Assembly (NCBI RefSeq): GCF_030539665.1
Contig: NZ_JAUNXR010000001.1
Coordinates: forward strand, 1 to 64,000
Length of the DNA stretch: 64,000 bases
Origin: Methanobrevibacter sp.
GTDB taxonomy: Archaea; Methanobacteriota; Methanobacteria; Methanobacteriales; Methanobacteriaceae
Direction of reading: 5' to 3'
The notes under the pieces are model-generated. The model searched no databases and was not told the origin of the DNA. It was given only the letters and a program-made list of their open reading frames with translations. This document shows, piece by piece, positions 1 to 64,000 of this stretch (its first letter is position 1; the number at the start of each line of letters is the position of its first letter). Position numbers and translations under genes: made by a program.

Positions 1-361
1 ATTTATTAGTTATTTATTATAACTTATAACTTATTATTTATTACTTTTAACTTAAAAATTAAATCTTATCTCATTTAACTTAAAACTTAAATATTAAAAG
101 TTAGAAATTTTAACTTATAGAGTTTAAGTTAAAACTTAAATATTAAAAGTTAGAAATTTTAACTTATATGATTTAACTTAGATGTTATAGTTTAGAAGTT
201 ATTTGTTTTAACTGAAAATTTAGAAATTTTAAATTATTTGTGCTAAGTGAAAAGTTATTTGTTTTAACTGAAAAGTTAGAAATTTTAACTTAATTCTTTT
301 AATTGATAATTTATTTCTTTTAACTTAGAAGTTTTAACTTAAAATTAAAGGAGATTAATAA
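1..361. promoter_or_regulatory. AT-rich iteron-like region upstream of parA
   Basis: This stretch holds no gene. It is built almost entirely of variants of AACTTA, TTAACTT and AGTTAGAAATTTTAA. A 17-bp box, TATAACTTATAACTTAT, at 18-34 recurs exactly at 3109-3125 beyond the par genes. The density of short repeated elements directly upstream of a ParA gene resembles a partition site or an autoregulated par promoter; that role is inferred. The parA ribosome binding site (AAAGGAG) lies at its right end, about 8 nt before the ATG. Confidence 0.5.
81..168. repeat. Two exact 39-bp direct repeats
   Basis: Positions 81-119 and 130-168 are identical over 39 bp and are spaced 49 bp start to start. A second repeated block of 22 bp occurs at 197-218 and 253-274. 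All are AT-only or nearly so and contain the core AGTTAGAAATTTTAACTT. They lie within the region upstream of parA. Confidence 0.8.
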
Positions 362-1132
362 ATGGGTGAAGTAATAGCTGTAATGAATCAAAAAGGAGGA
401 TGTGGAAAGACAACTACTGTCGTCAACACTGCAACTTCCCTAGCCGTAATGGGCAAATCCGTATTGATTGTTGATATGGATCCTCAGGCTAATGCAACAA
501 CTAGTTTCGGATTAATTAAAACCGAATTGGAAAATACGATTTATGATGCTCTTATAGGTAACATAAACGTTAAAAAAGCTACTATTCCAACATTTATTAA
601 GAATTTGTTTATCATTCCAAGTAACGTTTCATTAAGTGGAGCTGGCGTTGAGTTAAGCAACGAGGAAAACTACCACATTAAACTAAAAGATACCTTGGCT
701 GATGTCGTTCCTTTATTTGATTATATCTTTATTGACTTGCCTCCTTCTTTAGGTGTTTTAACCGTCAATGCATTGGTTGCCTCTGACAGTGTTTTGATTC
801 CTATTCAGGCAGAATACTATGCTCTTGAAGGGGTAGCTGATTTAATCAATACAATTAACTTGGTAGAAACCAGACTCAGAAGCCCTACACCTATTAAGGG
901 AATTCTTTTGACCCTGTATGACAAAAGAACAAGATTAAGTAGGGATGTTCATAGGGAACTTAAAAATTATTTCTCTGACAACAATCTGTTATTTAAGACT
1001 ATAATTCCAAGAAATATTAAGTTGGCCGAAGCTCCTAGTCATGGAAAACCTTGTTTGATTCATGATCCTGAGAGTACTGGTACTAAAGCTTATTTAAGCT
1101 TAGCTAGAGAGATTATAAAAAAGGATGAGTGA
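362..1132 (+). CDS. parA: ParA/Soj-family chromosome partitioning ATPase
   Basis: A 256-residue ParA/MinD-type ATPase of the SIMIBI class. The deviant Walker A motif KGGCGKTTT sits at residues 11-19, with the signature lysine K11 and phosphate-binding K16; a Walker B-like segment FIDLPPSLG follows near residue 122. ParA proteins bind DNA non-specifically in the ATP form and move or position a centromere-bound partner, usually ParB. Its length is typical of the short chromosomal Soj class without an N-terminal HTH. The ATG has a clear AAAGGAG site. The next gene begins at or within a few bases of this stop codon and encodes a ParB-like partner, so the two are almost certainly one operon. Repeats upstream may be the partition site. 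The family call is firm; the cellular cargo (chromosome or other) is inferred. Confidence 0.93.
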   Translation: MGEVIAVMNQKGGCGKTTTVVNTATSLAVMGKSVLIVDMDPQANATTSFGLIKTELENTIYDALIGNINVKKATIPTFIKNLFIIPSNVSLSGAGVELSNEENYHIKLKDTLADVVPLFDYIFIDLPPSLGVLTVNALVASDSVLIPIQAEYYALEGVADLINTINLVETRLRSPTPIKGILLTLYDKRTRLSRDVHRELKNYFSDNNLLFKTIIPRNIKLAEAPSHGKPCLIHDPESTGTKAYLSLAREIIKKDE

Positions 1133-1136
1133 GAGT

Positions 1137-1877
1137 ATGGCTAAAAAGAAGCAATCTGGATTAGGAAAAGGGCTTGATTCATTAATTCCAGATTTTTATA
1201 ATGAAGATTTTGACAGTAACAACTCATTGTCTTTAGAGGATATGCTTAAGCAAGACGACGATGCATTGAATTCCATTGAAAAGGATGTTCTTGAAGCTCC
1301 TCAGGATGAATCTGTCGTTGAAGATGATGTTGAAAAAGTTGAGGAAATTCAAGAAGATGAAATACAAGATAATGAAGATGACTCTATTGTAGAAGAGGAT
1401 ACATCAGATATTGAAGAGGAAATTTCTACTGAAGATGATGCTGAAGAGGAAGATGCACTGTCAGAAACTGAAAATTCCGATGAAGATTCTTCAGTTGAAG
1501 AGGAAACAGTAGAAGAAGACGATGTTATAGAGAATACTCCTGATGATGAGGAAAATGTTGAAGAAGTAGTTGCTGTAGATGCTCCTGAGGATGTTCCTGC
1601 AGAGGATGAAATTTCTGAAGAGGAATCAGAATCTATTGAAGAAGTTGAAGAAGAAATTCAATTAACAGAAAGGGAATTAAACAATATTGCGGAAGTCAAG
1701 GAAATCGTGGAGAAAAATCCAAGGATTACCTTATGGTCTTCACAATCTGCAGCTGTTTTTAGATATCTTCGTAAAACAGAACCTGAATTCAGTATTAGTA
1801 AAGAGGCTTCCATCTTGATAGAGGAGGCTGTCAGTAAAAAATATCCTGAGATTTGGAAACTATTTGATGAAGATTAA
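1137..1877 (+). CDS. ParB-like ParA partner with acidic linker
   Basis: About 246 residues in three parts. (1) A basic N-terminus ending in SGLGKGLDSLIPDF, which strongly resembles the short N-terminal motif of bacterial ParB/Spo0J that stimulates ParA ATPase. (2) A highly acidic, low-complexity linker (about residues 35-190) of Asp/Glu with Val, Ser and Ile. (3) A compact C-terminal segment (about 190-246) containing ITLWSSQSAAVFRYLRK and a helix-rich end, of unknown fold. I see no ParB CTP-binding domain (no GERRWRA-type box) and no HTH. The ATG at 1137 gives the classical start MAKKKQSGLGKGL; an ATG at 1125 overlapping the parA stop codon is the alternative. The function as ParA partner is inferred from the N-terminal motif and the operon. 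The stop codon overlaps that of the convergent radical SAM gene by 4 nt. Confidence 0.75.
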   Translation: MAKKKQSGLGKGLDSLIPDFYNEDFDSNNSLSLEDMLKQDDDALNSIEKDVLEAPQDESVVEDDVEKVEEIQEDEIQDNEDDSIVEEDTSDIEEEISTEDDAEEEDALSETENSDEDSSVEEETVEEDDVIENTPDDEENVEEVVAVDAPEDVPAEDEISEEESESIEEVEEEIQLTERELNNIAEVKEIVEKNPRITLWSSQSAAVFRYLRKTEPEFSISKEASILIEEAVSKKYPEIWKLFDED

Positions 1878-2989
1878 AAATTGTCAAGCCCAGACTGATA
1901 TTCTCCTTTAATCTTTATGTAAGGTTCAGCCCTATTTACAGCCACTCCAAGTCTTTTTAAATCTTCTTTACTTGTGAACGGTTGTTTTTTCCTTATATTA
2001 ACTATTTTTCGTGCAGATTTAGTGCCGATTCCTGGAACTCTTATTAGTTCATTAAACGGTGACTTGTTTATTTCTACAGGGAATATGTCCATGTTTTTTG
2101 CAGCCAATATTTTTGGATCTTCTTTTAAATTCAATTTATCATCCTCATCGAATATAAGTTCTTTAACATTATACTTGTAATCTTTAAGAAGACTGTCTGC
2201 ATTGTATAGTCTATTGGTTCTGCCAACTTCACATGGGTCTTTATCTTTAAAGTCAGTTTCTTCTACAGGAGAAAATGGTGAGAAATAAGTGCCCTTTAAA
2301 TTTGATTTTTTATAGATTTTACTCATTCTAGTGAGGATTTCCTTGTCAGTTTCACTATTTGCCCCCACTATTAGTTGAGTAGTATGTGTAGAACGAGGAT
2401 AGGTTCCTTTATGTTTTTCAAGAGAATTTATCCAACCTAGACGTTTTAGTATATCCTTATTGTAATCTTTTGTAGAGGATAATTCTGCAAGACCGCTTGG
2501 TGTTGCAGCTTCAATATTTATACTAACCCTATTAGCTAATCCCATAGCCCTTTTTATTGAATCTTTTGAAGCACCTGGAACAATTTTTAGATGGACATAA
2601 TCATCATATCCATATTTTTTTCTTAGAATCCTAACGGTCTCTATTGTTTTTTCCATTGTGACATCTTCGTCTTTATCGATTCCTGAGCTTAGAAATAGTC
2701 CGTTTACTAGTCCTCTATTGTAGTAATCTAGGAAAACTTTGGCTAGTAATTCAGGTTCAAGTTCAAGTCTTGTAAAGTTTCTTTTTGATTGATTTATACA
2801 ATATTTACAGTCATTCTTACATTTATTTGTAAGTAATGTTTTAAAAAGTGGAACATCACATCCATTGGCGCCTGTTGCATGATATATTCCAGGTAAGTTC
2901 TTTTGTGAGCTTTTTTGATGATTTACATAATCACATAAATCATATTGGGCTGAATCTGTAAGAACTTTCATTTTTTCTAAAACTGACAT
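1874..2989 (-). CDS. Putative DNA modification/repair radical SAM protein
   Basis: A 371-residue radical SAM enzyme. The [4Fe-4S] binding motif CKNDCKYC (C-x3-C-x2-C) lies near residue 57, within a TIM-barrel region. The C-terminus carries a helix-hairpin-helix DNA-binding element (VPGIGTKSARKIVNIRKKQP, about residues 318-337). This combination matches the COG4277 / TIGR03916 family, described as a putative DNA modification or repair protein of unknown reaction. In many bacteria it pairs with a DUF4130 protein; none is visible here. The gene is divergent from thymidylate synthase, and the shared intergenic region has strong palindromes. Substrate and product are unknown. Confidence 0.88.
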   Translation of the reverse strand: MSVLEKMKVLTDSAQYDLCDYVNHQKSSQKNLPGIYHATGANGCDVPLFKTLLTNKCKNDCKYCINQSKRNFTRLELEPELLAKVFLDYYNRGLVNGLFLSSGIDKDEDVTMEKTIETVRILRKKYGYDDYVHLKIVPGASKDSIKRAMGLANRVSINIEAATPSGLAELSSTKDYNKDILKRLGWINSLEKHKGTYPRSTHTTQLIVGANSETDKEILTRMSKIYKKSNLKGTYFSPFSPVEETDFKDKDPCEVGRTNRLYNADSLLKDYKYNVKELIFDEDDKLNLKEDPKILAAKNMDIFPVEINKSPFNELIRVPGIGTKSARKIVNIRKKQPFTSKEDLKRLGVAVNRAEPYIKIKGEYQSGLDNF

Positions 2990-3054
2990 ATTATTTATTT
3001 TATAAATTTTAGTTAAATAATCTTTTCAATGGGACCCCATTTGATTATAAATAG

Positions 3055-3146
3055 TATAAGTTATAACTTATAATCTCATTTTATAGACGATCAAGAGTTG
3101 ATTTTCAGTATAACTTATAACTTATAAGTTAAGTTATTTATATATA
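3055..3146. promoter_or_regulatory. Palindromic boxes and TATA element between radical SAM gene and thyA
   Basis: The perfect 18-bp palindrome TATAAGTTATAACTTATA lies at 3055-3072. A second perfect 14-bp palindrome, TAACTTATAAGTTA, lies at 3118-3131, next to the 17-bp box 3109-3125 that also occurs at 18-34. A TATA-like element (TTATATATAATA, about 3138-3149) follows, suitably placed upstream of thyA. These are candidate operators for one or both divergent genes; the binding factor is unknown. Confidence 0.5.
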
Positions 3147-3170
3147 ATAATAGGAACTAATATATTACTA

Positions 3171-3866
3171 ATGTTAACTATTAATCAATGCTATTTAGAT
3201 TTTGTTAAAAAAATCCTTAATGAAGGAAAGGAAACATATAAGGATAGCGATCATCATTTAAAGGAAAATTTAGGTAACTATTATTTTATTGAAGATCCTT
3301 TAAATTTGAAATTTAAAGCCAAGTATCAGAACATGACTTCTGATATGATGCTTGACATGATTAAATCTGGAAAGTTTGACATGGAAGGATGTCCAATAAA
3401 AAGTGATGCTCTTTTTGAATATGTGAAATCTTTTGATGATGATTCAGATCAAGGATTTGTATATAGTTATCCTAACAGAATTTTAGCACATTTTGATGTT
3501 AATCAGTTTGATGTAATGAAAGATAGAATTTTAAATTCTACCGGAAGTAATCGTGCAGTTGCTGTAACTTATGACCCTGCACTTGATTGTAATCGTGAAG
3601 ATATTCCTTGTCTACAGATACTTCAAGCAGTTGTACGTGATGGTGAATTGACCATTCATTGCTTCTTTAGATCAAATGACATATATGGCGCATTTTACTC
3701 TAACATGTTTTTTATAGCTTATATTGGTATAAAACTTAAAGATGAAGTAAATAAGGAATTAATTTCTGAAAAGCTAAACTTTGGTGGCGTTCATTATTAT
3801 TCATCATCTGGTCATATATACAATACTGATTTAAGAAGTGCTAAAAAATTAATCTCAAAACACTAA
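3171..3866 (+). CDS. thyA: Thymidylate synthase, archaeal short type
   Basis: A 231-residue protein matching the methanogen thymidylate synthase family, which methylates dUMP to dTMP using a methylene-pterin donor. The catalytic cysteine region is DIPCLQ (about residues 145-150). The conserved nucleotide-binding segment RSNDIYGAFYSNMF follows near residue 168 and corresponds to the R-S-x-D-x-x-x-G-x-P-x-N region of ThyA. The C-terminal SSGHIYNTDL corresponds to the His-Ile-Tyr element. It is shorter than bacterial ThyA (about 264 residues), as is usual for methanogens. The ATG at 3171 has only a weak upstream AGGAAC. It is divergent from a DNA-metabolism radical SAM gene, which is consistent with a nucleotide/DNA theme. 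A long AT-rich stretch without genes follows (3867-4156). Confidence 0.88.
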   Translation: MLTINQCYLDFVKKILNEGKETYKDSDHHLKENLGNYYFIEDPLNLKFKAKYQNMTSDMMLDMIKSGKFDMEGCPIKSDALFEYVKSFDDDSDQGFVYSYPNRILAHFDVNQFDVMKDRILNSTGSNRAVAVTYDPALDCNREDIPCLQILQAVVRDGELTIHCFFRSNDIYGAFYSNMFFIAYIGIKLKDEVNKELISEKLNFGGVHYYSSSGHIYNTDLRSAKKLISKH

Positions 3867-4156
3867 TTTTTATTTATTTTTTTTATTTTTCCAAATGCTG
3901 ATATTTTTTCTCTTTTGACAATTTTCTTTTTTTACATTATATTTTTGTAGATTGTTATTCATTTTTGTATATATATTGTATAATTTTATCCATTATTTGT
4001 TAATTTTTTTCTAATAATTTTCATATTTTAAAGTAAATTTTTGAATATTGTTTAAAATTAATTAGATATATTTATTAATCCCAACATGCCATATATATTA
4101 TAGAATTATTATTAAAATTGTTTTAATTAATTCATATGATTTCGTGGTGATAAATT
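3867..4156. other. AT-rich gene-free stretch with adhesin promoter
   Basis: These 290 bases are very T-rich on the + strand and contain no plausible gene. The T-tracts just after thyA could end transcription. TATA-like elements near 4065-4075 and 4090-4100 are candidate promoters for the giant adhesin gene, leaving a leader of some tens of nucleotides before its GGTGAT site (4146-4151). Confidence 0.4.
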
Positions 4157-7100
4157 TTGTTAAAAAAATCTTGGCTATTTTTAACAATATTGATTATATT
4201 GCTAACAATTGTCCCGGTTTTTGCTGATGATCCTGGTGTGGAAGGAAATTCGGTAGAAATAGAGGCCGATACAATTAGTGATATTAATGGATATTTTAAC
4301 AATGGTTCAATTTCAAGTAGTGATACTGTATATTTAGGTAACAAGTCCTACTCTAACGATGGAACTACCATCGCTATTGAAAACCTGAATAATATAGTAA
4401 TAAATGGAGGAACGATTAGTGACCCCGATTCTTATTCAACTTTTACAGTAAACAATGGGAATCTACTAACTTTTACAAATGGGGCGAATATAACCTTCTT
4501 AAACATTCATTTTAAGGGAATGGCAGGTCAAACGGAGAATAATCCTTACATGACTCTAAATTCTGAGGATGGTTATATTAAATTTATAAACTGTACATTT
4601 GATGATATTCAAAGTGATACATCCAATAATGTATTGGAATTAACAGCTAAGGATTTGTTAATCTCAGGCACTAATTTTACCAACATCAAGGCAGGTCTTG
4701 AGTATGGTCCGAAAAATATTATCAATGGTAATGTACAATCTGTAAACATTTCTAATTCTAATTTTAAAGATATCTTTGGAGCAAAAGCATTTACAGGAAC
4801 TACTTCAAGAGTAATATTTTCTGGAAATAATTTCACTAAGGTAAATGGTGCTAATGGAAAATCTTTTATTGATATGAGCTCTAATGCTGAAGAATTTATT
4901 TTTATAAATAATTATTTGGATAATGTCCAGTCTTCTATTGTAAGTGGTTCTGCAAATTCTTATAATATTTCTAATAATAATTTTACTAAGGTAAATGGTA
5001 AAGGAAAAACTGTAATTGATTTTGGTACTGTATCTGGAGAGTTTGTATTTACAAACAATTATTTGGATGATGTACAATCTGAACTATGGAGTACAATTTA
5101 TAGTATTATCAATGGTACTGCAAGTTCATACAATATTTCAAATAATATATTCAATAATACTAATGGTCCATTAGATTTCAGTAAAGGTACAAGTGATAAT
5201 TTCATTATCTCTGGAAATAATTTCACTAAGATAAATGCTAAAGGAAAACCAGTTATTGATTTTGGTACTGTATCTGGAGAGTTTGTATTTACAAACAATT
5301 ATTTGGATGATGTACAATCTGAACAATATAGCACAATATCCGATATTCTCAAAGGTACTGCAAGTTCATACAATATATCAGATAATGTATTCAATAATAC
5401 TAAAGGTCCATTAAACTTTGCTGATGGTACAACCGACAGCTTTGTAATCTCTGGAAACAATTTTACTAACATTGACAGTAGTGGAAATACAAAGTTGCCT
5501 ATAATTAACTTTGGCACTGTTACTGGTGACTTCTTATTCACTGGAAATAACCTTGAAAATGTCTCTGTTAAATATGGTATGAATCCAACTGATATCATAA
5601 CAGGTTCTGCTAAATCCTACAATATATCTGATAACGTTTTCAATAATGTAAACGGATCAATAGATTTCAGTGCAGGTACTGGCAGTGAAAATTTCATAAT
5701 GTCTGGAAACAATTTCACCAAAGTTAACAATAACCAATTCATCAACTTCGGTACTGTTACAGGTGAGTTTGTATTTACAGGCAATAGTCTTGAAAATGTA
5801 TCTAGTATAAATAATAACAATCCGAACGCATTGATTACTGGTTCTGCTACTTCATACAATATATCCGACAATAGCTTTACAAACATATCCGGATATATTG
5901 ATTTCAGTGGTAGTACAAGTGATAAATTCATATTGTCCAACAATAATTTTACAAACATTTATACTCCTTATAATGATTTCATCAACATCGGAACTGTAAA
6001 TGGGGAGTTCTTATCTAAAAACAATAATTTCACAGAAATCAAAACTCATTTGAGCAATGAATACAACAACATCATTACCGGAACTGCAAATGATATTGTC
6101 ATTGACAATTCAAGCTTCCAAAAAATTGATGGTTCTGTATTCAAATTTGATTCTGGTTCTAACTTGAAAATTATAAACAGCACATTTTCACAAATTTTAT
6201 TCAACGATCCTATTGTTCATTTTGACATAACTGGTGACTTTGTATGTGTTAACAATACATTCTCAAACATGACAAGTACCAATGTTGTTCTTGACGGTAC
6301 TGCTAATACTTATGTTCTTAAAGGATGTAACTTCAAATTCTTTAATGCAGGTATTGTTAATTTTGGTGATGGAGAAAAATGTGAAATAAGTAATATTAAT
6401 ATCGATAAGGTTAATTTGGATTCTAATTTGATTACTACAAATTCAAAAAACACAAACATTCATAACTGTAGTTTTTCAGATATTGATCTTCACGATCAAT
6501 TTGTAGTTATCAAAACAAATGGACAAAACTCCAATATTACCAATGTTACTTTTACCAAATGTGGAAATGGTGAAGCAATCGAAGTCAATGGTGATAACAC
6601 TATTGTATCTGATATAGAGTTCATCGGATTCTATTCATCAACTGACGGTAGTGGTTTAATCATTAAAAGTTCACACAACTTGATTGAAAACTGTACTTTC
6701 ATCAACTGTACATCCAATATTAATGGTGGATCTTTAGTTGTCAAAGGCGGAGAATATAATGTAATCAATAATTGTACTTTCATTAACAGTACTACTACCG
6801 GTAGTGGAGGTGCAATAGATGTTCAAGGTAACAATAACATTATTAACAATTCCTACTTTGAAGGTAATGTAGCAACCAAAGCAATCATCAGCGAACAGCA
6901 AGATGGTGGAGGAGCTATTTACTTCAATGAGAATTATAGAAATTTAACAGTTGCAAACTCCTACTTTAAGGACAATATTGGATACAACTCTGGTGGTGCT
7001 ATAAGATTGGCTGGTTCAGATTCAACTATTGAAAACTGTACTTTCCTTGGAAATTATGTGGAAACTGGAGGTAACGATGTTCCTTATGGTGGGGGAGCTA

Positions 7101-10100
7101 TTTGGGCTGCTAAAAATTTGATTGTAATTAAAAATTCTACATTCATTAATAACAGCGCTCCTTATGGTGGAGCTTTAAGAGGCGCTGCAAACATAACTGA
7201 TTCCAAATTTATTGGAAATAATGCTACTGACGGTAATGGTGGTGGAATTGACATGACCATTTATGACGTTCAAACCAATCCTCCGTTAGTGTCAGTGAGA
7301 GATACACTATTTTATAACAATACCGCTTGGGGAGGGTATCACAAGGATGATAGATCCCAAGGTGGTGGATTGCATACATACTGGCTTTCAGGTATTATAA
7401 TTGAAAACTGTACTTTCATGAATAACACCGCTGCAAGAGGTGGAGGACTTGATTTATACCTTGTAAACGAGTCCTACATTAACAACAACGTATTCTACAA
7501 CAACTCTGCTATTATCGGTGGAGGTATCGCTCTTGTAGGAGACAACGCAATTCTTCATGACAATGAAATTAAAGACAATTTAGCTGTCAGAGGTGCTGGT
7601 GCTCAGATTATTGGTAACAACTCTGAAATTTATGACTGTAATATCACAAACAATATTGCAAACTCAGGAGGAGGTTTATGGATTTCAGGAAACGGAACAC
7701 TTATTAAGGATTCCCTAATAGAATGGAATGAGGCACTTATGGGTGGAGCAATCTACAAGTTCGGTAACACTTTAAACATGACCAATGTAACTGTTCACCA
7801 TAACACTGCTTTGTTGGATGTTTCATCAAACATCACAGATTTACTTGCATTGCCAATTTTCGTACAATATAACTTTAAGTTTGTTCAAGATGGATTTGAC
7901 TTGAATCTTACCTATGATGGTAGTCAAGGAAGGGGAGTCATAGATTATGATGTTGGTTTAGGTGGAGGACTATATACCTTAGGTAGTATCTCCGGTCAAA
8001 GTATTATCGATGATTGTCTATTCTACCACAATACTGCTCGTAACGGTTCTGCTATATATGCGGTTCCTTATAGCATGTTGGTAAATAACACATACTTCTA
8101 TTCCAATTCCGCATGGTCTTACGCTTTACCAATAAACTTCGACAGTGCAACAATCAACGTTGGAGAAAAGCTTAAAGGAAACGTTACACTTATTGGTGGA
8201 GATAACTTAATCAATGCAATATACAATGCAAATTCTCCAAGTGCATTCCAATTGCGTAATGTTACCTATGAATACTATGATGGAGATAAAGTCGTAAACA
8301 GAACTACAAAAGTATTGGCTACTCCAGTTGACGGATATGAAAATAGTGAGGGTGGATCAGTAGTATACCAAGACGACCGTGAAAACAATCAGATTATAAA
8401 CATTACCATTAAAAACAAAGAGGATAATCAAGTTGTATATCAGACATCAGGCCGTACCGACATTGCAGGTAACGTATACTTTGAAACACCGGAATTGCCG
8501 GTAGGAGAGTATACAATAGAGGCAGTCCACAAAAACGGAATTCCGTACCATCCAAACAGGGATTACTATTACACTGACATTGATAACGAAACCAACTTTG
8601 CAGTCATTGACGAAAGGGAAGAGGAAGTTGATGTTGGAGTAACTAAAGAAGCAAACGCAGATAGTGTATACTTAGGCCAAGAAGTGACTTGGACAATTAC
8701 AGTAAAAAATCATGGTACAATAACTGCTGAAAATGTTGTACTTAATGATGTCTTGCCTGCAGGATTGGAATTTGTTTCTGCAGATCAAGAAGGATATGAT
8801 TCTGCAAACGGTGTTTGGACAATAGGTAATTTAGATGCTGGCGAAAGTAAAACTCTAACAATTGTATCAAGAACCACTGCAAAAGGTTCAATTAAAAACA
8901 CAGCTACTGTAACTACAGATTCCGTTGATGTTAATCCAGACAACGATGAAGATGATGATACTGTAGAAGTGGTTTCTGTTGACGTTGGGGTGACAAAGGA
9001 AGCTGATGTTGAAGTTGCTAATCCTGGAGACACTGTAACATGGACTGTTACAGTTACTAACAATGGTGATGGACTTGCTAAAGACGTAAATGTGACTGAT
9101 ACATTACCTGCTGGTTTAGCATATGTAAGTGCTACAGCTAGCGAAGGTACTTATGATTCTTTAAAAGGTGTTTGGACAATCGGTGACTTGACTGCTGGCC
9201 AAACCGTAACTTTAACCATTGTTTCAAGAGTTACCGAAACCGAGGAAGCTACAATAACCAACATTGCAAAGGTTACTACTTCATCTCCTGATACTGATCC
9301 TAACAACGATGAGGATAGCGACGATGTTGAAGTTGAGCCTGTCTGTGATGTGTCTATCGAAAAGGTAGCTGATCCAAAAACCGCTGTATTTGAAGATTCA
9401 GTAACATGGACTCTTACTGTTAAAAACAACGGTCCTTCCGTTGCTAAAAACGTAAAAGTAACTGATGTATTGCCAGCTAATTTGGATGCAACTTCAATTG
9501 TTCCAAGCAGAGGAACTTATAATGCAGATACTGGTATCTGGACAATTGGCGATTTGAATGTAAATGAAGAAGTTACCTTAACTATCGTAACAAAAATCAC
9601 TGTTGACGCTAATGTAAATATTGTAAATACCGCGAAGGTAACTACAACCACCAAAGACAGCAATCCTGACAATGATGAGGATAGCGATGATGTGGATGTA
9701 ACTGAAATTCCTTTACCTAAGGTTGATTTGGTTTTAACAAAAGAGGCTAATGAGACTAGTGTTGGTCCTAATGCTCCTGTAACCTGGACTATTATAGTTA
9801 AAAACGATGGTCCTGAGGATGCGGCCGATGTTGTTGTTAAGGATGTCTTGCCTGCTGGCTTAGGATATGTCAGTGCTACTGCTAGCCAAGGTACTTATGA
9901 TGCAGCTACTGGTGTATGGACTATTGGTAGTTTGGCTAATGGTGCAACTGTAACCTTGACTATTGACACTATTGTTAACGTTAATACTGCACAGACTATT
10001 AAAAATGAAGCTGAAGTCAATACTTCCTCAAACGATACTGATCCTACTAACAACAAGGATGATGAGGATGTTGAAGTTGTTCCTGTCTGTGATGTAGCTG

Positions 10101-13100
10101 TTGAAAAGGTTGTTAGCCAAACTATAGCTAATCCTGACGATACTGTAACATGGACAATCACAGTTACAAACAACGGACCATCTGCCGCTGAAAACGTATT
10201 GGTTAAAGATGAAATACCTGCTAACTTGGATGCTAATTCCATTGTGGCAAGCAAAGGTACTTACGATTCCTTGAAAAATCTTTGGACAATCGGCGATTTG
10301 GCTGTAAATGAAAAGGTTACCTTAACTATTGTAACCAAAATTACTGCAACTGAGGCTATGGATATTACCAATGTTGCTAAAGCGAACACAACTACCAAGG
10401 ATTCAAATCCTGACAATGATGAGGACAATGACACAGTTAAAGTTACATTAGTTCCAAAACCTGAAGTTGATTTGGTTTTAACAAAAGAGGCTAATGAGAC
10501 TAGTGTTGGTCCTAATGCTCCTGTCTCATGGACCATTACAGTTACTAACAACGGTCCTGAGGATGCGACTGATGTTGTTGTTAAGGATGTCTTGCCTGCT
10601 GGCTTAGGATATGTTGACGCTACTGCTACCAAAGGTACTTATAATAAAGATACTGGTATTTGGACTATTGGTGATTTGGCTAATGGTGCAACTGTAACCT
10701 TGACTATTAATACTATTGTTAACGTTAATACTGCACAGACCATTGTAAATGAGGCTGAGGTCACTACCTCTTCAGATGATACCAATCCTGACAACAACAA
10801 TGATGATGACGATGTCGAAGTTATTCCTGTCTGTGATGTTGTTGTTGTAAAAGAAGTTAACCAGACTGTTGCAGGCACTAACCAAGAAGTTACCTGGACT
10901 ATTACTGTCACAAACAAAGGTCCATCCATAGCAAAAGACGTTGTTCTTAAGGATGTCTTGCCTTCTGGCTTGGAATTCGTTTCAGCAGATCAAACAGGTT
11001 ATGCTGCAGATACCGGTGTCTGGAACATCGGAGATTTAGATGTTGATGCTACCGTAACTTTAACTATTGTAAGCAAAGTCACTGCACTTACCGGTGTAAA
11101 CATTACAAACGTTGCAGAAGCTACCACAACAACTGAAGATTCAAACACTACAAACAACAAGGACAACGATACAGTAGAAGTGGATACTGTCTGTGATGTA
11201 GGTGTTGAAAAAACAGCTGATAAGACTGTTGCCAATCCGGAAGATACTGTAACATGGACTATCACAGTTACTAACAATGGTCCTTCTGTTGCTAAAGATG
11301 TAAAAGTTGAAGATGCTTTACCTGAAGGTTTAGAATACACTTTATCTACCACTACCGTAGGCAATTATGCTGACGGCATCTGGACTATTGGAGATTTAAA
11401 TCCTGGTCAAAGTGTTACCTTAACTATTGTAAACAAAGTAACCGCTCTTAACAATGTAAACATTACAAATGTCGCTAAGGTAAACACCACTACCAAGGAT
11501 ACCAATCCTGAAAACGATAAGGACAACGATACAGTTGAAGTCATTCCGCTTTGTGATGTTGAAGTCGTAAAGGTCGTTAACCAGACCATTGTAAAACCGG
11601 GCGAATCTGTAACCTGGACAATTACAGTTAAAAACAACGGACCTCAAACAGCTAAAGATGTTGTTGTAGACGATCTCTTGCCTGCTGGATTGGAATTCGT
11701 TTCAGCTAATACTGCTACAGGAACTTATGCAAACGGCATTTGGACAATCGGTGATGTGGATGTCGATGGAACTGTAACCTTGACTCTCGTAACCAAAGTT
11801 ACCGAAACTAAAGCTGCTAACTTGACAAATGTTGCAGAAGCTACCACAACTACCGAGGATACCAATCCTGACAACAACAAGGACAATGACACAGTTGAAG
11901 TCATTCCTGTATGTGATGTGGCTGTTGTTAAAGTTGCTAACGAAACCAAGGTAGGTCCTGATTCAAATGTTGAATGGACCATAACAGTTACCAACCACGG
12001 TCCTTCTGCTGCTGAGAATGTAAACGTAACTGATCTCTTACCTGAAGGTGTGGAATTCGTTTCAGCTAATGCTGGAGTCGGAGCTTATGCTGACGGTGTT
12101 TGGACAATTGGTGATTTGGAAGCTGGTAAATCCGTAAGCTTAACTCTTGTAACCAAGGTCACTGCAACTACTGGTAACATTACAAATGTCGCTAAGGTAA
12201 ACACCACCACTGAGGATAACAATCCGGACAATGATGAGGACAATGAAACAATCGATGTGGTTCCGGTTACTGATGTGGCTGTCACTGTCACTGTCAATCA
12301 GACTGTTGTTCATCCTGAAGATGTCATTTCATGGAATGTTACCGCTACAAACAACGGACCTTCATTAGCTGAGAATGTAAACGTGACTGATCTTTTACCT
12401 GAAGGCTTGGAAGTTGTTGATGTAATTGTTCCTGATGGAACTAGCTATGACCGCGACACTAATGTTTGGACCATTGGTGACTTGTCTGTTGGAGAAGAAT
12501 TGAAATTGGTAATTGTAACTAAGGTCAAGGAAGATGCAACCGGTAATTTGACTGTAGAAGGAACAATCGAAACATCTACCGTTGACACCAATCCAAACAA
12601 CAATTATGATAATGACACAACCGAAGTTATCCGTGAAGTTCCAGTTTGTGATTTGGAAGTTGTAAAAGAAGTCAACCAAACTACCGTTAACCCTGGCGAT
12701 ACAATTGAATGGACTTTAACAGTTACTAACAACGGTCCTTCTGCTGCTGAAGATGTATGTGTGACTGACGTATTGCCTGCTGGTCTTGAATTTGTTGATG
12801 CTGCCGCTTCTGTTGGCAACTTCGAGAACAATGTTTGGATCATAGGCGATTTGGAAGCTGACCATACTGTAACCTTGACCATCATAACCAAGGTCACTGA
12901 AACTGCAGCGGTTAACATTACAAATGTCGCTAAGGTAAACACCACTACTGAGGATAACAAGCCGGACAATGATGAGGACAACGATACTGTTGAAGTTGTT
13001 CCTGTCTGTGACGTTGAAGTTGTAAAAGTGGCTAATCAGACTGTTGTAAATGCTGGCGAGTCCGTAACATGGACTGTAACCGTTACCAATAACGGTCCTT

Positions 13101-14260
13101 CTACCGCTGAAAATGTGAAAGTGACTGACGTATTGCCTTCTGGCTTAGAATCCATTTCAGCTAATGCTGATGTTGGTGCTTATGCTGGCGGTGTTTGGAC
13201 TGTTGGTGATTTGGAAGCTGGCCAAACTGCAACATTAACTATCGTAACCAAAGTCACTTCTACTGCAGATACTCATATGAATATAACTAACGTGGCTCAA
13301 GGAAACACTACTACCAAGGATACAAATCCTGACAACGACAAGGACAATGAAACAATCGAAGTTGTTCCGGTTACCGATGTAGGAGTTACTGTTAAAGTCA
13401 ACCAGACTGTTGTTCATCCTGAAGATGTCATTTCATGGAATGTTACAGCTACAAACAACGGACCTTCATTGGCTAAGGATGTAAACGTAACTGACCTTTT
13501 ACCTGAAGGCTTAGAGTTTGTCGATGTAATTGTTCCTGATGGAACCAGCTATAATCCTGACACTAACGTCTGGACCATCGGTGACTTGCCTGTTGGAGAA
13601 GAATTGACATTAGTCATTGTAACTAAGGTCAAGGAAAATGCAACTGGTGACTTAACAGTGGAAGCTACTGTTGGTACCTCTTCAGTTGACACTAACCCAA
13701 ACAACGATTATGATAAGGATACTACCAAGGTAATCGGTAATTCTACTGATTTGATCGTATTCAAAATAGCTAACAAGGACAAATACGCTATTGGAGATAC
13801 TGCAAAATGGACTATTGTCATTCATAATACTGGCGATGTGGATGCATTAAATGTAAAAGCAAATGACCTCTTGCCTGAAGGCGTTCTTTATTTAAGCTCT
13901 AGTGCAACTCAAGGTATCTACGATCTTGAAACTGGTGTTTGGAATGTTGGAACCTTGGCTGCAGGTAACTATGTGATTATTGACATCTACACCAAAGTTG
14001 TCTCTGCAGGTAATTTAACCAACTCTGTAAACGTTACAACCGATACACCTGAAACAGATTATGAAAACAACTATGCAACCTTCACAATATCTGTTGAAGA
14101 GGAACTGGTTCCTGCACCTGAAAACGAAACAAACAATGAAACCCACGTAATCGAAAACGAGATCGTAAAACCAGCAATGTTAAACACTGGAAATCCTATC
14201 ATGGCATTATTAGTATTGTTAATGTTGCCATTAGTGGGATACATTCGCAGAAAAGAATAA
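4157..14260 (+). CDS. Giant adhesin-like surface protein (beta-helix + 15 DUF11 repeats + membrane anchor)
   Basis: A 3367-residue secreted protein. The TTG start follows a GGTGAT site. A signal peptide (about residues 1-23, hydrophobic core LFLTILIILLTIVPVFA) precedes a long right-handed beta-helix region (about 30-1370) with the Asn/Gly-rich repeats of Chlamydia-polymorphic-outer-membrane-like and pectate-lyase-like helices. A link of about 100 residues leads to fifteen DUF11 domains of about 120 residues each (about 1491-3313), with signatures VTWTITVTNNGPS and VWTIGDL. The C-terminus (from about 3341) is NTGNP, a hydrophobic segment and RRKE, a membrane anchor. Such proteins are typical Methanobrevibacter adhesin-like proteins; ligands are unknown. 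Eight DUF11 domains begin with a lone cysteine. It is a single gene with its own promoter. Confidence 0.93.
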   Translation: MLKKSWLFLTILIILLTIVPVFADDPGVEGNSVEIEADTISDINGYFNNGSISSSDTVYLGNKSYSNDGTTIAIENLNNIVINGGTISDPDSYSTFTVNNGNLLTFTNGANITFLNIHFKGMAGQTENNPYMTLNSEDGYIKFINCTFDDIQSDTSNNVLELTAKDLLISGTNFTNIKAGLEYGPKNIINGNVQSVNISNSNFKDIFGAKAFTGTTSRVIFSGNNFTKVNGANGKSFIDMSSNAEEFIFINNYLDNVQSSIVSGSANSYNISNNNFTKVNGKGKTVIDFGTVSGEFVFTNNYLDDVQSELWSTIYSIINGTASSYNISNNIFNNTNGPLDFSKGTSDNFIISGNNFTKINAKGKPVIDFGTVSGEFVFTNNYLDDVQSEQYSTISDILKGTASSYNISDNVFNNTKGPLNFADGTTDSFVISGNNFTNIDSSGNTKLPIINFGTVTGDFLFTGNNLENVSVKYGMNPTDIITGSAKSYNISDNVFNNVNGSIDFSAGTGSENFIMSGNNFTKVNNNQFINFGTVTGEFVFTGNSLENVSSINNNNPNALITGSATSYNISDNSFTNISGYIDFSGSTSDKFILSNNNFTNIYTPYNDFINIGTVNGEFLSKNNNFTEIKTHLSNEYNNIITGTANDIVIDNSSFQKIDGSVFKFDSGSNLKIINSTFSQILFNDPIVHFDITGDFVCVNNTFSNMTSTNVVLDGTANTYVLKGCNFKFFNAGIVNFGDGEKCEISNINIDKVNLDSNLITTNSKNTNIHNCSFSDIDLHDQFVVIKTNGQNSNITNVTFTKCGNGEAIEVNGDNTIVSDIEFIGFYSSTDGSGLIIKSSHNLIENCTFINCTSNINGGSLVVKGGEYNVINNCTFINSTTTGSGGAIDVQGNNNIINNSYFEGNVATKAIISEQQDGGGAIYFNENYRNLTVANSYFKDNIGYNSGGAIRLAGSDSTIENCTFLGNYVETGGNDVPYGGGAIWAAKNLIVIKNSTFINNSAPYGGALRGAANITDSKFIGNNATDGNGGGIDMTIYDVQTNPPLVSVRDTLFYNNTAWGGYHKDDRSQGGGLHTYWLSGIIIENCTFMNNTAARGGGLDLYLVNESYINNNVFYNNSAIIGGGIALVGDNAILHDNEIKDNLAVRGAGAQIIGNNSEIYDCNITNNIANSGGGLWISGNGTLIKDSLIEWNEALMGGAIYKFGNTLNMTNVTVHHNTALLDVSSNITDLLALPIFVQYNFKFVQDGFDLNLTYDGSQGRGVIDYDVGLGGGLYTLGSISGQSIIDDCLFYHNTARNGSAIYAVPYSMLVNNTYFYSNSAWSYALPINFDSATINVGEKLKGNVTLIGGDNLINAIYNANSPSAFQLRNVTYEYYDGDKVVNRTTKVLATPVDGYENSEGGSVVYQDDRENNQIINITIKNKEDNQVVYQTSGRTDIAGNVYFETPELPVGEYTIEAVHKNGIPYHPNRDYYYTDIDNETNFAVIDEREEEVDVGVTKEANADSVYLGQEVTWTITVKNHGTITAENVVLNDVLPAGLEFVSADQEGYDSANGVWTIGNLDAGESKTLTIVSRTTAKGSIKNTATVTTDSVDVNPDNDEDDDTVEVVSVDVGVTKEADVEVANPGDTVTWTVTVTNNGDGLAKDVNVTDTLPAGLAYVSATASEGTYDSLKGVWTIGDLTAGQTVTLTIVSRVTETEEATITNIAKVTTSSPDTDPNNDEDSDDVEVEPVCDVSIEKVADPKTAVFEDSVTWTLTVKNNGPSVAKNVKVTDVLPANLDATSIVPSRGTYNADTGIWTIGDLNVNEEVTLTIVTKITVDANVNIVNTAKVTTTTKDSNPDNDEDSDDVDVTEIPLPKVDLVLTKEANETSVGPNAPVTWTIIVKNDGPEDAADVVVKDVLPAGLGYVSATASQGTYDAATGVWTIGSLANGATVTLTIDTIVNVNTAQTIKNEAEVNTSSNDTDPTNNKDDEDVEVVPVCDVAVEKVVSQTIANPDDTVTWTITVTNNGPSAAENVLVKDEIPANLDANSIVASKGTYDSLKNLWTIGDLAVNEKVTLTIVTKITATEAMDITNVAKANTTTKDSNPDNDEDNDTVKVTLVPKPEVDLVLTKEANETSVGPNAPVSWTITVTNNGPEDATDVVVKDVLPAGLGYVDATATKGTYNKDTGIWTIGDLANGATVTLTINTIVNVNTAQTIVNEAEVTTSSDDTNPDNNNDDDDVEVIPVCDVVVVKEVNQTVAGTNQEVTWTITVTNKGPSIAKDVVLKDVLPSGLEFVSADQTGYAADTGVWNIGDLDVDATVTLTIVSKVTALTGVNITNVAEATTTTEDSNTTNNKDNDTVEVDTVCDVGVEKTADKTVANPEDTVTWTITVTNNGPSVAKDVKVEDALPEGLEYTLSTTTVGNYADGIWTIGDLNPGQSVTLTIVNKVTALNNVNITNVAKVNTTTKDTNPENDKDNDTVEVIPLCDVEVVKVVNQTIVKPGESVTWTITVKNNGPQTAKDVVVDDLLPAGLEFVSANTATGTYANGIWTIGDVDVDGTVTLTLVTKVTETKAANLTNVAEATTTTEDTNPDNNKDNDTVEVIPVCDVAVVKVANETKVGPDSNVEWTITVTNHGPSAAENVNVTDLLPEGVEFVSANAGVGAYADGVWTIGDLEAGKSVSLTLVTKVTATTGNITNVAKVNTTTEDNNPDNDEDNETIDVVPVTDVAVTVTVNQTVVHPEDVISWNVTATNNGPSLAENVNVTDLLPEGLEVVDVIVPDGTSYDRDTNVWTIGDLSVGEELKLVIVTKVKEDATGNLTVEGTIETSTVDTNPNNNYDNDTTEVIREVPVCDLEVVKEVNQTTVNPGDTIEWTLTVTNNGPSAAEDVCVTDVLPAGLEFVDAAASVGNFENNVWIIGDLEADHTVTLTIITKVTETAAVNITNVAKVNTTTEDNKPDNDEDNDTVEVVPVCDVEVVKVANQTVVNAGESVTWTVTVTNNGPSTAENVKVTDVLPSGLESISANADVGAYAGGVWTVGDLEAGQTATLTIVTKVTSTADTHMNITNVAQGNTTTKDTNPDNDKDNETIEVVPVTDVGVTVKVNQTVVHPEDVISWNVTATNNGPSLAKDVNVTDLLPEGLEFVDVIVPDGTSYNPDTNVWTIGDLPVGEELTLVIVTKVKENATGDLTVEATVGTSSVDTNPNNDYDKDTTKVIGNSTDLIVFKIANKDKYAIGDTAKWTIVIHNTGDVDALNVKANDLLPEGVLYLSSSATQGIYDLETGVWNVGTLAAGNYVIIDIYTKVVSAGNLTNSVNVTTDTPETDYENNYATFTISVEEELVPAPENETNNETHVIENEIVKPAMLNTGNPIMALLVLLMLPLVGYIRRKE
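5015..5324 (+). repeat. 80-residue in-frame repeat in the beta-helix region
   Basis: The 70 bp at 5015-5084 recur without change at 5255-5324, a period of 240 bp (80 codons). They encode an identical IDFGTVSGEFVFTNNYLDDV-type rung. Weaker copies of the same unit extend on both sides (about 4800-5900), showing that the helix grew by duplication of an 80-residue unit. Confidence 0.8.
8627..14095 (+). repeat. Array of 15 DUF11 repeats
   Basis: Repeats start near 8627, 8978, 9344, 9722, 10088, 10466, 10832, 11192, 11552, 11912, 12269, 12647, 13007, 13373 and 13745. The period is 351-378 bp and is exactly 360 bp for several consecutive units. Units 3-4 resemble units 5-6, and units 10-11 resemble 13-14, so expansion went by pairs as well as single units. 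Each unit is an Ig-like beta-sandwich of the DUF11 family. Confidence 0.9.
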
Positions 14261-14518
14261 TATTTCTTTTCTTCTTTTTTTATTTTTAATAAAGAAATAA
14301 ATTTTAACTTATTTTACTTAACTTCTATTAATTTAATCAATGCTTCTTTTCATTATCTAGGGGTTTATTCTTAAACTTCAATATGTTCTCTGCTGAGTAT
14401 AGATGGAGCAATCAAAACAAATAGGATATTTCATAAAAACCCATTTTCATCCAATGCCATTATTAATAAAATTTATACACTATGCAATAGATAAATTAAT
14501 AATAGTATAGGTGATTTA

Positions 14519-16168
14519 ATGAAAAGTGATAATATTAAAAAAGGAATTCAAAGAGCACCACACAGGTCTTTGTTAAGGGCTTGTGGTCTTAAAGATAAAG
14601 ATTTTGAAAAACCTTTTATTGGAATTGCTAACAGTTTTACAGATATTGTTCCAGGACACATTCACCTTAGAGAATTGGTAGAATTTGTAAAGGAAGGAAT
14701 AATAGCTGCTGGAGGTATTCCTTTTGAATTTGATACAATGGCAGTTTGTGATGGTATTGCCATGAATCATGAAGGAATGAAGTATTCCCTTCCTTCAAGA
14801 GAAATTATTGCAGCAACTGTTGAAAGTATGGCAAAAGGACATAGTTTTGACGGTTTGGTACTGATTCCAAGTTGTGATAAGGTAGTTCCAGGAATGATTA
14901 TGGGAGCTACCAGGGTAAATGTTCCTACAATCGTTGTTACTGGAGGACCAATGATTGCTGGACGCTACAATGACAAAAACGTTGATTTAATTAGTGTTTA
15001 TGAAGCTGTTGGAGAACATTCTGCAGGAAAAATGACAGCTGAAGAGGTTGAAGAACTTGAAAGATGCGCATGTCCTGGAGCTGGAAGCTGCTCTGGTTTG
15101 TTTACAGCTAATACAATGGCTTGCGTTACAGAAACTTTAGGTTTGTCATTGCCGATGTGTGCAACTACTCATGCAGAGGACAAGGCAAACCAGGAAGTGG
15201 CTTATGAATCAGGTAAGCGCATAGTGGAATTGGTAAAAGAGGACATCAAGCCATCTGATATTTTAACCCAGGAAGCCTTCAACAACGCTATTGCTGTCGA
15301 CATGGCATTAGGTGGTTCAAGTAACACTGCACTTCACATTCCAGCTTTAGCAAGTGAAGTTGGTGGATTGGAAGTGGATTTGGACTTATTTGATAAAATA
15401 AGCCGTGAAGTGCCACATATTGCATTAATTTCACCTGCTGGTCAAGACACAATGATGGATTTACATGAGGCTGGAGGTATTCCTGCAGTTCTAAAAACAT
15501 TAGGGGATAAAATTGACACAGATCAAATAACCGTAACCGGAAAGACCATAGCTGAGAATATTGAAGATGTTGAAGTTAAAAACGAAAATGTAATCCATCC
15601 GCTAGACAATCCTGTTCATGAAGATGGTGGAATCGCTATTTTGAAAGGAAACATTGCTCCTAATGGTTCAGTTGTTAAAAAAGGTGCAGTTGCCGATGAT
15701 TTGATGCATCTTAAAGGACCTGCAAAAGTATATACAAGTGAAGAGGATGTTACAGCAGCAATATTCAACCATGAAATTGATGAAGGGGACATTATTGTAA
15801 TTATCTACGAAGGCCCTAAAGGAGGCCCAGGTATGAGGGAGATGCTCAACCCAACATCTGCTATTGCAGGAATGAATATTAAAAATGTGGGTCTTATTAC
15901 TGACGGTAGATTCTCAGGTGGAACTAGAGGTCCTTGTATAGGTCATATTTCTCCAGAAGCTATGGCTGGCGGCCCTATTGGAGCAATTAGGGATGGAGAC
16001 ATAATTGAAATTGATATCAATAACCGTTCAATCAACGTTGACTTGACTGATGAGGAAATCGCATCCAGATTGGCTGAAATGGAATATCCTGAAAAAGATG
16101 TTGATGGTTGGCTTTCCATTTATCAAAAACTTGTTTCCTCAGCAGATAAAGGAGCTATCTTAAGGTAA
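14519..16168 (+). CDS. ilvD: Dihydroxy-acid dehydratase
   Basis: A 549-residue IlvD, the [Fe-S] enzyme that dehydrates 2,3-dihydroxy-isovalerate and -3-methylvalerate to the 2-keto acids of valine and isoleucine. Conserved cysteine motifs are visible: [21 protein letters not shown] and [16 protein letters not shown]. The C-terminal [15 protein letters not shown] segment is typical. Length is normal. The ATG has a perfect GGTGAT site four bases upstream, with a TATA-like AAATTTATAC near 14467. hisD starts within a few bases of its stop codon, so the two genes are co-transcribed and probably translationally coupled. Other branched-chain genes are elsewhere in the window (ilvB, ilvN, ilvC, ilvE). 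Confidence 0.97.
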
Positions 16169-16177
16169 GTGTTTGCT

Positions 16178-17452
16178 ATGAAACTTTTAAGATTTAATGA
16201 CATTGATGTTGATGAAGTTATTAAAAGATCAGAACAGAATGTAAACGAAGTTCTAGACATTGTAGCTGATATAATAAGCAATGTTCGTTCAAACAAGGAT
16301 GAAGCTTTAAAGGAATACACTGAAAAATTCGATGGTGTTAAATTAGATGATTTGAAAGTATCTGAAGCCGAAATCAAAGAAGCTTATGAAAAAATTGACG
16401 ATGATTTATTGAAATCACTCAAATTGGCTTTAAAAAATATTGAAGACTTCCATAAGAAGGAAATTCCTGAAGAATGGGAAATGGAAGTTATTGATGGAGT
16501 TAAGGCAGGACAAATCGTAAGGCCTATCAACAGTGTCGGATGCTACATCCCAGGAGGAAGGGCAGCCTATCCTTCAACAATTCTAATGACAGTAGTTCCT
16601 GCAAAAATTGCAGGTGTGGAAAAGATTGTATGCTGTTCACCTCCACAGAAAGATGGCAAAATAGGCGACGCTATTCTTGTAGCTGCTGATTTGGCAGGTG
16701 CGGACGAAATATATAAGGTTGGCGGAGCTCAGGCTATCGCTGCAATGGCATATGGAACAGAATCTGTCCCTAAGGTTGAAAAAATTGTTGGGCCAGGTAA
16801 TATATTTGTAACTGCTGCCAAAAAATTGGTATTCGGCGATGTAGATATTGAATTCCCTGCTGGACCTTCTGAAGTTCTGATTTTGGCTGACAGCACTGCA
16901 GAACCAGAATTCATTGCATGTGACGTTTTAGCACAGGCAGAGCACGACCCTAATGCATCCTGTTTTGTTGTAACAGACAGTAAGGAAATAGCTTTCAATA
17001 CTCTTGAAGAGGTCAATAAAAAGGCTCCTGAAGCGGTTCGCCGTGAAATCATTGAGGAATCCCTTGAGAAAAGCGGTGTCATAATTCTCACAGACAATTT
17101 TGAAGAAGCTATTGGCATCACTAACAAGTATGCTCCTGAACACTTAGTTATAATGACTGAAGACGATGAGGAAACATTATCCAAAATCAAAAATGCAGGC
17201 TCTATCTTCTTGGGAAAATATTCACCAGTGGCCTGTGGTGACTACGGATCTGGAACCAACCATGTTCTTCCTACAGGCGGAGGAGCTAAAATGTATTCTG
17301 GCCTTTCTACAGAATCTTTCATTAAAAAACCTACAGTTCAAACTATCACTCGTGAAGGCCTTGAGAATTTATATTCCACATGTGTTCCAATCGCTGAGTA
17401 TGAAGGATTCTTTGCTCATGCCGATTCAATCAAAACAAGATTAAACAAATAA
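16178..17452 (+). CDS. hisD: Histidinol dehydrogenase
   Basis: About 424 residues, full length for HisD, which oxidises histidinol to histidine in two NAD-dependent steps with a zinc site. Family signatures include VGCYIPGGRAAYPS, VGPGNIFVTAAKK, AGPSEVLILAD, the zinc/active-site region QAEHDPNASC, and NKYAPEHL with the catalytic Glu-His pair. I chose the ATG at 16178 (MKLLRFND): AAGGT lies 11 bases upstream, inside the end of ilvD. A GTG at 16169 directly after the ilvD stop is possible. It is the second gene of the ilvD-hisD operon and is followed by a clear hairpin terminator. hisB lies far away in this window, so the his genes are dispersed. Confidence 0.96.
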   Translation: MKLLRFNDIDVDEVIKRSEQNVNEVLDIVADIISNVRSNKDEALKEYTEKFDGVKLDDLKVSEAEIKEAYEKIDDDLLKSLKLALKNIEDFHKKEIPEEWEMEVIDGVKAGQIVRPINSVGCYIPGGRAAYPSTILMTVVPAKIAGVEKIVCCSPPQKDGKIGDAILVAADLAGADEIYKVGGAQAIAAMAYGTESVPKVEKIVGPGNIFVTAAKKLVFGDVDIEFPAGPSEVLILADSTAEPEFIACDVLAQAEHDPNASCFVVTDSKEIAFNTLEEVNKKAPEAVRREIIEESLEKSGVIILTDNFEEAIGITNKYAPEHLVIMTEDDEETLSKIKNAGSIFLGKYSPVACGDYGSGTNHVLPTGGGAKMYSGLSTESFIKKPTVQTITREGLENLYSTCVPIAEYEGFFAHADSIKTRLNK

Positions 17453-17461
17453 AATTTTACA

Positions 17462-17503
17462 GTTGAAATATACCTTTGGTATTTCAACATATTTTCTTTT
17501 TTT
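17462..17503 (+). terminator. Hairpin and T-tract after hisD
   Basis: A 9-bp perfect stem GTTGAAATA / TATTTCAAC (17462-17470 and 17480-17488) with a 9-nt loop is followed by a T-rich tract. It ends the ilvD-hisD operon. Confidence 0.7.
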
Positions 17504-17606
17504 AGCAGTTGATTTTCATTGTTATAATGTTTTAAATTAGATTTGCACAACTTTTAAAAACATTAAAACTTAATATTATATTATTATAAATAAGAGGTGA
17601 ATTAAT

Positions 17607-18926
17607 TTGCAAGGTTTATTAAATGACTGGAGAAGAACAAACTATACTAAAAATGTCACTCCTGAATTAACCGGCCAAGATGTAATTATAATGGGCTGGG
17701 TACATGAAATTCGTGATTTAGGTGGAATTATCTTTGTACTTGTAAGAGATAAGGACGGATTAATACAAGTAACAGCACCTAGTAAAAAAGTAGAGCCTGA
17801 AATATTGGAAGAAATCCGCAAATTCAGAAAAGAATCTGTAGTAGCTATTGAAGGTACAGTTCAAGAATCTGATAAAGCACCAAACGGTGTTGAAATTATC
17901 CCAAGAAACATTGAAATTCTTAATTTAGCTAATCAGCCTTTACCAATGGACCCTACAGAAAAAGTAAAAGCTGAAATCGACACAAGGCTTAACTCAAGAT
18001 TCTTAGATTTAAGAAAAGCTAATGTCAGCGCAATATTTAAAATCAAAAGTCAAATGTTCCATACCGTAAGGGACTTTTTCTATGACAACGGTTTTGTTGA
18101 GATTAACACTCCAAAACTCGTAGCATCAGCTACTGAAGGTGGAACAGAATTATTCCCAATCACTTACTTTGAAAAAGAAGCATTCCTAGGCCAATCACCG
18201 CAATTATACAAACAGATGATGATGTCCAGTGGAATGGATAGGGTATTTGAAATAGGTCAAATCTTCAGAGCAGAAGAGCATGATACCTTAAGACATTTGA
18301 ACGAAGCTGTTTCAATCGATGCAGAAGCTTCATTCATGGACGATGTTGACATGATGAAAATTTTAAATAATATGATTGAGCAAGTAATCATTGACATTAA
18401 TGAGAAATGTTCTGATGAATTAGATGTTCTTGGCCATGAACTTCCAATTCCTGACGGACCATTCCCAAGAGTAACCTATGATGAAGCAGTTGACATCATT
18501 AACTCAAAAGGTGTAGATATGGAATGGGGAGAAGACTTGTCCCGTGAATCAGAAAAAGTTTTAGGTGACGTAATGGGAGGATTCTACTTCTTAACCGAAT
18601 GGCCAAGCGCTATTAAACCATTTTATGTAATGCCATTAGAATCAGACCCTACTAAATCACATGCATTCGACTTGATGTACAACAATTTAGAATTGTCTTC
18701 AGGTGCAACCCGTGTACACCAATACGATTTACTTGTAAAACAAATAGAAGAACGTGACTTAAACCCAGATGCATTTGGAAGCTATCTAAAAGCATTTGAA
18801 TATGGAATGCCACCTCATGCTGGTTGGGGAGTAGGTGCAGATAGATTAACTATGGTACTTACAGGTTCTAACAATATTCGTGAAACAGTTCTCTTCCCAA
18901 GAGACAGACACAGATTAACTCCTTAA
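17607..18926 (+). CDS. aspS: Aspartyl-tRNA synthetase, archaeal type
   Basis: A 439-residue class II synthetase. The N-terminal OB-fold anticodon-binding domain (about 1-105, with [24 protein letters not shown]-like sequence) precedes the catalytic core. Active-site segments include [13 protein letters not shown], motif 2 [14 protein letters not shown] and motif 3 [15 protein letters not shown]. The compact length without the bacterial insertion domain marks the archaeal/eukaryal type. In organisms lacking asparaginyl-tRNA synthetase this form is often non-discriminating and also charges tRNA-Asn; that cannot be decided from this window. The start is TTG at 17607, six to seven bases after GAGGTGA. 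The next gene follows within 10 bases and is probably co-transcribed. Confidence 0.96.
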
Positions 18927-18935
18927 GTGATTAAA

Positions 18936-20150
18936 ATGAAAGAATATGAAATAGCTATTGTTGGTGGAGGCCCAGCAGGAATGATGGCTGCAATTGCAGC
19001 TGAAGGTAAAGATGTTGTGATTTTAGAAAAAAATCAGGAATTAGGTCGCAAACTCCTTTTAACTGGTGGGGGAAGATGCAATATTACAAATAACAAGCCA
19101 ATAAAAAAGCTATTGGATTCTTTCGATGATAAAAACTTTCTAAAACATTCATTTTACACATTGACCAATGAAAAATTATTGGATCTGTTTAGAAAAAAAG
19201 GACTGGACTTCGTTGAAGAGGATGATAACAGGGTATTTCCTGAAAGTGAAAAGGCAAGAGATGTCTTAAAAATCTTAAAGGAATATTTGGAAGATGTTGA
19301 TATTATTTATGATTTTGATGTCTACGACATTTCAAAGGAAGGGGATTATTTTGTTATCAATGACTATATTAAAGCATCAAAAGTAATTGTAGCTACTGGC
19401 GGTATAACCTATCAGGAAACAGGTTCCAGCGGAGCAGGGTTTAAAATCCTTGATACAGAAAGAACCAATTTAAAGTATGGTCTCGTACCGTTAATAGCCA
19501 ATTATAATTTTGAGGAATTTGCAGGAATCAATCTTTATGGTGTTTCCGTAAGTTATAAGGATAAAAGTTACTTGGGTGATGTTTTAATTACTCATAAGGG
19601 TCTTACAGGTCCTGCTATTTTAAACATAAGTAATGAAATATCCAAGGATTTGGACTATGATTTGCTTGAGAATTTCAATGTAAAACTGGATGATGTAAAA
19701 ATAGCTATTGACCTAATGCCTAATGTAAATAAAGAGGAGTTATTGTCTAAAATAACTAAAGATTTCCAAGCTAAAGGAAAATCACTTCTTAAAAACTACT
19801 TAAAATATCATTTGACAAATAGTTTCATTCCATTCTTCATGGATCAAGCAGGTGTTGACGGTGAAGTTAAACTTGGAAATGTTTTAAAAGAAGATAAACA
19901 AAAACTTGTAAATGCTCTTAAAGGCTTGGAATTGGAAATTATTGGTTTTAACTCTGCTTTAAGTAAAATTACTGTTGGAGGTATTAAAACTTCAGCTATT
20001 GATTCCAAATCCATGGAATCTATTGAATGTGAAGGTTTATATTATGCTGGCGAAATTTTAGAGCCAGTTGGAATATCCGGTGGTTATAATTTAAAAATAG
20101 CTTTCTCAACTGGATATTTAGCAGGATTATCAGCTTCTAAAGCTCTTTAA
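18936..20150 (+). CDS. HI0933/BaiN-family FAD-dependent oxidoreductase
   Basis: A roughly 404-residue flavoprotein of the HI0933 (YhiN/BaiN-like) family. The N-terminal FAD Rossmann motif IVGGGPAGMMAAIAA, LLLTGGGRCNITNN and the C-terminal YYAGEILEPVGISGGYNLKIAFSTGYLAG are diagnostic. The physiological substrate of this conserved family is not established for archaea. The ATG at 18936 is preferred; the aspS stop region supplies AAGTGAT upstream, and a GTG at 18927 is the alternative. It is probably co-transcribed with aspS. Its stop codon overlaps that of the convergent HxlR-type gene by 4 nt. Confidence 0.92.
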   Translation: MKEYEIAIVGGGPAGMMAAIAAEGKDVVILEKNQELGRKLLLTGGGRCNITNNKPIKKLLDSFDDKNFLKHSFYTLTNEKLLDLFRKKGLDFVEEDDNRVFPESEKARDVLKILKEYLEDVDIIYDFDVYDISKEGDYFVINDYIKASKVIVATGGITYQETGSSGAGFKILDTERTNLKYGLVPLIANYNFEEFAGINLYGVSVSYKDKSYLGDVLITHKGLTGPAILNISNEISKDLDYDLLENFNVKLDDVKIAIDLMPNVNKEELLSKITKDFQAKGKSLLKNYLKYHLTNSFIPFFMDQAGVDGEVKLGNVLKEDKQKLVNALKGLELEIIGFNSALSKITVGGIKTSAIDSKSMESIECEGLYYAGEILEPVGISGGYNLKIAFSTGYLAGLSASKAL

Positions 20151-20521
20151 TCCTTTATTTCTAATTTTTCTTTAAATGTTTCTATCAGATAATCGTTTGT
20201 TTCGTTATTATAGTTGTTATTTTGGTCTTCTAATGTAAACATGGCCAATTCATATATTACTTTATTCAAAGCCTTTCCTCTTTCTGTAAGACTATATTCT
20301 GTAATGTTTGGAGTGGTTGATATTACCTTTTTGGAGATAAGATTGTTACTTTCAAGTTCTTTAAGACAATTTGAAAGTACCTTGTTTGTTATGTTCTTGT
20401 CCTCTTTGAATTCTTTAAAATGTTTTTTTCCAAAGAACAAATCTCTGATTATTTGTATGCTCCATTTTTTACTAAACAAGCTTAGGCTTTTGTCAACAGG
20501 GCATTCTATTTTATCGGCCAT
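20147..20521 (-). CDS. HxlR-family winged-helix transcription regulator
   Basis: A 124-residue regulator of the HxlR/MarR-like winged-helix type. It has the family opening DKIECPVDKSLSLFSKKWSI, then LFFGKKHFKEF, NKVLSNCLKELE and YSLTERGKAL. The N-terminal cysteine (C7) sits where thiol-sensing members such as YodB carry their redox cysteine; a second cysteine is near residue 52. Sensing is therefore possible but not shown. The gene is divergent from an FMN-binding protein gene, and a palindrome lies between the two. Its own TATA-like box, about 25-33 bp upstream of the ATG, and lack of a ribosome binding site suggest a leaderless transcript. It likely controls itself and the divergent gene. 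Confidence 0.9.
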   Translation of the reverse strand: MADKIECPVDKSLSLFSKKWSIQIIRDLFFGKKHFKEFKEDKNITNKVLSNCLKELESNNLISKKVISTTPNITEYSLTERGKALNKVIYELAMFTLEDQNNNYNNETNDYLIETFKEKLEIKD

Positions 20522-20569
20522 ATTGAAATATTGACAATTATCTTTATTTAAATATTTTGGTTTCTAAAT

Positions 20570-20583
20570 GGTTACTAGTATCC
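20570..20583. promoter_or_regulatory. Candidate HxlR operator palindrome
   Basis: GGTTACTAGTATCC is a 14-bp inverted repeat with a single mismatched pair (arms GGTTACT / AGTATCC around a TACTAGTA core). It lies between the two divergent TATA-like boxes (about 20544-20553 for the regulator, 20602-20609 for the FMN-protein gene), which is a standard position for an operator shared by both. Binding is inferred. Confidence 0.55.
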
Positions 20584-20629
20584 AAAAAGTTACAAAAAAG
20601 CTTTATAAAGCTTTAAACTAGCTAATAAT

Positions 20630-21031
20630 ATGAATGAAGCAATTAAATTTTTAGAAGAAAACTCATTGGTGTATTTGGCGACTGTTGGACTTGATGGTAA
20701 TGCAAAAGTTAGGCCAATATTGTACTATTTCGAAGAAAACGGAAAACCTTACTTCTGTACAGCTAATACAAAACCGATGTACAAGGAAATTCAGGAAAAC
20801 CCGAACTGTGAAATATGTGTTGCAACTCCTACCTTTGAATGGCTAAGGATTTCAGGAGAAGTGGAAGAAGTCGATGATTTGGAATTGAAACAAAAGGTCC
20901 TAGACATTAATGAACTGGTTAAAACCTTGTATCAGACTGCAGACAATCCTACCTTTGTCCTGTTTACAGTTTCTGGAGATGCAACCATTGCTGATTTCTC
21001 AGGAAATCCTCCAAAAACATATGAAATTTAA
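20630..21031 (+). CDS. Pyridoxamine 5'-phosphate oxidase-like FMN-binding protein
   Basis: A 133-residue split-beta-barrel protein of the PNPOx-like flavin-binding superfamily: VYLATVGLDGNAKVRPILYY, PYFCTANTKPMYKEI and a WLRISGEVEEV strand are typical. Small members bind FMN, F420 or haem and act as oxidoreductases; the substrate is not known. There is no ribosome binding site before the ATG, and TTTATAAA lies 21-28 bp upstream, so the mRNA is probably leaderless. It is divergent from the HxlR-type gene and is its likely target, a common pairing in which the regulator responds to oxidants or electrophiles. Confidence 0.85.
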   Translation: MNEAIKFLEENSLVYLATVGLDGNAKVRPILYYFEENGKPYFCTANTKPMYKEIQENPNCEICVATPTFEWLRISGEVEEVDDLELKQKVLDINELVKTLYQTADNPTFVLFTVSGDATIADFSGNPPKTYEI

Positions 21032-21140
21032 TTTTTAAACTTAATCTACCCTTCTCTTTTTTTATATTTCACAATCTTTTTTAGTTTACAAAAGGCCTTT
21101 TTTATAAAATATTTAACTTATATTAAACAGAATTATAACT

Positions 21141-21788
21141 ATGAAAGATGATAACCATGATATGTTTATGGGTGCATCAACCAAGCAGGGTCTTGACATA
21201 GCTACTAAAAGTCGTGAAATTATTCGTAATCTTATTGGCGATGAGATTAAAGATTTAAAACCAGCAGAAAAGGATATAGTGGAAAGAATAGTTCATTCAA
21301 CTGCTGATCCGGAATATGCAAAACTTGTTTATATGAGTCCTGATTTTGTTGAAGCAGCTATTAAATCAATGAAGAACAATGAAACTATTTTGACTGATAT
21401 TAATATGGTAAAATCTGGTATAACACGTTATGATGGTGATGTTGAGTGTTATATTAAAAATGAAGAAGTTAAAAGAATAGCTAAGCAAAATCAGATCACA
21501 AGAGCGGCCGCTGCTATTAGGTATGCAGCTGAAAATGGTTTTGAAGGCATTGTTGTATCTGGCAATGCTCCAACAGCAGTTTGGGAAGCTATGGATTTAT
21601 ATGAAAAGGATAAAATTAATCTCAAAGCTATTGTAGGTGTTCCTGTGGGTTTTGTAGGAGCTGCAGATAGTAAGGAAGCTTTAAAAAACTCAAATATTCC
21701 TAATATTATTACTGAAGGCCCTAAAGGAGGAACTCCTATTGCCGTAGCCTGTGTTAATTCACTAATTCAAACTTTAAAAGAGGTATAA
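21141..21788 (+). CDS. cbiC: Cobalt-precorrin-8 methylmutase
   Basis: A 215-residue CbiC/CobH. It moves a methyl group from C-11 to C-12 of (cobalt-)precorrin-8 to give cobyrinate in the anaerobic B12 pathway. The catalytic histidine is in ERIVHSTADPEYAKL (about residue 51). VKSGITRYDGDVECYI, TRAAAAIRYA and IVVSGNAPTAVWEAMDL are family segments, and VGVPVGFVGAADSKE is near-invariant. Length is normal. The gene ends one base before the hemL start, so two tetrapyrrole genes form an operon. Corrinoids are needed by the methanogen methyltransferase Mtr. Confidence 0.96.
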   Translation: MKDDNHDMFMGASTKQGLDIATKSREIIRNLIGDEIKDLKPAEKDIVERIVHSTADPEYAKLVYMSPDFVEAAIKSMKNNETILTDINMVKSGITRYDGDVECYIKNEEVKRIAKQNQITRAAAAIRYAAENGFEGIVVSGNAPTAVWEAMDLYEKDKINLKAIVGVPVGFVGAADSKEALKNSNIPNIITEGPKGGTPIAVACVNSLIQTLKEV

Positions 21789-21789
21789 A

Positions 21790-23055
21790 ATGAATTCAGA
21801 AAAATTATTTGAAGAAGCTAAAAAATATATTCCTGGCGGTGTTAACTCACCTTTAAGAGCATTCAAACCTCACCCATTTTTTGTAGAGCGTGGAGAAGGT
21901 CCTTATTTGTTTGATACGGATGGAAACAAATATGTTGACTACTGTCTTGCCTATGGTCCTTTAATTTTAGGGCATGCCAATCCAAAAATTGTAGAAGCTT
22001 TAGACAGTCAAGCTATTTTGGGAACATCATATGGTGCACCTACTGAAGGGGAAATTACACTTGCAAAAGAAGTGGTTGACAGAATTCCATGTGCCGATAA
22101 GGTTCGTTTTGTAAATAGTGGTAGTGAAGCTACTATGAGTGCAATCAGGGCAGCTAGAGGTTTCACTGGTCGTGACAAGATTGTAAAATTTGAAGGGGCT
22201 TATCATGGTGCTCATGACTACTGTCTTGTAAAGCAGGGTGAAGGTTTCCAATCCATTCCTGATTGTGCAGGCATTCCTTTAGACACTACCAAAAATACTT
22301 TGGTTATTCCTTATAATGATGAGGAGGCTCTTGCAGCTTTGATTGATGCTGAAGGAGAGAATATTGCATGTATCATTCTTGAAGTAATCATGGGAAACAT
22401 TGGTTTCATTCCTCCTAAACCGGGTTATCTTGAATTCTTACGTAAAATAACTGAGGAAAATGGAATCGTTTTAATTTTTGATGAAGTAATTACTGGTTTC
22501 AGATTATCTAGGGGAGGAGCTCAAGAATATTATGGCATTACTCCAGACATGACTACATTGGGTAAAATTGTCGGTGGTGGAATGCCAATGGGTGCTTTCT
22601 GTGGTAAGGAAGAGATAATGGATGTAGTGGCTCCTGTAGGTCCTGTTTATCAGGCAGGAACATTCAGTGGAAATCCAATGTCTGTAGTTGCTGGAATTAG
22701 CATGTTGGATCAATTGGATAGTCAGGCTTATGCTAACCTGGAAGAAAAGGGAAGTTATTTGAGAGGGGCTATGGCTGATATAGTTGAGGATTTGGATTTG
22801 GATATCAATCCTGTTGGTGCTGGTTCCATGTATCAAATGTATTTCAATCCCAACGAAATTTTAAATTCAGCTGATGCAAAGGCTTCAGATGCTGAACGCT
22901 TTTTAGTTTACTTTAAAGAAATGTTAAAAGAAGGAGTTTTCATACCTCCAAGTCAATTTGAGTGTAATTTCTTATCTACAACTCATACAATCGAAGATTT
23001 GGATTTTACAGCCTCTGCAATTGAAAAAGCATTAAAAATAGCTTTTGAAAAATAA
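21790..23055 (+). CDS. hemL: Glutamate-1-semialdehyde 2,1-aminomutase
   Basis: A 421-residue PLP enzyme that converts glutamate-1-semialdehyde to 5-aminolevulinate, the first committed tetrapyrrole precursor, here feeding B12, F430 and sirohaem. It begins with the family signature IPGGVNSPLRAF. RFVNSGSEATMSAIRAARG binds PLP phosphate. FDEVITGFR carries the PLP-contacting Asp, and TTLGKIVGGGMPMGAF carries the Schiff-base lysine near residue 259. An AGAGG-like site lies in the end of cbiC. Operon with cbiC. Confidence 0.97.
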   Translation: MNSEKLFEEAKKYIPGGVNSPLRAFKPHPFFVERGEGPYLFDTDGNKYVDYCLAYGPLILGHANPKIVEALDSQAILGTSYGAPTEGEITLAKEVVDRIPCADKVRFVNSGSEATMSAIRAARGFTGRDKIVKFEGAYHGAHDYCLVKQGEGFQSIPDCAGIPLDTTKNTLVIPYNDEEALAALIDAEGENIACIILEVIMGNIGFIPPKPGYLEFLRKITEENGIVLIFDEVITGFRLSRGGAQEYYGITPDMTTLGKIVGGGMPMGAFCGKEEIMDVVAPVGPVYQAGTFSGNPMSVVAGISMLDQLDSQAYANLEEKGSYLRGAMADIVEDLDLDINPVGAGSMYQMYFNPNEILNSADAKASDAERFLVYFKEMLKEGVFIPPSQFECNFLSTTHTIEDLDFTASAIEKALKIAFEK

Positions 23056-23104
23056 TTTTATATATTATTTCAAATAAAATTTATTGTATAATAAAGGTGT
23101 TCTT

Positions 23105-23533
23105 ATGGTCGAAATAAAGGAGATTGTTACTTATATTGTGATAATTGCAATAGCTCTTCTAATAGCACAGCACTTGAATGTTGTTGTTTCAGGAAGTATG
23201 GAACCTGTATTTTATAGGGGAGATATAGTGGCAGTTGAAAAATCTAATTTACTAGGATTGGGCATCCATGAGTTTAATCCGGAGGATGTAAAGGTTGGAG
23301 ACATCGTAGTTTATGATGCAAAATGGGTTAATGAATCTGTTATTCATAGGGTTATAAATATCACTGAAATTAATGGAAGTACGTATTATGTGATAAAAGG
23401 TGATCATAATAATGCCCCGGATCCATATTATGTAAAAGCTAGTCAAATCACTGACAGAGTAATAACTATTGGTGATAATCCACTTTCAATCCCGTATATA
23501 GGAAATATTAACCTTTGGCTAAAAGGATTATAA
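23105..23533 (+). CDS. Signal peptidase I, archaeal type
   Basis: About 142 residues. One N-terminal membrane segment (about 8-24) is followed by the catalytic serine in SGSMEP (S31) and the general-base histidine in ESVIHRV (about H81), the Ser-His dyad of archaeal and ER-type signal peptidases. GDHNNAPDP near residue 103 supplies the conserved aspartates. The enzyme cleaves Sec signal peptides on the outside of the membrane and would process the adhesin-like proteins in this window. The ATG at 23105 is preferred because AAGGTG lies about 5 bases upstream; a TTG at 23084 would add seven residues. argS follows 21 bases later. Confidence 0.9.
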   Translation: MVEIKEIVTYIVIIAIALLIAQHLNVVVSGSMEPVFYRGDIVAVEKSNLLGLGIHEFNPEDVKVGDIVVYDAKWVNESVIHRVINITEINGSTYYVIKGDHNNAPDPYYVKASQITDRVITIGDNPLSIPYIGNINLWLKGL

Positions 23534-23554
23534 ATTATTAAAAATGGTGAACAA

Positions 23555-25255
23555 ATGTATTTTGAAATAGAAAAACAAGCTATTGATTCTATTAAAGAAG
23601 CAGTTCAGGATATGGACTGTGAAATTGATGAGGATTTTCGTTTAGATTTCCCACCTAACCCAAAATTAGGTGATTTAGCTAGTACTATTGCATTTACTTT
23701 AGCTAAAAAACTTAGAAAATCTCCACATTTAATATCTGAGGAGTTAGCTTCTAAAATAGAAGTTCCAGAAATTTTTGAAAAGGTTGAAGCTGTTGGCCCT
23801 TATGTGAACTTCTTCATTAACTATAATGAATTTTCAAAAGTTCTTCTTGAAAGAATAGATGAAATGTATGGCCATCTTCCAAAAGTCGATGAAAAAATCA
23901 TATTGGAACATACTTCTGCAAATCCTAATGGACCATTGCACATAGGACATGTACGTAATTCTATTTTTGGAGATTCTCTTTCAAGACTTTTAAAATTATC
24001 AGGGCGTGATGTTGTAACTCAATATTATGTTAATGATATGGGTAGGCAAATCGCTATTATAGTTTTAGGTATAACCGAGTTAGGTCTTAAAATTGAAGAT
24101 CAAGAGGGAGATAAAATCGACCACAAAATCGGAAGGTTATACTTTAAAGCCAATGAAAAACTCAAAGAGGATGAAAGTTTAAACTCACATGTAGATGCAT
24201 TAATTAAAAAATATGAAAGTGGGGATGACCCTGAATTAAATAAAATATTCGAAGATGTAGTTGAAAAATGTTTATCTGGAATCAAGGAAACACTTCAAAG
24301 AATCAATATAAATCATGATAGCTTTGAGTGGGAAGGCCAGTTTATCCGTAATGGTGAAGTGGGCGAATTATTGGACTACATTGAAGATGAAGGATTCGTG
24401 TCAAAAGGAGAAGTTGACTTCATTGATTTAACATTTTGGCAAATTGAAAAAGAGTTTGTTCTTAGAAGATCCGACGGTTCATCATTATATTCCACAAGAG
24501 ATTTGGCATATCATAGATTTAAGAACAGTCTTGGTGATGTTGTATTGGATGTATTGGGTTCCGACCACAAGCTTGCAGCTAAGCAAATCAAAGTTATTTT
24601 TGAAGAGATTCTTCGCGAAAATGCTCCTGAAGTAATATTCTATGAATTCATAACATTGCCTGAAGGTTCAATGTCCACAAGAAGAGGAGTATTCATATCT
24701 GTAGATGAGCTTGTTGATGAAGCAGTAAAAAGAGCAGCTGTTGAAATCGAAAAGAGAAATCCGGATTTATCTCCAGAAGAGGTTCTTCCAATCGCTGAAC
24801 AAATCGGAATTGGTGCAATTAGGTTCTTCATAGCTAAACTTTCACCAGAAAAACACATCACATTCAAATGGGATGAGGCGTTAAGTTTCGAAAGAGGATG
24901 TGCATCAATACAGTACGCTCATGCAAGAGCCTGCAAACTTCTCAAAAAATCAGATAAGGATATATCTAGCTTAGCTATTCCTCAAGACTGGATTCCAAAT
25001 GAAAACGAAAAGGACTTGGTACGTACACTAGCCAAATTCCCACAGGTAGTTGAAGAATCAGCAAACAAACAAAGAATCCACAATATAACTCAATATTGTC
25101 AAGATTTGGCTAATAGCTTCAACAAATTCTATAAAGCTGAACAAGTTATAGGATCTGAAAATGAAGATATTAGACTTATTCTTGTAGATAAAGCTAGTAT
25201 TACTTTAAGAAACGCTTTAGATATATTAGGTGTCTCAGCACCTGAAAAAATGTAA
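23555..25255 (+). CDS. argS: Arginyl-tRNA synthetase
   Basis: A 566-residue class I synthetase of normal length. It has an N-terminal ArgRS additional domain (about 1-100) and the HIGH motif in GPLHIGHVRNS (about residue 129). The KMSKS-equivalent is GSMSTRRG (about 371), and the C-terminal DALR anticodon-binding domain includes ASIQYAHARACKLLKK. The ATG at 23555 has GGTGAAC seven bases upstream. It lies downstream of the signal peptidase gene, likely in the same transcript. The stop codon is immediately followed by an A-rich/T-rich hairpin (AAAAAGA / TCTTTTT, 25254-25273), a weak terminator candidate. Confidence 0.97.
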   Translation: MYFEIEKQAIDSIKEAVQDMDCEIDEDFRLDFPPNPKLGDLASTIAFTLAKKLRKSPHLISEELASKIEVPEIFEKVEAVGPYVNFFINYNEFSKVLLERIDEMYGHLPKVDEKIILEHTSANPNGPLHIGHVRNSIFGDSLSRLLKLSGRDVVTQYYVNDMGRQIAIIVLGITELGLKIEDQEGDKIDHKIGRLYFKANEKLKEDESLNSHVDALIKKYESGDDPELNKIFEDVVEKCLSGIKETLQRININHDSFEWEGQFIRNGEVGELLDYIEDEGFVSKGEVDFIDLTFWQIEKEFVLRRSDGSSLYSTRDLAYHRFKNSLGDVVLDVLGSDHKLAAKQIKVIFEEILRENAPEVIFYEFITLPEGSMSTRRGVFISVDELVDEAVKRAAVEIEKRNPDLSPEEVLPIAEQIGIGAIRFFIAKLSPEKHITFKWDEALSFERGCASIQYAHARACKLLKKSDKDISSLAIPQDWIPNENEKDLVRTLAKFPQVVEESANKQRIHNITQYCQDLANSFNKFYKAEQVIGSENEDIRLILVDKASITLRNALDILGVSAPEKM

Positions 25256-25281
25256 AAAGATTAAATTCTTTTTACTATTAT

Positions 25282-25443
25282 TTATTTTTGTCTCTTTCTA
25301 AATTGAACAATGGTTTCCCCTTGTTCATTGGTCCCCCAAAGGATTGTAACTTCATCATCATTTTCAATTTCATGTTTTTTTCTTACTTCTAATGGAACTG
25401 TTGTTCTATTGTTTTTATAAAGTTTTGAATTAGCTAATAACAT
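25282..25443 (-). CDS. Small AbrB/SpoVT-type DNA-binding domain protein
   Basis: A 53-residue gene with a perfect GGTGAT site 6 bases before its ATG. The protein contains NRTTVPLEVRKKHEIENDDE followed by VTILWG, the swapped-hairpin AbrB/MazE fold signature (T-V-P-x-x-V-R, then a D/E-D-x-V strand). Such proteins are antitoxin halves or stand-alone transcription factors. No toxin gene is next to it: argS lies on one side and argF on the other. A stand-alone regulator is therefore more likely, perhaps of a neighbour; this is inference. Confidence 0.8.
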   Translation of the reverse strand: MLLANSKLYKNNRTTVPLEVRKKHEIENDDEVTILWGTNEQGETIVQFRKRQK

Positions 25444-25711
25444 ATAAATCACCTATTACCACTTATTAATAGACCCTTTTCATTTATAAACCTTAGCATT
25501 TATCCCTATATTTCGATGTTTATAAAACATATTTTATGGTGGAGCTATTGTATTTTTGTCCTACAAGGTATTTAAATTAAGCAATGGTTAAAACAAGTAC
25601 TAACAGTTTGATGATTATAAAATAAAACATTTTAAATAGGTTGTTTAAAATCAATAAAAAATAGTAAATTGGTGGAGTTTTTGAAAAATAAAATGAAAGA
25701 TTTCGGATGGC

Positions 25712-26617
25712 CTATTTTAAATAATAATATAAAACAGCCTTTTGCGCATGCAACCTGTTTTCCGCTTCATCAAATACGACAGACTGTGGTCCGTCAATGA
25801 CTTCAGCTGTTACTTCCTGGCCTCTAATGGCCGGAAGGCAATGCATGAATATTGCTGTTGGTTTTGCCATGCTCATTAATTTTTCATTAACTTGATAAGG
25901 TAAGAAATCTTCCTCTCTTTGAGCTTGTTCCTTTTCATCACCCATACTAACCCAAACATCAGTATAAATGACATCGGAATCTTTCACTGCTTTTTCTAAA
26001 TCATCAGTGACAATTATTTCACAATTATTTTCTGAAGCGATTTTTTTAGCTTTATTGAGGATTTTTTCATCTGGGGAGTATTTGTCCGGACAAGCTACTG
26101 CCATATCCATTCCAAGCATTGCTGTAATTAAAAGAAGAGAGTTGCAGACATTGTTTCCATCTCCAACGAAGGTTAATTTCTTACCTTCCCATCCTCCGAG
26201 ATGTTCCTTTACAGTAAGCATATCAGCTAATGCCTGACAAGGATGCTCTACATTTGTAAGTCCGCTAATAACAGGAACTTCTGAGTATTTTGAAAGTTCT
26301 TCAACATCCTTATGTTCAATAGCTCTTATCATTATTCCATCTACAAACCTGCTTAAAACTTTTGCAGTGTCTGATATTGGTTCTCCTCTGCCCATTTGAA
26401 GGTCTTGTGAGGATAAAAATATTCCACGTCCACCTAACTGATACATTCCAACATCAAAGGACACTCTGGTTCTTGTAGATGATTTCTGAAATATCATGGC
26501 TAATGTTTTGCCTTCTAAAGGTTTTCCCTCAATTTCCCCATGTTTAAGTTTCTCAGCCAATTCAAGAATGTGTTTTACCTCTCCTTGAATATCACAAACA
26601 GATAATAAATCTTTCAT
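25712..26617 (-). CDS. argF: Ornithine carbamoyltransferase
   Basis: A 301-residue enzyme that transfers the carbamoyl group to ornithine to give citrulline in arginine synthesis. The carbamoyl-phosphate motif [12 protein letters not shown] (about residue 50) and the catalytic [11 protein letters not shown] (about residue 260, with the HCLP loop of ornithine transcarbamylases) are clear, as are [12 protein letters not shown] and the ornithine-contacting VWVSMGDE. Length is normal. GGAG precedes the ATG. It is transcribed alone. The 268 bases on its 3' side (25444-25711) hold only AT-rich sequence and the AbrB-type gene's promoter side; I see no further gene. Confidence 0.97.
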
Positions 26618-26810
26618 TTTTATAACTCCTAATAAAATAAAATATTTCTTCTTATTTATTATTAAAGGTTTCTAATTAATTTATAGCTATTCAAATTAAA
26701 TTTCCTACAAATTCTGTTTTTTGAAGATGTAAAATTAGTTGGTTCTAAAAATTTTCTTATATAAGATAGGTTAAAATAAGTGGCATTCTGAAATAGGACA
26801 GTTTTAATTA

Positions 26811-26843
26811 AAAAAAGTAGTAAAAGTATCCATTTAGGATACT
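26811..26843 (-). terminator. Intrinsic terminator of purD
   Basis: On the minus strand, a perfect 7-bp stem AGTATCC / GGATACT (26825-26843, 5-nt loop) overlaps the last bases of purD including its stop codon. It is followed by a T-tract (seen as A's at 26811-26817 on the + strand). Confidence 0.7.
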
Positions 26844-28155
26844 ATTCATTTAAAATTTCATTCATGTGATCTACACGTTTTTGGACAAGTTCTGGAGTTC
26901 CCACATCACTTCTGTGATATACTGGTCCTTTTACATATTTTACAGCTTCTTCAGCTATTTTTTCAGCTTCTTCAATAGTTTCTCCAGTAGCCACTATTCC
27001 AAGAGCTCTTGAACCTGATAGGTGTATTCCATCCTCTTCTTCGCTCACCGCTGCATAGAATACTTTTGCACCTAATTCTTCAATGGCTTCTTCATCCACT
27101 TCTATGATTTCTCCAGCATATTCGGTTTCTGGATATCCATCAGGCACAATATATTTGCAAACAGAAGCTTTGTCTTCAAATTCTACTTCAGTTAACTCTC
27201 CGTTTACTATGTCTTCACATACTTTTGCTAATGGAGTTTTGATAAGAGTTAATACGTTCATAGCTTCAGGATCCCCAAATCTGGCATTGTATTCAATTAA
27301 ACGAGGCCCGTCTGCTGTAAGCATAAATTGACCATATAAGATTCCTTTGTATGGTTCTGCTTCTTCCGCTATTGCTTTTAAAGTAGCTTTCATGATTTCC
27401 ACAGCTTTATCATAATCTTCTTGAGTTAAAAATGGTAAAAGGCCACCTTTATCAGAATATGAGCCCATTCCACCAGTGATAGCACCCTTATCCCCTTCAA
27501 ATGCATGAGGATGGTCTTGAGCTGCCGGCATAGCTACTAAATTTTCACCATCACAAAACGCTTGAACTGTAAATTCTTCACCTAAAAGTCTTTCTTCAAT
27601 AATTACTTGAGCAAAACCACCCATAGTATTATCAATGACCTCTTTTGAATATTCTTTAGCTTCTTCGTTGTCCTTAAGGTGGTCTCCAACAATCTTTACA
27701 CCTTTACCTCCAGTCAATCCTACAGGTTTTACAACAACATCTTTGTCGAATTCATCTAAAAAGTTATTTACATCTTCAGTATTGTCAAATACCTTGTATA
27801 CAAGTGATCCTTCGATTTCCTTGTCTTCAAATAGATTTCTCATAAATGACTTGTCGGTTTCTATTCTAGCAGCACTTTGAGTAGGGCCGACACATTTTAT
27901 TCCTTCTTTTTCAAGAGCATCTACAATTCCCTTTCCAAGAGGAGCTTCAGGTCCGATAAATGCAATGTCAATTTCATTTTCTTTTGCATATTCGGCAACT
28001 TTATCAACTTCTCCTTCGTCTCCTATTTTATAAGTGGCTATTTTTGATATTCCAGGGTTTACCTTACTCATATAAGCGTATAACTCAACATCGTCAGCTA
28101 ATCTGCTAGCTATTGCATGTTCACGAGCACCAGTTCCAACAACTAAGACTTTCAT
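26842..28155 (-). CDS. purD: Phosphoribosylamine-glycine ligase
   Basis: A 437-residue GAR synthetase, the second step of purine synthesis, joining phosphoribosylamine and glycine with ATP. The N-terminal domain has [19 protein letters not shown] and [16 protein letters not shown]. The ATP-grasp domain contains [17 protein letters not shown], then [20 protein letters not shown] and [14 protein letters not shown]. The C-terminal GAR synthetase domain ends with [13 protein letters not shown]. Length is normal. GGAGAA precedes the ATG. A small zinc-ribbon gene lies upstream on the same strand, 51 bases away. Confidence 0.97.
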
Positions 28156-28206
28156 ATTAAGTTCTCCATTTTTATATATGATTATAAATTTGGCTTTTGT
28201 GGTTTA

Positions 28207-28389
28207 TTATTTTTTCCCACATTCAAAACAGTATTCTGTATCTTCATTTGTTTTAAAACGCTTTCCACATCTTTTACAAATTACAGTTTTAAGCGATGAC
28301 TTTGAAGTTTCAAATGTATTTAATTGACAAGGGTTTGTTCCATTGCTCATTCTACCTTTTATTAAACTTTCAAAAGATTTGTCTTCCAT
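28207..28389 (-). CDS. Small zinc-ribbon protein
   Basis: A 60-residue protein of unknown function. The C-terminal half has two CxxC knuckles, CKRCGKRF and CFECGKK, forming a zinc ribbon; the N-terminal half is polar, with one further Cys. There is no clear ribosome binding site, and AT-rich TATA-like sequence lies about 15-25 bases upstream, so it could be leaderless. It precedes purD on the same strand and may be co-transcribed with it. The gene is probably real given the intact zinc motif. Confidence 0.7.
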   Translation of the reverse strand: MEDKSFESLIKGRMSNGTNPCQLNTFETSKSSLKTVICKRCGKRFKTNEDTEYCFECGKK

Positions 28390-28502
28390 AGTTTATTATT
28401 TATATTTATATTGTTGATAATGATTTTGAGTATTTTAACTAATAATATATACTACTTTAATCAAATAGTTAAATCATATAAACGAATTTTAAGGTTATTA
28501 TA

Positions 28503-30194
28503 ATGAGAGGCGGAGAAGCAATTATTGAGTCCCTTAAGAAAATGGGGGTTGAAGTTATCTTTGGTTATCCTGGAGGTCAACTCATACCATTTTATGATAT
28601 GTTATATGATGCGGATATGCACCATATGCTAGTTAGACATGAACAATGTGCAGCTCATGCAGCCGATGGATATGCAAGAGCATCAGGTAAAGTTGGTGTG
28701 TGTTTGGCAACTTCAGGTCCCGGTGCAACTAATCTTGTAACTGGAATTGCCACTGCTTATATGGATTCTTCTCCTATTTTAGCAATTACTGGTCAGGTAC
28801 CTTCAAGTCTAATAGGAAATGATGCATTTCAGGAAGCAGATATTGTTGGTATTACAATGCCAATTACAAAACACAGTTATCAAGTAAAAGATCCTGATTT
28901 AATCCCATCCACAATAAAGACAAGCTTTGAGATAGCTAGAAGTGGAAGGCCAGGTCCTGTTTTAATAGATGTTCCAAAAGAAGTTCAGGAAGGGGAGTTA
29001 TCCAAATTTGAAGATTCATTAATAAACACTCCTGGTTATAATCCTACAATCAAGGGAAACATCAAGCAAATTAGAAAGGCACGTGATTTGATTAGGGAAT
29101 CTGACAAACCACTCATTTTAGCAGGTAGCGGTGTTTTAATTTCTGGTGCAAGTAAGGAATTGGTGGAACTTTCAAAATTAATAAAAGCACCTGTTATGAC
29201 TTCTTTACTTGGAAAAGGTGTTATTGATGAAACTGATGATTTTGCATTAGGAATGCTTGGAATGCATGGTCGTAAGGTAGCAAATGATTCTATAAATGAA
29301 AGTGACTTGTTAATAGCAGTAGGAACAAGATTCTCAGACAGAACTACTGGAAAACTATCAGATTTCGCCCCTAATACAAAAGTTATTCATATTGATATTG
29401 ATCCTGCAGAGATTGGTAAGAATGTTGAAGTGGACCTCCCAATTGTTGGGGATGCTAAAAACATCTTGTCATCACTTTTAAGTCTTTTAAAAGATTATTC
29501 TGCATCAGATGCCTCAAAAAATTGGGCAAATACTTTAAAAATTCATAAAGCTGAAAAATATCCTAGAATTACTTATGATGATGTTCCATTAAAACCACAA
29601 ACTGTCATGAAGGAAATTGGTGCAGCTATTAATGAAGATACTATCATCACTACTGATGTAGGACAAAATCAGATGTGGGCGGCCCACTTTTTAGATATTC
29701 ACAAACCTCGCAAATTCATTTCTTCAGGTGGTCTTGGAACCATGGGATTCGGTTTACCATCAGCAATTGGAGCTAAAGTGGCCTGTCCTGAAGATCCAGT
29801 AATGGCCATTACAGGAGATGGCGGATTTTTAATGGTTTGCCAAGAACTAGCAACCATTAGGGAATATGATACTCCGGTCATCGTCACTCTTCTAGAAAAC
29901 CAAACTCTTGGAATGGTTTATCAATGGCAAAACTTGCTTTACAACGAAAGATACTGTCAGACTACCTTAAACAAATCTCCGGATTTCGTAAAACTAGCAG
30001 AAAGTTTTGGAATTAACGCCGAAAGAATTACAAAACCTGGAGAAACAGAAGTAGCAGTTAAGAAAGCTATTAAAGATAATGAGCCAATTTTATTGGATAT
30101 TGTAATTAATAAAGATGAATGTTTACCAATGGTTCCACCAGGTGCAGGAATTAATGAAATGCTTGGTGAGTACAAACTTGAAAAAGATGTATAG
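28503..30194 (+). CDS. ilvB: Acetolactate synthase large (catalytic) subunit
   Basis: A 563-residue TPP enzyme that condenses two pyruvates, or pyruvate with 2-ketobutyrate, releasing CO2: the first common step of valine, leucine and isoleucine synthesis. VIFGYPGGQLIPFYD and RHEQCAAHAADGYARASG (catalytic Glu) mark the N-terminal TPP domain. The FAD-binding central domain and the C-terminal TPP/Mg motif, starting at GDGGFLMVCQELATI and ending near LENQ, are present. Length is normal. ilvN follows after 9 bases. It heads the ilvB-ilvN-carbonic anhydrase-(ilvC) cluster. Confidence 0.97.
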   Translation: MRGGEAIIESLKKMGVEVIFGYPGGQLIPFYDMLYDADMHHMLVRHEQCAAHAADGYARASGKVGVCLATSGPGATNLVTGIATAYMDSSPILAITGQVPSSLIGNDAFQEADIVGITMPITKHSYQVKDPDLIPSTIKTSFEIARSGRPGPVLIDVPKEVQEGELSKFEDSLINTPGYNPTIKGNIKQIRKARDLIRESDKPLILAGSGVLISGASKELVELSKLIKAPVMTSLLGKGVIDETDDFALGMLGMHGRKVANDSINESDLLIAVGTRFSDRTTGKLSDFAPNTKVIHIDIDPAEIGKNVEVDLPIVGDAKNILSSLLSLLKDYSASDASKNWANTLKIHKAEKYPRITYDDVPLKPQTVMKEIGAAINEDTIITTDVGQNQMWAAHFLDIHKPRKFISSGGLGTMGFGLPSAIGAKVACPEDPVMAITGDGGFLMVCQELATIREYDTPVIVTLLENQTLGMVYQWQNLLYNERYCQTTLNKSPDFVKLAESFGINAERITKPGETEVAVKKAIKDNEPILLDIVINKDECLPMVPPGAGINEMLGEYKLEKDV

Positions 30195-30203
30195 GTGAGT
30201 TAA

Positions 30204-30689
30204 ATGACAAATGAACATGTTATAAGTACACTTGTAGAAGATAAACCTGGTGTATTGCTAAAAGTAGCTGGCCTATTTACAAGAAGAGGCTTCAACATTG
30301 ACAGTATTACTGTAGGAATTTCAGAAGTTCCTGGACTTGCTCGTATGATCATTGTTGTAAAAGGAGATAAAAAAACCTTGGAGCAAGTAACTAAACAATT
30401 AAACAAGCTTGTAGATGTAATAAAAATAAAAGATATCTCATCTACAGCTGTTAAAAGAGAATTATGTCTTATAAAAGTTAATGTTCCTAATGAAAAGGCA
30501 AGAGCAGAAATCATGCAATATGTCAATATATTCAGGGCAAAGATTGTGGACGTCTGTGAGGAAACATTAATAATTGAGATTACAGGAGATAGGGAAAAAT
30601 TAGATGCGTTTATAAAACTCTTAAAAGGTTATGGTATTAAAAGAATATCACGTACTGGTTTGACAGCTATCTCTCGTGGTACACAATAA
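30204..30689 (+). CDS. ilvN: Acetolactate synthase small (regulatory) subunit
   Basis: A 161-residue regulatory subunit. The N-terminal ACT domain HVISTLVEDKPGVLLKVAGL...FNIDSITVG (about 4-30) binds the feedback inhibitor valine in studied relatives, and a C-terminal ferredoxin-like domain is present (NVPNEKARAEIMQYVNIFRA). It confers feedback control on the IlvB catalytic subunit. GGTGAG precedes its ATG, and it lies 9 bases after ilvB. Confidence 0.96.
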   Translation: MTNEHVISTLVEDKPGVLLKVAGLFTRRGFNIDSITVGISEVPGLARMIIVVKGDKKTLEQVTKQLNKLVDVIKIKDISSTAVKRELCLIKVNVPNEKARAEIMQYVNIFRAKIVDVCEETLIIEITGDREKLDAFIKLLKGYGIKRISRTGLTAISRGTQ

Positions 30690-30698
30690 ATAAAATAA

Positions 30699-31235
30699 AT
30701 GGTTGATAAAATGATGTTAGATGAAATTTTAGCAAAAAATGTGGAATTTGTAAAAGACTTTGAAGGTGAAGAACTTTCTCACCACCCACAAAAAAAATTA
30801 GCGGTCTTAGCATGTATGGATTGTAGATTATCTGGATTTTTAGAACCAGCTCTCGGACTTGAAAGAGGAGATGCAAAAATAATCAGAAATGCTGGAAACA
30901 CCATTGTAGGTGAAGACGCTATCAGATCCATCGCAGCAGCTATTTTCTCTCTTGGAGCAGAAGAAGTGCTTGTAGTAGGCCACACCGAATGTGGTATGGC
31001 TGGAAGTGACCCAGAAGCATTAAGACAAAAAATGATTGATGGTGGAATCGACGAAGCTGAAATCGAAAAAGTTGATTTAAAAGCTTGGAGCGGAGTTTTC
31101 GATGATGAAAAAGAAAATGTTATCGAAACAGTTGAAACAATCAGAAACCACCCACTTATTCCAGATGTTCCTATTCATGGAGTATTGTTAGATATCGTAT
31201 CTGGTGAACTTGAAGTTGTTGTAGATGATAGATAA
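30699..31235 (+). CDS. Beta-class carbonic anhydrase
   Basis: A 178-residue zinc enzyme interconverting CO2 and bicarbonate, related to the Cab enzyme of Methanothermobacter. Zinc ligands are visible: C39 in ACMDCRL, with the catalytic D41/R43 dyad, then H95 and C98 in GHTECGMAG. IRNAGNTI is also family-typical. The ATG at 30699 is kept. ATGs at 30711/30714 (MMLDEIL) match the usual N-terminus of the family and have GGTTGAT just upstream, so the true start may be 12-15 bases later. It sits 9 bases after ilvN and before ilvC, an unusual place. A T-tract follows the gene. Confidence 0.93.
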   Translation: MVDKMMLDEILAKNVEFVKDFEGEELSHHPQKKLAVLACMDCRLSGFLEPALGLERGDAKIIRNAGNTIVGEDAIRSIAAAIFSLGAEEVLVVGHTECGMAGSDPEALRQKMIDGGIDEAEIEKVDLKAWSGVFDDEKENVIETVETIRNHPLIPDVPIHGVLLDIVSGELEVVVDDR

Positions 31236-31382
31236 TTATTCTACATTCTTTTTTTTTAAATTTTTTATTTAATTATATGAGTTTTTTATTTCCATTAGTT
31301 TTATAAAGTTAGAAATTTAAATATAAAACTTGATATATTAATATCATTATTTTTATTAAATTATCAAAAAGGAGATTTTAAT

Positions 31383-32375
31383 ATGAAAATGTATTACGAT
31401 GCAGATGTAGAAACTGATGCTCTTGAAGGTAAAACTATAGCTGTTATTGGATATGGTAGTCAAGGTAGGGCACAATCCAGAAACATGGCCGACAGTGGAG
31501 CTGACGTTATTATTGGTGTAAGAGAAGGTGGAAAATCTTGGGATTTAGCTAAAGAAGATGGCATGACTGTAATGTCCATTGAAGATGCAGCTAAAAAAGC
31601 AGATATCATTCACATTTTACTCCCTGATGAAATCCAAGAAAAAGTTTACAATGAACAAATTGCACCATATGTTGAAAGTGGAAATACAATTTCATTCTCC
31701 CATGGTTACAATATTCACTTTGACTTAATCAAACCAGGTGAAGATGTAAACATAGTAATGTTTGCTCCAAAAGGACCAGGTTCTATGGTAAGAAGAACCT
31801 ACGAAGAAGGATTCGGTATTCCTGGTTTAGTAGCAGTAGAACAAGATGCTACTGGCGACGCTTTACAAATTGCATTAGGTATGGCAAAAGACACTGGTCT
31901 TACCAAAGCTGGTGTATTAGAAACCACTTTCAAAGAAGAAACAGAAACTGACCTTTTCGGTGAACAAGCTGTTCTTTGTGGTGGAATCACTGAATTAATC
32001 AACTCCGGTTTCCAAACTTTAGTTGAAGCTGGATACCAACCTGAAATCGCATACTTCGAAACCTGTCACGAAGTAAAACTTATTGTAGACTTAATCTACG
32101 AAAAAGGATTTGAAGGAATGTGGAAAGATGTAAGTAATACTGCTGAATATGGTGGATTAACCAGAAGAGAAACTGTAATTACCCAAGAAGCTAAAGACGG
32201 TATGAAAAAAGTATTACAAGACATCCAAGATGGTACATTCAAAAAACAATGGGCTGATGAAAACGCAACCGATGGTGCAAACCTAAAAGAAATGAGAGAA
32301 GCTGAAGGTCAAGAAACCATCGAAATCGTTGGAACCAGACTCAGAAAAGCTTGTGGATTACAAAAAGATGATTAA
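31383..32375 (+). CDS. ilvC: Ketol-acid reductoisomerase
   Basis: A 330-residue class I KARI that isomerises and reduces acetolactate or acetohydroxybutyrate with NAD(P)H and Mg. The N-terminal Rossmann motif [13 protein letters not shown] (about residue 22) binds the cofactor. The C-terminal knotted domain carries the metal and substrate acids in [25 protein letters not shown] is the cofactor-specificity loop. Length is normal. It has a strong AAAGGAG site and its own upstream AT-rich promoter region (147 bases after the carbonic anhydrase gene), so it can be expressed separately. Codon use looks like that of a highly expressed gene, comparable to mtd. Confidence 0.97.
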
Positions 32376-32471
32376 ATAATTTTTTAATCATTTTAACTCT
32401 TTTTTTATTTTATTATTTTTAACTCATTTTAATAGCTACTTATAAAAACTATAATTTAAATATATATTTTC

Positions 32472-33473
32472 ATGTTTATAGGAATGGATCATGGAACAAC
32501 AGGCATATCCTTTTGTATAATGTCTAATGATGGCGAAGTTTTGGATGTTTTTAAAATTGGCAGGGAAGAAAGCAAACAGGGAAAAGTTTCTGCTGTTGAA
32601 GAGTTGAAGAAAAGAATAGATTTGGATGCGGTAGATTTAATGGCTATTACCTATGCAATGGGTGATGGAATTAATAAAATTCTTCCGATTGATAAAGTTG
32701 AAGATAGGGGAATCCTTTCAATCAATGGTGCCGGCAAGGTTACCGGTGGTGGAACATCTGTTTTTAGTGAATTGGAAGCTACTGGAATTCCAGCTATTAT
32801 GATTCCGGGCCTTCATAAGAATTCCGATTCTCTTGATGAAATGTTTAGGGCAGCCTATTCTCATCAGGCAAGTCCTGAAAAGGTGAGCATATGTTACAAT
32901 GCCTTTATGGAAACCGGATGGAATAACATGATTGTGGCTGACCTTAGTTCTAATAGTGTTGACATTTTAATTGAGGATGGTAAGATTAGGGGAGCTATGG
33001 ATGCCTGTGTAGGTGCTATGGGTATTGTTCATGGGCCATTGGATTTGGAAATGATTCGTGACGTTGATGAAGGCAGAAGAACTGCAAACGAATGTTTCTC
33101 TCATGCTGGAGCAGTTAAGATAGCTGGAATCGGAGGGAAGGTTGCCAACATGCGTGAAGAACTATATAAGAAATATGCTGGCGGCGATAAGAATGCAATA
33201 TTGGCTATCGATACAGCAATCATGACTATAGCTATGGAAATTGCAGGCCTAATTGCAGTAGCTAATGAAGAAATAGAGGGCATAGTACTTACAGGCTCAT
33301 TGGGATCAACTACAGAGCCTTTCAATTTTGAAAAAGAGATTAACAGATATCTAAAGAATAAATATCCGATTGAAATAATTTCTAAAGAATCAGGAGCTAT
33401 TGGTGCTGCACAGATTGCTTTAGATGTCTATAACGGTAAAAAAAGTATTTTGGGAATACCAGTTGAATTTTAG
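32472..33473 (+). CDS. Methanogenesis marker protein 12 (UPF0285)
   Basis: A 333-residue protein of the methanogenesis marker 12 family, restricted to methanogens and relatives, with an ASKHA (sugar kinase/Hsp70/actin-like) ATPase fold. The N-terminal phosphate loop IGMDHGTTGISFCIM and the later GIVLTGSLGSTTEP adenosine-type motif are visible. Its biochemical role is not established. It begins with an ATG after an AT-rich region with a TATA-like element (TAATTTAAATATATA, about 32451-32466) a few bases upstream. It converges with the Lsm gene, with two bases between stop codons. Confidence 0.92.
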   Translation: MFIGMDHGTTGISFCIMSNDGEVLDVFKIGREESKQGKVSAVEELKKRIDLDAVDLMAITYAMGDGINKILPIDKVEDRGILSINGAGKVTGGGTSVFSELEATGIPAIMIPGLHKNSDSLDEMFRAAYSHQASPEKVSICYNAFMETGWNNMIVADLSSNSVDILIEDGKIRGAMDACVGAMGIVHGPLDLEMIRDVDEGRRTANECFSHAGAVKIAGIGGKVANMREELYKKYAGGDKNAILAIDTAIMTIAMEIAGLIAVANEEIEGIVLTGSLGSTTEPFNFEKEINRYLKNKYPIEIISKESGAIGAAQIALDVYNGKKSILGIPVEF

Positions 33474-33475
33474 TC

Positions 33476-33679
33476 TTATTCATTTAAGACAATAAAATTC
33501 ACTTCTCCACCTTTTAAGGTTTGTATGCCTCCATTTTCAGTTTCAATAACAGAATTTAAGTAATTATCAATTGCAATGAGAGTTCCTTCACATTCCATGT
33601 TATTCCTGAGTCCTACTATGACATTTTTTCCTTTAAACGCTAAAAATTGTTCGTTTACATTAAATTCATTGTTTTCCAT
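33476..33679 (-). CDS. Lsm/Sm-like archaeal RNA-binding protein
   Basis: A 67-residue Sm-like protein. The Sm1 motif runs from GKNVIVGLRNNMECEGTLIA to DNYLNSVIE, and the Sm2 motif is LKGGEVNFI. Archaeal Lsm proteins form heptameric rings that bind U-rich RNA. It is a single gene, convergent to methanogenesis marker 12. Its upstream side (33680-33890) is an AT-rich gap facing the small coiled-coil gene at 33891. Confidence 0.92.
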   Translation of the reverse strand: MENNEFNVNEQFLAFKGKNVIVGLRNNMECEGTLIAIDNYLNSVIETENGGIQTLKGGEVNFIVLNE

Positions 33680-33890
33680 TATTATTCAATCCTAATAATA
33701 TTTTTGTCTAATTTTATAATTTGATTTTTATTATTTATATAACTTAACTTAGTAATTTTTAAGGATAATCCAACATGTTTGCTTATTATTTGGCATATAT
33801 TTCAATATTTAATTAAAATACGGATGTTTCAAAAAAATTCATTAGTTTTTTTTACTAGTTTATACAAACATATTAAAAAGAGGTTTTATC

Positions 33891-34037
33891 ATGGCGATTA
33901 ATCAATTAGAAAGTAATTTAGAAGCAATTACAAGAACTATTGCACACTTGAAACAAGCAGGTTGTAACGATGAAAAAAAATTAAATGAATTAAGAGAAGA
34001 AAGAGATAGAATTTTAAATGATTTAAAAATACTCTAA
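33891..34037 (+). CDS. Small helical (coiled-coil) protein
   Basis: A 48-residue open frame with GAGGT 8 bases before the ATG and a TATA-like TTATACAAA about 30 bases upstream. The sequence is nearly all amphipathic helix: ESNLEAITRTIAHLKQAG, a break, then KKLNELREERDRILNDLKIL with heptad leucines and alternating charges, so probably a two-helix hairpin. I do not recognise a family. Its stop codon overlaps the surE stop codon by 4 nt. Start signals and clean helical composition argue that it is real. Confidence 0.7.
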   Translation: MAINQLESNLEAITRTIAHLKQAGCNDEKKLNELREERDRILNDLKIL

Positions 34038-34813
34038 TCTTCTAACCATTTTTTTAATATTTCTTTATCTCCTGTTTGATCTATTTTTATAGGAGTCAAT
34101 GTTGTTTTATGCTCATGAACCAAGCTATTTCCATCTGTTCCTTTTTCTGAAAACTCACATAAATCTCCAAGTATCCAGTAGTAAGGTTTTCCACGAGGAT
34201 CAAGACGTGTTTGAACTGATGGCATGTACATTCTATTTCCAAGTCCAACAACTTCAAATTCTTCATCAACAGGATTGGATGGAATATTTAGGTTTAATAA
34301 GTCACAGCCTTCAGGCATTCCTTTTTCTAATACGTGTTCTACAAGTTTTCTTAACATTTTTTTGGCAAATGTAAAGTCTATGTCCACTTCACCATTTTCA
34401 AATTTGACGTCATCACGTGTTACTGCTTGTGAAATGGCTATTGTTGGAATTCCAAAGCTTGCCGCTTCTATGGCAGCCCCAATTGTTCCTGAGGTTGTAA
34501 GTTCAGATTTTCCAATGTTGAATCCTGTATTTATTCCTGAAATCATTATGTCAGGTTTTTCGTCCATAATTTCAAAAAGCCCCATTGTTACAGCATCGGT
34601 TGGTGTTCCTGTAACCGCATATCCAGGACTTCCATCTCTTAATTTGGTTTTATTGATTCTTAAAGGTTCAAATAATGTAAGTGCATGTCCAATTCCACTT
34701 TGCTGTATTTCTGGCGCTACAACAGTAATGTCTCCTAAGTCCTCTATTGCTTGTTTTGCAGCAAATATTCCTGTTGCATGGACTCCATCATCGTTACTTA
34801 TTAATGCTTTCAT
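34034..34813 (-). CDS. surE: 5'/3'-nucleotidase SurE
   Basis: A 259-residue SurE phosphatase that dephosphorylates nucleoside monophosphates. The N-terminal ALISNDDGVHATGI carries the metal-binding Asp-Asp pair (D9/D10). VTGTPTDAV, MISGINTGFNIG (metal-binding Asn) and TSGTIGAA are diagnostic. Length is normal. It is transcribed alone and converges with the 48-residue coiled-coil gene. Confidence 0.96.
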   Translation of the reverse strand: MKALISNDDGVHATGIFAAKQAIEDLGDITVVAPEIQQSGIGHALTLFEPLRINKTKLRDGSPGYAVTGTPTDAVTMGLFEIMDEKPDIMISGINTGFNIGKSELTTSGTIGAAIEAASFGIPTIAISQAVTRDDVKFENGEVDIDFTFAKKMLRKLVEHVLEKGMPEGCDLLNLNIPSNPVDEEFEVVGLGNRMYMPSVQTRLDPRGKPYYWILGDLCEFSEKGTDGNSLVHEHKTTLTPIKIDQTGDKEILKKWLED

Positions 34814-34934
34814 GTTATTAAATTAGCCAATTATTAATAAAGTATTTTTGTATAAGTGTATCTAATAAAAAACTTTAATAGTTACAATTTTTAAATATTT
34901 AAATGAAAGAAAATTTATTTTTAAAGGTGGAAGA

Positions 34935-35924
34935 TTGGAAAAGCCACAACTTATTAATTTTATAGCTAAGGTAATGGAGGAATCTGGTTTTAAAGTCTAT
35001 AAAAATTTTAAAACCTCTCAATATGTTATTGATATATATGCAGTCCTTCCAACTAACTTTGGGGATTTTGGTGTAGTTGTGGAATGCAATAATTTTGATA
35101 AGGATTTTCCAGTCAGTATTGAGACACTTAAGCATATGGAAACTGTTGCTGAAAGAATAAAAGCATCTAAAATTGTCATTGTTTCTTCTTCATTTTTTAC
35201 AGAACAGGCTACAAATTATGCACTTAAAAAGAACATTAAGTTAGTAGATAGGAATGATTTGCTTAGCTTGGCTAAAAGACATCAGGATAAGCAAATAGAA
35301 AATCAGGAAGAGGATGAGGATGATGGATATTACTATGATGATTCCTATCATGACAATTACAATGATCCTTATTATGAGCCTTACTATGATGATTATGAGT
35401 ATGAGGAATACAATTACGATGAAGGATATGGCTATGATGAGTATGAATATGATTATGACGATTATATAAACACTCAAAGGCAAAATAACCCTGTTGTTTA
35501 TCAGCCTTCTTTGTATAGGTATAATTATGACGATTACGAAGATACCAATGGCTTTGGATATAGGATATCTCAATTCTTAGAAAATATTCTAGCAAGAAGA
35601 AATCAAAACACTTCTTCAAATTCCCTAGGAAGATATTATAACCAGACTCCTCAAAGCTCCTTTGACAATATTAGGCCAGTTTTAGGAAATCCAATTATAT
35701 TAGTGGCATTGGTGGTTATTATCACTTATCTGATATCATTTATTGGAGGCGCAATTCTAAAAATAGATCATATACTCATTAGCTCTTTGCAAATCTTTTT
35801 AGCATTGGTCTTAGCTTATGGATTCACATTCCTATTTTCAGAAAGGTCTAGAAACTTCATAATCAGAGGAAGTTTGGTGTTCTTCATTTCTTTGATTATC
35901 TTAATAATATTGATTTTAATCTAA
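34935..35924 (+). CDS. Mrr-like restriction-endonuclease-fold protein with Tyr/Asp-rich linker and three membrane segments
   Basis: A 329-residue protein in three parts. (1) A PD-(D/E)xK-like domain (about 1-115): D33 in VIDIYAV and E50 in VVECNN occupy the catalytic positions, but the expected lysine two residues after the Glu is asparagine (N52). IVIVSSSFFTEQATNYALKKNIKLVDRNDLLSL matches the second half of Mrr-type domains. (2) A Tyr/Asp/Glu-rich low-complexity stretch (about 125-235). (3) Three hydrophobic helices (about 250-275, 281-303, 307-329). The TTG start follows AAGGTGG. Whether it cuts DNA is doubtful given the missing lysine; a membrane-tethered nucleic-acid or nucleoid-associated role is one guess. 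The partner is unknown. Confidence 0.75.
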   Translation: MEKPQLINFIAKVMEESGFKVYKNFKTSQYVIDIYAVLPTNFGDFGVVVECNNFDKDFPVSIETLKHMETVAERIKASKIVIVSSSFFTEQATNYALKKNIKLVDRNDLLSLAKRHQDKQIENQEEDEDDGYYYDDSYHDNYNDPYYEPYYDDYEYEEYNYDEGYGYDEYEYDYDDYINTQRQNNPVVYQPSLYRYNYDDYEDTNGFGYRISQFLENILARRNQNTSSNSLGRYYNQTPQSSFDNIRPVLGNPIILVALVVIITYLISFIGGAILKIDHILISSLQIFLALVLAYGFTFLFSERSRNFIIRGSLVFFISLIILIILILI

Positions 35925-35938
35925 AAAAAGTAATTTGG

Positions 35939-37012
35939 CTATTTGAACGATAATGCCTTATCTTTAATAGCCACTATTGTTAACAATATTCCCAATAGGA
36001 AGAAAATCCAAATCATTATGTCTGTAGGGCCTGTTTCAATCCAGATTAGTGTATGCACTAGAATTATGGAATATAGTGCAATGCCGATTCCTTTCAATGA
36101 TTTTGCTAACTTGTTCATTATTTTTAAAAATGCTCCTAAGAACAGCATTTGAATGGTTAATCCAATAAGGCCGAAATCAAGCATTACAGGACCAAATAAT
36201 GTTGATGTTAAACACACATTATAGTGAAGCACATAATTGCCGATAAATGTTCTGGGACTTCCTGATGAGAAAATCATTGATAGAATGTGGCCATGTGTTG
36301 TGCCTGCAAGAGGAATTATTTTTTCAAACACTTCTAACGTGAATCCAAATCTGTAAAATACCAATTCTAACGGATTAAGCATCCAATGTTGATTTGCAAT
36401 GGATTGTGATGCAATATAGCCAATTGCTATTGCTCCAATAAATATCAAAGCTAAGAATATGATTCCAATTTTCCTGTTTATTTTTTTAATATAGTAAAGG
36501 GTAATGAAAGAACTTCCAAGAACTCCCAATACTGAGGTTCTATACCCGTTAAGGCCGTAAATTAAAGCCCCTATTAAAACAAGAATCAAGTATCTTTTTT
36601 TATAGTTGCGAGCAAGCAATAAGTTCATAAAGGGTAAAAATAGCAAATAAGAAACTCTCCAAAGCATGGTGGTTGCATTGCTCTTTAGTACACTATTGAA
36701 TAATGGAATTCCTCCAAGCAAAACCAAATTTAAGCATTGAAGCAATATTGCAACTATTACCACTGTCAATATTATTTTTTCAGTCAATACTTGTTTCATT
36801 GGGATTTCTTCAACTTTAATCTTATATTTTACAATCAACGAAGCTATTAAAAATATTGCAACGGAATATAATACAATCGCGATAACAGAGGAGTTCAAAG
36901 GATCTTCAAAACGATAATTGAATGACCCTATATATCCCATTATCAGGAATAAAATTATTACTAGTGCTACAATCCAAGGGGAGAAAAAATCTACTCTTTT
37001 TAATTCCATCAT
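35939..37012 (-). CDS. Multi-pass membrane protein, oligosaccharide repeat-unit polymerase-like
   Basis: A 357-residue protein with about ten hydrophobic segments and a long extracytoplasmic-type loop (about 205-275, including GTTHGHILSMIFSSGSPRTF). NGYRTSVLGVL near residue 160 and the general layout resemble Wzy/O-antigen or oligosaccharide repeat-unit polymerases. This is a fold-level similarity, not a firm family call. If correct it would polymerise lipid-linked surface glycans, fitting the flippase and uppP elsewhere in the window. It lies 7 bases downstream of the cbiA/cfbB-like gene on the same strand and is likely co-transcribed with it. Confidence 0.55.
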   Translation of the reverse strand: MMELKRVDFFSPWIVALVIILFLIMGYIGSFNYRFEDPLNSSVIAIVLYSVAIFLIASLIVKYKIKVEEIPMKQVLTEKIILTVVIVAILLQCLNLVLLGGIPLFNSVLKSNATTMLWRVSYLLFLPFMNLLLARNYKKRYLILVLIGALIYGLNGYRTSVLGVLGSSFITLYYIKKINRKIGIIFLALIFIGAIAIGYIASQSIANQHWMLNPLELVFYRFGFTLEVFEKIIPLAGTTHGHILSMIFSSGSPRTFIGNYVLHYNVCLTSTLFGPVMLDFGLIGLTIQMLFLGAFLKIMNKLAKSLKGIGIALYSIILVHTLIWIETGPTDIMIWIFFLLGILLTIVAIKDKALSFK

Positions 37013-37019
37013 ATCACAT

Positions 37020-38369
37020 CTATAATTCTTTAGCAGAAATTGTTAAATTTCCTCCAAAATTGGGCATTGCAGCGACATGGGTATGGACATAGCTTGCAAG
37101 TGTATTTCTTTCCATAAAACCATCTTGGTTGTTGTAAGAGCCTTTTCCACGAAGAATTTTAAAAGCTAGCCGATTTTGAAGATTGTTTTTATCAACTAGA
37201 ACTTTTGAATAATGGAATTCATGACCATTTATAACTTCTCCTTTTTTAGAGATGATATTGTCTTGCTGAACTTCTGTAATTGTATATTTTAAAGCTTGAA
37301 CGCGGTCAGTTAAAATTGATTTGTAGGGATATACTCCAACCATATCATCACCATGGATTGATTTCATAAGATACATCAAGCCACCACATTCTGCAAATAT
37401 TGGCCGGTCATCTAAATGGAATTGTTTAATGTCTTTAAGCATAGTTTTATTGGCAGATAATTCTTTTGAGAATAATTCTGGATATCCCCCACCAATATAT
37501 ATTCCATCGACATCTGGAAGATGCTCATCTTTTAGTGGTGAGAAATATTCGATTTTTGCATTATTTGCCTCTATGGCTTCTATATTTTCCTTGTAATAAA
37601 AATTAAAAACCTCATCAAATGCAACTCCAATTTTAACCGGCTGTTTGTTAAGCTTGTTCCAAATCGGTTCTAGATTGGAATTGATTTTTGGAGCGCTTTT
37701 CATAATTTCAACAAGCCTGTCTAAATCGATATACTGTTTTATCATTTCAGACCAGTTGTCAATATGGTTGAGGGAGTTTTTCCTCTCAACTGCAGGAACA
37801 AGACCTAAATGGCGCTGATCAATAGTTATTTTCTCGTCACGTTTTATTCCACCAATTACCTCGACTCCAGTTATTTCCTCAATGGAACGCTTGGTTTTGA
37901 GATAATGATTCTTATTTTTCACCTTGTTTAAAATAACTCCTGCAATGTTAACTTCTTTATCCAATTCTCTAAATCCGATTACAAGCGCGGCGGCACTTTT
38001 AACAAGACTTCTGCTGTTTATGATTAGAATTACTGGAGCATTGAGTGCTTTTGCAACAGATGCTGTACTTCCAATATCATTAATAGAATCAATTCCTTCG
38101 TAAAGTCCGCGAACTCCTTCAATAACTGCCAAATCCTTATCTTCCATAGCTTTATTATAGGAATCTCTAATTTGTGAAGGGCTCATAAAAAAAGAATCAA
38201 GATTTCTGGAAGTATTTCCAGTAGCTAATGTATGATAGGATGGATCAATGTAGTCTGGACCTACTTTAAAAGGTTGAACGTTGTATTTTTCGCTAAGTGC
38301 TTTCATAATTCCTGTTGAAATTGTAGTTTTTCCAACAGCACTTCCGGTTCCTGCTAATATAACTCGCAT
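37020..38369 (-). CDS. cbiA: Cobyrinate / Ni-sirohydrochlorin a,c-diamide synthase
   Basis: A 449-residue amidotransferase. The N-terminal P-loop [16 protein letters not shown] (about 6-21) and [18 protein letters not shown], and the C-terminal class I glutaminase nucleophile in [10 protein letters not shown] (about residue 330), define CbiA/CobB. In methanogens the same family includes CfbB, which amidates Ni-sirohydrochlorin for coenzyme F430; the sequence alone does not let me choose, so the symbol cbiA is provisional. The C-terminal [10 protein letters not shown] is typical. The ATG has no strong ribosome binding site; TATA-like sequence (TATATATTATT) lies within 20 bases. A membrane protein gene follows. 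Confidence 0.9.
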
Positions 38370-38659
38370 ATTATTTCATATTTCAATAATAATATATATT
38401 ATTTTATAAAGCCAATATTTATTTCAAAATCCGTTTCTCCTCAATGTTTTTTATTTTATGAATGTTTTGTTATCCATTTACTTGATTTTAAATAAAATTT
38501 TTTGACAATTTAGAATATTTTAAATTTTTTTTTAAACATTTGTTGATTTATATAATATTTTTTTAAATAATGGATATTTTTATATACTTTTCACGACAAA
38601 ATATTTTTAAGATGAAGTGTTTGTTTTTACTTTATCTTTTATCTTATTGGAGGATAATA
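38370..38659. other. AT-rich gap with adhesin promoter
   Basis: These 290 bases separate the divergent cbiA and adhesin genes and contain no convincing gene. TATA-like TTTATATAATA near 38548 and TTTTATATACTTTT near 38578 could drive the adhesin. An in-frame ATG at 38570 would add 30 residues before the signal peptide, but it has no ribosome binding site and would bury the signal sequence. Confidence 0.4.
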
Positions 38660-41539
38660 ATGAATAAAAAGTTATTGGCATTATTTATTGTCTTAGTTTG
38701 TGCTTTTTCCATATCTGCCGTTTCAGCAGAAGATGGTGGCTCATTCACTAATCTTAATTCTACTATTTCAGAAGCTGAAAATACTGTAGATTTGGATGTG
38801 GATTATGTTAGGGAAAGCACTGATTTAAACTCTGCAATTGATATTACAAAAAATATTGTAATTAATGGTAATGGAAAAACAATTGATGGTAATAATAAGG
38901 GACCTATATTTAAAGTCGGCACTGGCGTAACTGTAACTATCAATGATCTTACTTTCATTAACGGTAATGGTGATTATGGTGGTGCAATTTCAAATTATGG
39001 GACTTTAATATTAAACAATTGTAAATTTGAGAATAATACTGCAACTTATAGGGGTGGAGCAGTTTACAGTGAAGGCGTTTTAATCGTAAGTGATTCAATT
39101 TTTGATAACAACAATATTACAACACGTAATGTTAACAATGATTATGGTGGAGCAGCTATTGCCAATATGGGAGGAGTATTAACAATGAAAAACACCAAAG
39201 TTCTCAATCATATTGGAGATTATGTTGAACGTGATAGTACTGCTGCTTACAAAGGAGATTTAATAGTTGGTGCTGTTCTTACCACAGGTACCACTATCAT
39301 CGAAAATTCCAGGTTTGAAAATAACAAAGGTTGTTATGGTGGAGCAATCACTTCATTTGCACCTAACTACGATACAACCAAGCCGATTGACGTAACTATT
39401 ACTGGTACAGTATTTTTAAACAATACAGCTTATAATGGTGGAGCAATCGATGCAATGATTACCAATTTAAATGTTATGGGCTGTTACTTTGTTGACAATG
39501 TCGCTACTGGTGTTGGGGATACTTCGATCAATAGCGGTGGTGGTGCAATTGCAGCACACTATAAAAATACTACAGCTAGACTCATGGGAGATCTTTTCTA
39601 CAACAATGTTGCTAAAGGAAGTGGAGGGGCTCTTATACTTCAGGCTGGAGATAAAATAGTTTCAAACTGTGTATTTGTTAACAATACTGCTGACGTTCAA
39701 GGGGGGGGAGCTGCCTTATTGAAACCTCTTCCAAATGGACCTAACTCTAATGTAACTTTCGATGGATGTACATTTATTGATAATGAAGCTCCAAAATTCT
39801 CAGACATTGCAGTTGAAGGTGGAGAAAAATTAATTTTAAAAAATAATTTAGCAAATGATAAAGGTATTGAAGTTGACGGTGCTGAAATGGATAATGTTAC
39901 CTACATTACTGAAACTAAGGTCAATGATGAAGTAAGCATTGTTGACGGTAAAATATTCATCACAGGTACTGTTAGCCCTACAGCAAATGGTAATGTTACT
40001 ATAATTCTTACTAATAAGGCTGATTCTTCCGTAATTAATAAAAAAGGAAAAGTTGAAGACGGTAAATTCTCTGTTGATGTTGGTGAAATCGCTGAAGGAG
40101 ATTATGAAGTTAAAGCAGAATTTGAACAAAATGAAAGATATTTCAATTCTAAAGATTCAACCAATATTACAATTAACAAAATACCTGTTAACTTAAAAGC
40201 TGATGATGTAGTGAAATACTATAAGAATGGCACTCAATTATCAGTCAGTTTAACAGATGATGAAGGAAATGTTTTAGCTAATCAGGAAATCACTGTCACT
40301 ATTGACGGTCAGGAATTCACTGTTTCTACTGATTCCAATGGTATCGCTACTATTGATCTTGATATGGTTCCTGGAGATTACGTTGCAGAAATAGCTTATG
40401 CCGGTAAGGAAGCTTACAATGCAGCTGAAACTTCTGTCAATGTTCAAATTTTACCTACTATCGTTGCACCGGACATTGACATGTTCTATAAGGATGGCAC
40501 TAAGTATGAAGTTACTCTTTTAGATGAACAGGGTAATCCTATTGCAAATAAAATCGTTACTGTGACTATCAACAGTCCGAGATTCAAAAATCCTGTGTCA
40601 TATGACAGAACTACTGATTCCAATGGTGTAGCTAGCTTGCCTATTAATTTAAGTCCAGGTGAATATACCATCACTGCGAAGTATGGTGATGATTCCGTAG
40701 AAAGTACTGTTAAAATTGATCCTATGACTTATAAACTGTCATCCAATGACATTGACATGTTCTATAAGGATGGTACCAAGTATGAAGTGACTCTTGTGGA
40801 TGCTAAAGGAAATCCTGCAGCTGGTGAAACCGTATCATTAATTCTCAATGGTAAATCTTTTAAAAACCTTAAGTATGATAGGGTGACCGATTCCAATGGT
40901 GTAGCTAGCTTGCCTATTAACTTGGCTATTGGTCAATACACCATTACTGCAAAATACGGTTCAGAAGAAGTTACAACCACTGTAAATGTTTTACAAAAAC
41001 AATGCAACTTGGTTGGAAATGATCTGGTTAAGTACTTCAAGAATGGCACTCAATACACCGTAAAACTTTTAGATGAAGATGGCAATCCTGCAGTTGGTAA
41101 AACAGTATCTGTTACTCTTGTGGGTCAAAACATGAAATCAGTTACTTATAATATCCGTACTGATTCAAACGGTATTGCTACCTTACCTATCAATTTAGTT
41201 GCCGGTCAATACACCATCACTGCAAAATATGAGTCTGTAAGTGTTACAAATAAAATCACTGTTTTGCCGGTATTGACTACTGAAAATCTTGTTGTTTCTG
41301 TAGGTCAATCTGCTGATTTCATCGCTAAGGTTGTAGATGAGCAAGGTAATCCTGTATCAGGTGTAAAAGTAGCATTCACCATCAAGTTCCCATCAAAATC
41401 AGTTACTTACTATAAAATCACCGATTCAAACGGGGTAGCCAAATTGCCTATCAAGTTAGCTCAAGGAACCTACACTGTTAACTTAAGCCTTGACAACGGT
41501 GCAAAAGCTACAGGTATAGTAAGCGTAATCAAGCAATAA
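38660..41539 (+). CDS. Adhesin-like protein A (beta-helix + Ig-like repeats)
   Basis: About 959 residues from the ATG at 38660, which has GGAGGA at 5-6 bases spacing. The signal peptide is MNKKLLALFIVLVCAFSISA-VSA (23 residues). A right-handed beta-helix follows (about 60-410; NNTAxxxGGAI rungs), then about six Ig-like domains (about 412-959). Most of these open with the motif YYKNGTQ or FYKDGTKYEV and contain DSNGVASLPINL. There is no C-terminal membrane segment or sorting signal, unlike the 3367-residue adhesin. The last domain (SVTYYKITDSNGVAKLPIKL) is shared with both downstream paralogues. A run of eight Gs at 39701-39708 lies in the helix region. Presumed surface adhesin; ligand unknown. 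Confidence 0.9.
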   Translation: MNKKLLALFIVLVCAFSISAVSAEDGGSFTNLNSTISEAENTVDLDVDYVRESTDLNSAIDITKNIVINGNGKTIDGNNKGPIFKVGTGVTVTINDLTFINGNGDYGGAISNYGTLILNNCKFENNTATYRGGAVYSEGVLIVSDSIFDNNNITTRNVNNDYGGAAIANMGGVLTMKNTKVLNHIGDYVERDSTAAYKGDLIVGAVLTTGTTIIENSRFENNKGCYGGAITSFAPNYDTTKPIDVTITGTVFLNNTAYNGGAIDAMITNLNVMGCYFVDNVATGVGDTSINSGGGAIAAHYKNTTARLMGDLFYNNVAKGSGGALILQAGDKIVSNCVFVNNTADVQGGGAALLKPLPNGPNSNVTFDGCTFIDNEAPKFSDIAVEGGEKLILKNNLANDKGIEVDGAEMDNVTYITETKVNDEVSIVDGKIFITGTVSPTANGNVTIILTNKADSSVINKKGKVEDGKFSVDVGEIAEGDYEVKAEFEQNERYFNSKDSTNITINKIPVNLKADDVVKYYKNGTQLSVSLTDDEGNVLANQEITVTIDGQEFTVSTDSNGIATIDLDMVPGDYVAEIAYAGKEAYNAAETSVNVQILPTIVAPDIDMFYKDGTKYEVTLLDEQGNPIANKIVTVTINSPRFKNPVSYDRTTDSNGVASLPINLSPGEYTITAKYGDDSVESTVKIDPMTYKLSSNDIDMFYKDGTKYEVTLVDAKGNPAAGETVSLILNGKSFKNLKYDRVTDSNGVASLPINLAIGQYTITAKYGSEEVTTTVNVLQKQCNLVGNDLVKYFKNGTQYTVKLLDEDGNPAVGKTVSVTLVGQNMKSVTYNIRTDSNGIATLPINLVAGQYTITAKYESVSVTNKITVLPVLTTENLVVSVGQSADFIAKVVDEQGNPVSGVKVAFTIKFPSKSVTYYKITDSNGVAKLPIKLAQGTYTVNLSLDNGAKATGIVSVIKQ
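39701..39708 (+). repeat. G8 homopolymer in adhesin A
   Basis: Eight consecutive guanines encode part of VQGGGAALL in an otherwise very AT-rich gene. A gain or loss of one G would shift the frame about 347 codons into the protein. Confidence 0.85.
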
Positions 41540-41547
41540 AATTTTTT

Positions 41548-41585
41548 CAAGATTGGGATTCAATTCCCTAATCTTATTCATTTTT
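41548..41585 (+). terminator. Terminator after adhesin A
   Basis: Stem AAGATT-GGGA / TCCC-T-AATCTT (41548-41557 and 41564-41574, one bulged T, 6-nt loop) followed by ATTCATTTTTT. Confidence 0.65.
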
Positions 41586-41779
41586 TAAAAAACAGCTATT
41601 TTTATTAGGATTTTTCATTGTAGTTTCAGTAGTATATTGCATTGAATTTCAATAATTGTTCTTGTGTATAACTTATGTTTTAGTAGTTTTAGAAATGTTT
41701 ATATTGGTGAGTTAACATATCTATTTCTTGAGGTATAGTTTTTCTATATCTTGGTTTATTTCATTCATGGAGGAAAATA

Positions 41780-44700
41780 ATGAACAAAAAGATAATTGTA
41801 TTATTAATGATATTAAATGCGCTTTATCTATCTCCGCTGTTTCTGCAGACGACGGAGCTGCTACTACTGTAGCTAATTATACAGACCTTCAAACCACAAT
41901 CGATGATGCTTCTACTGGTGGTTCTATTGATCTATCATCAGATTATAATAGAAACGTCACATTAAAAGATACATGGGTTAACATTACTAAAAATATAACT
42001 ATTAATGGTAACAATCATGTAATTGATGGAAAAGAGGGTTATGTATTTGATATTTCAAAAAATGTAGTAGTAACTATTAATAATGTTACTTTTATTAATA
42101 GTATAAGGCCTATTGATAACTCAGGTAACGTTATTTTAAACAATTGTACTTTCATTAAGAATAATGGTGCTGTCAACTGTTATGCTGGAAGTACTTTGGA
42201 AGTAAATGACTGTAACTTTATTAATAATACAAGAACTTCAAAAACTGCAATGGGTGGAGCAATATCCGCTACCAATGCAGTAGTCAAAATTAATGGTTCT
42301 AAATTTATTAACAACTCTGCTGTAAACAGTGCAGATGACAATGGATTTGCATTTGGTGGTGCTGTATTTGTTCAAGGTGGAGGAAATTTAACTGTTGTTA
42401 ATACTGAATTCACTACTAACAAAGCAAACAGTAAAAACAATAATGCTCAAGGTGGAGCTATTTTCGCATGGAACAATGTTGAATCTGTTTCTGTTGAAAA
42501 TTGTACATTCACCGGTAACTCTGCTGTAAACGGTGGAGCTATCTACACCGACAATAATACTGAGCTTACTGTAAAAGGTTCAAACTTTACTGGTAACTCT
42601 GCTATTGATGATACCGTTGTAGGTTCCGGTGGAGCAATATTCTCTGAAGGCAATCTTAATGTTGATAATTCTACTTTTGTAGGTAATAACGCAACTAACG
42701 GTGGAGCTATTTATGCAGCTGCTACTTCAAATAAAACTGTAACTGTCAAAGATTCTGAATTTAGTAAAAACACCGCAACTCATACTGACGATGCAAAAGG
42801 TGGAGAAGGTGGAGCTATTTTATTAATTGGTTCTATTGACGCTTCTGTATCCGGTTGTACCTTTGAAGACAATAAGGCTAAGTTTAATGGTGCAGATATT
42901 AACAATCAAGCTACTAATTTAGCTGTTACTGATTCTTCATTTGCTAATGGTGTTGCTAGTAAAGGTGGAGCTATTTTCACTAATACTACTGTGATTGTTG
43001 ATAATTCTACTTTTACCAATAGTGCAAGACCTGTCTACAACATGGGAACTGCAACTTTAAATAACAGTACTTTTACCAATAATAAAGGAGCTATTTCTAG
43101 TTTATCTGGAAGTACCTTAGAAGTAAATGACTGTAACTTCATTAATAACACTAGAGCTTCAAGCTATGCAATGGGTGGTGCAATATATGCTACCAATGCA
43201 GCAGTTAAAGTTAATGGTTCTAAATTTATTAACAACTCTGCTGTAAACAGTGCAGATGACAATGGATTTGCATTTGGTGGTGCTGTATTTGTTCAAGGTG
43301 GAGGAAATTTAACTGTTGTTAATACTGAATTCACTACTAACAAAGCAAACAGTAAAAACAATAATGCTCAAGGTGGAGCTATTTTCGCATGGAACAATGT
43401 TGAATCTGTTTCTGTTGAAAATTGTACATTCACCGGTAACTCTGCTGTAAACGGTGGAGCTATCTACACCGACAATAATACTGAGCTTACTGTAAAAGGT
43501 TCAAACTTTACTGGTAACTCTGCTATTGATGATACCGTTGTAGGTTCCGGTGGAGCAATATTCTCTGAAGGCAATCTTAATGTTGATAATTCTACTTTTG
43601 TAGGTAATAACGCAACTAACGGTGGAGCTATTTATGCAGCTGCTACTTCAAATAAAACTGTAACTGTCAAAGATTCTGAATTTAGTAAAAACACCGCAAC
43701 TCATACTGACGATGCAAAAGGTGGAGAAGGTGGAGCTATTTTATTAATTGGTTCTATTGACGCTTCTGTATCCGGTTGTACCTTTGAAGACAATAAGGCT
43801 AAGTTTAATGGTGCAGATATTAACAATCAAGCTACTAATTTAGCTGTTACTGATTCTTCATTTGCTAATGGTGTTGCTAGTAAAGGTGGAGCTATTTTCA
43901 CTAATACTACTGTGATTGTTGATAATTCTACTTTTACCAATAGTGCAAGACCTGTCTACAACATGGGAACTGCAACTTTAAATAACAGTACTTTTACCAA
44001 TAATAAAGGAGCTATTTCTAGTTTATCTGGAAGTACCTTAGAAGTAAATGACTGTAACTTCATTAATAACACTAGAGCTTCAAGCTATGCAATGGGTGGT
44101 GCAATATATGCTACCAATGCAGCAGTTAAAGTTAATGGTTCTAAATTTATTAACAACTCTGCTGTAAACAGTGCAGATGACAATGGATTTGCATTTGGTG
44201 GTGCTGTATTTGTTCAAGGTGGAGGAAATTTAACTGTTGTTAATACTGAATTCACTACTAACAAAGCAAACAGTAAAAACAATAATGCTCAAGGTGGAGC
44301 TATTTTCGCATGGAACAATGTTGAATCTGTTTCTGTTGAAAATTGTACATTCACCGGTAACTCTGCTGTAAACGGTGGAGCTATCTACACCGACAATAAT
44401 ACTGAGCTTACTGTAAAAGGTTCAAACTTTACTGGTAACTCTGCTATTGATGATACCGTTGTAGGTTCCGGTGGAGCAATATTCTCTGAAGGCAATCTTA
44501 ATGTTGATAATTCTACTTTTGTAGGTAATAACGCAACTAACGGTGGAGCTATTTATGCAGCTGCTACTTCAAATAAAACTGTAACTGTCAAAGATTCTGA
44601 ATTTAGTAAAAACACCGCAACTCATACTGACGATGCAAAAGGTGGAGAAGGTGGAGCTATCTTATTAATAGGTTCAATTGACGCTTCCGTATCCGGATGT

Positions 44701-46428
44701 ACCTTTGAAGACAACACAGCAAAATATTATGGTGGAGCCATTAACAATCAGGCTACTAATTTAGCTGTTGATGGTACTGCATTTGAAAATAACGCTGCAG
44801 GTGTAAGTGGTGGTGCTATTTACAATAATGAAACTTTAAATGTCGATGACTCTACATTTAAAGACAACTCTGCTACTAATTATGGTGGTGCAATCTACAC
44901 AGGTAAATACACTAAAGTTTCCAATTCTGAATTTATAGGAAATCAAGCAGATAATGGTAGTGTAATTTACAGTTATCCTGATCCTGCAGTATTAGTATTG
45001 GATAATGTTGTTGCTGATGATAAAGGAATTTATGACAATGGTACTTACAATGTAGAAAACGTTACTTACATTACTGAAACTACCATTGACAACGATTCAG
45101 CTATCATTGCTAACAATGTAGTTATTTCCGGTACTGTAAGTCCTACTGCAAACGGTGATATTACTGTAACCATTATTGATGAAGATGGTACTGTTGTTGC
45201 AACCCAAGACGGTACTGTAACTGATGGAGAATACTCTGTAGACTTCGGTTCAATTAAACCAGGAAATTACACAGTAAAAGCAGAATTCAAGGAAAATGAT
45301 GAATATCTTGCTTCTGAAGCTTCTGCAGATATTGAAGTTTTACCAAGTATGATTGCTAGCGATATTGAAATGATTTACAAAGACGGTACTAAATATAATG
45401 TAACCGTTTTAGATAAGGATGGTAATCCTGCTGCTGGTGAAAACGTAACTGTAAGTCTTGATGGTAAATACTTCAAAAACCTTACATACACCATTACAAC
45501 TGATGAAAACGGTGTAGCATACTTACCTATTAACTTAATAGCTGGTGAATACAACATCACTGCTACTCGTGGTAATGAATCAGTTACAACCAGTATCAAT
45601 GTACTTCCTGCAACAAATAGTTTAGTAAACAACAGCGATATTGTAATGTACTACAAAAACGGTACTAAATACAGTGTAGCTCTTGTAAATGCTAAAGGAA
45701 CTCCTGTTGCTGGCGAAACAGTATCTTTAATCCTTAATGGTAAATACTTCAAAGACCTTAAATATGATAGGATAACTGATGAAGAAGGTATGGTTTACTT
45801 ACCAATCAATTTAGCTGTTGGTCAATACACCATCACTGCTAAATATGGTTCAGAAGCTGTAACTAACTCCATTACTGTTTTAGCAAAACAATACAATTTA
45901 ATTGGAAACGATCTTGTAAAATACTTCAAAAACGGTACTCAATACACTGTAAAACTTTTAGATGAACAAGGTAATCCTGCAGCTGGTGAAACTGTAGCTC
46001 TTACTATCACCGGTAAAAACTTTAAAACAGTTACTTATAATGTAGTTACTGATGAAAATGGTGTTGCAACTTTAACTATTAATTTAGCACCAGGTCAATA
46101 TAGTATAACTGCTAAATATGGTGCTGTAAGTACTACTAACACAGTTACTGTTTTACCTGTATTATCTACTGAAAGTATTATAATATTAGTAGGTGAACCT
46201 GCTGATTTCGTTGCAAACGTTGTAGACGAACAAGGTAGTCCTGCAGCTAATCAAAAAGTAGCATTCACTATTAAATTCCCATCCAAAACAGTTACTTATT
46301 ATAAAGTCACTGATGAAAATGGTGTAGCTAAATTACCTATTAATTTAGCTAAAGGTACTTACACTGTTAACGTAAGTCTTGAAAATGGTGCAAAAGCTAC
46401 TGGTACTGTAAAAGTAATTAAACAATAA
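41780..46428 (+). pseudogene. Adhesin-like protein B, frameshifted in the signal peptide
   Basis: The translation start matching its paralogues is ATG 41780, with GGAGGA 5 bases upstream. That frame gives MNKKIIVLLMILN, then runs into a stop codon at 41870-41872. The rest of the signal peptide (CALSISAVSADDG) and the whole remaining protein lie in the frame of 41728/41767. One base is missing near 41813-41818 relative to both neighbours. Downstream, about 1535 codons are open: a beta-helix with a 307-residue tandem repeat (about 42290-44660), then about five Ig-like domains ending like its neighbours. Translation from ATG 41767 would give MEENNEQKDNCIIN... without a hydrophobic core. It could be an inactive phase, a recent pseudogene, recoding, or a sequencing error. 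Confidence 0.8.
42290..44660 (+). repeat. 921-bp tandem repeat array (about 2.6 copies)
   Basis: Sequence from 42290 to 43739 recurs at 43211-44660 with an offset of exactly 921 bp (307 codons); I found no difference in the parts I compared. The reading frame is kept. It encodes the beta-helix rungs containing FGGAVFVQGGGNLTVVN and SGGAIFSEGNLNVDN. The left edge is at 42289/43210 and the right edge at 43740/44661, where the copies begin to differ. Confidence 0.9.
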
Positions 46429-46437
46429 ATTTAGTTG

Positions 46438-46480
46438 AGATTTGAGAATTCTATTCTCTTATCTTCTTTTTTCTTTTTTT
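46438..46480 (+). terminator. Terminator after adhesin B
   Basis: Stem AGAT-TT-GAGAAT / ATTCTC-TT-ATCT (46438-46449 and 46453-46464) with a TCT loop, followed by a C/T-rich tract CTTTTTTCTTTTTTT. Confidence 0.7.
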
Positions 46481-46572
46481 AAAATAAATTATCAATTTCC
46501 TCATTTTCGTATCAAATATTTATATATCTTAATGCATAATATAAAAAAAGATATTTTACATGGAGGAGAATG

Positions 46573-49500
46573 ATGATAAAAAAGGTAATGGTTTTATTAA
46601 CTATCTTAATTTTTGTATTTTCTGTCTCTGCTATTTCAGCAGAAGATAATAATGATTTGAATTATTCAGACCTTCAATCCTCAATTGATCAATCTGGTGA
46701 TTCTATAGATTTAACATCAGATTACACAAGGGCTGAAGGTGAAAAATGGGTTACCATCAATAAGAACATTACAATCAATGGTAATGACCATACAATTGAT
46801 GGAAATGGGTATTATGTATTTGACATTCCAAAGAATACAGTTGTAATTTTTAATAACATTAAATTTATTAACAGCTTAAGGCCTATTGACAATGCAGGAA
46901 CCGTTATATTGAATGATTGTACTTTCAATGACAATAATGGTGCCGTTAACTGTTATGCTGGAAGTACTTTGGAAATCAATAATTGTATTTTTACCAACAA
47001 TGGTAGGGTAGCTACTAATGCAATGGGTGGTGCCATCAGTATTACTAATGCCAAAGTTACAATTTCCAATTCACAATTCACCAACAACGTTGTAAACTAC
47101 AATGGAACCAATCCGGATTATAATTCAGGTTTTGGTTTTGGTGGTGCAATTTTTGCTAAAGGCTCAAATTCCATTTTAGATATAGATAATTCCAATTTCA
47201 ATGATAATTTTGCATATGCAAACAACAATAACTCAAAAGGTGGAGCTATTATGTTGTATGATGGAGCAAAATTATCTCTAAAGAATTCAAATTTCAATGG
47301 GAATGTTGCAGTTGATGGTGGTGCAATTTACGTTGCTCCAAATTCAGTTTTAACTGTAAACGATACTCATTTTCAAGACAATAGCGCTATAAATTCAGAT
47401 ATTAATAAAGGAGGGGCAATTTGTAGTGAAGGATCAGTGGACATTGATAACTCTCTTTTTATGGGCAATGAGGCTGTAAAAGGAGGTGCTATATATGCAA
47501 CAAATGGAAACATTAATATTTCCGCAACTGGATTTGATAGCAATTCTGGAAATGAAAATGTTAATGAGGCATTTGGTGGTGCAATATGTTTGGATTCTAA
47601 TGTTGTGGCCAATATAAATGATTGTTCTTTCCTTGTAAATTCCGCTAACAATGGTGGGGCCATATTTGCAGGCAGCAATAATAATGTCAACATTTCTAAA
47701 AATTCATTCTTAAGCAATTCCGCTAACAATGGAGGGGATTCTTTATTGGGTGGTGCGATCTGTTTAGGTGAAGATAATAATGTGACAGTTGCCGATTCTA
47801 CATTTAGATTCAATAACGCTGGAGCTTATGGAGGAGCTATTTTCAATGAAGGAAATCTAACCCTTATCAATTCCACATTCATAAGAAATAATGCTGGTGT
47901 TGAAGGAAGCATATTCTCCTACGGCTCCAATTCTGAGTTAAATTTGCATAATGTAACTGCAGACGCTAAAAACATAGTCAACAATTATAATAATGTAACA
48001 GAAAACGTGACTTTTATAACAAAGACAGCTATTGACGGCATTTCTGAAAATTCTGCCAATGAAATAATTGTTAATGGTACTGTAAGTCCTACTGCAACTG
48101 GTAATTTAACTATTGAACTTACTAACATGGAGACAGGTGAAATTATAAATGATGTTGGTACTGTTGATAATGGGCAATTTACAGTTAATTTAGGCCAAAT
48201 CACTGCTGGAAACTATAGTATTGTTGTTAAATTTGATGAGAATAGGAATTATACCTCTTCTCAAGCAAAAAGCAGTTTTACAATAACTGGTGTTCCTGTG
48301 GAATTAGAATCATCAGATGTTGTCAAATATTATAACAACGGAACTCAATTGGCCGTTAATTTGACTAATGAAAATGGTGTTCCAATAGCTAATCAAACAA
48401 TTGTATTGACTGTTGACGGTATGGATTATTCAAATATTACAAATTCCAATGGTACTGCAAAATTCGATCTTAATATGGGTCCTGGAAATTACACAGGCGA
48501 AATCTCTTATTATGGCAGTGGAATTTATGAACCTGCAAACATTACTGTAAATATTGAAATATTGTCTAGAATCATTGCAAATGACATTAACATGATGTAT
48601 AAAGATGGTACAAGATATAATGTCACAGTCTTAGATGAACAGGGAAATGTTATTGCTGGCGAAACCGTAACCGTAATTCTCAATGGCCAGTACTTCAAAA
48701 ATCTTACATATTCCATTAATGCAAATGAAAATGGTGTTGCTAGCTTGCCTATTAATCTGGCTCCTGGAAACTATGAGATAACTGCAGTATATGATAATAA
48801 TTCAATTACAACAAACATAACTGTAAATCCTATGAGCTATGATTTAGTAAACAATAGTGACATTGTAATGTATTATAAAAACGGCACTCAATATATGGTA
48901 ACTCTTGTTGACGCATATGGAAACCCTGTTGCCAATGCCGCAGTATCTGTGATTCTCAATGGTCAATATTTCCACAATCTTAAGTACAGCAGGATAACTA
49001 ATGCTGATGGTGTTGCTAGCTTACCTATTAATTTGGCTCCTGGAAACTATGAAATAACTGCTGTCTACGGTTCTGTTCAGTCCACAAGCACAGTAACAGT
49101 ATTGGAACGTAAGGACAGTTTGATGGCTGACAATATTGTAAAATACTATAGGAATGGCACTCAATATACTGTAAAGCTATTGGATGGAAATGGAAATCCT
49201 TTAGCAAATCAGGTTATCACATTAACTCTCAATGGTCAAAACTTTAAAAACGTTAATTACAATGTGTTAACCGATGAAAATGGTGTTGCAAGCTTAACAA
49301 TTAATCTGTTGGCTGGAGAGTATACCATTAGTGCCAAGTATGGTTCAGCTTCTATTACAACCGGCATTACTGTTTTGCCTGTTTTGGTAGCTAACAATTT
49401 AGTTAAAGCATATGGCAAACCTGCAAGTTTCACAGCTAGTATTGTTGATGGTCAGGGCATGCCGCTTCCTGGCGAGAAACTCACTTTCTCCATTAAATTC

Positions 49501-49647
49501 CCATCCAATACCATTTCCTATACTATGGTTACTAATGGTGAAGGTATTGCAAGTCTGCCTATTAACTTGATTCCTGGCAATTACAAAATCACTGTAACTG
49601 CTGAGAATGGGGCAAGTTCAACTGCTGTTGTAAAAGTGGTTTCTTAA
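46573..49647 (+). CDS. Adhesin-like protein C (beta-helix + Ig-like repeats)
   Basis: About 1024 residues. ATG 46573 keeps the same GGAGGA-5-base spacing as its paralogues; ATG 46570 is the alternative. A signal peptide (MIKKVMVLLTILIFVFSVSA-ISA) precedes a beta-helix (about 50-475) and six Ig-like domains (about 477-1024) opening with YYNNGTQLAV, MYKDGTRYNV, YYKNGTQYMV and YYRNGTQYTV. There is no C-terminal anchor. The helix start (IDNAGTVILNDC, AMGGAIS) closely follows that of adhesin B but has a single, unrepeated copy of the 307-residue unit. A TATA-like ATTTATATAT at about 46518 puts the transcript start near 46545. Confidence 0.9.
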   Translation: MIKKVMVLLTILIFVFSVSAISAEDNNDLNYSDLQSSIDQSGDSIDLTSDYTRAEGEKWVTINKNITINGNDHTIDGNGYYVFDIPKNTVVIFNNIKFINSLRPIDNAGTVILNDCTFNDNNGAVNCYAGSTLEINNCIFTNNGRVATNAMGGAISITNAKVTISNSQFTNNVVNYNGTNPDYNSGFGFGGAIFAKGSNSILDIDNSNFNDNFAYANNNNSKGGAIMLYDGAKLSLKNSNFNGNVAVDGGAIYVAPNSVLTVNDTHFQDNSAINSDINKGGAICSEGSVDIDNSLFMGNEAVKGGAIYATNGNINISATGFDSNSGNENVNEAFGGAICLDSNVVANINDCSFLVNSANNGGAIFAGSNNNVNISKNSFLSNSANNGGDSLLGGAICLGEDNNVTVADSTFRFNNAGAYGGAIFNEGNLTLINSTFIRNNAGVEGSIFSYGSNSELNLHNVTADAKNIVNNYNNVTENVTFITKTAIDGISENSANEIIVNGTVSPTATGNLTIELTNMETGEIINDVGTVDNGQFTVNLGQITAGNYSIVVKFDENRNYTSSQAKSSFTITGVPVELESSDVVKYYNNGTQLAVNLTNENGVPIANQTIVLTVDGMDYSNITNSNGTAKFDLNMGPGNYTGEISYYGSGIYEPANITVNIEILSRIIANDINMMYKDGTRYNVTVLDEQGNVIAGETVTVILNGQYFKNLTYSINANENGVASLPINLAPGNYEITAVYDNNSITTNITVNPMSYDLVNNSDIVMYYKNGTQYMVTLVDAYGNPVANAAVSVILNGQYFHNLKYSRITNADGVASLPINLAPGNYEITAVYGSVQSTSTVTVLERKDSLMADNIVKYYRNGTQYTVKLLDGNGNPLANQVITLTLNGQNFKNVNYNVLTDENGVASLTINLLAGEYTISAKYGSASITTGITVLPVLVANNLVKAYGKPASFTASIVDGQGMPLPGEKLTFSIKFPSNTISYTMVTNGEGIASLPINLIPGNYKITVTAENGASSTAVVKVVS

Positions 49648-49899
49648 ATGGGGAATTCATTATCCTCATATCTTTTTTAATTTTTAGTCGATAATTTTAA
49701 TTATTCACTTCATTATTATTGGTATATTTTAATAAAGTATTATTTTAATTAATCATTTCTTTAATGAAATTTAATAATTCTTATTTTCCCATAAAAACTT
49801 TCCATTAAATCTACATCATCAATTATAAGTTACACATTTTTTAAAATTTTAGAAACAATAATATTAAATAAACTATAAAAGTATAATTGAGGATTTAAT

Positions 49900-51645
49900 A
49901 TGCGTGTTGCAAAGGGTACTATTAAGAAATATTCAAGGGAATATAGTAGAACATTGAAAAACGGTGAAAAGAAAAAATACAAGACAGAACAAATTCAGGC
50001 AAATATTCCAAAACAAGAAAACATTTTTGAAAACGGCGAAAATGTATTGATAATTTCTGAAGACGATCAGGAATTAATTCAGGATAATGAAGATCAATTG
50101 GCTGCCTTGGAAATTGCCGACTATATTCACAATGTTGAGATTAGATCTTTATTGGAAGAATTGGAACAAAAGGATCAGAAAATTAATCAGTTAAAGGATA
50201 TTTCATCTAATCCTGAATATGTAGACTTAAATATCCAATATCAGGATTTAAAAGCAGAATATGATATTCTACTTAATTCTAAAGAAGATTTAAACGACAT
50301 GCTATTGAAACTTCAAGAAGATTACAAATCCTCAGACGACATCATTACCCAACTCAAATCTTCAAACCAGGCTCTTGATCAGCAACAAAAATCTATTTTG
50401 GCCGAAAACAACAACCTAAAAGAAGAAAACGAAAGGTTTGTTAATGAAATTGAATCCTCTAATGTATTGATAGACAAATTAAAAAAATTCAATGCTGACA
50501 TTCAGGAAGAATATGATGATATTTCTAAGAAATACGGTGATGTGATTTATGAAAACACAGAACTTATTGGAAAATATGATGAAGTTAGCAAAAAATTAGA
50601 GTCTTGCAATGCGGAAATATCAGAGCTCAAATCATTCAACGACGATATTTCAAGTGAACATGAAAAGCTAGTGACAGAATACATTATCTTAAAAGAGAAA
50701 TATGATGGAATAGTTGAAGAATTAGAAACACTTAAACAGAAAATTGAAGAGTTAAAATCCGGCAACGATAATATTCAAGGGGAATATGATGCTCTTTCCC
50801 AAAACTATGAAGTTTCTAAATCAGAATACAATGCTTTAAAAGAAGATTACAACAGGCTCCTTGAGAAAAATGAACAACTTGTAGCTAGTTTGAATAACCT
50901 AAAGACAAGCACAATACAGCATGACCTCACTCAGGAAGAGGAATACGGCAAGCTTCTAAAGGAGCACGAGTCCCTTTTAGAGAAATTTAATGAGTTCAAA
51001 TTAATTAATCAATCTAAAGAAAACGAAGCAGAAGCTCTTCGTAGAGATTTAAAATCTATTAAAAAGAGTAAAAAGAAAGCCAATAAAAAATATAGGGCTA
51101 TCAAAGAAGAAAATCAACGTTTAACTGATAATTTGAGAGTTATAGAAAATGAGAATAATGTTCTTCGTAATAAGCTAATGGATTTTGAGAATAGATTGAA
51201 CAAGGGCAGTGAAGAATTTTCCAAAGAACTTGATAACATAAACGATAAATATAGGGAAGCTATTGATAAGATAAGATATCTTGAAAATCAAAATTTTGTA
51301 CTTTCAGAGAAAAATAAAGATTTAGATAAGCTAAATGATGATAATTCCAAATATAGTGAATTATATAATAAGTCAGTTTCAGAAATAGAAGACTTAAATG
51401 CGGCAAATAAAAAACTCAGCGAAGAGAATGATGAGTATAAAAAAAGAATCAGCAATATTTTTGAAAATTATGAAAAGTTATCCGACAAGTACAATAACCT
51501 TAAAAAAGTAGAAGAAAAGTATGATGATCTTTTACTTGAATATGATGATTTAAACAACCAATTGGAAGAATACAAATCAAATAAAAAAAGGGATGTCTAC
51601 TTAGCTAATAAATATAAAAAATTTATATTGAAGAAAGCAGATTAA
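49900..51645 (+). CDS. Long coiled-coil protein with basic N-terminal module
   Basis: A 581-residue protein I do not recognise. Residues 1-50 form a compact basic, beta-prone module (GTIKKYSREYSRTLKNGEKK, then NVLIISEDD). From about 75 to 570 the protein is almost unbroken coiled coil rich in Lys, Glu, Asn and Asp (for example LEELEQKDQKINQL and KDLDKLNDDNSKYSEL), with a KKSKKKANKKYR-type basic patch near residue 390. There is no signal peptide or membrane segment, so it is presumably cytoplasmic and elongated, perhaps SMC-like in shape but with no ATPase. GAGGAT precedes the ATG. It follows the adhesin cluster, but no link is shown. Its stop codon overlaps that of the convergent zinc-ribbon gene by 4 nt. 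Confidence 0.8.
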   Translation: MRVAKGTIKKYSREYSRTLKNGEKKKYKTEQIQANIPKQENIFENGENVLIISEDDQELIQDNEDQLAALEIADYIHNVEIRSLLEELEQKDQKINQLKDISSNPEYVDLNIQYQDLKAEYDILLNSKEDLNDMLLKLQEDYKSSDDIITQLKSSNQALDQQQKSILAENNNLKEENERFVNEIESSNVLIDKLKKFNADIQEEYDDISKKYGDVIYENTELIGKYDEVSKKLESCNAEISELKSFNDDISSEHEKLVTEYIILKEKYDGIVEELETLKQKIEELKSGNDNIQGEYDALSQNYEVSKSEYNALKEDYNRLLEKNEQLVASLNNLKTSTIQHDLTQEEEYGKLLKEHESLLEKFNEFKLINQSKENEAEALRRDLKSIKKSKKKANKKYRAIKEENQRLTDNLRVIENENNVLRNKLMDFENRLNKGSEEFSKELDNINDKYREAIDKIRYLENQNFVLSEKNKDLDKLNDDNSKYSELYNKSVSEIEDLNAANKKLSEENDEYKKRISNIFENYEKLSDKYNNLKKVEEKYDDLLLEYDDLNNQLEEYKSNKKRDVYLANKYKKFILKKAD

Positions 51646-51917
51646 AGTTCATCATAATCAGGTTCTTGATACCAACGTTTTAATCCTGGTAAAAATCCTG
51701 TAGTGATTCCAGTAGCTTCTGTTTCTCTTAAATTAGGATTTTTTGCCATCATTTCTTTTGATTTTCTTACAATCATTTCATTAAGAGTGATGTCCGGTTC
51801 TGTAAATTCTCCATTTTGAAAACAATCATTACAATAATCCATATTTGGGCTACCATCCTCATTGGTCCCATAATCTTTTTTTCCCATAGGTTTACCACAA
51901 GAATTACAAAATCCCAT
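51642..51917 (-). CDS. Putative zinc-ribbon protein
   Basis: A 91-residue protein. The N-terminal CNSCGKPM and later CNDCFQNGEF form a two-knuckle zinc ribbon of the kind found in Zn_ribbon_2 proteins; the rest is a polar helix-rich tail with a conserved-looking PNLRETEATG. Function is unknown. AAGGTGTAAT lies just upstream of its ATG. It is 51 bases downstream of nothing on its own strand other than the start of its transcript; fae-hps is on the same strand further along. Confidence 0.75.
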   Translation of the reverse strand: MGFCNSCGKPMGKKDYGTNEDGSPNMDYCNDCFQNGEFTEPDITLNEMIVRKSKEMMAKNPNLRETEATGITTGFLPGLKRWYQEPDYDEL

Positions 51918-51968
51918 AATTACACCTTATATAAAAAATAAAAAATAGTAGGGGTTTAAACCCTATAA

Positions 51969-53213
51969 TTAATCTTTGTCTTCTTCAATTTCCACTTGCT
52001 CGTCTTCATCTAATGCGAGTCTCATATTATCAGGATCAGGTGGGAAGTGAGCAAGGAAGTCTTGTGCAGATCTTCTTACATCTCTAGAACCGATAATGTA
52101 TCTTCCTGCAATAATAATGTCAGCACCTTTATCGAGAGCTTCTTCAACATTGTCAGGAGTGATTCCTCCAGCTACAGCGACTAATCCGCCGTCAATAATT
52201 TCTTTGATTGCTGGAATATTACCCCATGCAGATAAGTCACTAGTGTCTTCACCTTTTTCAGCAAGGTATGTTTCTAAATCTACATTTCTGTGTAATAATA
52301 CAATATCTGGTTTTAAATCATCTGGAAGAGCGATTAATTTGTCTTCAAAGTTATCTACATTCATCATATCTAAGATGGAGTAAATACCTTGTTTTTGAGT
52401 TTCTTGAATAGCTTTAGCGATTGATTCAGTGGTTCCAAGACCAGAAATAGCTACAGCATCTGCAGTTTCGTCAGCAGCCATTTTTACTTCTACACGTCCA
52501 ACGTCTAAGGTTTTCAAATCAGCAATGATGAAAGCGTCTGGACGTAATTCTCTGATTTTTGAAACAACTCCAACACCGAATTTTTTAACGAGTGGTGTTC
52601 CTGCTTCAAGAAGAACTCTTTCTTTGTCTGGAAGATCATTAATGATTCTTTCCATTACATCTAAGTTGTCTAAGTCAAGAGCAACTTGTAAGTATGGTGG
52701 AGACCAAAGTTTTTGTACTTTGAAGCCCATAATTGGATGAGTTCCACGATCTTTTTCTTCAAGTACTTTTTCAATTGATGGGTAACCTTCCATAGCTCTT
52801 TTGATAGCTAATTTGGTTGCTCCATAGTTGTATTGGTATATTTTTCTGTAATCTTTTGCTGCTGGGTGTATGAATACACTTACGTTAATTACAATGTCTT
52901 CTACAATTTCTTTTGGAATATATCCTTCTTCAACAGCGTCTGCAACTGCTCTACCTACAGCAGTTTGTGCTGGCCCAAATACTTTACTTGCACCATCTAA
53001 ATCTTCTACAGTTACTTTAGGAATAATTAAAGTAGCTGGTTTTGTCATTAAGTTTGGTCTAATTACAGTGGTCAAAGGAGTATGTCCTACAGATAAATTG
53101 GATAATCCATTAGCAAATGCTTGTCCTGCTGGACCTTCCTTGTCACCAATGATTAAATCGATGTGAGCTAATTCGTCACCGTCTCCGATGAGAGCTTCTC
53201 CTATATTGTACAT
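51969..53213 (-). CDS. fae-hps: Bifunctional formaldehyde-activating enzyme / 3-hexulose-6-phosphate synthase
   Basis: A 414-residue fusion. The N-terminal Fae domain (about 1-160) couples formaldehyde to H4MPT; its active-site histidine is H17 in [10 protein letters not shown], and [15 protein letters not shown] and [15 protein letters not shown] are family segments. The C-terminal HPS domain (about 165-400, an OMPDC-type barrel) contains the D-x-K-x-x-D motif in [25 protein letters not shown]. In archaea HPS runs backwards to make ribulose-5-phosphate from hexulose-6-phosphate, and Fae captures the formaldehyde formed, so the enzyme supplies pentoses. GGAGGAAA precedes the ATG. thrS lies 56 bases upstream on the same strand. 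Confidence 0.97.
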
Positions 53214-53269
53214 TTAGTTTCCTCCATTTATTATACATTTTTTATTTTATTTTTCGTGATATATAAAAA

Positions 53270-55099
53270 TTATTGGAAGTTAATTCTTTTGGAAATGTCT
53301 TTAGGCAATGGTAGTCCTCTGTAAGGCATTCCTTTAGTTGCTTCCTTAACTGCATCTATTAATTCGTCTACTGTCATATCTACTTTTTCTCCAGTTTCAC
53401 GCACGGTAACTGTGAGATTTCCAGATTCCATTTCGTTGTCACCTACTACAAAGGTGTAAGGAATCCATTCTGTAGCGGCATTTCTTATTTTCTTACCTAC
53501 GCTTTCGTCTCTGTCATCTACATCCACACGAATATTTGCAGCAAAAATCTCATCAGCTAATTTGTTTGCAAACTCTTTATGTGCCTCTCCGACAGTTATT
53601 ACTCTAACTTGGATTGGACTTAGCCAGGTTGGTAACATTGGTGCTTTTTCATCAATTTCAATAGCAGTTTTTTCAAGTAAGCTGCAGATAACTCTTTCAA
53701 TACTTCCTGTTGGGGAACAGTGAAGAATGGTTGGGTTGTGTTCCTTACCATCTTCTCCAAGGTATGTGATATCAAATCTTTTACCACTTTCAACATCAAT
53801 CTGAACAGTAGGATTTTCAATTGGCCTTCCAAGGAAATCAATAGCTGCAAAGTCTACTTTACAAACCCAGTAATGTTTTCTTTCAGGTAGGATTTCAAGC
53901 AAAACTGGTTTTCCAATTTTTTTACCTATGCTGTACATCCAGTCTTTATTTTCGTCAAAGAAGTCTTGGGTAGCTCTGAAAATTACTTCATAGTTTACTC
54001 CAAGGTCAATTCCAGTCTGGATACACATGTCAGTTTGTTTTGAGAATTCTTCTAAGGAAGCAGGGACATCTGCACAGAAACTATGGAAATCAGGCATGGT
54101 AAATGCTCTTAATCTTTTAAGTCCAACAACTTCTCCTTTTTTCTCAAAACGGAAACTGTAGGTTGAAAGTTCATATAATTTTGCAGGTAAGTTTCTCCAG
54201 GTCAGGAAAGAGTCAGCCATCACTCTAAATGCACCGAAACAACATGCGAATCTAAGCATTAGGTTCTTTTTGGTATCGGTTTTATACTGTCTTTCACCAA
54301 ATTTAGCAGCATGAACGTTAATCGCTTCATTTTCCAAATCATAGAAGATAGGAGTTTCGATTGGCATAGCTCCTTGGTCCACTACTAAATTGTAAACATA
54401 ATCAGAAAGCAAATCTCTTACAAGACGACCTTTAGGGAACCATTTGAGGTTACCTACATCAGATGCAATTTCATAGTCACAAAGCTCTTTTTCTCTCATT
54501 AACTTAACGTGTGGTGGTTCTCCTTCATCTGATGAACCTTCACCAAGCTCATATTGAACAAGCTTTTCAAATTGATCATTGTCAAATTCAAAGCCTTCAA
54601 TATCCAATACTTTGTCTCCATCAAGAATAGACCAGGTGGAAGGTTTTTTCTCTTCTTTTTCTCCTTCCACATCTTCTTCTGCAGTGATTGTTCTTGAAAG
54701 TTCACTTAATGGGTGTCCCTTACAGGATATTTCAAATGCTTTATACCATCCAAATGGTACTCTTTTAACTTCCAAGTCTTCATCTAAAAGCGCTTCTTCA
54801 GCATCTTTTAAGATTTTAACAGCCACTTTTGGAGAACTTAAAGAAGAAGATAAATGAGCGTATGGATATAAAACAATGTTTTCAGCTTTAACTTGTTCAT
54901 TAGCCTTTTTAACTTCTTTAACTAAGTTTCTAACAATTGCTTCTGGATTTTTCTCGTCTTCTTTTTCAACCGCAGTAAAAACAACTAAGGATTCATCAAA
55001 AGCACCAGATTTTTTAGCTTCTTCAATTTCCTCAGCTACTGGGGTCTTGTTTTTCACATTATAATTTAAATAATCGGAATGGATAAGTAAAATTCTCAT
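53270..55099 (-). CDS. thrS: Threonyl-tRNA synthetase, archaeal type
   Basis: A 609-residue class II synthetase. The N-terminal domain (about 1-140, with [13 protein letters not shown] and [20 protein letters not shown]) is the archaeal D-aminoacyl-tRNA-deacylase-like editing domain, not the bacterial TGS/N2 pair. The catalytic core follows, with zinc-binding [12 protein letters not shown], motif 2-type [20 protein letters not shown] and a C-terminal anticodon-binding domain ([20 protein letters not shown]). GGTGGTTA precedes the ATG on the minus strand. Confidence 0.97.
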
Positions 55100-55217
55100 C
55101 TAATAACCACCATGTAATTAAATATACTATGTTTAATTTTTGGCAGTTATATTATATAATATTTTTATAGTACTTTTTCAATAGTTATATTAAACTTCTT
55201 AAAAAGGATGTGTGATT

Positions 55218-55811
55218 ATGAAAATTTATGGTATATGCGGAAGTCCAAGAAATGATACAACACAATATGTTCTTGAAAAAGCTTTGGAAAATTTGAAAAA
55301 TGACGGTTTTGAAACCAAATTGTTTAGTTGCGCCGGAAAATCAATAGCTCCTTGTATGCATTGCGATTATTGCATGACTCATAAGGAATGTGTTAACAAG
55401 GATGATATGACTGAAGTTTATGAAGGTCTCAAGGAAGCTGACGGTCTTATTTTTGCAACTCCTCTTCATTCAGGAGGAATTAGTGCTGAAACTTTATCAA
55501 TTTTTGAGAGAACTCGAGCTTTGGAAGCTGTGGACATCAATTTGCTTCGTGGAAAAATAGGTATGAGCATAGCTGTTGGCGGTGACCGTGACGGTGGCCA
55601 AAGTTCAGCTCATCTGCAGATAATCACTTATTATATGATTCATGGGATAATTCCAGTCAGTGGTGGTGGTTACGGTGCTAATTTGGGTGCCTCCTTCTGG
55701 TCTCAGGATTCTTTGGATAAAGTAAAAGATGATAAATACGGTTTTGAATCTCTTGAGAGGACCGTTAAGGAATTTAAAGATTTTCTAAATAAGATTAGGC
55801 CTAATTTCTAA
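55218..55811 (+). CDS. Iron-sulfur flavoprotein (Isf-like NAD(P)H-dependent FMN reductase family)
   Basis: About 197 residues with a flavodoxin-like fold. The N-terminal IYGICGSPRNDTTQ binds FMN phosphate. A compact cysteine cluster CMHCDYCMTHKEC (C46, C49, C52, C58; C-x2-C-x2-C-x5-C) is the [4Fe-4S] motif of methanogen iron-sulfur flavoproteins, which pass electrons between ferredoxin and acceptors such as O2 or H2O2. FATPLHSGGISAETLSIFER and GGDRDGGQSSAHLQI are family-like. ATG 55218 is preferred, with GGATGTGTGAT upstream; GTG 55212 is the alternative. It is divergent from thrS and monocistronic. Confidence 0.88.
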   Translation: MKIYGICGSPRNDTTQYVLEKALENLKNDGFETKLFSCAGKSIAPCMHCDYCMTHKECVNKDDMTEVYEGLKEADGLIFATPLHSGGISAETLSIFERTRALEAVDINLLRGKIGMSIAVGGDRDGGQSSAHLQIITYYMIHGIIPVSGGGYGANLGASFWSQDSLDKVKDDKYGFESLERTVKEFKDFLNKIRPNF

Positions 55812-55932
55812 TTCTATTTTTTTCTTTTTTTTTTAATTAGCTTTTTTCCACCTTTTTGGACAGAATTTGATAATATTTATATATTAAAATTAAGTTAATT
55901 TATTATAATCTAAACTTATGGAGCACTAATTT

Positions 55933-57495
55933 ATGGCGAATAAATTGATTCGTGGAAGTTTCATTATATTTCTTGGAAATATTATTTTCCGTTTAGGAGG
56001 ATACATTTATCGTTTTTTAATGGCAACTCTCTTAGGCCCCACCATGTATGGTATTTTAGGTCTTACACTTCCTTTTCAGGGTATTTTTCAAACCTTGTCT
56101 GCAGGAGGACTTCCTCCAGCTATTGCTAAGTATGTTGCCGAATATGAGGCCACAGATCAAAAAGATTTAGCTCGTCAGACAATTTATACCTCTTTAAAAA
56201 TAATGATTTTTTTAGGTGTGTTTTTTGGTTTTATAATGATTTTTATTGCTGCTCCATGGCTTGCCTATGTCTATCTTCAAAAACCTATTGCACTTGTTCC
56301 TCTGCAGATTGTTGGGCTTATAACTCCATTTAGTGTAATTGTTGGAGCATTTAGAGGTGCATTCCAAGGGGTTTATAAGATGGAGTATATCCTTTATACT
56401 CGTGCAACCGAACAGTTGGGTATGATTCTTTTTGCTACAGCCTTTGTTTTAATAGGTCTTTCAACTGTTGGGGCTCTTTGGGGTACTGTTTTAGGTTTCG
56501 CTGTTTCATGTGTTATTGCAGTTTATTTATTCAAATATCAAATGGGTCAATATATTCCCCCTGCCAGTCCTGATTTTGTATTTTCACGTAAGGATGAATT
56601 GAAATTGGCTGTTATGTTAGTTAAGTTTGCTATTCCGGTTATTGTCACTGGTATTGCGGAAATGGGAATTTATAATATTTGTACCTTGGTAATGGGCCGT
56701 TTTTTAACTGCAGATTCAATCGGGTTTTTTGCAGCTGCGGATCCTATTTCAAGATTGCCTTTGATGATTTCCATTTCAGTAGCAACAACCATCTTGCCGG
56801 CTTCTTCAGAGGCTTTCAGTTCTGGAAATAAAAAAGAGTTGAATAGGTACGTTTCAGAGTCTTATAAGTATTCTTTACTATTTGTAGTTCCAATGTGTAT
56901 CGGAATTGCTTTATTTGCAGCTCCAACATTAAGACTGTTCTACTTTACAAATCCTGCCTATGTTACTGGTGCATCTGCATTGGCAATTTTAGCTATTGGT
57001 ATGACATTTTATTCAATATTTTCAATTTCAACCAGTATTGTTCAGGGTATTGGAAATCCGAGAATTCCGATGTATATTCTAGTATTTGGGGCAATATTGA
57101 CTGCTATTCTTAATTGGTATATGGTTCCAGCAATCGGAATTGCAGGTGGGGCTCTTGCAACCACCATTGCCTGTTTCGCTATGATGATTCCGGTTTTGTA
57201 CTTCGTATTCAAACTTACCAAAACAAAACCTCCAATAATGCCTGTTGCTAAGATATTTTTAGCTTCAATCATAATGGGAATTATAGCAATTATTATTCCA
57301 AAAACTATTATTGGTTTATTTATTGGTATTGTTTCCTGTCCTTTCATCTATTTGGGAGCATTAATTCTATGTAAATTCTTCCAGGAAGAGGATATAGCTA
57401 CTTTAAGAGGATTCACTGGTAAATTTGGCCCTATAGGTAAAATATTAAATAAGATATTGAATATTATTGTAAAAATTCAATTTAGAAATGAATAA
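55933..57495 (+). CDS. Polysaccharide/lipid-II-type flippase (MOP superfamily)
   Basis: A 520-residue membrane protein with about 14 hydrophobic helices. The N-terminal FIIFLGNIIFRLGGYIYRFLMATLLGP and LPFQGIFQTLSAGGLPPAIAKYVAEYEA, and the mid-protein GFFAAADPISRLPLMISISVATTILPA, match PST/Wzx-MurJ-type exporters. It would flip lipid-linked oligosaccharide or pseudomurein precursors across the membrane. Together with undecaprenyl-diphosphatase and a polymerase-like protein in this window it suggests cell-envelope glycan assembly. GGAGC lies 11 bases upstream of the ATG; TATA-like sequence near 55877. Confidence 0.9.
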   Translation: MANKLIRGSFIIFLGNIIFRLGGYIYRFLMATLLGPTMYGILGLTLPFQGIFQTLSAGGLPPAIAKYVAEYEATDQKDLARQTIYTSLKIMIFLGVFFGFIMIFIAAPWLAYVYLQKPIALVPLQIVGLITPFSVIVGAFRGAFQGVYKMEYILYTRATEQLGMILFATAFVLIGLSTVGALWGTVLGFAVSCVIAVYLFKYQMGQYIPPASPDFVFSRKDELKLAVMLVKFAIPVIVTGIAEMGIYNICTLVMGRFLTADSIGFFAAADPISRLPLMISISVATTILPASSEAFSSGNKKELNRYVSESYKYSLLFVVPMCIGIALFAAPTLRLFYFTNPAYVTGASALAILAIGMTFYSIFSISTSIVQGIGNPRIPMYILVFGAILTAILNWYMVPAIGIAGGALATTIACFAMMIPVLYFVFKLTKTKPPIMPVAKIFLASIIMGIIAIIIPKTIIGLFIGIVSCPFIYLGALILCKFFQEEDIATLRGFTGKFGPIGKILNKILNIIVKIQFRNE

Positions 57496-57549
57496 GACAA
57501 TTTATTTAAATGATAAAAATATATTTTTACTTAATGGATGGGTGAAAAA

Positions 57550-58242
57550 ATGACTGAAGTAAAGGCAGGTATTGAATATAAGATTAATATTGGGGATGAG
57601 TCTTTTTTATTAAATCATAAACAATATAAGTTACTTGAAAATATTCTTAATACAGGTTCTATTACTAAAGCTGCCAAATCTGTAGATGTGTCCTATAGGA
57701 CAGCTTTAAATTACATCGATAAAATAGAATCTTCTTTAGGTATTAAAATCGTTAGTACCACTAAAGGTGGTAAAGGCGGTGGGGGAGGAACTGATCTTAC
57801 TCCTGATGGATTTTCTATTATAAAGGAATGTAAAAAGATCAACGCCATTATGGAATTACACACCGATGTTAATGAATTTGAAACAATCGTATCATCAATT
57901 GATGAATCAAAAGGTGTTATGAAAGTTAAAATTGGAGATTACTTAATTAATGCACCCCCTAACAAAAATTATGAAGCCGGAGAAAAAATATTAACTCTTA
58001 TTAGCTATGACAATATTTTCCTCATGACTGAGCCATGTACTTCTAGTATTAGAAACATTTTAAAAGGTAAAATTGTTGAAATGAAGCTTGAAAATGAAAT
58101 TATTCGTGTTAAAATTGCTGTAGGAGATTTAAAGTTCTTCTCAGACATTACATTATCTGCAGAAAAAGAGTTAAACCTTACTATCGGCAAAGAAGTTTAT
58201 ATTGGATTTAAAGCAATGTCTGTTGCGACTTTAAAATTATAA
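57550..58242 (+). CDS. modE: ModE-family molybdate/tungstate-responsive regulator
   Basis: About 230 residues. The N-terminal LysR-type winged helix (about 10-85) contains LLENILNTGSITKAAKSVDVSYRTALNYIDKIE, the standard ModE helix-turn-helix, and a Gly-rich wing (GGKGGGGGTDLTPDG). The C-terminus has two TOBE/MOP-like modules (about 105-160 and 163-230), the second with SSIRNILKGKIVEMKLENE and KEVYIGFKAMSVATLKL; these bind oxyanions. It likely senses molybdate or tungstate needed for formylmethanofuran or formate dehydrogenase. ATG 57550 has GGTGA four bases upstream; ATG 57538 is less well placed. A ferredoxin gene follows after 21 bases. Confidence 0.9.
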   Translation: MTEVKAGIEYKINIGDESFLLNHKQYKLLENILNTGSITKAAKSVDVSYRTALNYIDKIESSLGIKIVSTTKGGKGGGGGTDLTPDGFSIIKECKKINAIMELHTDVNEFETIVSSIDESKGVMKVKIGDYLINAPPNKNYEAGEKILTLISYDNIFLMTEPCTSSIRNILKGKIVEMKLENEIIRVKIAVGDLKFFSDITLSAEKELNLTIGKEVYIGFKAMSVATLKL

Positions 58243-58263
58243 ATAAAGTGGGAGGGGATTTTT

Positions 58264-58464
58264 ATTTTAAAAATCGAAGTAGATGAAACTAAATGTATTG
58301 GTTGCGGGAACTGTTATGACATATGTCCTAAAGCAGCTAAAATTTGGGAGATTAAGGATGTTGCCCATGTATTGGATTTAAGGTACTGTCATGTATGTAC
58401 ATTATGTGCAATGGAATGTCCTGTAGACTGTATTAAAATAATAAGGAATGCTCCTGAAGAATAA
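58264..58464 (+). CDS. 2[4Fe-4S] ferredoxin, apparent ATT start
   Basis: A 66-residue ferredoxin. Two complete cluster motifs are visible: CIGCGNCYDICP and CHVCTLCAMECP. The frame is open from 58243 to the TAA at 58462-58464, but it holds no ATG, GTG or TTG upstream of the first cluster. The strong site GGAGGGG at 58251-58257 is spaced ideally for ATT at 58264, giving (M)LKIEVDETKCIG. An AUU start is therefore the best reading; ATT at 58258 is too close. It lies between modE and hisB in one apparent transcript. The ferredoxin could feed a molybdo- or tungsto-enzyme, given modE; the partner is unknown. Confidence 0.85.
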   Translation: MLKIEVDETKCIGCGNCYDICPKAAKIWEIKDVAHVLDLRYCHVCTLCAMECPVDCIKIIRNAPEE

Positions 58465-58473
58465 GTGATTACT

Positions 58474-59052
58474 ATGTGTAGAATGGCTGAAGTTTCTAGA
58501 GATACTTCTGAAACTCAAATAAAGATAAAATTGAATATTGATGGAACTGGTAAATACGATATTGACACCGGGGTAAATTTCTTTAATCACATGTTGGAAT
58601 CATTTTCAAAGCATAGCAGATTTGATTTGGATATATCTGCAATAGGTGATGTTGAAATCGATGACCATCATACGGTTGAGGATGTTGGCATTCTTTTAGG
58701 TGAAGCATTCAACAAAGCTATTGGGGATAAACGTGGAATCAAAAGAATGGCTGATGCAATTGTTCCGATGGATGAATCAGTAGCTACTGTAGCAGTTGAT
58801 ATAAGTGGAAGAAGTTATTGTAATATGGATATCAGTTTTAAAAATGAGAAAATTGGTGATTTGACTTCTGATATTATTATTCATTTCTTCGAATCATTTG
58901 TGAGTGCAGCTAAAATTAATATTTATGCTTCTGCAAAAGGTTTCAACGATCATCATAAGGCTGAAGCTATTTTTAAGGCATTTGCTAAATCTCTTAAAGA
59001 AGCTACTAAAATAGAGCATGATGAAATTCCAAGTACCAAGGGAGTTTTATAG
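58474..59052 (+). CDS. hisB: Imidazoleglycerol-phosphate dehydratase
   Basis: About 192 residues, normal length for the monofunctional HisB that dehydrates imidazoleglycerol-phosphate in histidine synthesis. Metal-binding motifs are visible: [33 protein letters not shown] and [20 protein letters not shown] 58474 has GTGAT (58465-58469) four bases upstream; GTG 58465 and ATG 58483 are alternatives. It is the third gene after modE and ferredoxin, an unusual association for a his gene. hisD lies far away. Confidence 0.96.
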
Positions 59053-59111
59053 GAAGTTATAAATTTCCATTATTTTTATTTTTTCAGTAAATATGGTTAT
59101 TTAACCAAAAG

Positions 59112-59120
59112 ATTTATATA
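59112..59120 (+). promoter_or_regulatory. TATA box of tRNA-Val
   Basis: ATTTATATA (59112-59120) is a strong archaeal box A about 31-39 bp upstream of the tRNA 5' end, preceded by a purine-rich AAAAG BRE-like element. Confidence 0.7.
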
Positions 59121-59150
59121 CTATATCATACTTAAATAATGTTGTCTGTT

Positions 59151-59222
<72 letters not shown>

Positions 59223-59468
59223 CTAATTTTTTTCTTTTAATTAAAAATTATTTATTCATTATTTTGCATTTTCTTATCTATTTTTTACTTTATTTTCAAT
59301 ATTTTCTTATTTAGTTTAATAAAAACACGTTTTTACTGTATATTATTCATTTTTGACCCTATTTTTATCAAAATTGATTATATGAGAATTAAATCAAAAA
59401 CTTAATATGTATTTTCTTATAAAATTATATTCATACGATAAATCGTATTAAACTCAAAAGTGATTTAA
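59223..59468. other. AT-rich mtd promoter region
   Basis: This 246-base stretch between tRNA-Val and mtd has no gene. It starts with the tRNA T-tract and contains, near 59417-59430, a TATA-like CTTATAAAATTATAT and then the palindrome at 59433-59448 in front of mtd. Confidence 0.5.
59433..59448. promoter_or_regulatory. Palindrome upstream of mtd
   Basis: ATACGATAAATCGTAT has perfect 7-bp arms (ATACGAT / ATCGTAT) around two bases. It lies just after the TATA-like element and about 20 bp before the mtd ATG, so it would overlap or flank the transcription start. It is a candidate operator; CG-containing arms stand out in this AT-rich region. Confidence 0.55.
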
Positions 59469-60302
59469 ATGGTTGTAAAAATAGGAATTATTAAAAGTGG
59501 TAACATCGGAACTTCTCCGGTAATTGACTTAATTTTAGATGAAAGAGCAGACAGACCTAACATCGATGTAAGATTAGTAGGTTCTGGAGCAAAAATGAAC
59601 CCAGAACAAGTAGAAGAAGTAGCACCTAAAATAGCTGACTTCGACCCAGATTTCTGTATCTTCATCTCACCTAACCCAGGAGCACCAGGTCCTGCAAAAG
59701 CAAGAGAAATCTTATCCGCTGCTGACAAACCAGCAATCATCATTGGTGACGCACCAGGTGCAAGAGTAGCTGATGAAATGGATGAACAAGGTTTAGGTTA
59801 CATCATTGTAAACGCTGACCCAATGATTGGTGCTAGAAGAGAATTATTAGACCCAACTGAAATGGCTTCTTTCAACTCTGACATCATTAAAGTATTAGCA
59901 GCAACTGGAGCTTACAGATTAATCCAAAAAACTATTGGTGAAATTATTGCTGCTGTTGAAGCTGGTGAAGAAGTAGAATTACCAAAACTCAAAATTACTG
60001 CTGAAAAAGCTGTTGAAGCTGGTGAATTCACCAACCCATACGCAAAAGCTAAAGCTTACGCAGCATACGAAATTGCATCAAAAGTTGCAGACTTAGATGT
60101 AAAAGGTTGTTTCATGGTACAAGACTCTGAAAAATACATCCCAATCGTTGCAGCAGCACACGAAATGGCATCTACTGCAGCAAAATTAGCTGTTGAAGCA
60201 AGAGAAATCGAAAAAGCAAACGATACCTTATGCAGAACCCCTCACATGGGTGACGGTTGCATCGGTAACAAATGCGTATTAATGGAAAAACCAGAAAAAT
60301 AA
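59469..60302 (+). CDS. mtd: F420-dependent methylene-H4MPT dehydrogenase
   Basis: A 277-residue Mtd, which reversibly reduces methenyl-H4MPT to methylene-H4MPT with reduced F420, the fourth step of CO2-to-methane reduction. VVKIGIIKSGNIGTSPVIDL, FCIFISPNPGAPGPAKARE and IIGDAPGARVADEMDEQGLG are highly conserved in this methanogen-specific family. Length is exactly typical. Codon use is strongly biased (CCA, GAC, TTA, AAC), as in highly expressed genes. AAGTGATT precedes the ATG. Upstream palindrome and downstream hairpin terminator define it as a single-gene unit. Confidence 0.98.
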   Translation: MVVKIGIIKSGNIGTSPVIDLILDERADRPNIDVRLVGSGAKMNPEQVEEVAPKIADFDPDFCIFISPNPGAPGPAKAREILSAADKPAIIIGDAPGARVADEMDEQGLGYIIVNADPMIGARRELLDPTEMASFNSDIIKVLAATGAYRLIQKTIGEIIAAVEAGEEVELPKLKITAEKAVEAGEFTNPYAKAKAYAAYEIASKVADLDVKGCFMVQDSEKYIPIVAAAHEMASTAAKLAVEAREIEKANDTLCRTPHMGDGCIGNKCVLMEKPEK

Positions 60303-60340
60303 GTAGCTAACCGCTACTTTTTCATTTTTTTTATTTTTTG
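60301..60340 (+). terminator. Terminator of mtd
   Basis: A 7-bp stem AAGTAGC / GCTACTT (60301-60319, 5-nt loop) overlaps the mtd stop codon and is followed by TTTTCATTTTTTTTATTTTTT. Confidence 0.75.
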
Positions 60341-60514
60341 CTGTCGAACTTAACTTTTTTTAGATATTTGTCTTAATTCATGCAATATTTTATAAAATAG
60401 CTATGCATGAGATATTTTTTACGACTATTGTTTAATGGTTTTATATTGTTTTATTGAAATTTTAAATAATATAATCGCTAATATTATAATATAATAAATT
60501 ATTGATGTGATATA

Positions 60515-61438
60515 ATGGCTTGGGATGATACAGCAAGTAAAATTTGGATGAACGGAAATATTGTGGACTGGGAAGATGCTAAAATTCACGCTCTTTCTCA
60601 TGTTGTACATTATGGAACAAGTGTATTTGAAGGTATAAGAGCTTATGACAATGAAAAGGGTCCTTGTGTTTTCCGTTTAGAAGAACATATTGAACGTTTA
60701 TTTGATTCTGCAAAAATCTATAAAATTGACATGCCTTACACAGAAGAGGAAGTCTGTGATGCAACAATTGAAATTCTTAAAGAAAACGGCCTTAAATCAT
60801 GTTATATTCGTCCAATTGCATTTAGAGGATATGGGGAATTAGGAGTAAATCCTTTGAATTGTCCTGTTGATGTTTTAATCGGTGCTTGGGAATGGGGATC
60901 CTATTTAGGTGAAGAAGGTATGAACATTGGTGTTGATGTTGGCGTATCTTCTTGGAGAAAACCTGCTCCTGATACATTGCCCGTAATGGCAAAGGCAGCT
61001 GCTAATTATATGAATTCCCAATTAGCAAAACTCGAAGCAATCGAACATGGATATGCTGAAGCTATCATGCTTGACTATCAAGGATTTGTAGCTGAAGGTA
61101 GTGGTGAAAACATATTCGTAGTTGAAGACGATGTAATTTACACTCCTTCTTTAGGTTCTTCTATTCTTAGAGGTATTACAAGAGACTCAATCATGGAGTT
61201 GGCAAAATCTCTTGGTTATAAGGTTGTTGAAGAAACCATCGGTCGTGAAAGACTTTATCTTGCTGATGAAATCTTTTTCAGCGGTACTGCTGCAGAAGTT
61301 ACTCCTATTAAGAGTGTAGATGGAAGATCAATAGGCATTGGAAAAAGAGGCCCAGTAACCGAAGAATTACAAAAAACTTTCTTTGAAATAGTTGAAGCTA
61401 AAAAAGACGATGAATTTGGTTGGTTAAAATATTTCTAG
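60515..61438 (+). CDS. ilvE: Branched-chain amino acid aminotransferase
   Basis: A 307-residue fold-type IV PLP enzyme that transaminates the keto acids of valine, leucine and isoleucine, the last step of the pathway whose other genes lie at 14.5 and 28-32 kb. [21 protein letters not shown] (N-terminal), [18 protein letters not shown] (PLP lysine region, about 155-170), [18 protein letters not shown] and [18 protein letters not shown] are diagnostic. GTGAT lies about 5 bases before the ATG. uppP follows within 12 bases and is probably co-transcribed. Confidence 0.96.
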
Positions 61439-61450
61439 AATGGTGTAATG

Positions 61451-62284
61451 ATGGATATTTTATCAGCAATTATTATTGGTATTGTCCAGGGATTAACTGA
61501 ATTTTTACCAATAAGTAGTTCTGCTCATTTAATTTTTGTTCAAAAAGCATTGGGTGTTGAAAGCAATCTTGCTTTTGATACTTTTCTTCATTTAGGATCT
61601 TTAATAGCTGTTCTGTTATTTTTCTATGCTGACATCTATAAAATGATTAAAGCTTGGTGGTTAAGCATCGGCGATCTTCTTCAAGGTAGGTTTAGAGAAG
61701 GAATCTATGAGGATCCTTATAAAAGATTGGCATGGTATGTTATTTTAGCTTCTGTTCCTGTAGGAATTGTCGGTATCTTATTTGAAGACCAAGTGGATGC
61801 ATTGTTTGGTGGCGCTTTATATGTTCCAGCATTCTTTTTATTTGTAACAGGTACAATCTTGTACTTATCTCAAAGAATGGATAAGGGAGATATTGATTTT
61901 GCAAATATTTCAGCTAAAGAATCTTTATTTATGGGATTAGGTCAAGCTTGTGCGGTATTGCCTGGACTTTCACGTTCTGGTACAACCATTGCTGCAGGTC
62001 TTGTTCTTGGTCTAAATAAGGAATTCGCCGCTAAGTTCAGTTTCATATTGTCCATTCCAGCTATTGTTGGTGCTGTAATATTTCAGATAAAGGATATTGG
62101 TGCTGCAATGGATGCTAATGTTGCAGCTATTTTATTAGGTTTCTTTGCAGCATTTATTGCAGGTTATATAGCTATTAAATGCGTTTTAGAATTAATCGAA
62201 AAAAGAAGTTTGGATATATTCAGTTACTACTGTTGGGTAATTGGTATTATAATCTTCTTAGGTTCTGTAGCTCATATATTCTAA
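61451..62284 (+). CDS. uppP: Undecaprenyl-diphosphatase (BacA/UppP)
   Basis: A roughly 277-residue membrane phosphatase with about eight helices that recycles polyprenyl diphosphate carrier lipid for glycan or pseudomurein synthesis. The two signature motifs are present: GIVQGLTEFLPISSSAH near the N-terminus and LPGLSRSGTTIAAGL at about residue 175. ATG 61451 fits GGTG (61442) better than ATG 61448. It follows ilvE in the same transcript and ends in a stem-loop that spans its stop codon. Confidence 0.95.
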   Translation: MDILSAIIIGIVQGLTEFLPISSSAHLIFVQKALGVESNLAFDTFLHLGSLIAVLLFFYADIYKMIKAWWLSIGDLLQGRFREGIYEDPYKRLAWYVILASVPVGIVGILFEDQVDALFGGALYVPAFFLFVTGTILYLSQRMDKGDIDFANISAKESLFMGLGQACAVLPGLSRSGTTIAAGLVLGLNKEFAAKFSFILSIPAIVGAVIFQIKDIGAAMDANVAAILLGFFAAFIAGYIAIKCVLELIEKRSLDIFSYYCWVIGIIIFLGSVAHIF

Positions 62285-62300
62285 TTGAGCTATCTTTTTT
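62268..62300 (+). terminator. Terminator of uppP
   Basis: Stem TAGCTCA / TGAGCTA (62268-62274 and 62286-62292) with an 11-nt loop spans the uppP stop codon and is followed by TCTTTTTTTT. Confidence 0.75.
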
Positions 62301-62322
62301 TTATTTCAAATTAAAAAATAGT

Positions 62323-62348
62323 AAAATAAGTAATTAAATACTTATTTT
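62323..62348 (-). terminator. Hairpin at the end of the CobT-like gene
   Basis: A 10-bp perfect inverted repeat AAAATAAGTA / TACTTATTTT (62323-62332 and 62339-62348) overlaps the stop codon region of the minus-strand CobT-like gene. It may work in both directions between the convergent genes. Confidence 0.55.
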
Positions 62349-63409
62349 AATTGACAAACTTTTTCTATTTTGCTTCTTAAGCTTTTTACACTAGCTCCTC
62401 TCATAAGGGCAGTAAACATTGCACCTCCAGCTCCGGCTCCTTCTTTTATGAAACCTTCTGTGTATAATCTTATTCCAGGATCTTCTGATTCTTCAAATTT
62501 AGGGTCAACTACATGTAATGAAATTTCTGGATCGATTTGATTAAGTAAATCTAAAAGATTTGCAGTTTCATCTTCTGCTACGTATATGGTAGTAGCTATA
62601 TTCACTCTTGAAAAGTCGAAGTCAGGTTTAATTGCTTTCACGACTGCGCAAACAGCTGCCATTTGGGTTCCTCCAGCTAATATGATGGGAGTATTTCCAC
62701 TAGATAAAACCAGTGCTGCAATTCCTGCTAAGGTTGGATCTCCAACTGCACCTATTGCTTGAAATGCATCGCATTTTCCAGGTTCGATTCCTGAATTTTT
62801 TATTCCTTCATCCACAACAGAGGTTTTCAAATCATGGGGATTTGTTGGCATACAACCGCTTACCTTTCCGTCCGCATCATAACCTAATGCTTTTAGAACG
62901 CCTAATGCGGTGGTGGTTCCGGCAGCTATGCTTTCACCAATTATTAAACTGTCATGTAACATTCCAAGTTTTTCTCCAAGGTCTTTCCCGTTTTCATAGA
63001 TTTCAAGAGGGTTTAAAACACCTTTTCCAGTTCTAATGTCTCTTCCATAATCATTTCCAAGACGCATACATTCGATTTCAGGTTTTATTTTAGATCCAGC
63101 GTCTACAATTACAAATGGGATGTCAGCCAATTCCAGTGCTGCTTTTGTAAGAACTGCAGGTGTTGGCGCTGCAGCTTCACCAATAACTGTTTGTGCTATT
63201 TCTTCCATACATCTTACTTGCCCAAGAACCATCAATTCCACATCAGCTGCGGGAGTATATTCGGTTAATTCAGGGGTCGCTCCCGCACCAGAAATTCCTT
63301 CTATTCTGGATGTTTCAGTAGTTCCTATAGTACAAATAAAAACAGGTTCTGTATGTTGTATTTCCTCTATTAAATCAGTAGATCCGTATGTTGTTACTCC
63401 ATCGATCAC
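62342..63409 (-). CDS. CobT-like nicotinate-nucleotide phosphoribosyltransferase family protein (UPF0284)
   Basis: A 355-residue protein of the UPF0284 family, related to CobT (NaMN:dimethylbenzimidazole phosphoribosyltransferase), which activates the lower-ligand base of cobamides. FICTIGTTETSRIEGISGAG, AAPTPAVLTKAAL, LIIGESIAAGTTTALGVL and AGGTQMAAVCAVV are family segments. Archaeal members are thought to supply alpha-ribazole-type phosphates for cobamide synthesis, though substrate use differs from bacterial CobT. It fits the cbiC and cbiA genes here. A small gene of unknown function ends 4 bases upstream on the same strand. Confidence 0.9.
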   Translation of the reverse strand: MIDGVTTYGSTDLIEEIQHTEPVFICTIGTTETSRIEGISGAGATPELTEYTPAADVELMVLGQVRCMEEIAQTVIGEAAAPTPAVLTKAALELADIPFVIVDAGSKIKPEIECMRLGNDYGRDIRTGKGVLNPLEIYENGKDLGEKLGMLHDSLIIGESIAAGTTTALGVLKALGYDADGKVSGCMPTNPHDLKTSVVDEGIKNSGIEPGKCDAFQAIGAVGDPTLAGIAALVLSSGNTPIILAGGTQMAAVCAVVKAIKPDFDFSRVNIATTIYVAEDETANLLDLLNQIDPEISLHVVDPKFEESEDPGIRLYTEGFIKEGAGAGGAMFTALMRGASVKSLRSKIEKVCQLK

Positions 63410-63413
63410 TTAA

Positions 63414-63917
63414 TCACCTATTACCTAATTTTCTTAATTCTTGAAGTATTAATTTATTTTGATTGATAATTTTTTCATTTTGTAGGGCAATTTTATTTAA
63501 TAGTTCTCTGTCGGTCATTTCATTTTGTTTGGCTAAATCGCGACCTTTTGGTGGAATAAATATTTCTTCTTTAGGTGGAAGTCCTGAAACAAATCCTTTT
63601 GGTTTTGTAACTTCTTTTGGCATTGGAGGAATTTTTGTAGCTCCTTCACATGTGCTACATTTATTAGCATAATCTGAGGTTATGTCATTTTTAGTATTTT
63701 CGTCTAAAAGTTCCATTATTCTTTTATCGACATCTTCTTTGGTTTTTAGCTTTTCTTCTTCTGCTTCAAAAAGAAGTCTTTTCTGTATACTGTATGCTTT
63801 GTATAAAGGAATTCCTCTAGCTTCAATTTCCTGTTTAAAATCTTCACAGAGATGAATGTCTCCGGTTAATTCATTTATTCTCCGATATGCTGGAGTACTA
63901 TTACTATAAAATCCCAT
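63414..63917 (-). CDS. Conserved-looking protein of unknown function, operon with CobT-like gene
   Basis: A 167-residue protein I do not recognise. It has a helical N-terminal half (RRINELTGDIHLCEDFKQEI, then IQKRLLFEAEEEKLKTKEDV), a CSTC knuckle near residue 87, a Pro-rich middle (KIPPMPKEVTKPKGF, PPKEEIFIPPKGRD) and a short C-terminal coiled coil (LLNKIALQNEKIINQNKLIL). There is no signal peptide or membrane segment. It lies 4 bases upstream of the CobT-like gene and is certainly co-transcribed; translational coupling is likely. A role near cobamide synthesis would be guesswork. Confidence 0.75.
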   Translation of the reverse strand: MGFYSNSTPAYRRINELTGDIHLCEDFKQEIEARGIPLYKAYSIQKRLLFEAEEEKLKTKEDVDKRIMELLDENTKNDITSDYANKCSTCEGATKIPPMPKEVTKPKGFVSGLPPKEEIFIPPKGRDLAKQNEMTDRELLNKIALQNEKIINQNKLILQELRKLGNR

Positions 63918-64000
63918 ATTTATAAATTGGTTTTTAAACTTAATATTACTTTTGAAAACAATATGTAATAAATTTCTAACAACAATTTAAACATATATTT

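What the first reader, a model, noticed from the sequence alone, without database searches (positions are those of the whole stretch)
41767..41872. One-base frameshift inside an adhesin signal peptide
MNKKIIVLLMILN (frame of ATG 41780, with the conserved GGAGGA spacing) should continue into CALSISAVSADDG, which is one frame away; the 1535 codons after it are open. Adding one base near 41813-41818 restores a signal peptide like those of both tandem paralogues. It is either an OFF state of a variable adhesin, a fresh pseudogene, programmed recoding, or an assembly/sequencing error. No homopolymer is present at the site, which argues against simple slippage.
Basis: seen in the sequence. Interest (0 to 1): 0.7.

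Follow-up and report, generated by a model that had tools for sequence, protein, structure and literature searches.

The report
Freshly broken methanogen surface-adhesin gene
One of three neighbouring surface-adhesin genes in a gut methanogen (a relative of Methanobrevibacter smithii) has a single reading-frame break inside its export signal, most likely a recent loss-of-function mutation of a kind already known in this gene family.

Summary
ATG 41780, behind GGAGGA, opens a typical signal peptide, but its frame closes at 41872 after 30 codons. The cleavage region and the adhesin body (CALSISAVSADDG...) continue without a stop to 46428 in the -1 frame. No start in the long frame gives a signal peptide, and there is no canonical slippery heptamer, homopolymer or repeat tract at the break. 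The gene is the middle one of three tandem adhesin-like protein (ALP) genes in a Methanobrevibacter-type genome. About 21 other large ALP genes in this genome keep an in-frame signal peptide. Sequencing error is possible but not favoured: 0 of about 168 conserved genes (156 kb) compared with M. smithii ATCC 35061 show a frameshift. By contrast, two more ALP genes in the same genome carry multiple disabling lesions, the closest complete relatives carry broken ALPs too, and a frameshifted ALP is published for M. smithii KB11. Best reading: a fresh, single-lesion ALP pseudogene (or null allele) in a birth-and-death family. Reversible OFF switching, programmed recoding and a residual sequence error cannot be fully excluded without reads. 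Ordinary; low interest.

The parts
41769..41774 (+). Shine-Dalgarno-like GGAGGA
   Evidence: Read directly; same spacing as before ATG 38660 and a third ALP gene on contig C3.
41780..41872 (+). ATG-initiated short frame: first half of an ALP signal peptide, then an early stop (30 aa)
   Evidence: aligned with paralogue signal peptides.
41808..41818 (+). Zone that must hold the reading-frame break: hydrophobic core intact before it, cleavage region intact after it
   Evidence: no homopolymer of 4 or more, no direct repeat.
41818..46428 (+). Adhesin-like protein body in the -1 frame, open to its natural stop (middle ALP gene, 'ALP2')
   Evidence: C-terminus matches those of intact ALPs.
42271..44706 (+). 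Right-handed beta-helix region (PF13229)
42290..44660 (+). Tandem 921-bp repeat, 2.57 copies without a single mismatch
   Evidence: perfect lag-921 identity over 42290-43739.
45382..46419 (+). Array of Big_1 bacterial Ig-like domains
38660..41539 (+). Upstream tandem paralogue with intact signal peptide ('ALP1'); its N-terminus is the one with a syntenic counterpart in relative G009
46573..49647 (+). Downstream tandem paralogue with intact signal peptide ('ALP3')

Best explanation
The middle gene of a lineage-specific tandem trio of ALP genes has recently taken a small indel inside its signal-peptide codons. Ribosomes starting at ATG 41780 make a 30-residue dead-end peptide; the 1535-codon beta-helix/Ig-like body is not translated behind an export signal, so the adhesin should be absent from the surface. 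This is a fresh null allele or pseudogene in a gene family that expands and decays quickly. Shown: the frame break, the otherwise intact body, the lack of a usable alternative start, and other broken ALPs in this genome and in relatives. Inferred: that the lesion is real in the organism, that it is permanent rather than reversible, and that no product is exported.
For: Break and open body. No alternative signal peptide. All ~21 other large ALP-type ORFs in the genome have an in-frame signal peptide. Low background: conserved genes matched to M. smithii ATCC 35061 (G007) show 0 true frameshifts among ~168 (163 full length over 155.7 kb, 5 partial; the one flagged case was a spurious upstream extension of the query). 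Two of the five partial hits were inspected and were not frame breaks; the other three gave no second hit in another frame. Frame lesions do occur in ALPs: a second ALP at G000:C1 ~242.86-244.67 kb has its signal peptide, beta-helix and Ig-like parts in three frames, while 510-640 aa homologues are open in most relatives that have one; a third ALP remnant at G000:C2 ~200.7-202.1 kb lies across frames and has an in-frame stop. Relatives: an ALP split by TGA in M. smithii (L158:11201), three frame-broken ALPs in G002, scattered stops in G004, G008, G038. Literature: the KB11 homologue of ALP Msm_0173 is 'disrupted with a frameshift' (PMC5814497); intestinal Methanobacteriota carry raised numbers of pseudogenes and of ALPs (PMC13135261).
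Against: The lesion is a single event in an otherwise clean gene, which a single sequence error or a reversible switch would also produce. No second strain or reads could be examined. The background rate is a bound only (at most ~1.9 per 100 kb at 95%), which still allows about 0.09 false frameshifts in a gene this long and more than one across the ~88 kb of intact ALP genes.
Confidence: 0.66

Rival explanations
1. Sequencing or assembly error: the gene is intact in the organism and one base was miscalled in the draft assembly.
For: Single lesion, body intact and under past purifying selection; draft assembly of 13 contigs, 95% complete; the gene holds a perfect 2.37-kb tandem repeat that can trouble assembly or polishing.
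Against: 0 true frameshifts in ~168 conserved genes over 156 kb and ~88 kb of intact ALP frames; the junction lies in unique sequence outside the repeat, with no homopolymer.
Confidence: 0.22
2. Reversible OFF state of a phase-variable adhesin.
For: The intact body and lesion position at the signal peptide would make an efficient switch; broken ALPs recur across the genus.
Against: No homopolymer, short tandem repeat, direct repeat or long inverted repeat at the site; lesions in other ALPs lie at unrelated positions and are multiple in two genes of this genome, which points to decay; no paper on phase variation of methanogen ALPs turned up.
Confidence: 0.08
3. Programmed -1 ribosomal frameshifting joins the signal peptide to the body, as in Sulfolobus fucA1.
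For: Direction is -1; a small hairpin (41832-41857) follows the junction; -1 frameshifting exists in archaea (PMC8211752).
Against: No X-XXY-YYZ heptamer in the whole 41780-41872 overlap, unlike A-AAA-AAT of fucA1; hairpin z-score only -1.2 to -1.6; every intact ALP paralogue, and the G009 gene, encodes its signal peptide in frame.
Confidence: 0.03
4. The long frame is translated from an upstream start (ATG 41767 or TTG 41728) as a non-exported or unconventionally exported protein.
For: The long frame is open upstream to 41716 and has ATG 41767.
Against: Those starts give MEENNEQKDNCIINDIKCALS..., with no hydrophobic segment (best 14-residue mean 1.4); no Shine-Dalgarno sequence at a usual distance before either; ATG 41767 overlaps the Shine-Dalgarno sequence of ATG 41780.
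Confidence: 0.01

Closest known systems
Frameshifted ALP Msm_0173 homologue of Methanobrevibacter smithii KB11 (BK798_03360; PMC5814497)
   Same: An ALP gene broken by a frameshift in one strain or species while close relatives or paralogues are intact.
   Different: A DUF11-type ALP (17 DUF11 domains in the intact homologue); position of its frameshift was not read here. The window gene is a beta-helix/Big_1 type and is broken in its signal peptide.
ALPs of Methanobrevibacter and Methanosphaera (archaeal Big-domain proteins; PMC11532034)
   Same: Beta-helix plus Ig-like Big_1 repeats, N-terminal signal peptide in the intact paralogues, large paralogous family.
   Different: This copy has its signal peptide out of frame.
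Sulfolobus solfataricus fucA1 (-1 programmed frameshifting; PMC8211752)
   Same: Short 5' ORF and long 3' ORF overlapping in the -1 frame.
   Different: No slippery heptamer, no tested product, intact paralogues in frame.

Membership tests
Methanobrevibacter adhesin-like protein (beta-helix/Big_1 type) | Right-handed beta-helix repeats | tested here: met
   PF13229 4.4e-32, PF02415 2.5e-29
Methanobrevibacter adhesin-like protein (beta-helix/Big_1 type) | Repeated Big_1/Ig-like domains at the C-terminal side | tested here: met
   PF02369 4e-21; four repeats placed at 45382-46419
Methanobrevibacter adhesin-like protein (beta-helix/Big_1 type) | N-terminal signal peptide in frame with the body | tested here: not met
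   Signal peptide and body are in different frames; so it is a broken copy by descent, not a working member
Pseudogene | Disabling lesion in a gene whose homologues are intact | tested here: met
Pseudogene | Lesion real in the organism, no functional product | not testable with these tools
   No reads, second strain or proteome at hand
Phase-variable gene | Hypermutable repeat tract or invertible element at the switch point | tested here: not met
Phase-variable gene | Both states found within a population | not testable with these tools
   One genome per species held; exact scan of viral contigs empty
-1 programmed ribosomal frameshifting | X-XXY-YYZ slippery heptamer in the overlap | tested here: not met
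   None in 41780-41872
-1 programmed ribosomal frameshifting | Stimulatory structure 5-9 nt downstream of a slippery site | tested here: inconclusive
   Small hairpin, z-score -1.2 to -1.6
-1 programmed ribosomal frameshifting | Conservation of the frame arrangement in homologues | tested here: not met
   All compared intact homologues encode the signal peptide in frame

The most novel reading that the evidence does not exclude
Gut methanogens turn individual surface adhesins off (and perhaps back on) by small indels without repeat tracts, giving a population-level surface-diversity mechanism not described for archaea; the ALP2 signal-peptide break would be one OFF allele.
Probability: 0.07. 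Interest if true: 0.6.

Novelty: new member of a known kind. Interest (0 to 1): 0.2.

Why it matters
ALPs are the main candidate surface-contact proteins of gut methanogens. A census of broken ALPs shows how fast that repertoire turns over, and warns that automatic annotation of this gene would predict a protein with a false N-terminus and no export signal. The single case is ordinary; the recurrence of broken ALPs across relatives is the more useful lead.

Tried and rejected
The genome-contig scan gave only distant relatives, and an exact scan of viral contigs gave nothing, so no conspecific strain was found. The syntenic site in relatives has one ALP (G009, intact signal peptide matching the 38660 gene) or no ALP match (G025), so the broken gene has no ortholog to compare. 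A flagged frameshift in a conserved gene (L117) was a wrong upstream extension of the query. A 10-mer (TAATGATATT) is shared by this junction and the first break of the C1 ~243-kb pseudogene: about 0.0013 by chance for two random 30-nt windows, but it occurs 16 times in 603 kb, often inside intact genes, and is read in different frames at the two sites, so I treat it as chance. Replication slippage at a homopolymer, alternative starts and recoding were examined and not supported.

Full report
WHAT IS THERE. The window is the start of contig C1 of a 1.62-Mb, 13-contig draft genome. Its genus mates include a single-contig genome of 1,853,160 bases; that is the size of M. smithii ATCC 35061 as derived from PMC5814497 (KB11, 1,805,545 bp, is 47,615 bp smaller), so the window belongs to a Methanobrevibacter-type gut methanogen. 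At 38.6-49.6 kb lie three tandem adhesin-like protein (ALP) genes; cfbB lies just before them and, beyond a coiled-coil gene, a fae-hps fusion gene after them.

THE BREAK. At the middle gene, GGAGGA (41769) and ATG 41780 start MNKKIIVLLMILN, and that frame ends at 41872. The cleavage region and body continue from 41818 in the -1 frame to 46428. Both halves align with the signal peptides of the neighbouring paralogues and of the single ALP at the same site in relative G009. The 68 nt from ATG to the cleavage site fall between the 69 nt of the upstream paralogue and the 66 nt of the G009 gene, so the event could be a one-base loss or a two-base gain. The break must lie at about 41808-41818, because the hydrophobic core before it and the cleavage region after it are both intact.

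IS IT MEANINGFUL. The body is a real gene: Beta_helix and Big_1 domains, dN 0.24-0.34 against dS 0.91-1.36 to its paralogues, and the family's usual C-terminus. Roughly 21 other large ALP-type ORFs in this genome all have an in-frame signal peptide, so this arrangement is not how the family is normally built. Long-frame starts upstream (TTG 41728, ATG 41767) give no hydrophobic segment, and the next start codon is at 42196.

ERROR OR REAL. About 168 conserved genes matched between 603 kb of this genome and M. smithii show no true frameshift: 163 are full length over 155.7 kb, and the one case flagged was a wrong query start. This puts the error rate at or below about 1.9 per 100 kb (95% bound). 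The break is outside the repeat and at no homopolymer of 4 or more. The frame lesions that were found in this genome sit in ALP genes: a beta-helix ALP at C1 ~243-245 kb has three parts in three frames while most relatives that have it show open frames of 510-640 aa, and an ALP remnant at C2 ~201-202 kb has frame changes and an in-frame stop. Relatives show the same: an ALP split by TGA in M. smithii, three frame-broken ALPs in G002, and ALP matches with stops in G004, G008 and G038. The literature records a frameshifted ALP in M. smithii KB11 and raised pseudogene and ALP numbers in intestinal Methanobacteriota. This is the pattern of relaxed or fluctuating selection on a redundant family, and it favours a real, recent lesion. 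It does not exclude an error at this one site.

MECHANISM. Most likely a fresh null allele: a 30-residue dead-end peptide is made and the body is not exported. Tandem position, lineage-specific copies (one ALP in G009 at the site, no ALP match in G025) and a mismatch-free 921-bp tandem repeat inside the gene all point to rapid gain, recombination and loss at this locus. Programmed -1 frameshifting is disfavoured: no slippery heptamer in the overlap, an unremarkable hairpin, no conservation. A reversible switch is disfavoured: no hypermutable tract, and degradation with several lesions in two other ALPs.

VERDICT. Observation confirmed; interpretation narrowed to a fresh ALP pseudogene (0.66), then sequence error (0.22), phase-variable OFF state (0.08), recoding (0.03), alternative start (0.01). 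Of a known kind, low interest. I do not state which base would mend the gene.

Noticed in passing
G000:C1 ~242860-244670 (L084 ~1861-3671): A second ALP gene is broken by two frameshifts: GTG start with signal peptide, beta-helix and Ig-like parts lie in three frames; open homologues of 510-640 aa exist across the genus, and the best M. smithii match has only a 150-codon open frame.
   Followed up: partly
G000:C2 ~200700-202100 (L111 ~700-2100): Beta-helix ALP remnant with frame changes and an in-frame stop.
   Followed up: partly
L158:11201 (G007, M. smithii ATCC 35061 by size): A large ALP is split by an in-frame TGA into 1153 and 2715 codons.
   Followed up: partly
L196 (- strand, ~276), L209 ~11269, L210 ~3830 (G002): Three ALP genes in a single-contig genome are frame-broken; none has a run longer than A6 in the stretch around the break.
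   Followed up: partly
window 42290-44660: 2.57 copies of a 921-bp unit without a single mismatch inside the broken gene: a very recent expansion, or an assembly artefact.
   Followed up: partly
window 4157-14260: A 3367-aa DUF11-rich ALP with a TTG start and intact signal peptide.
   Followed up: no
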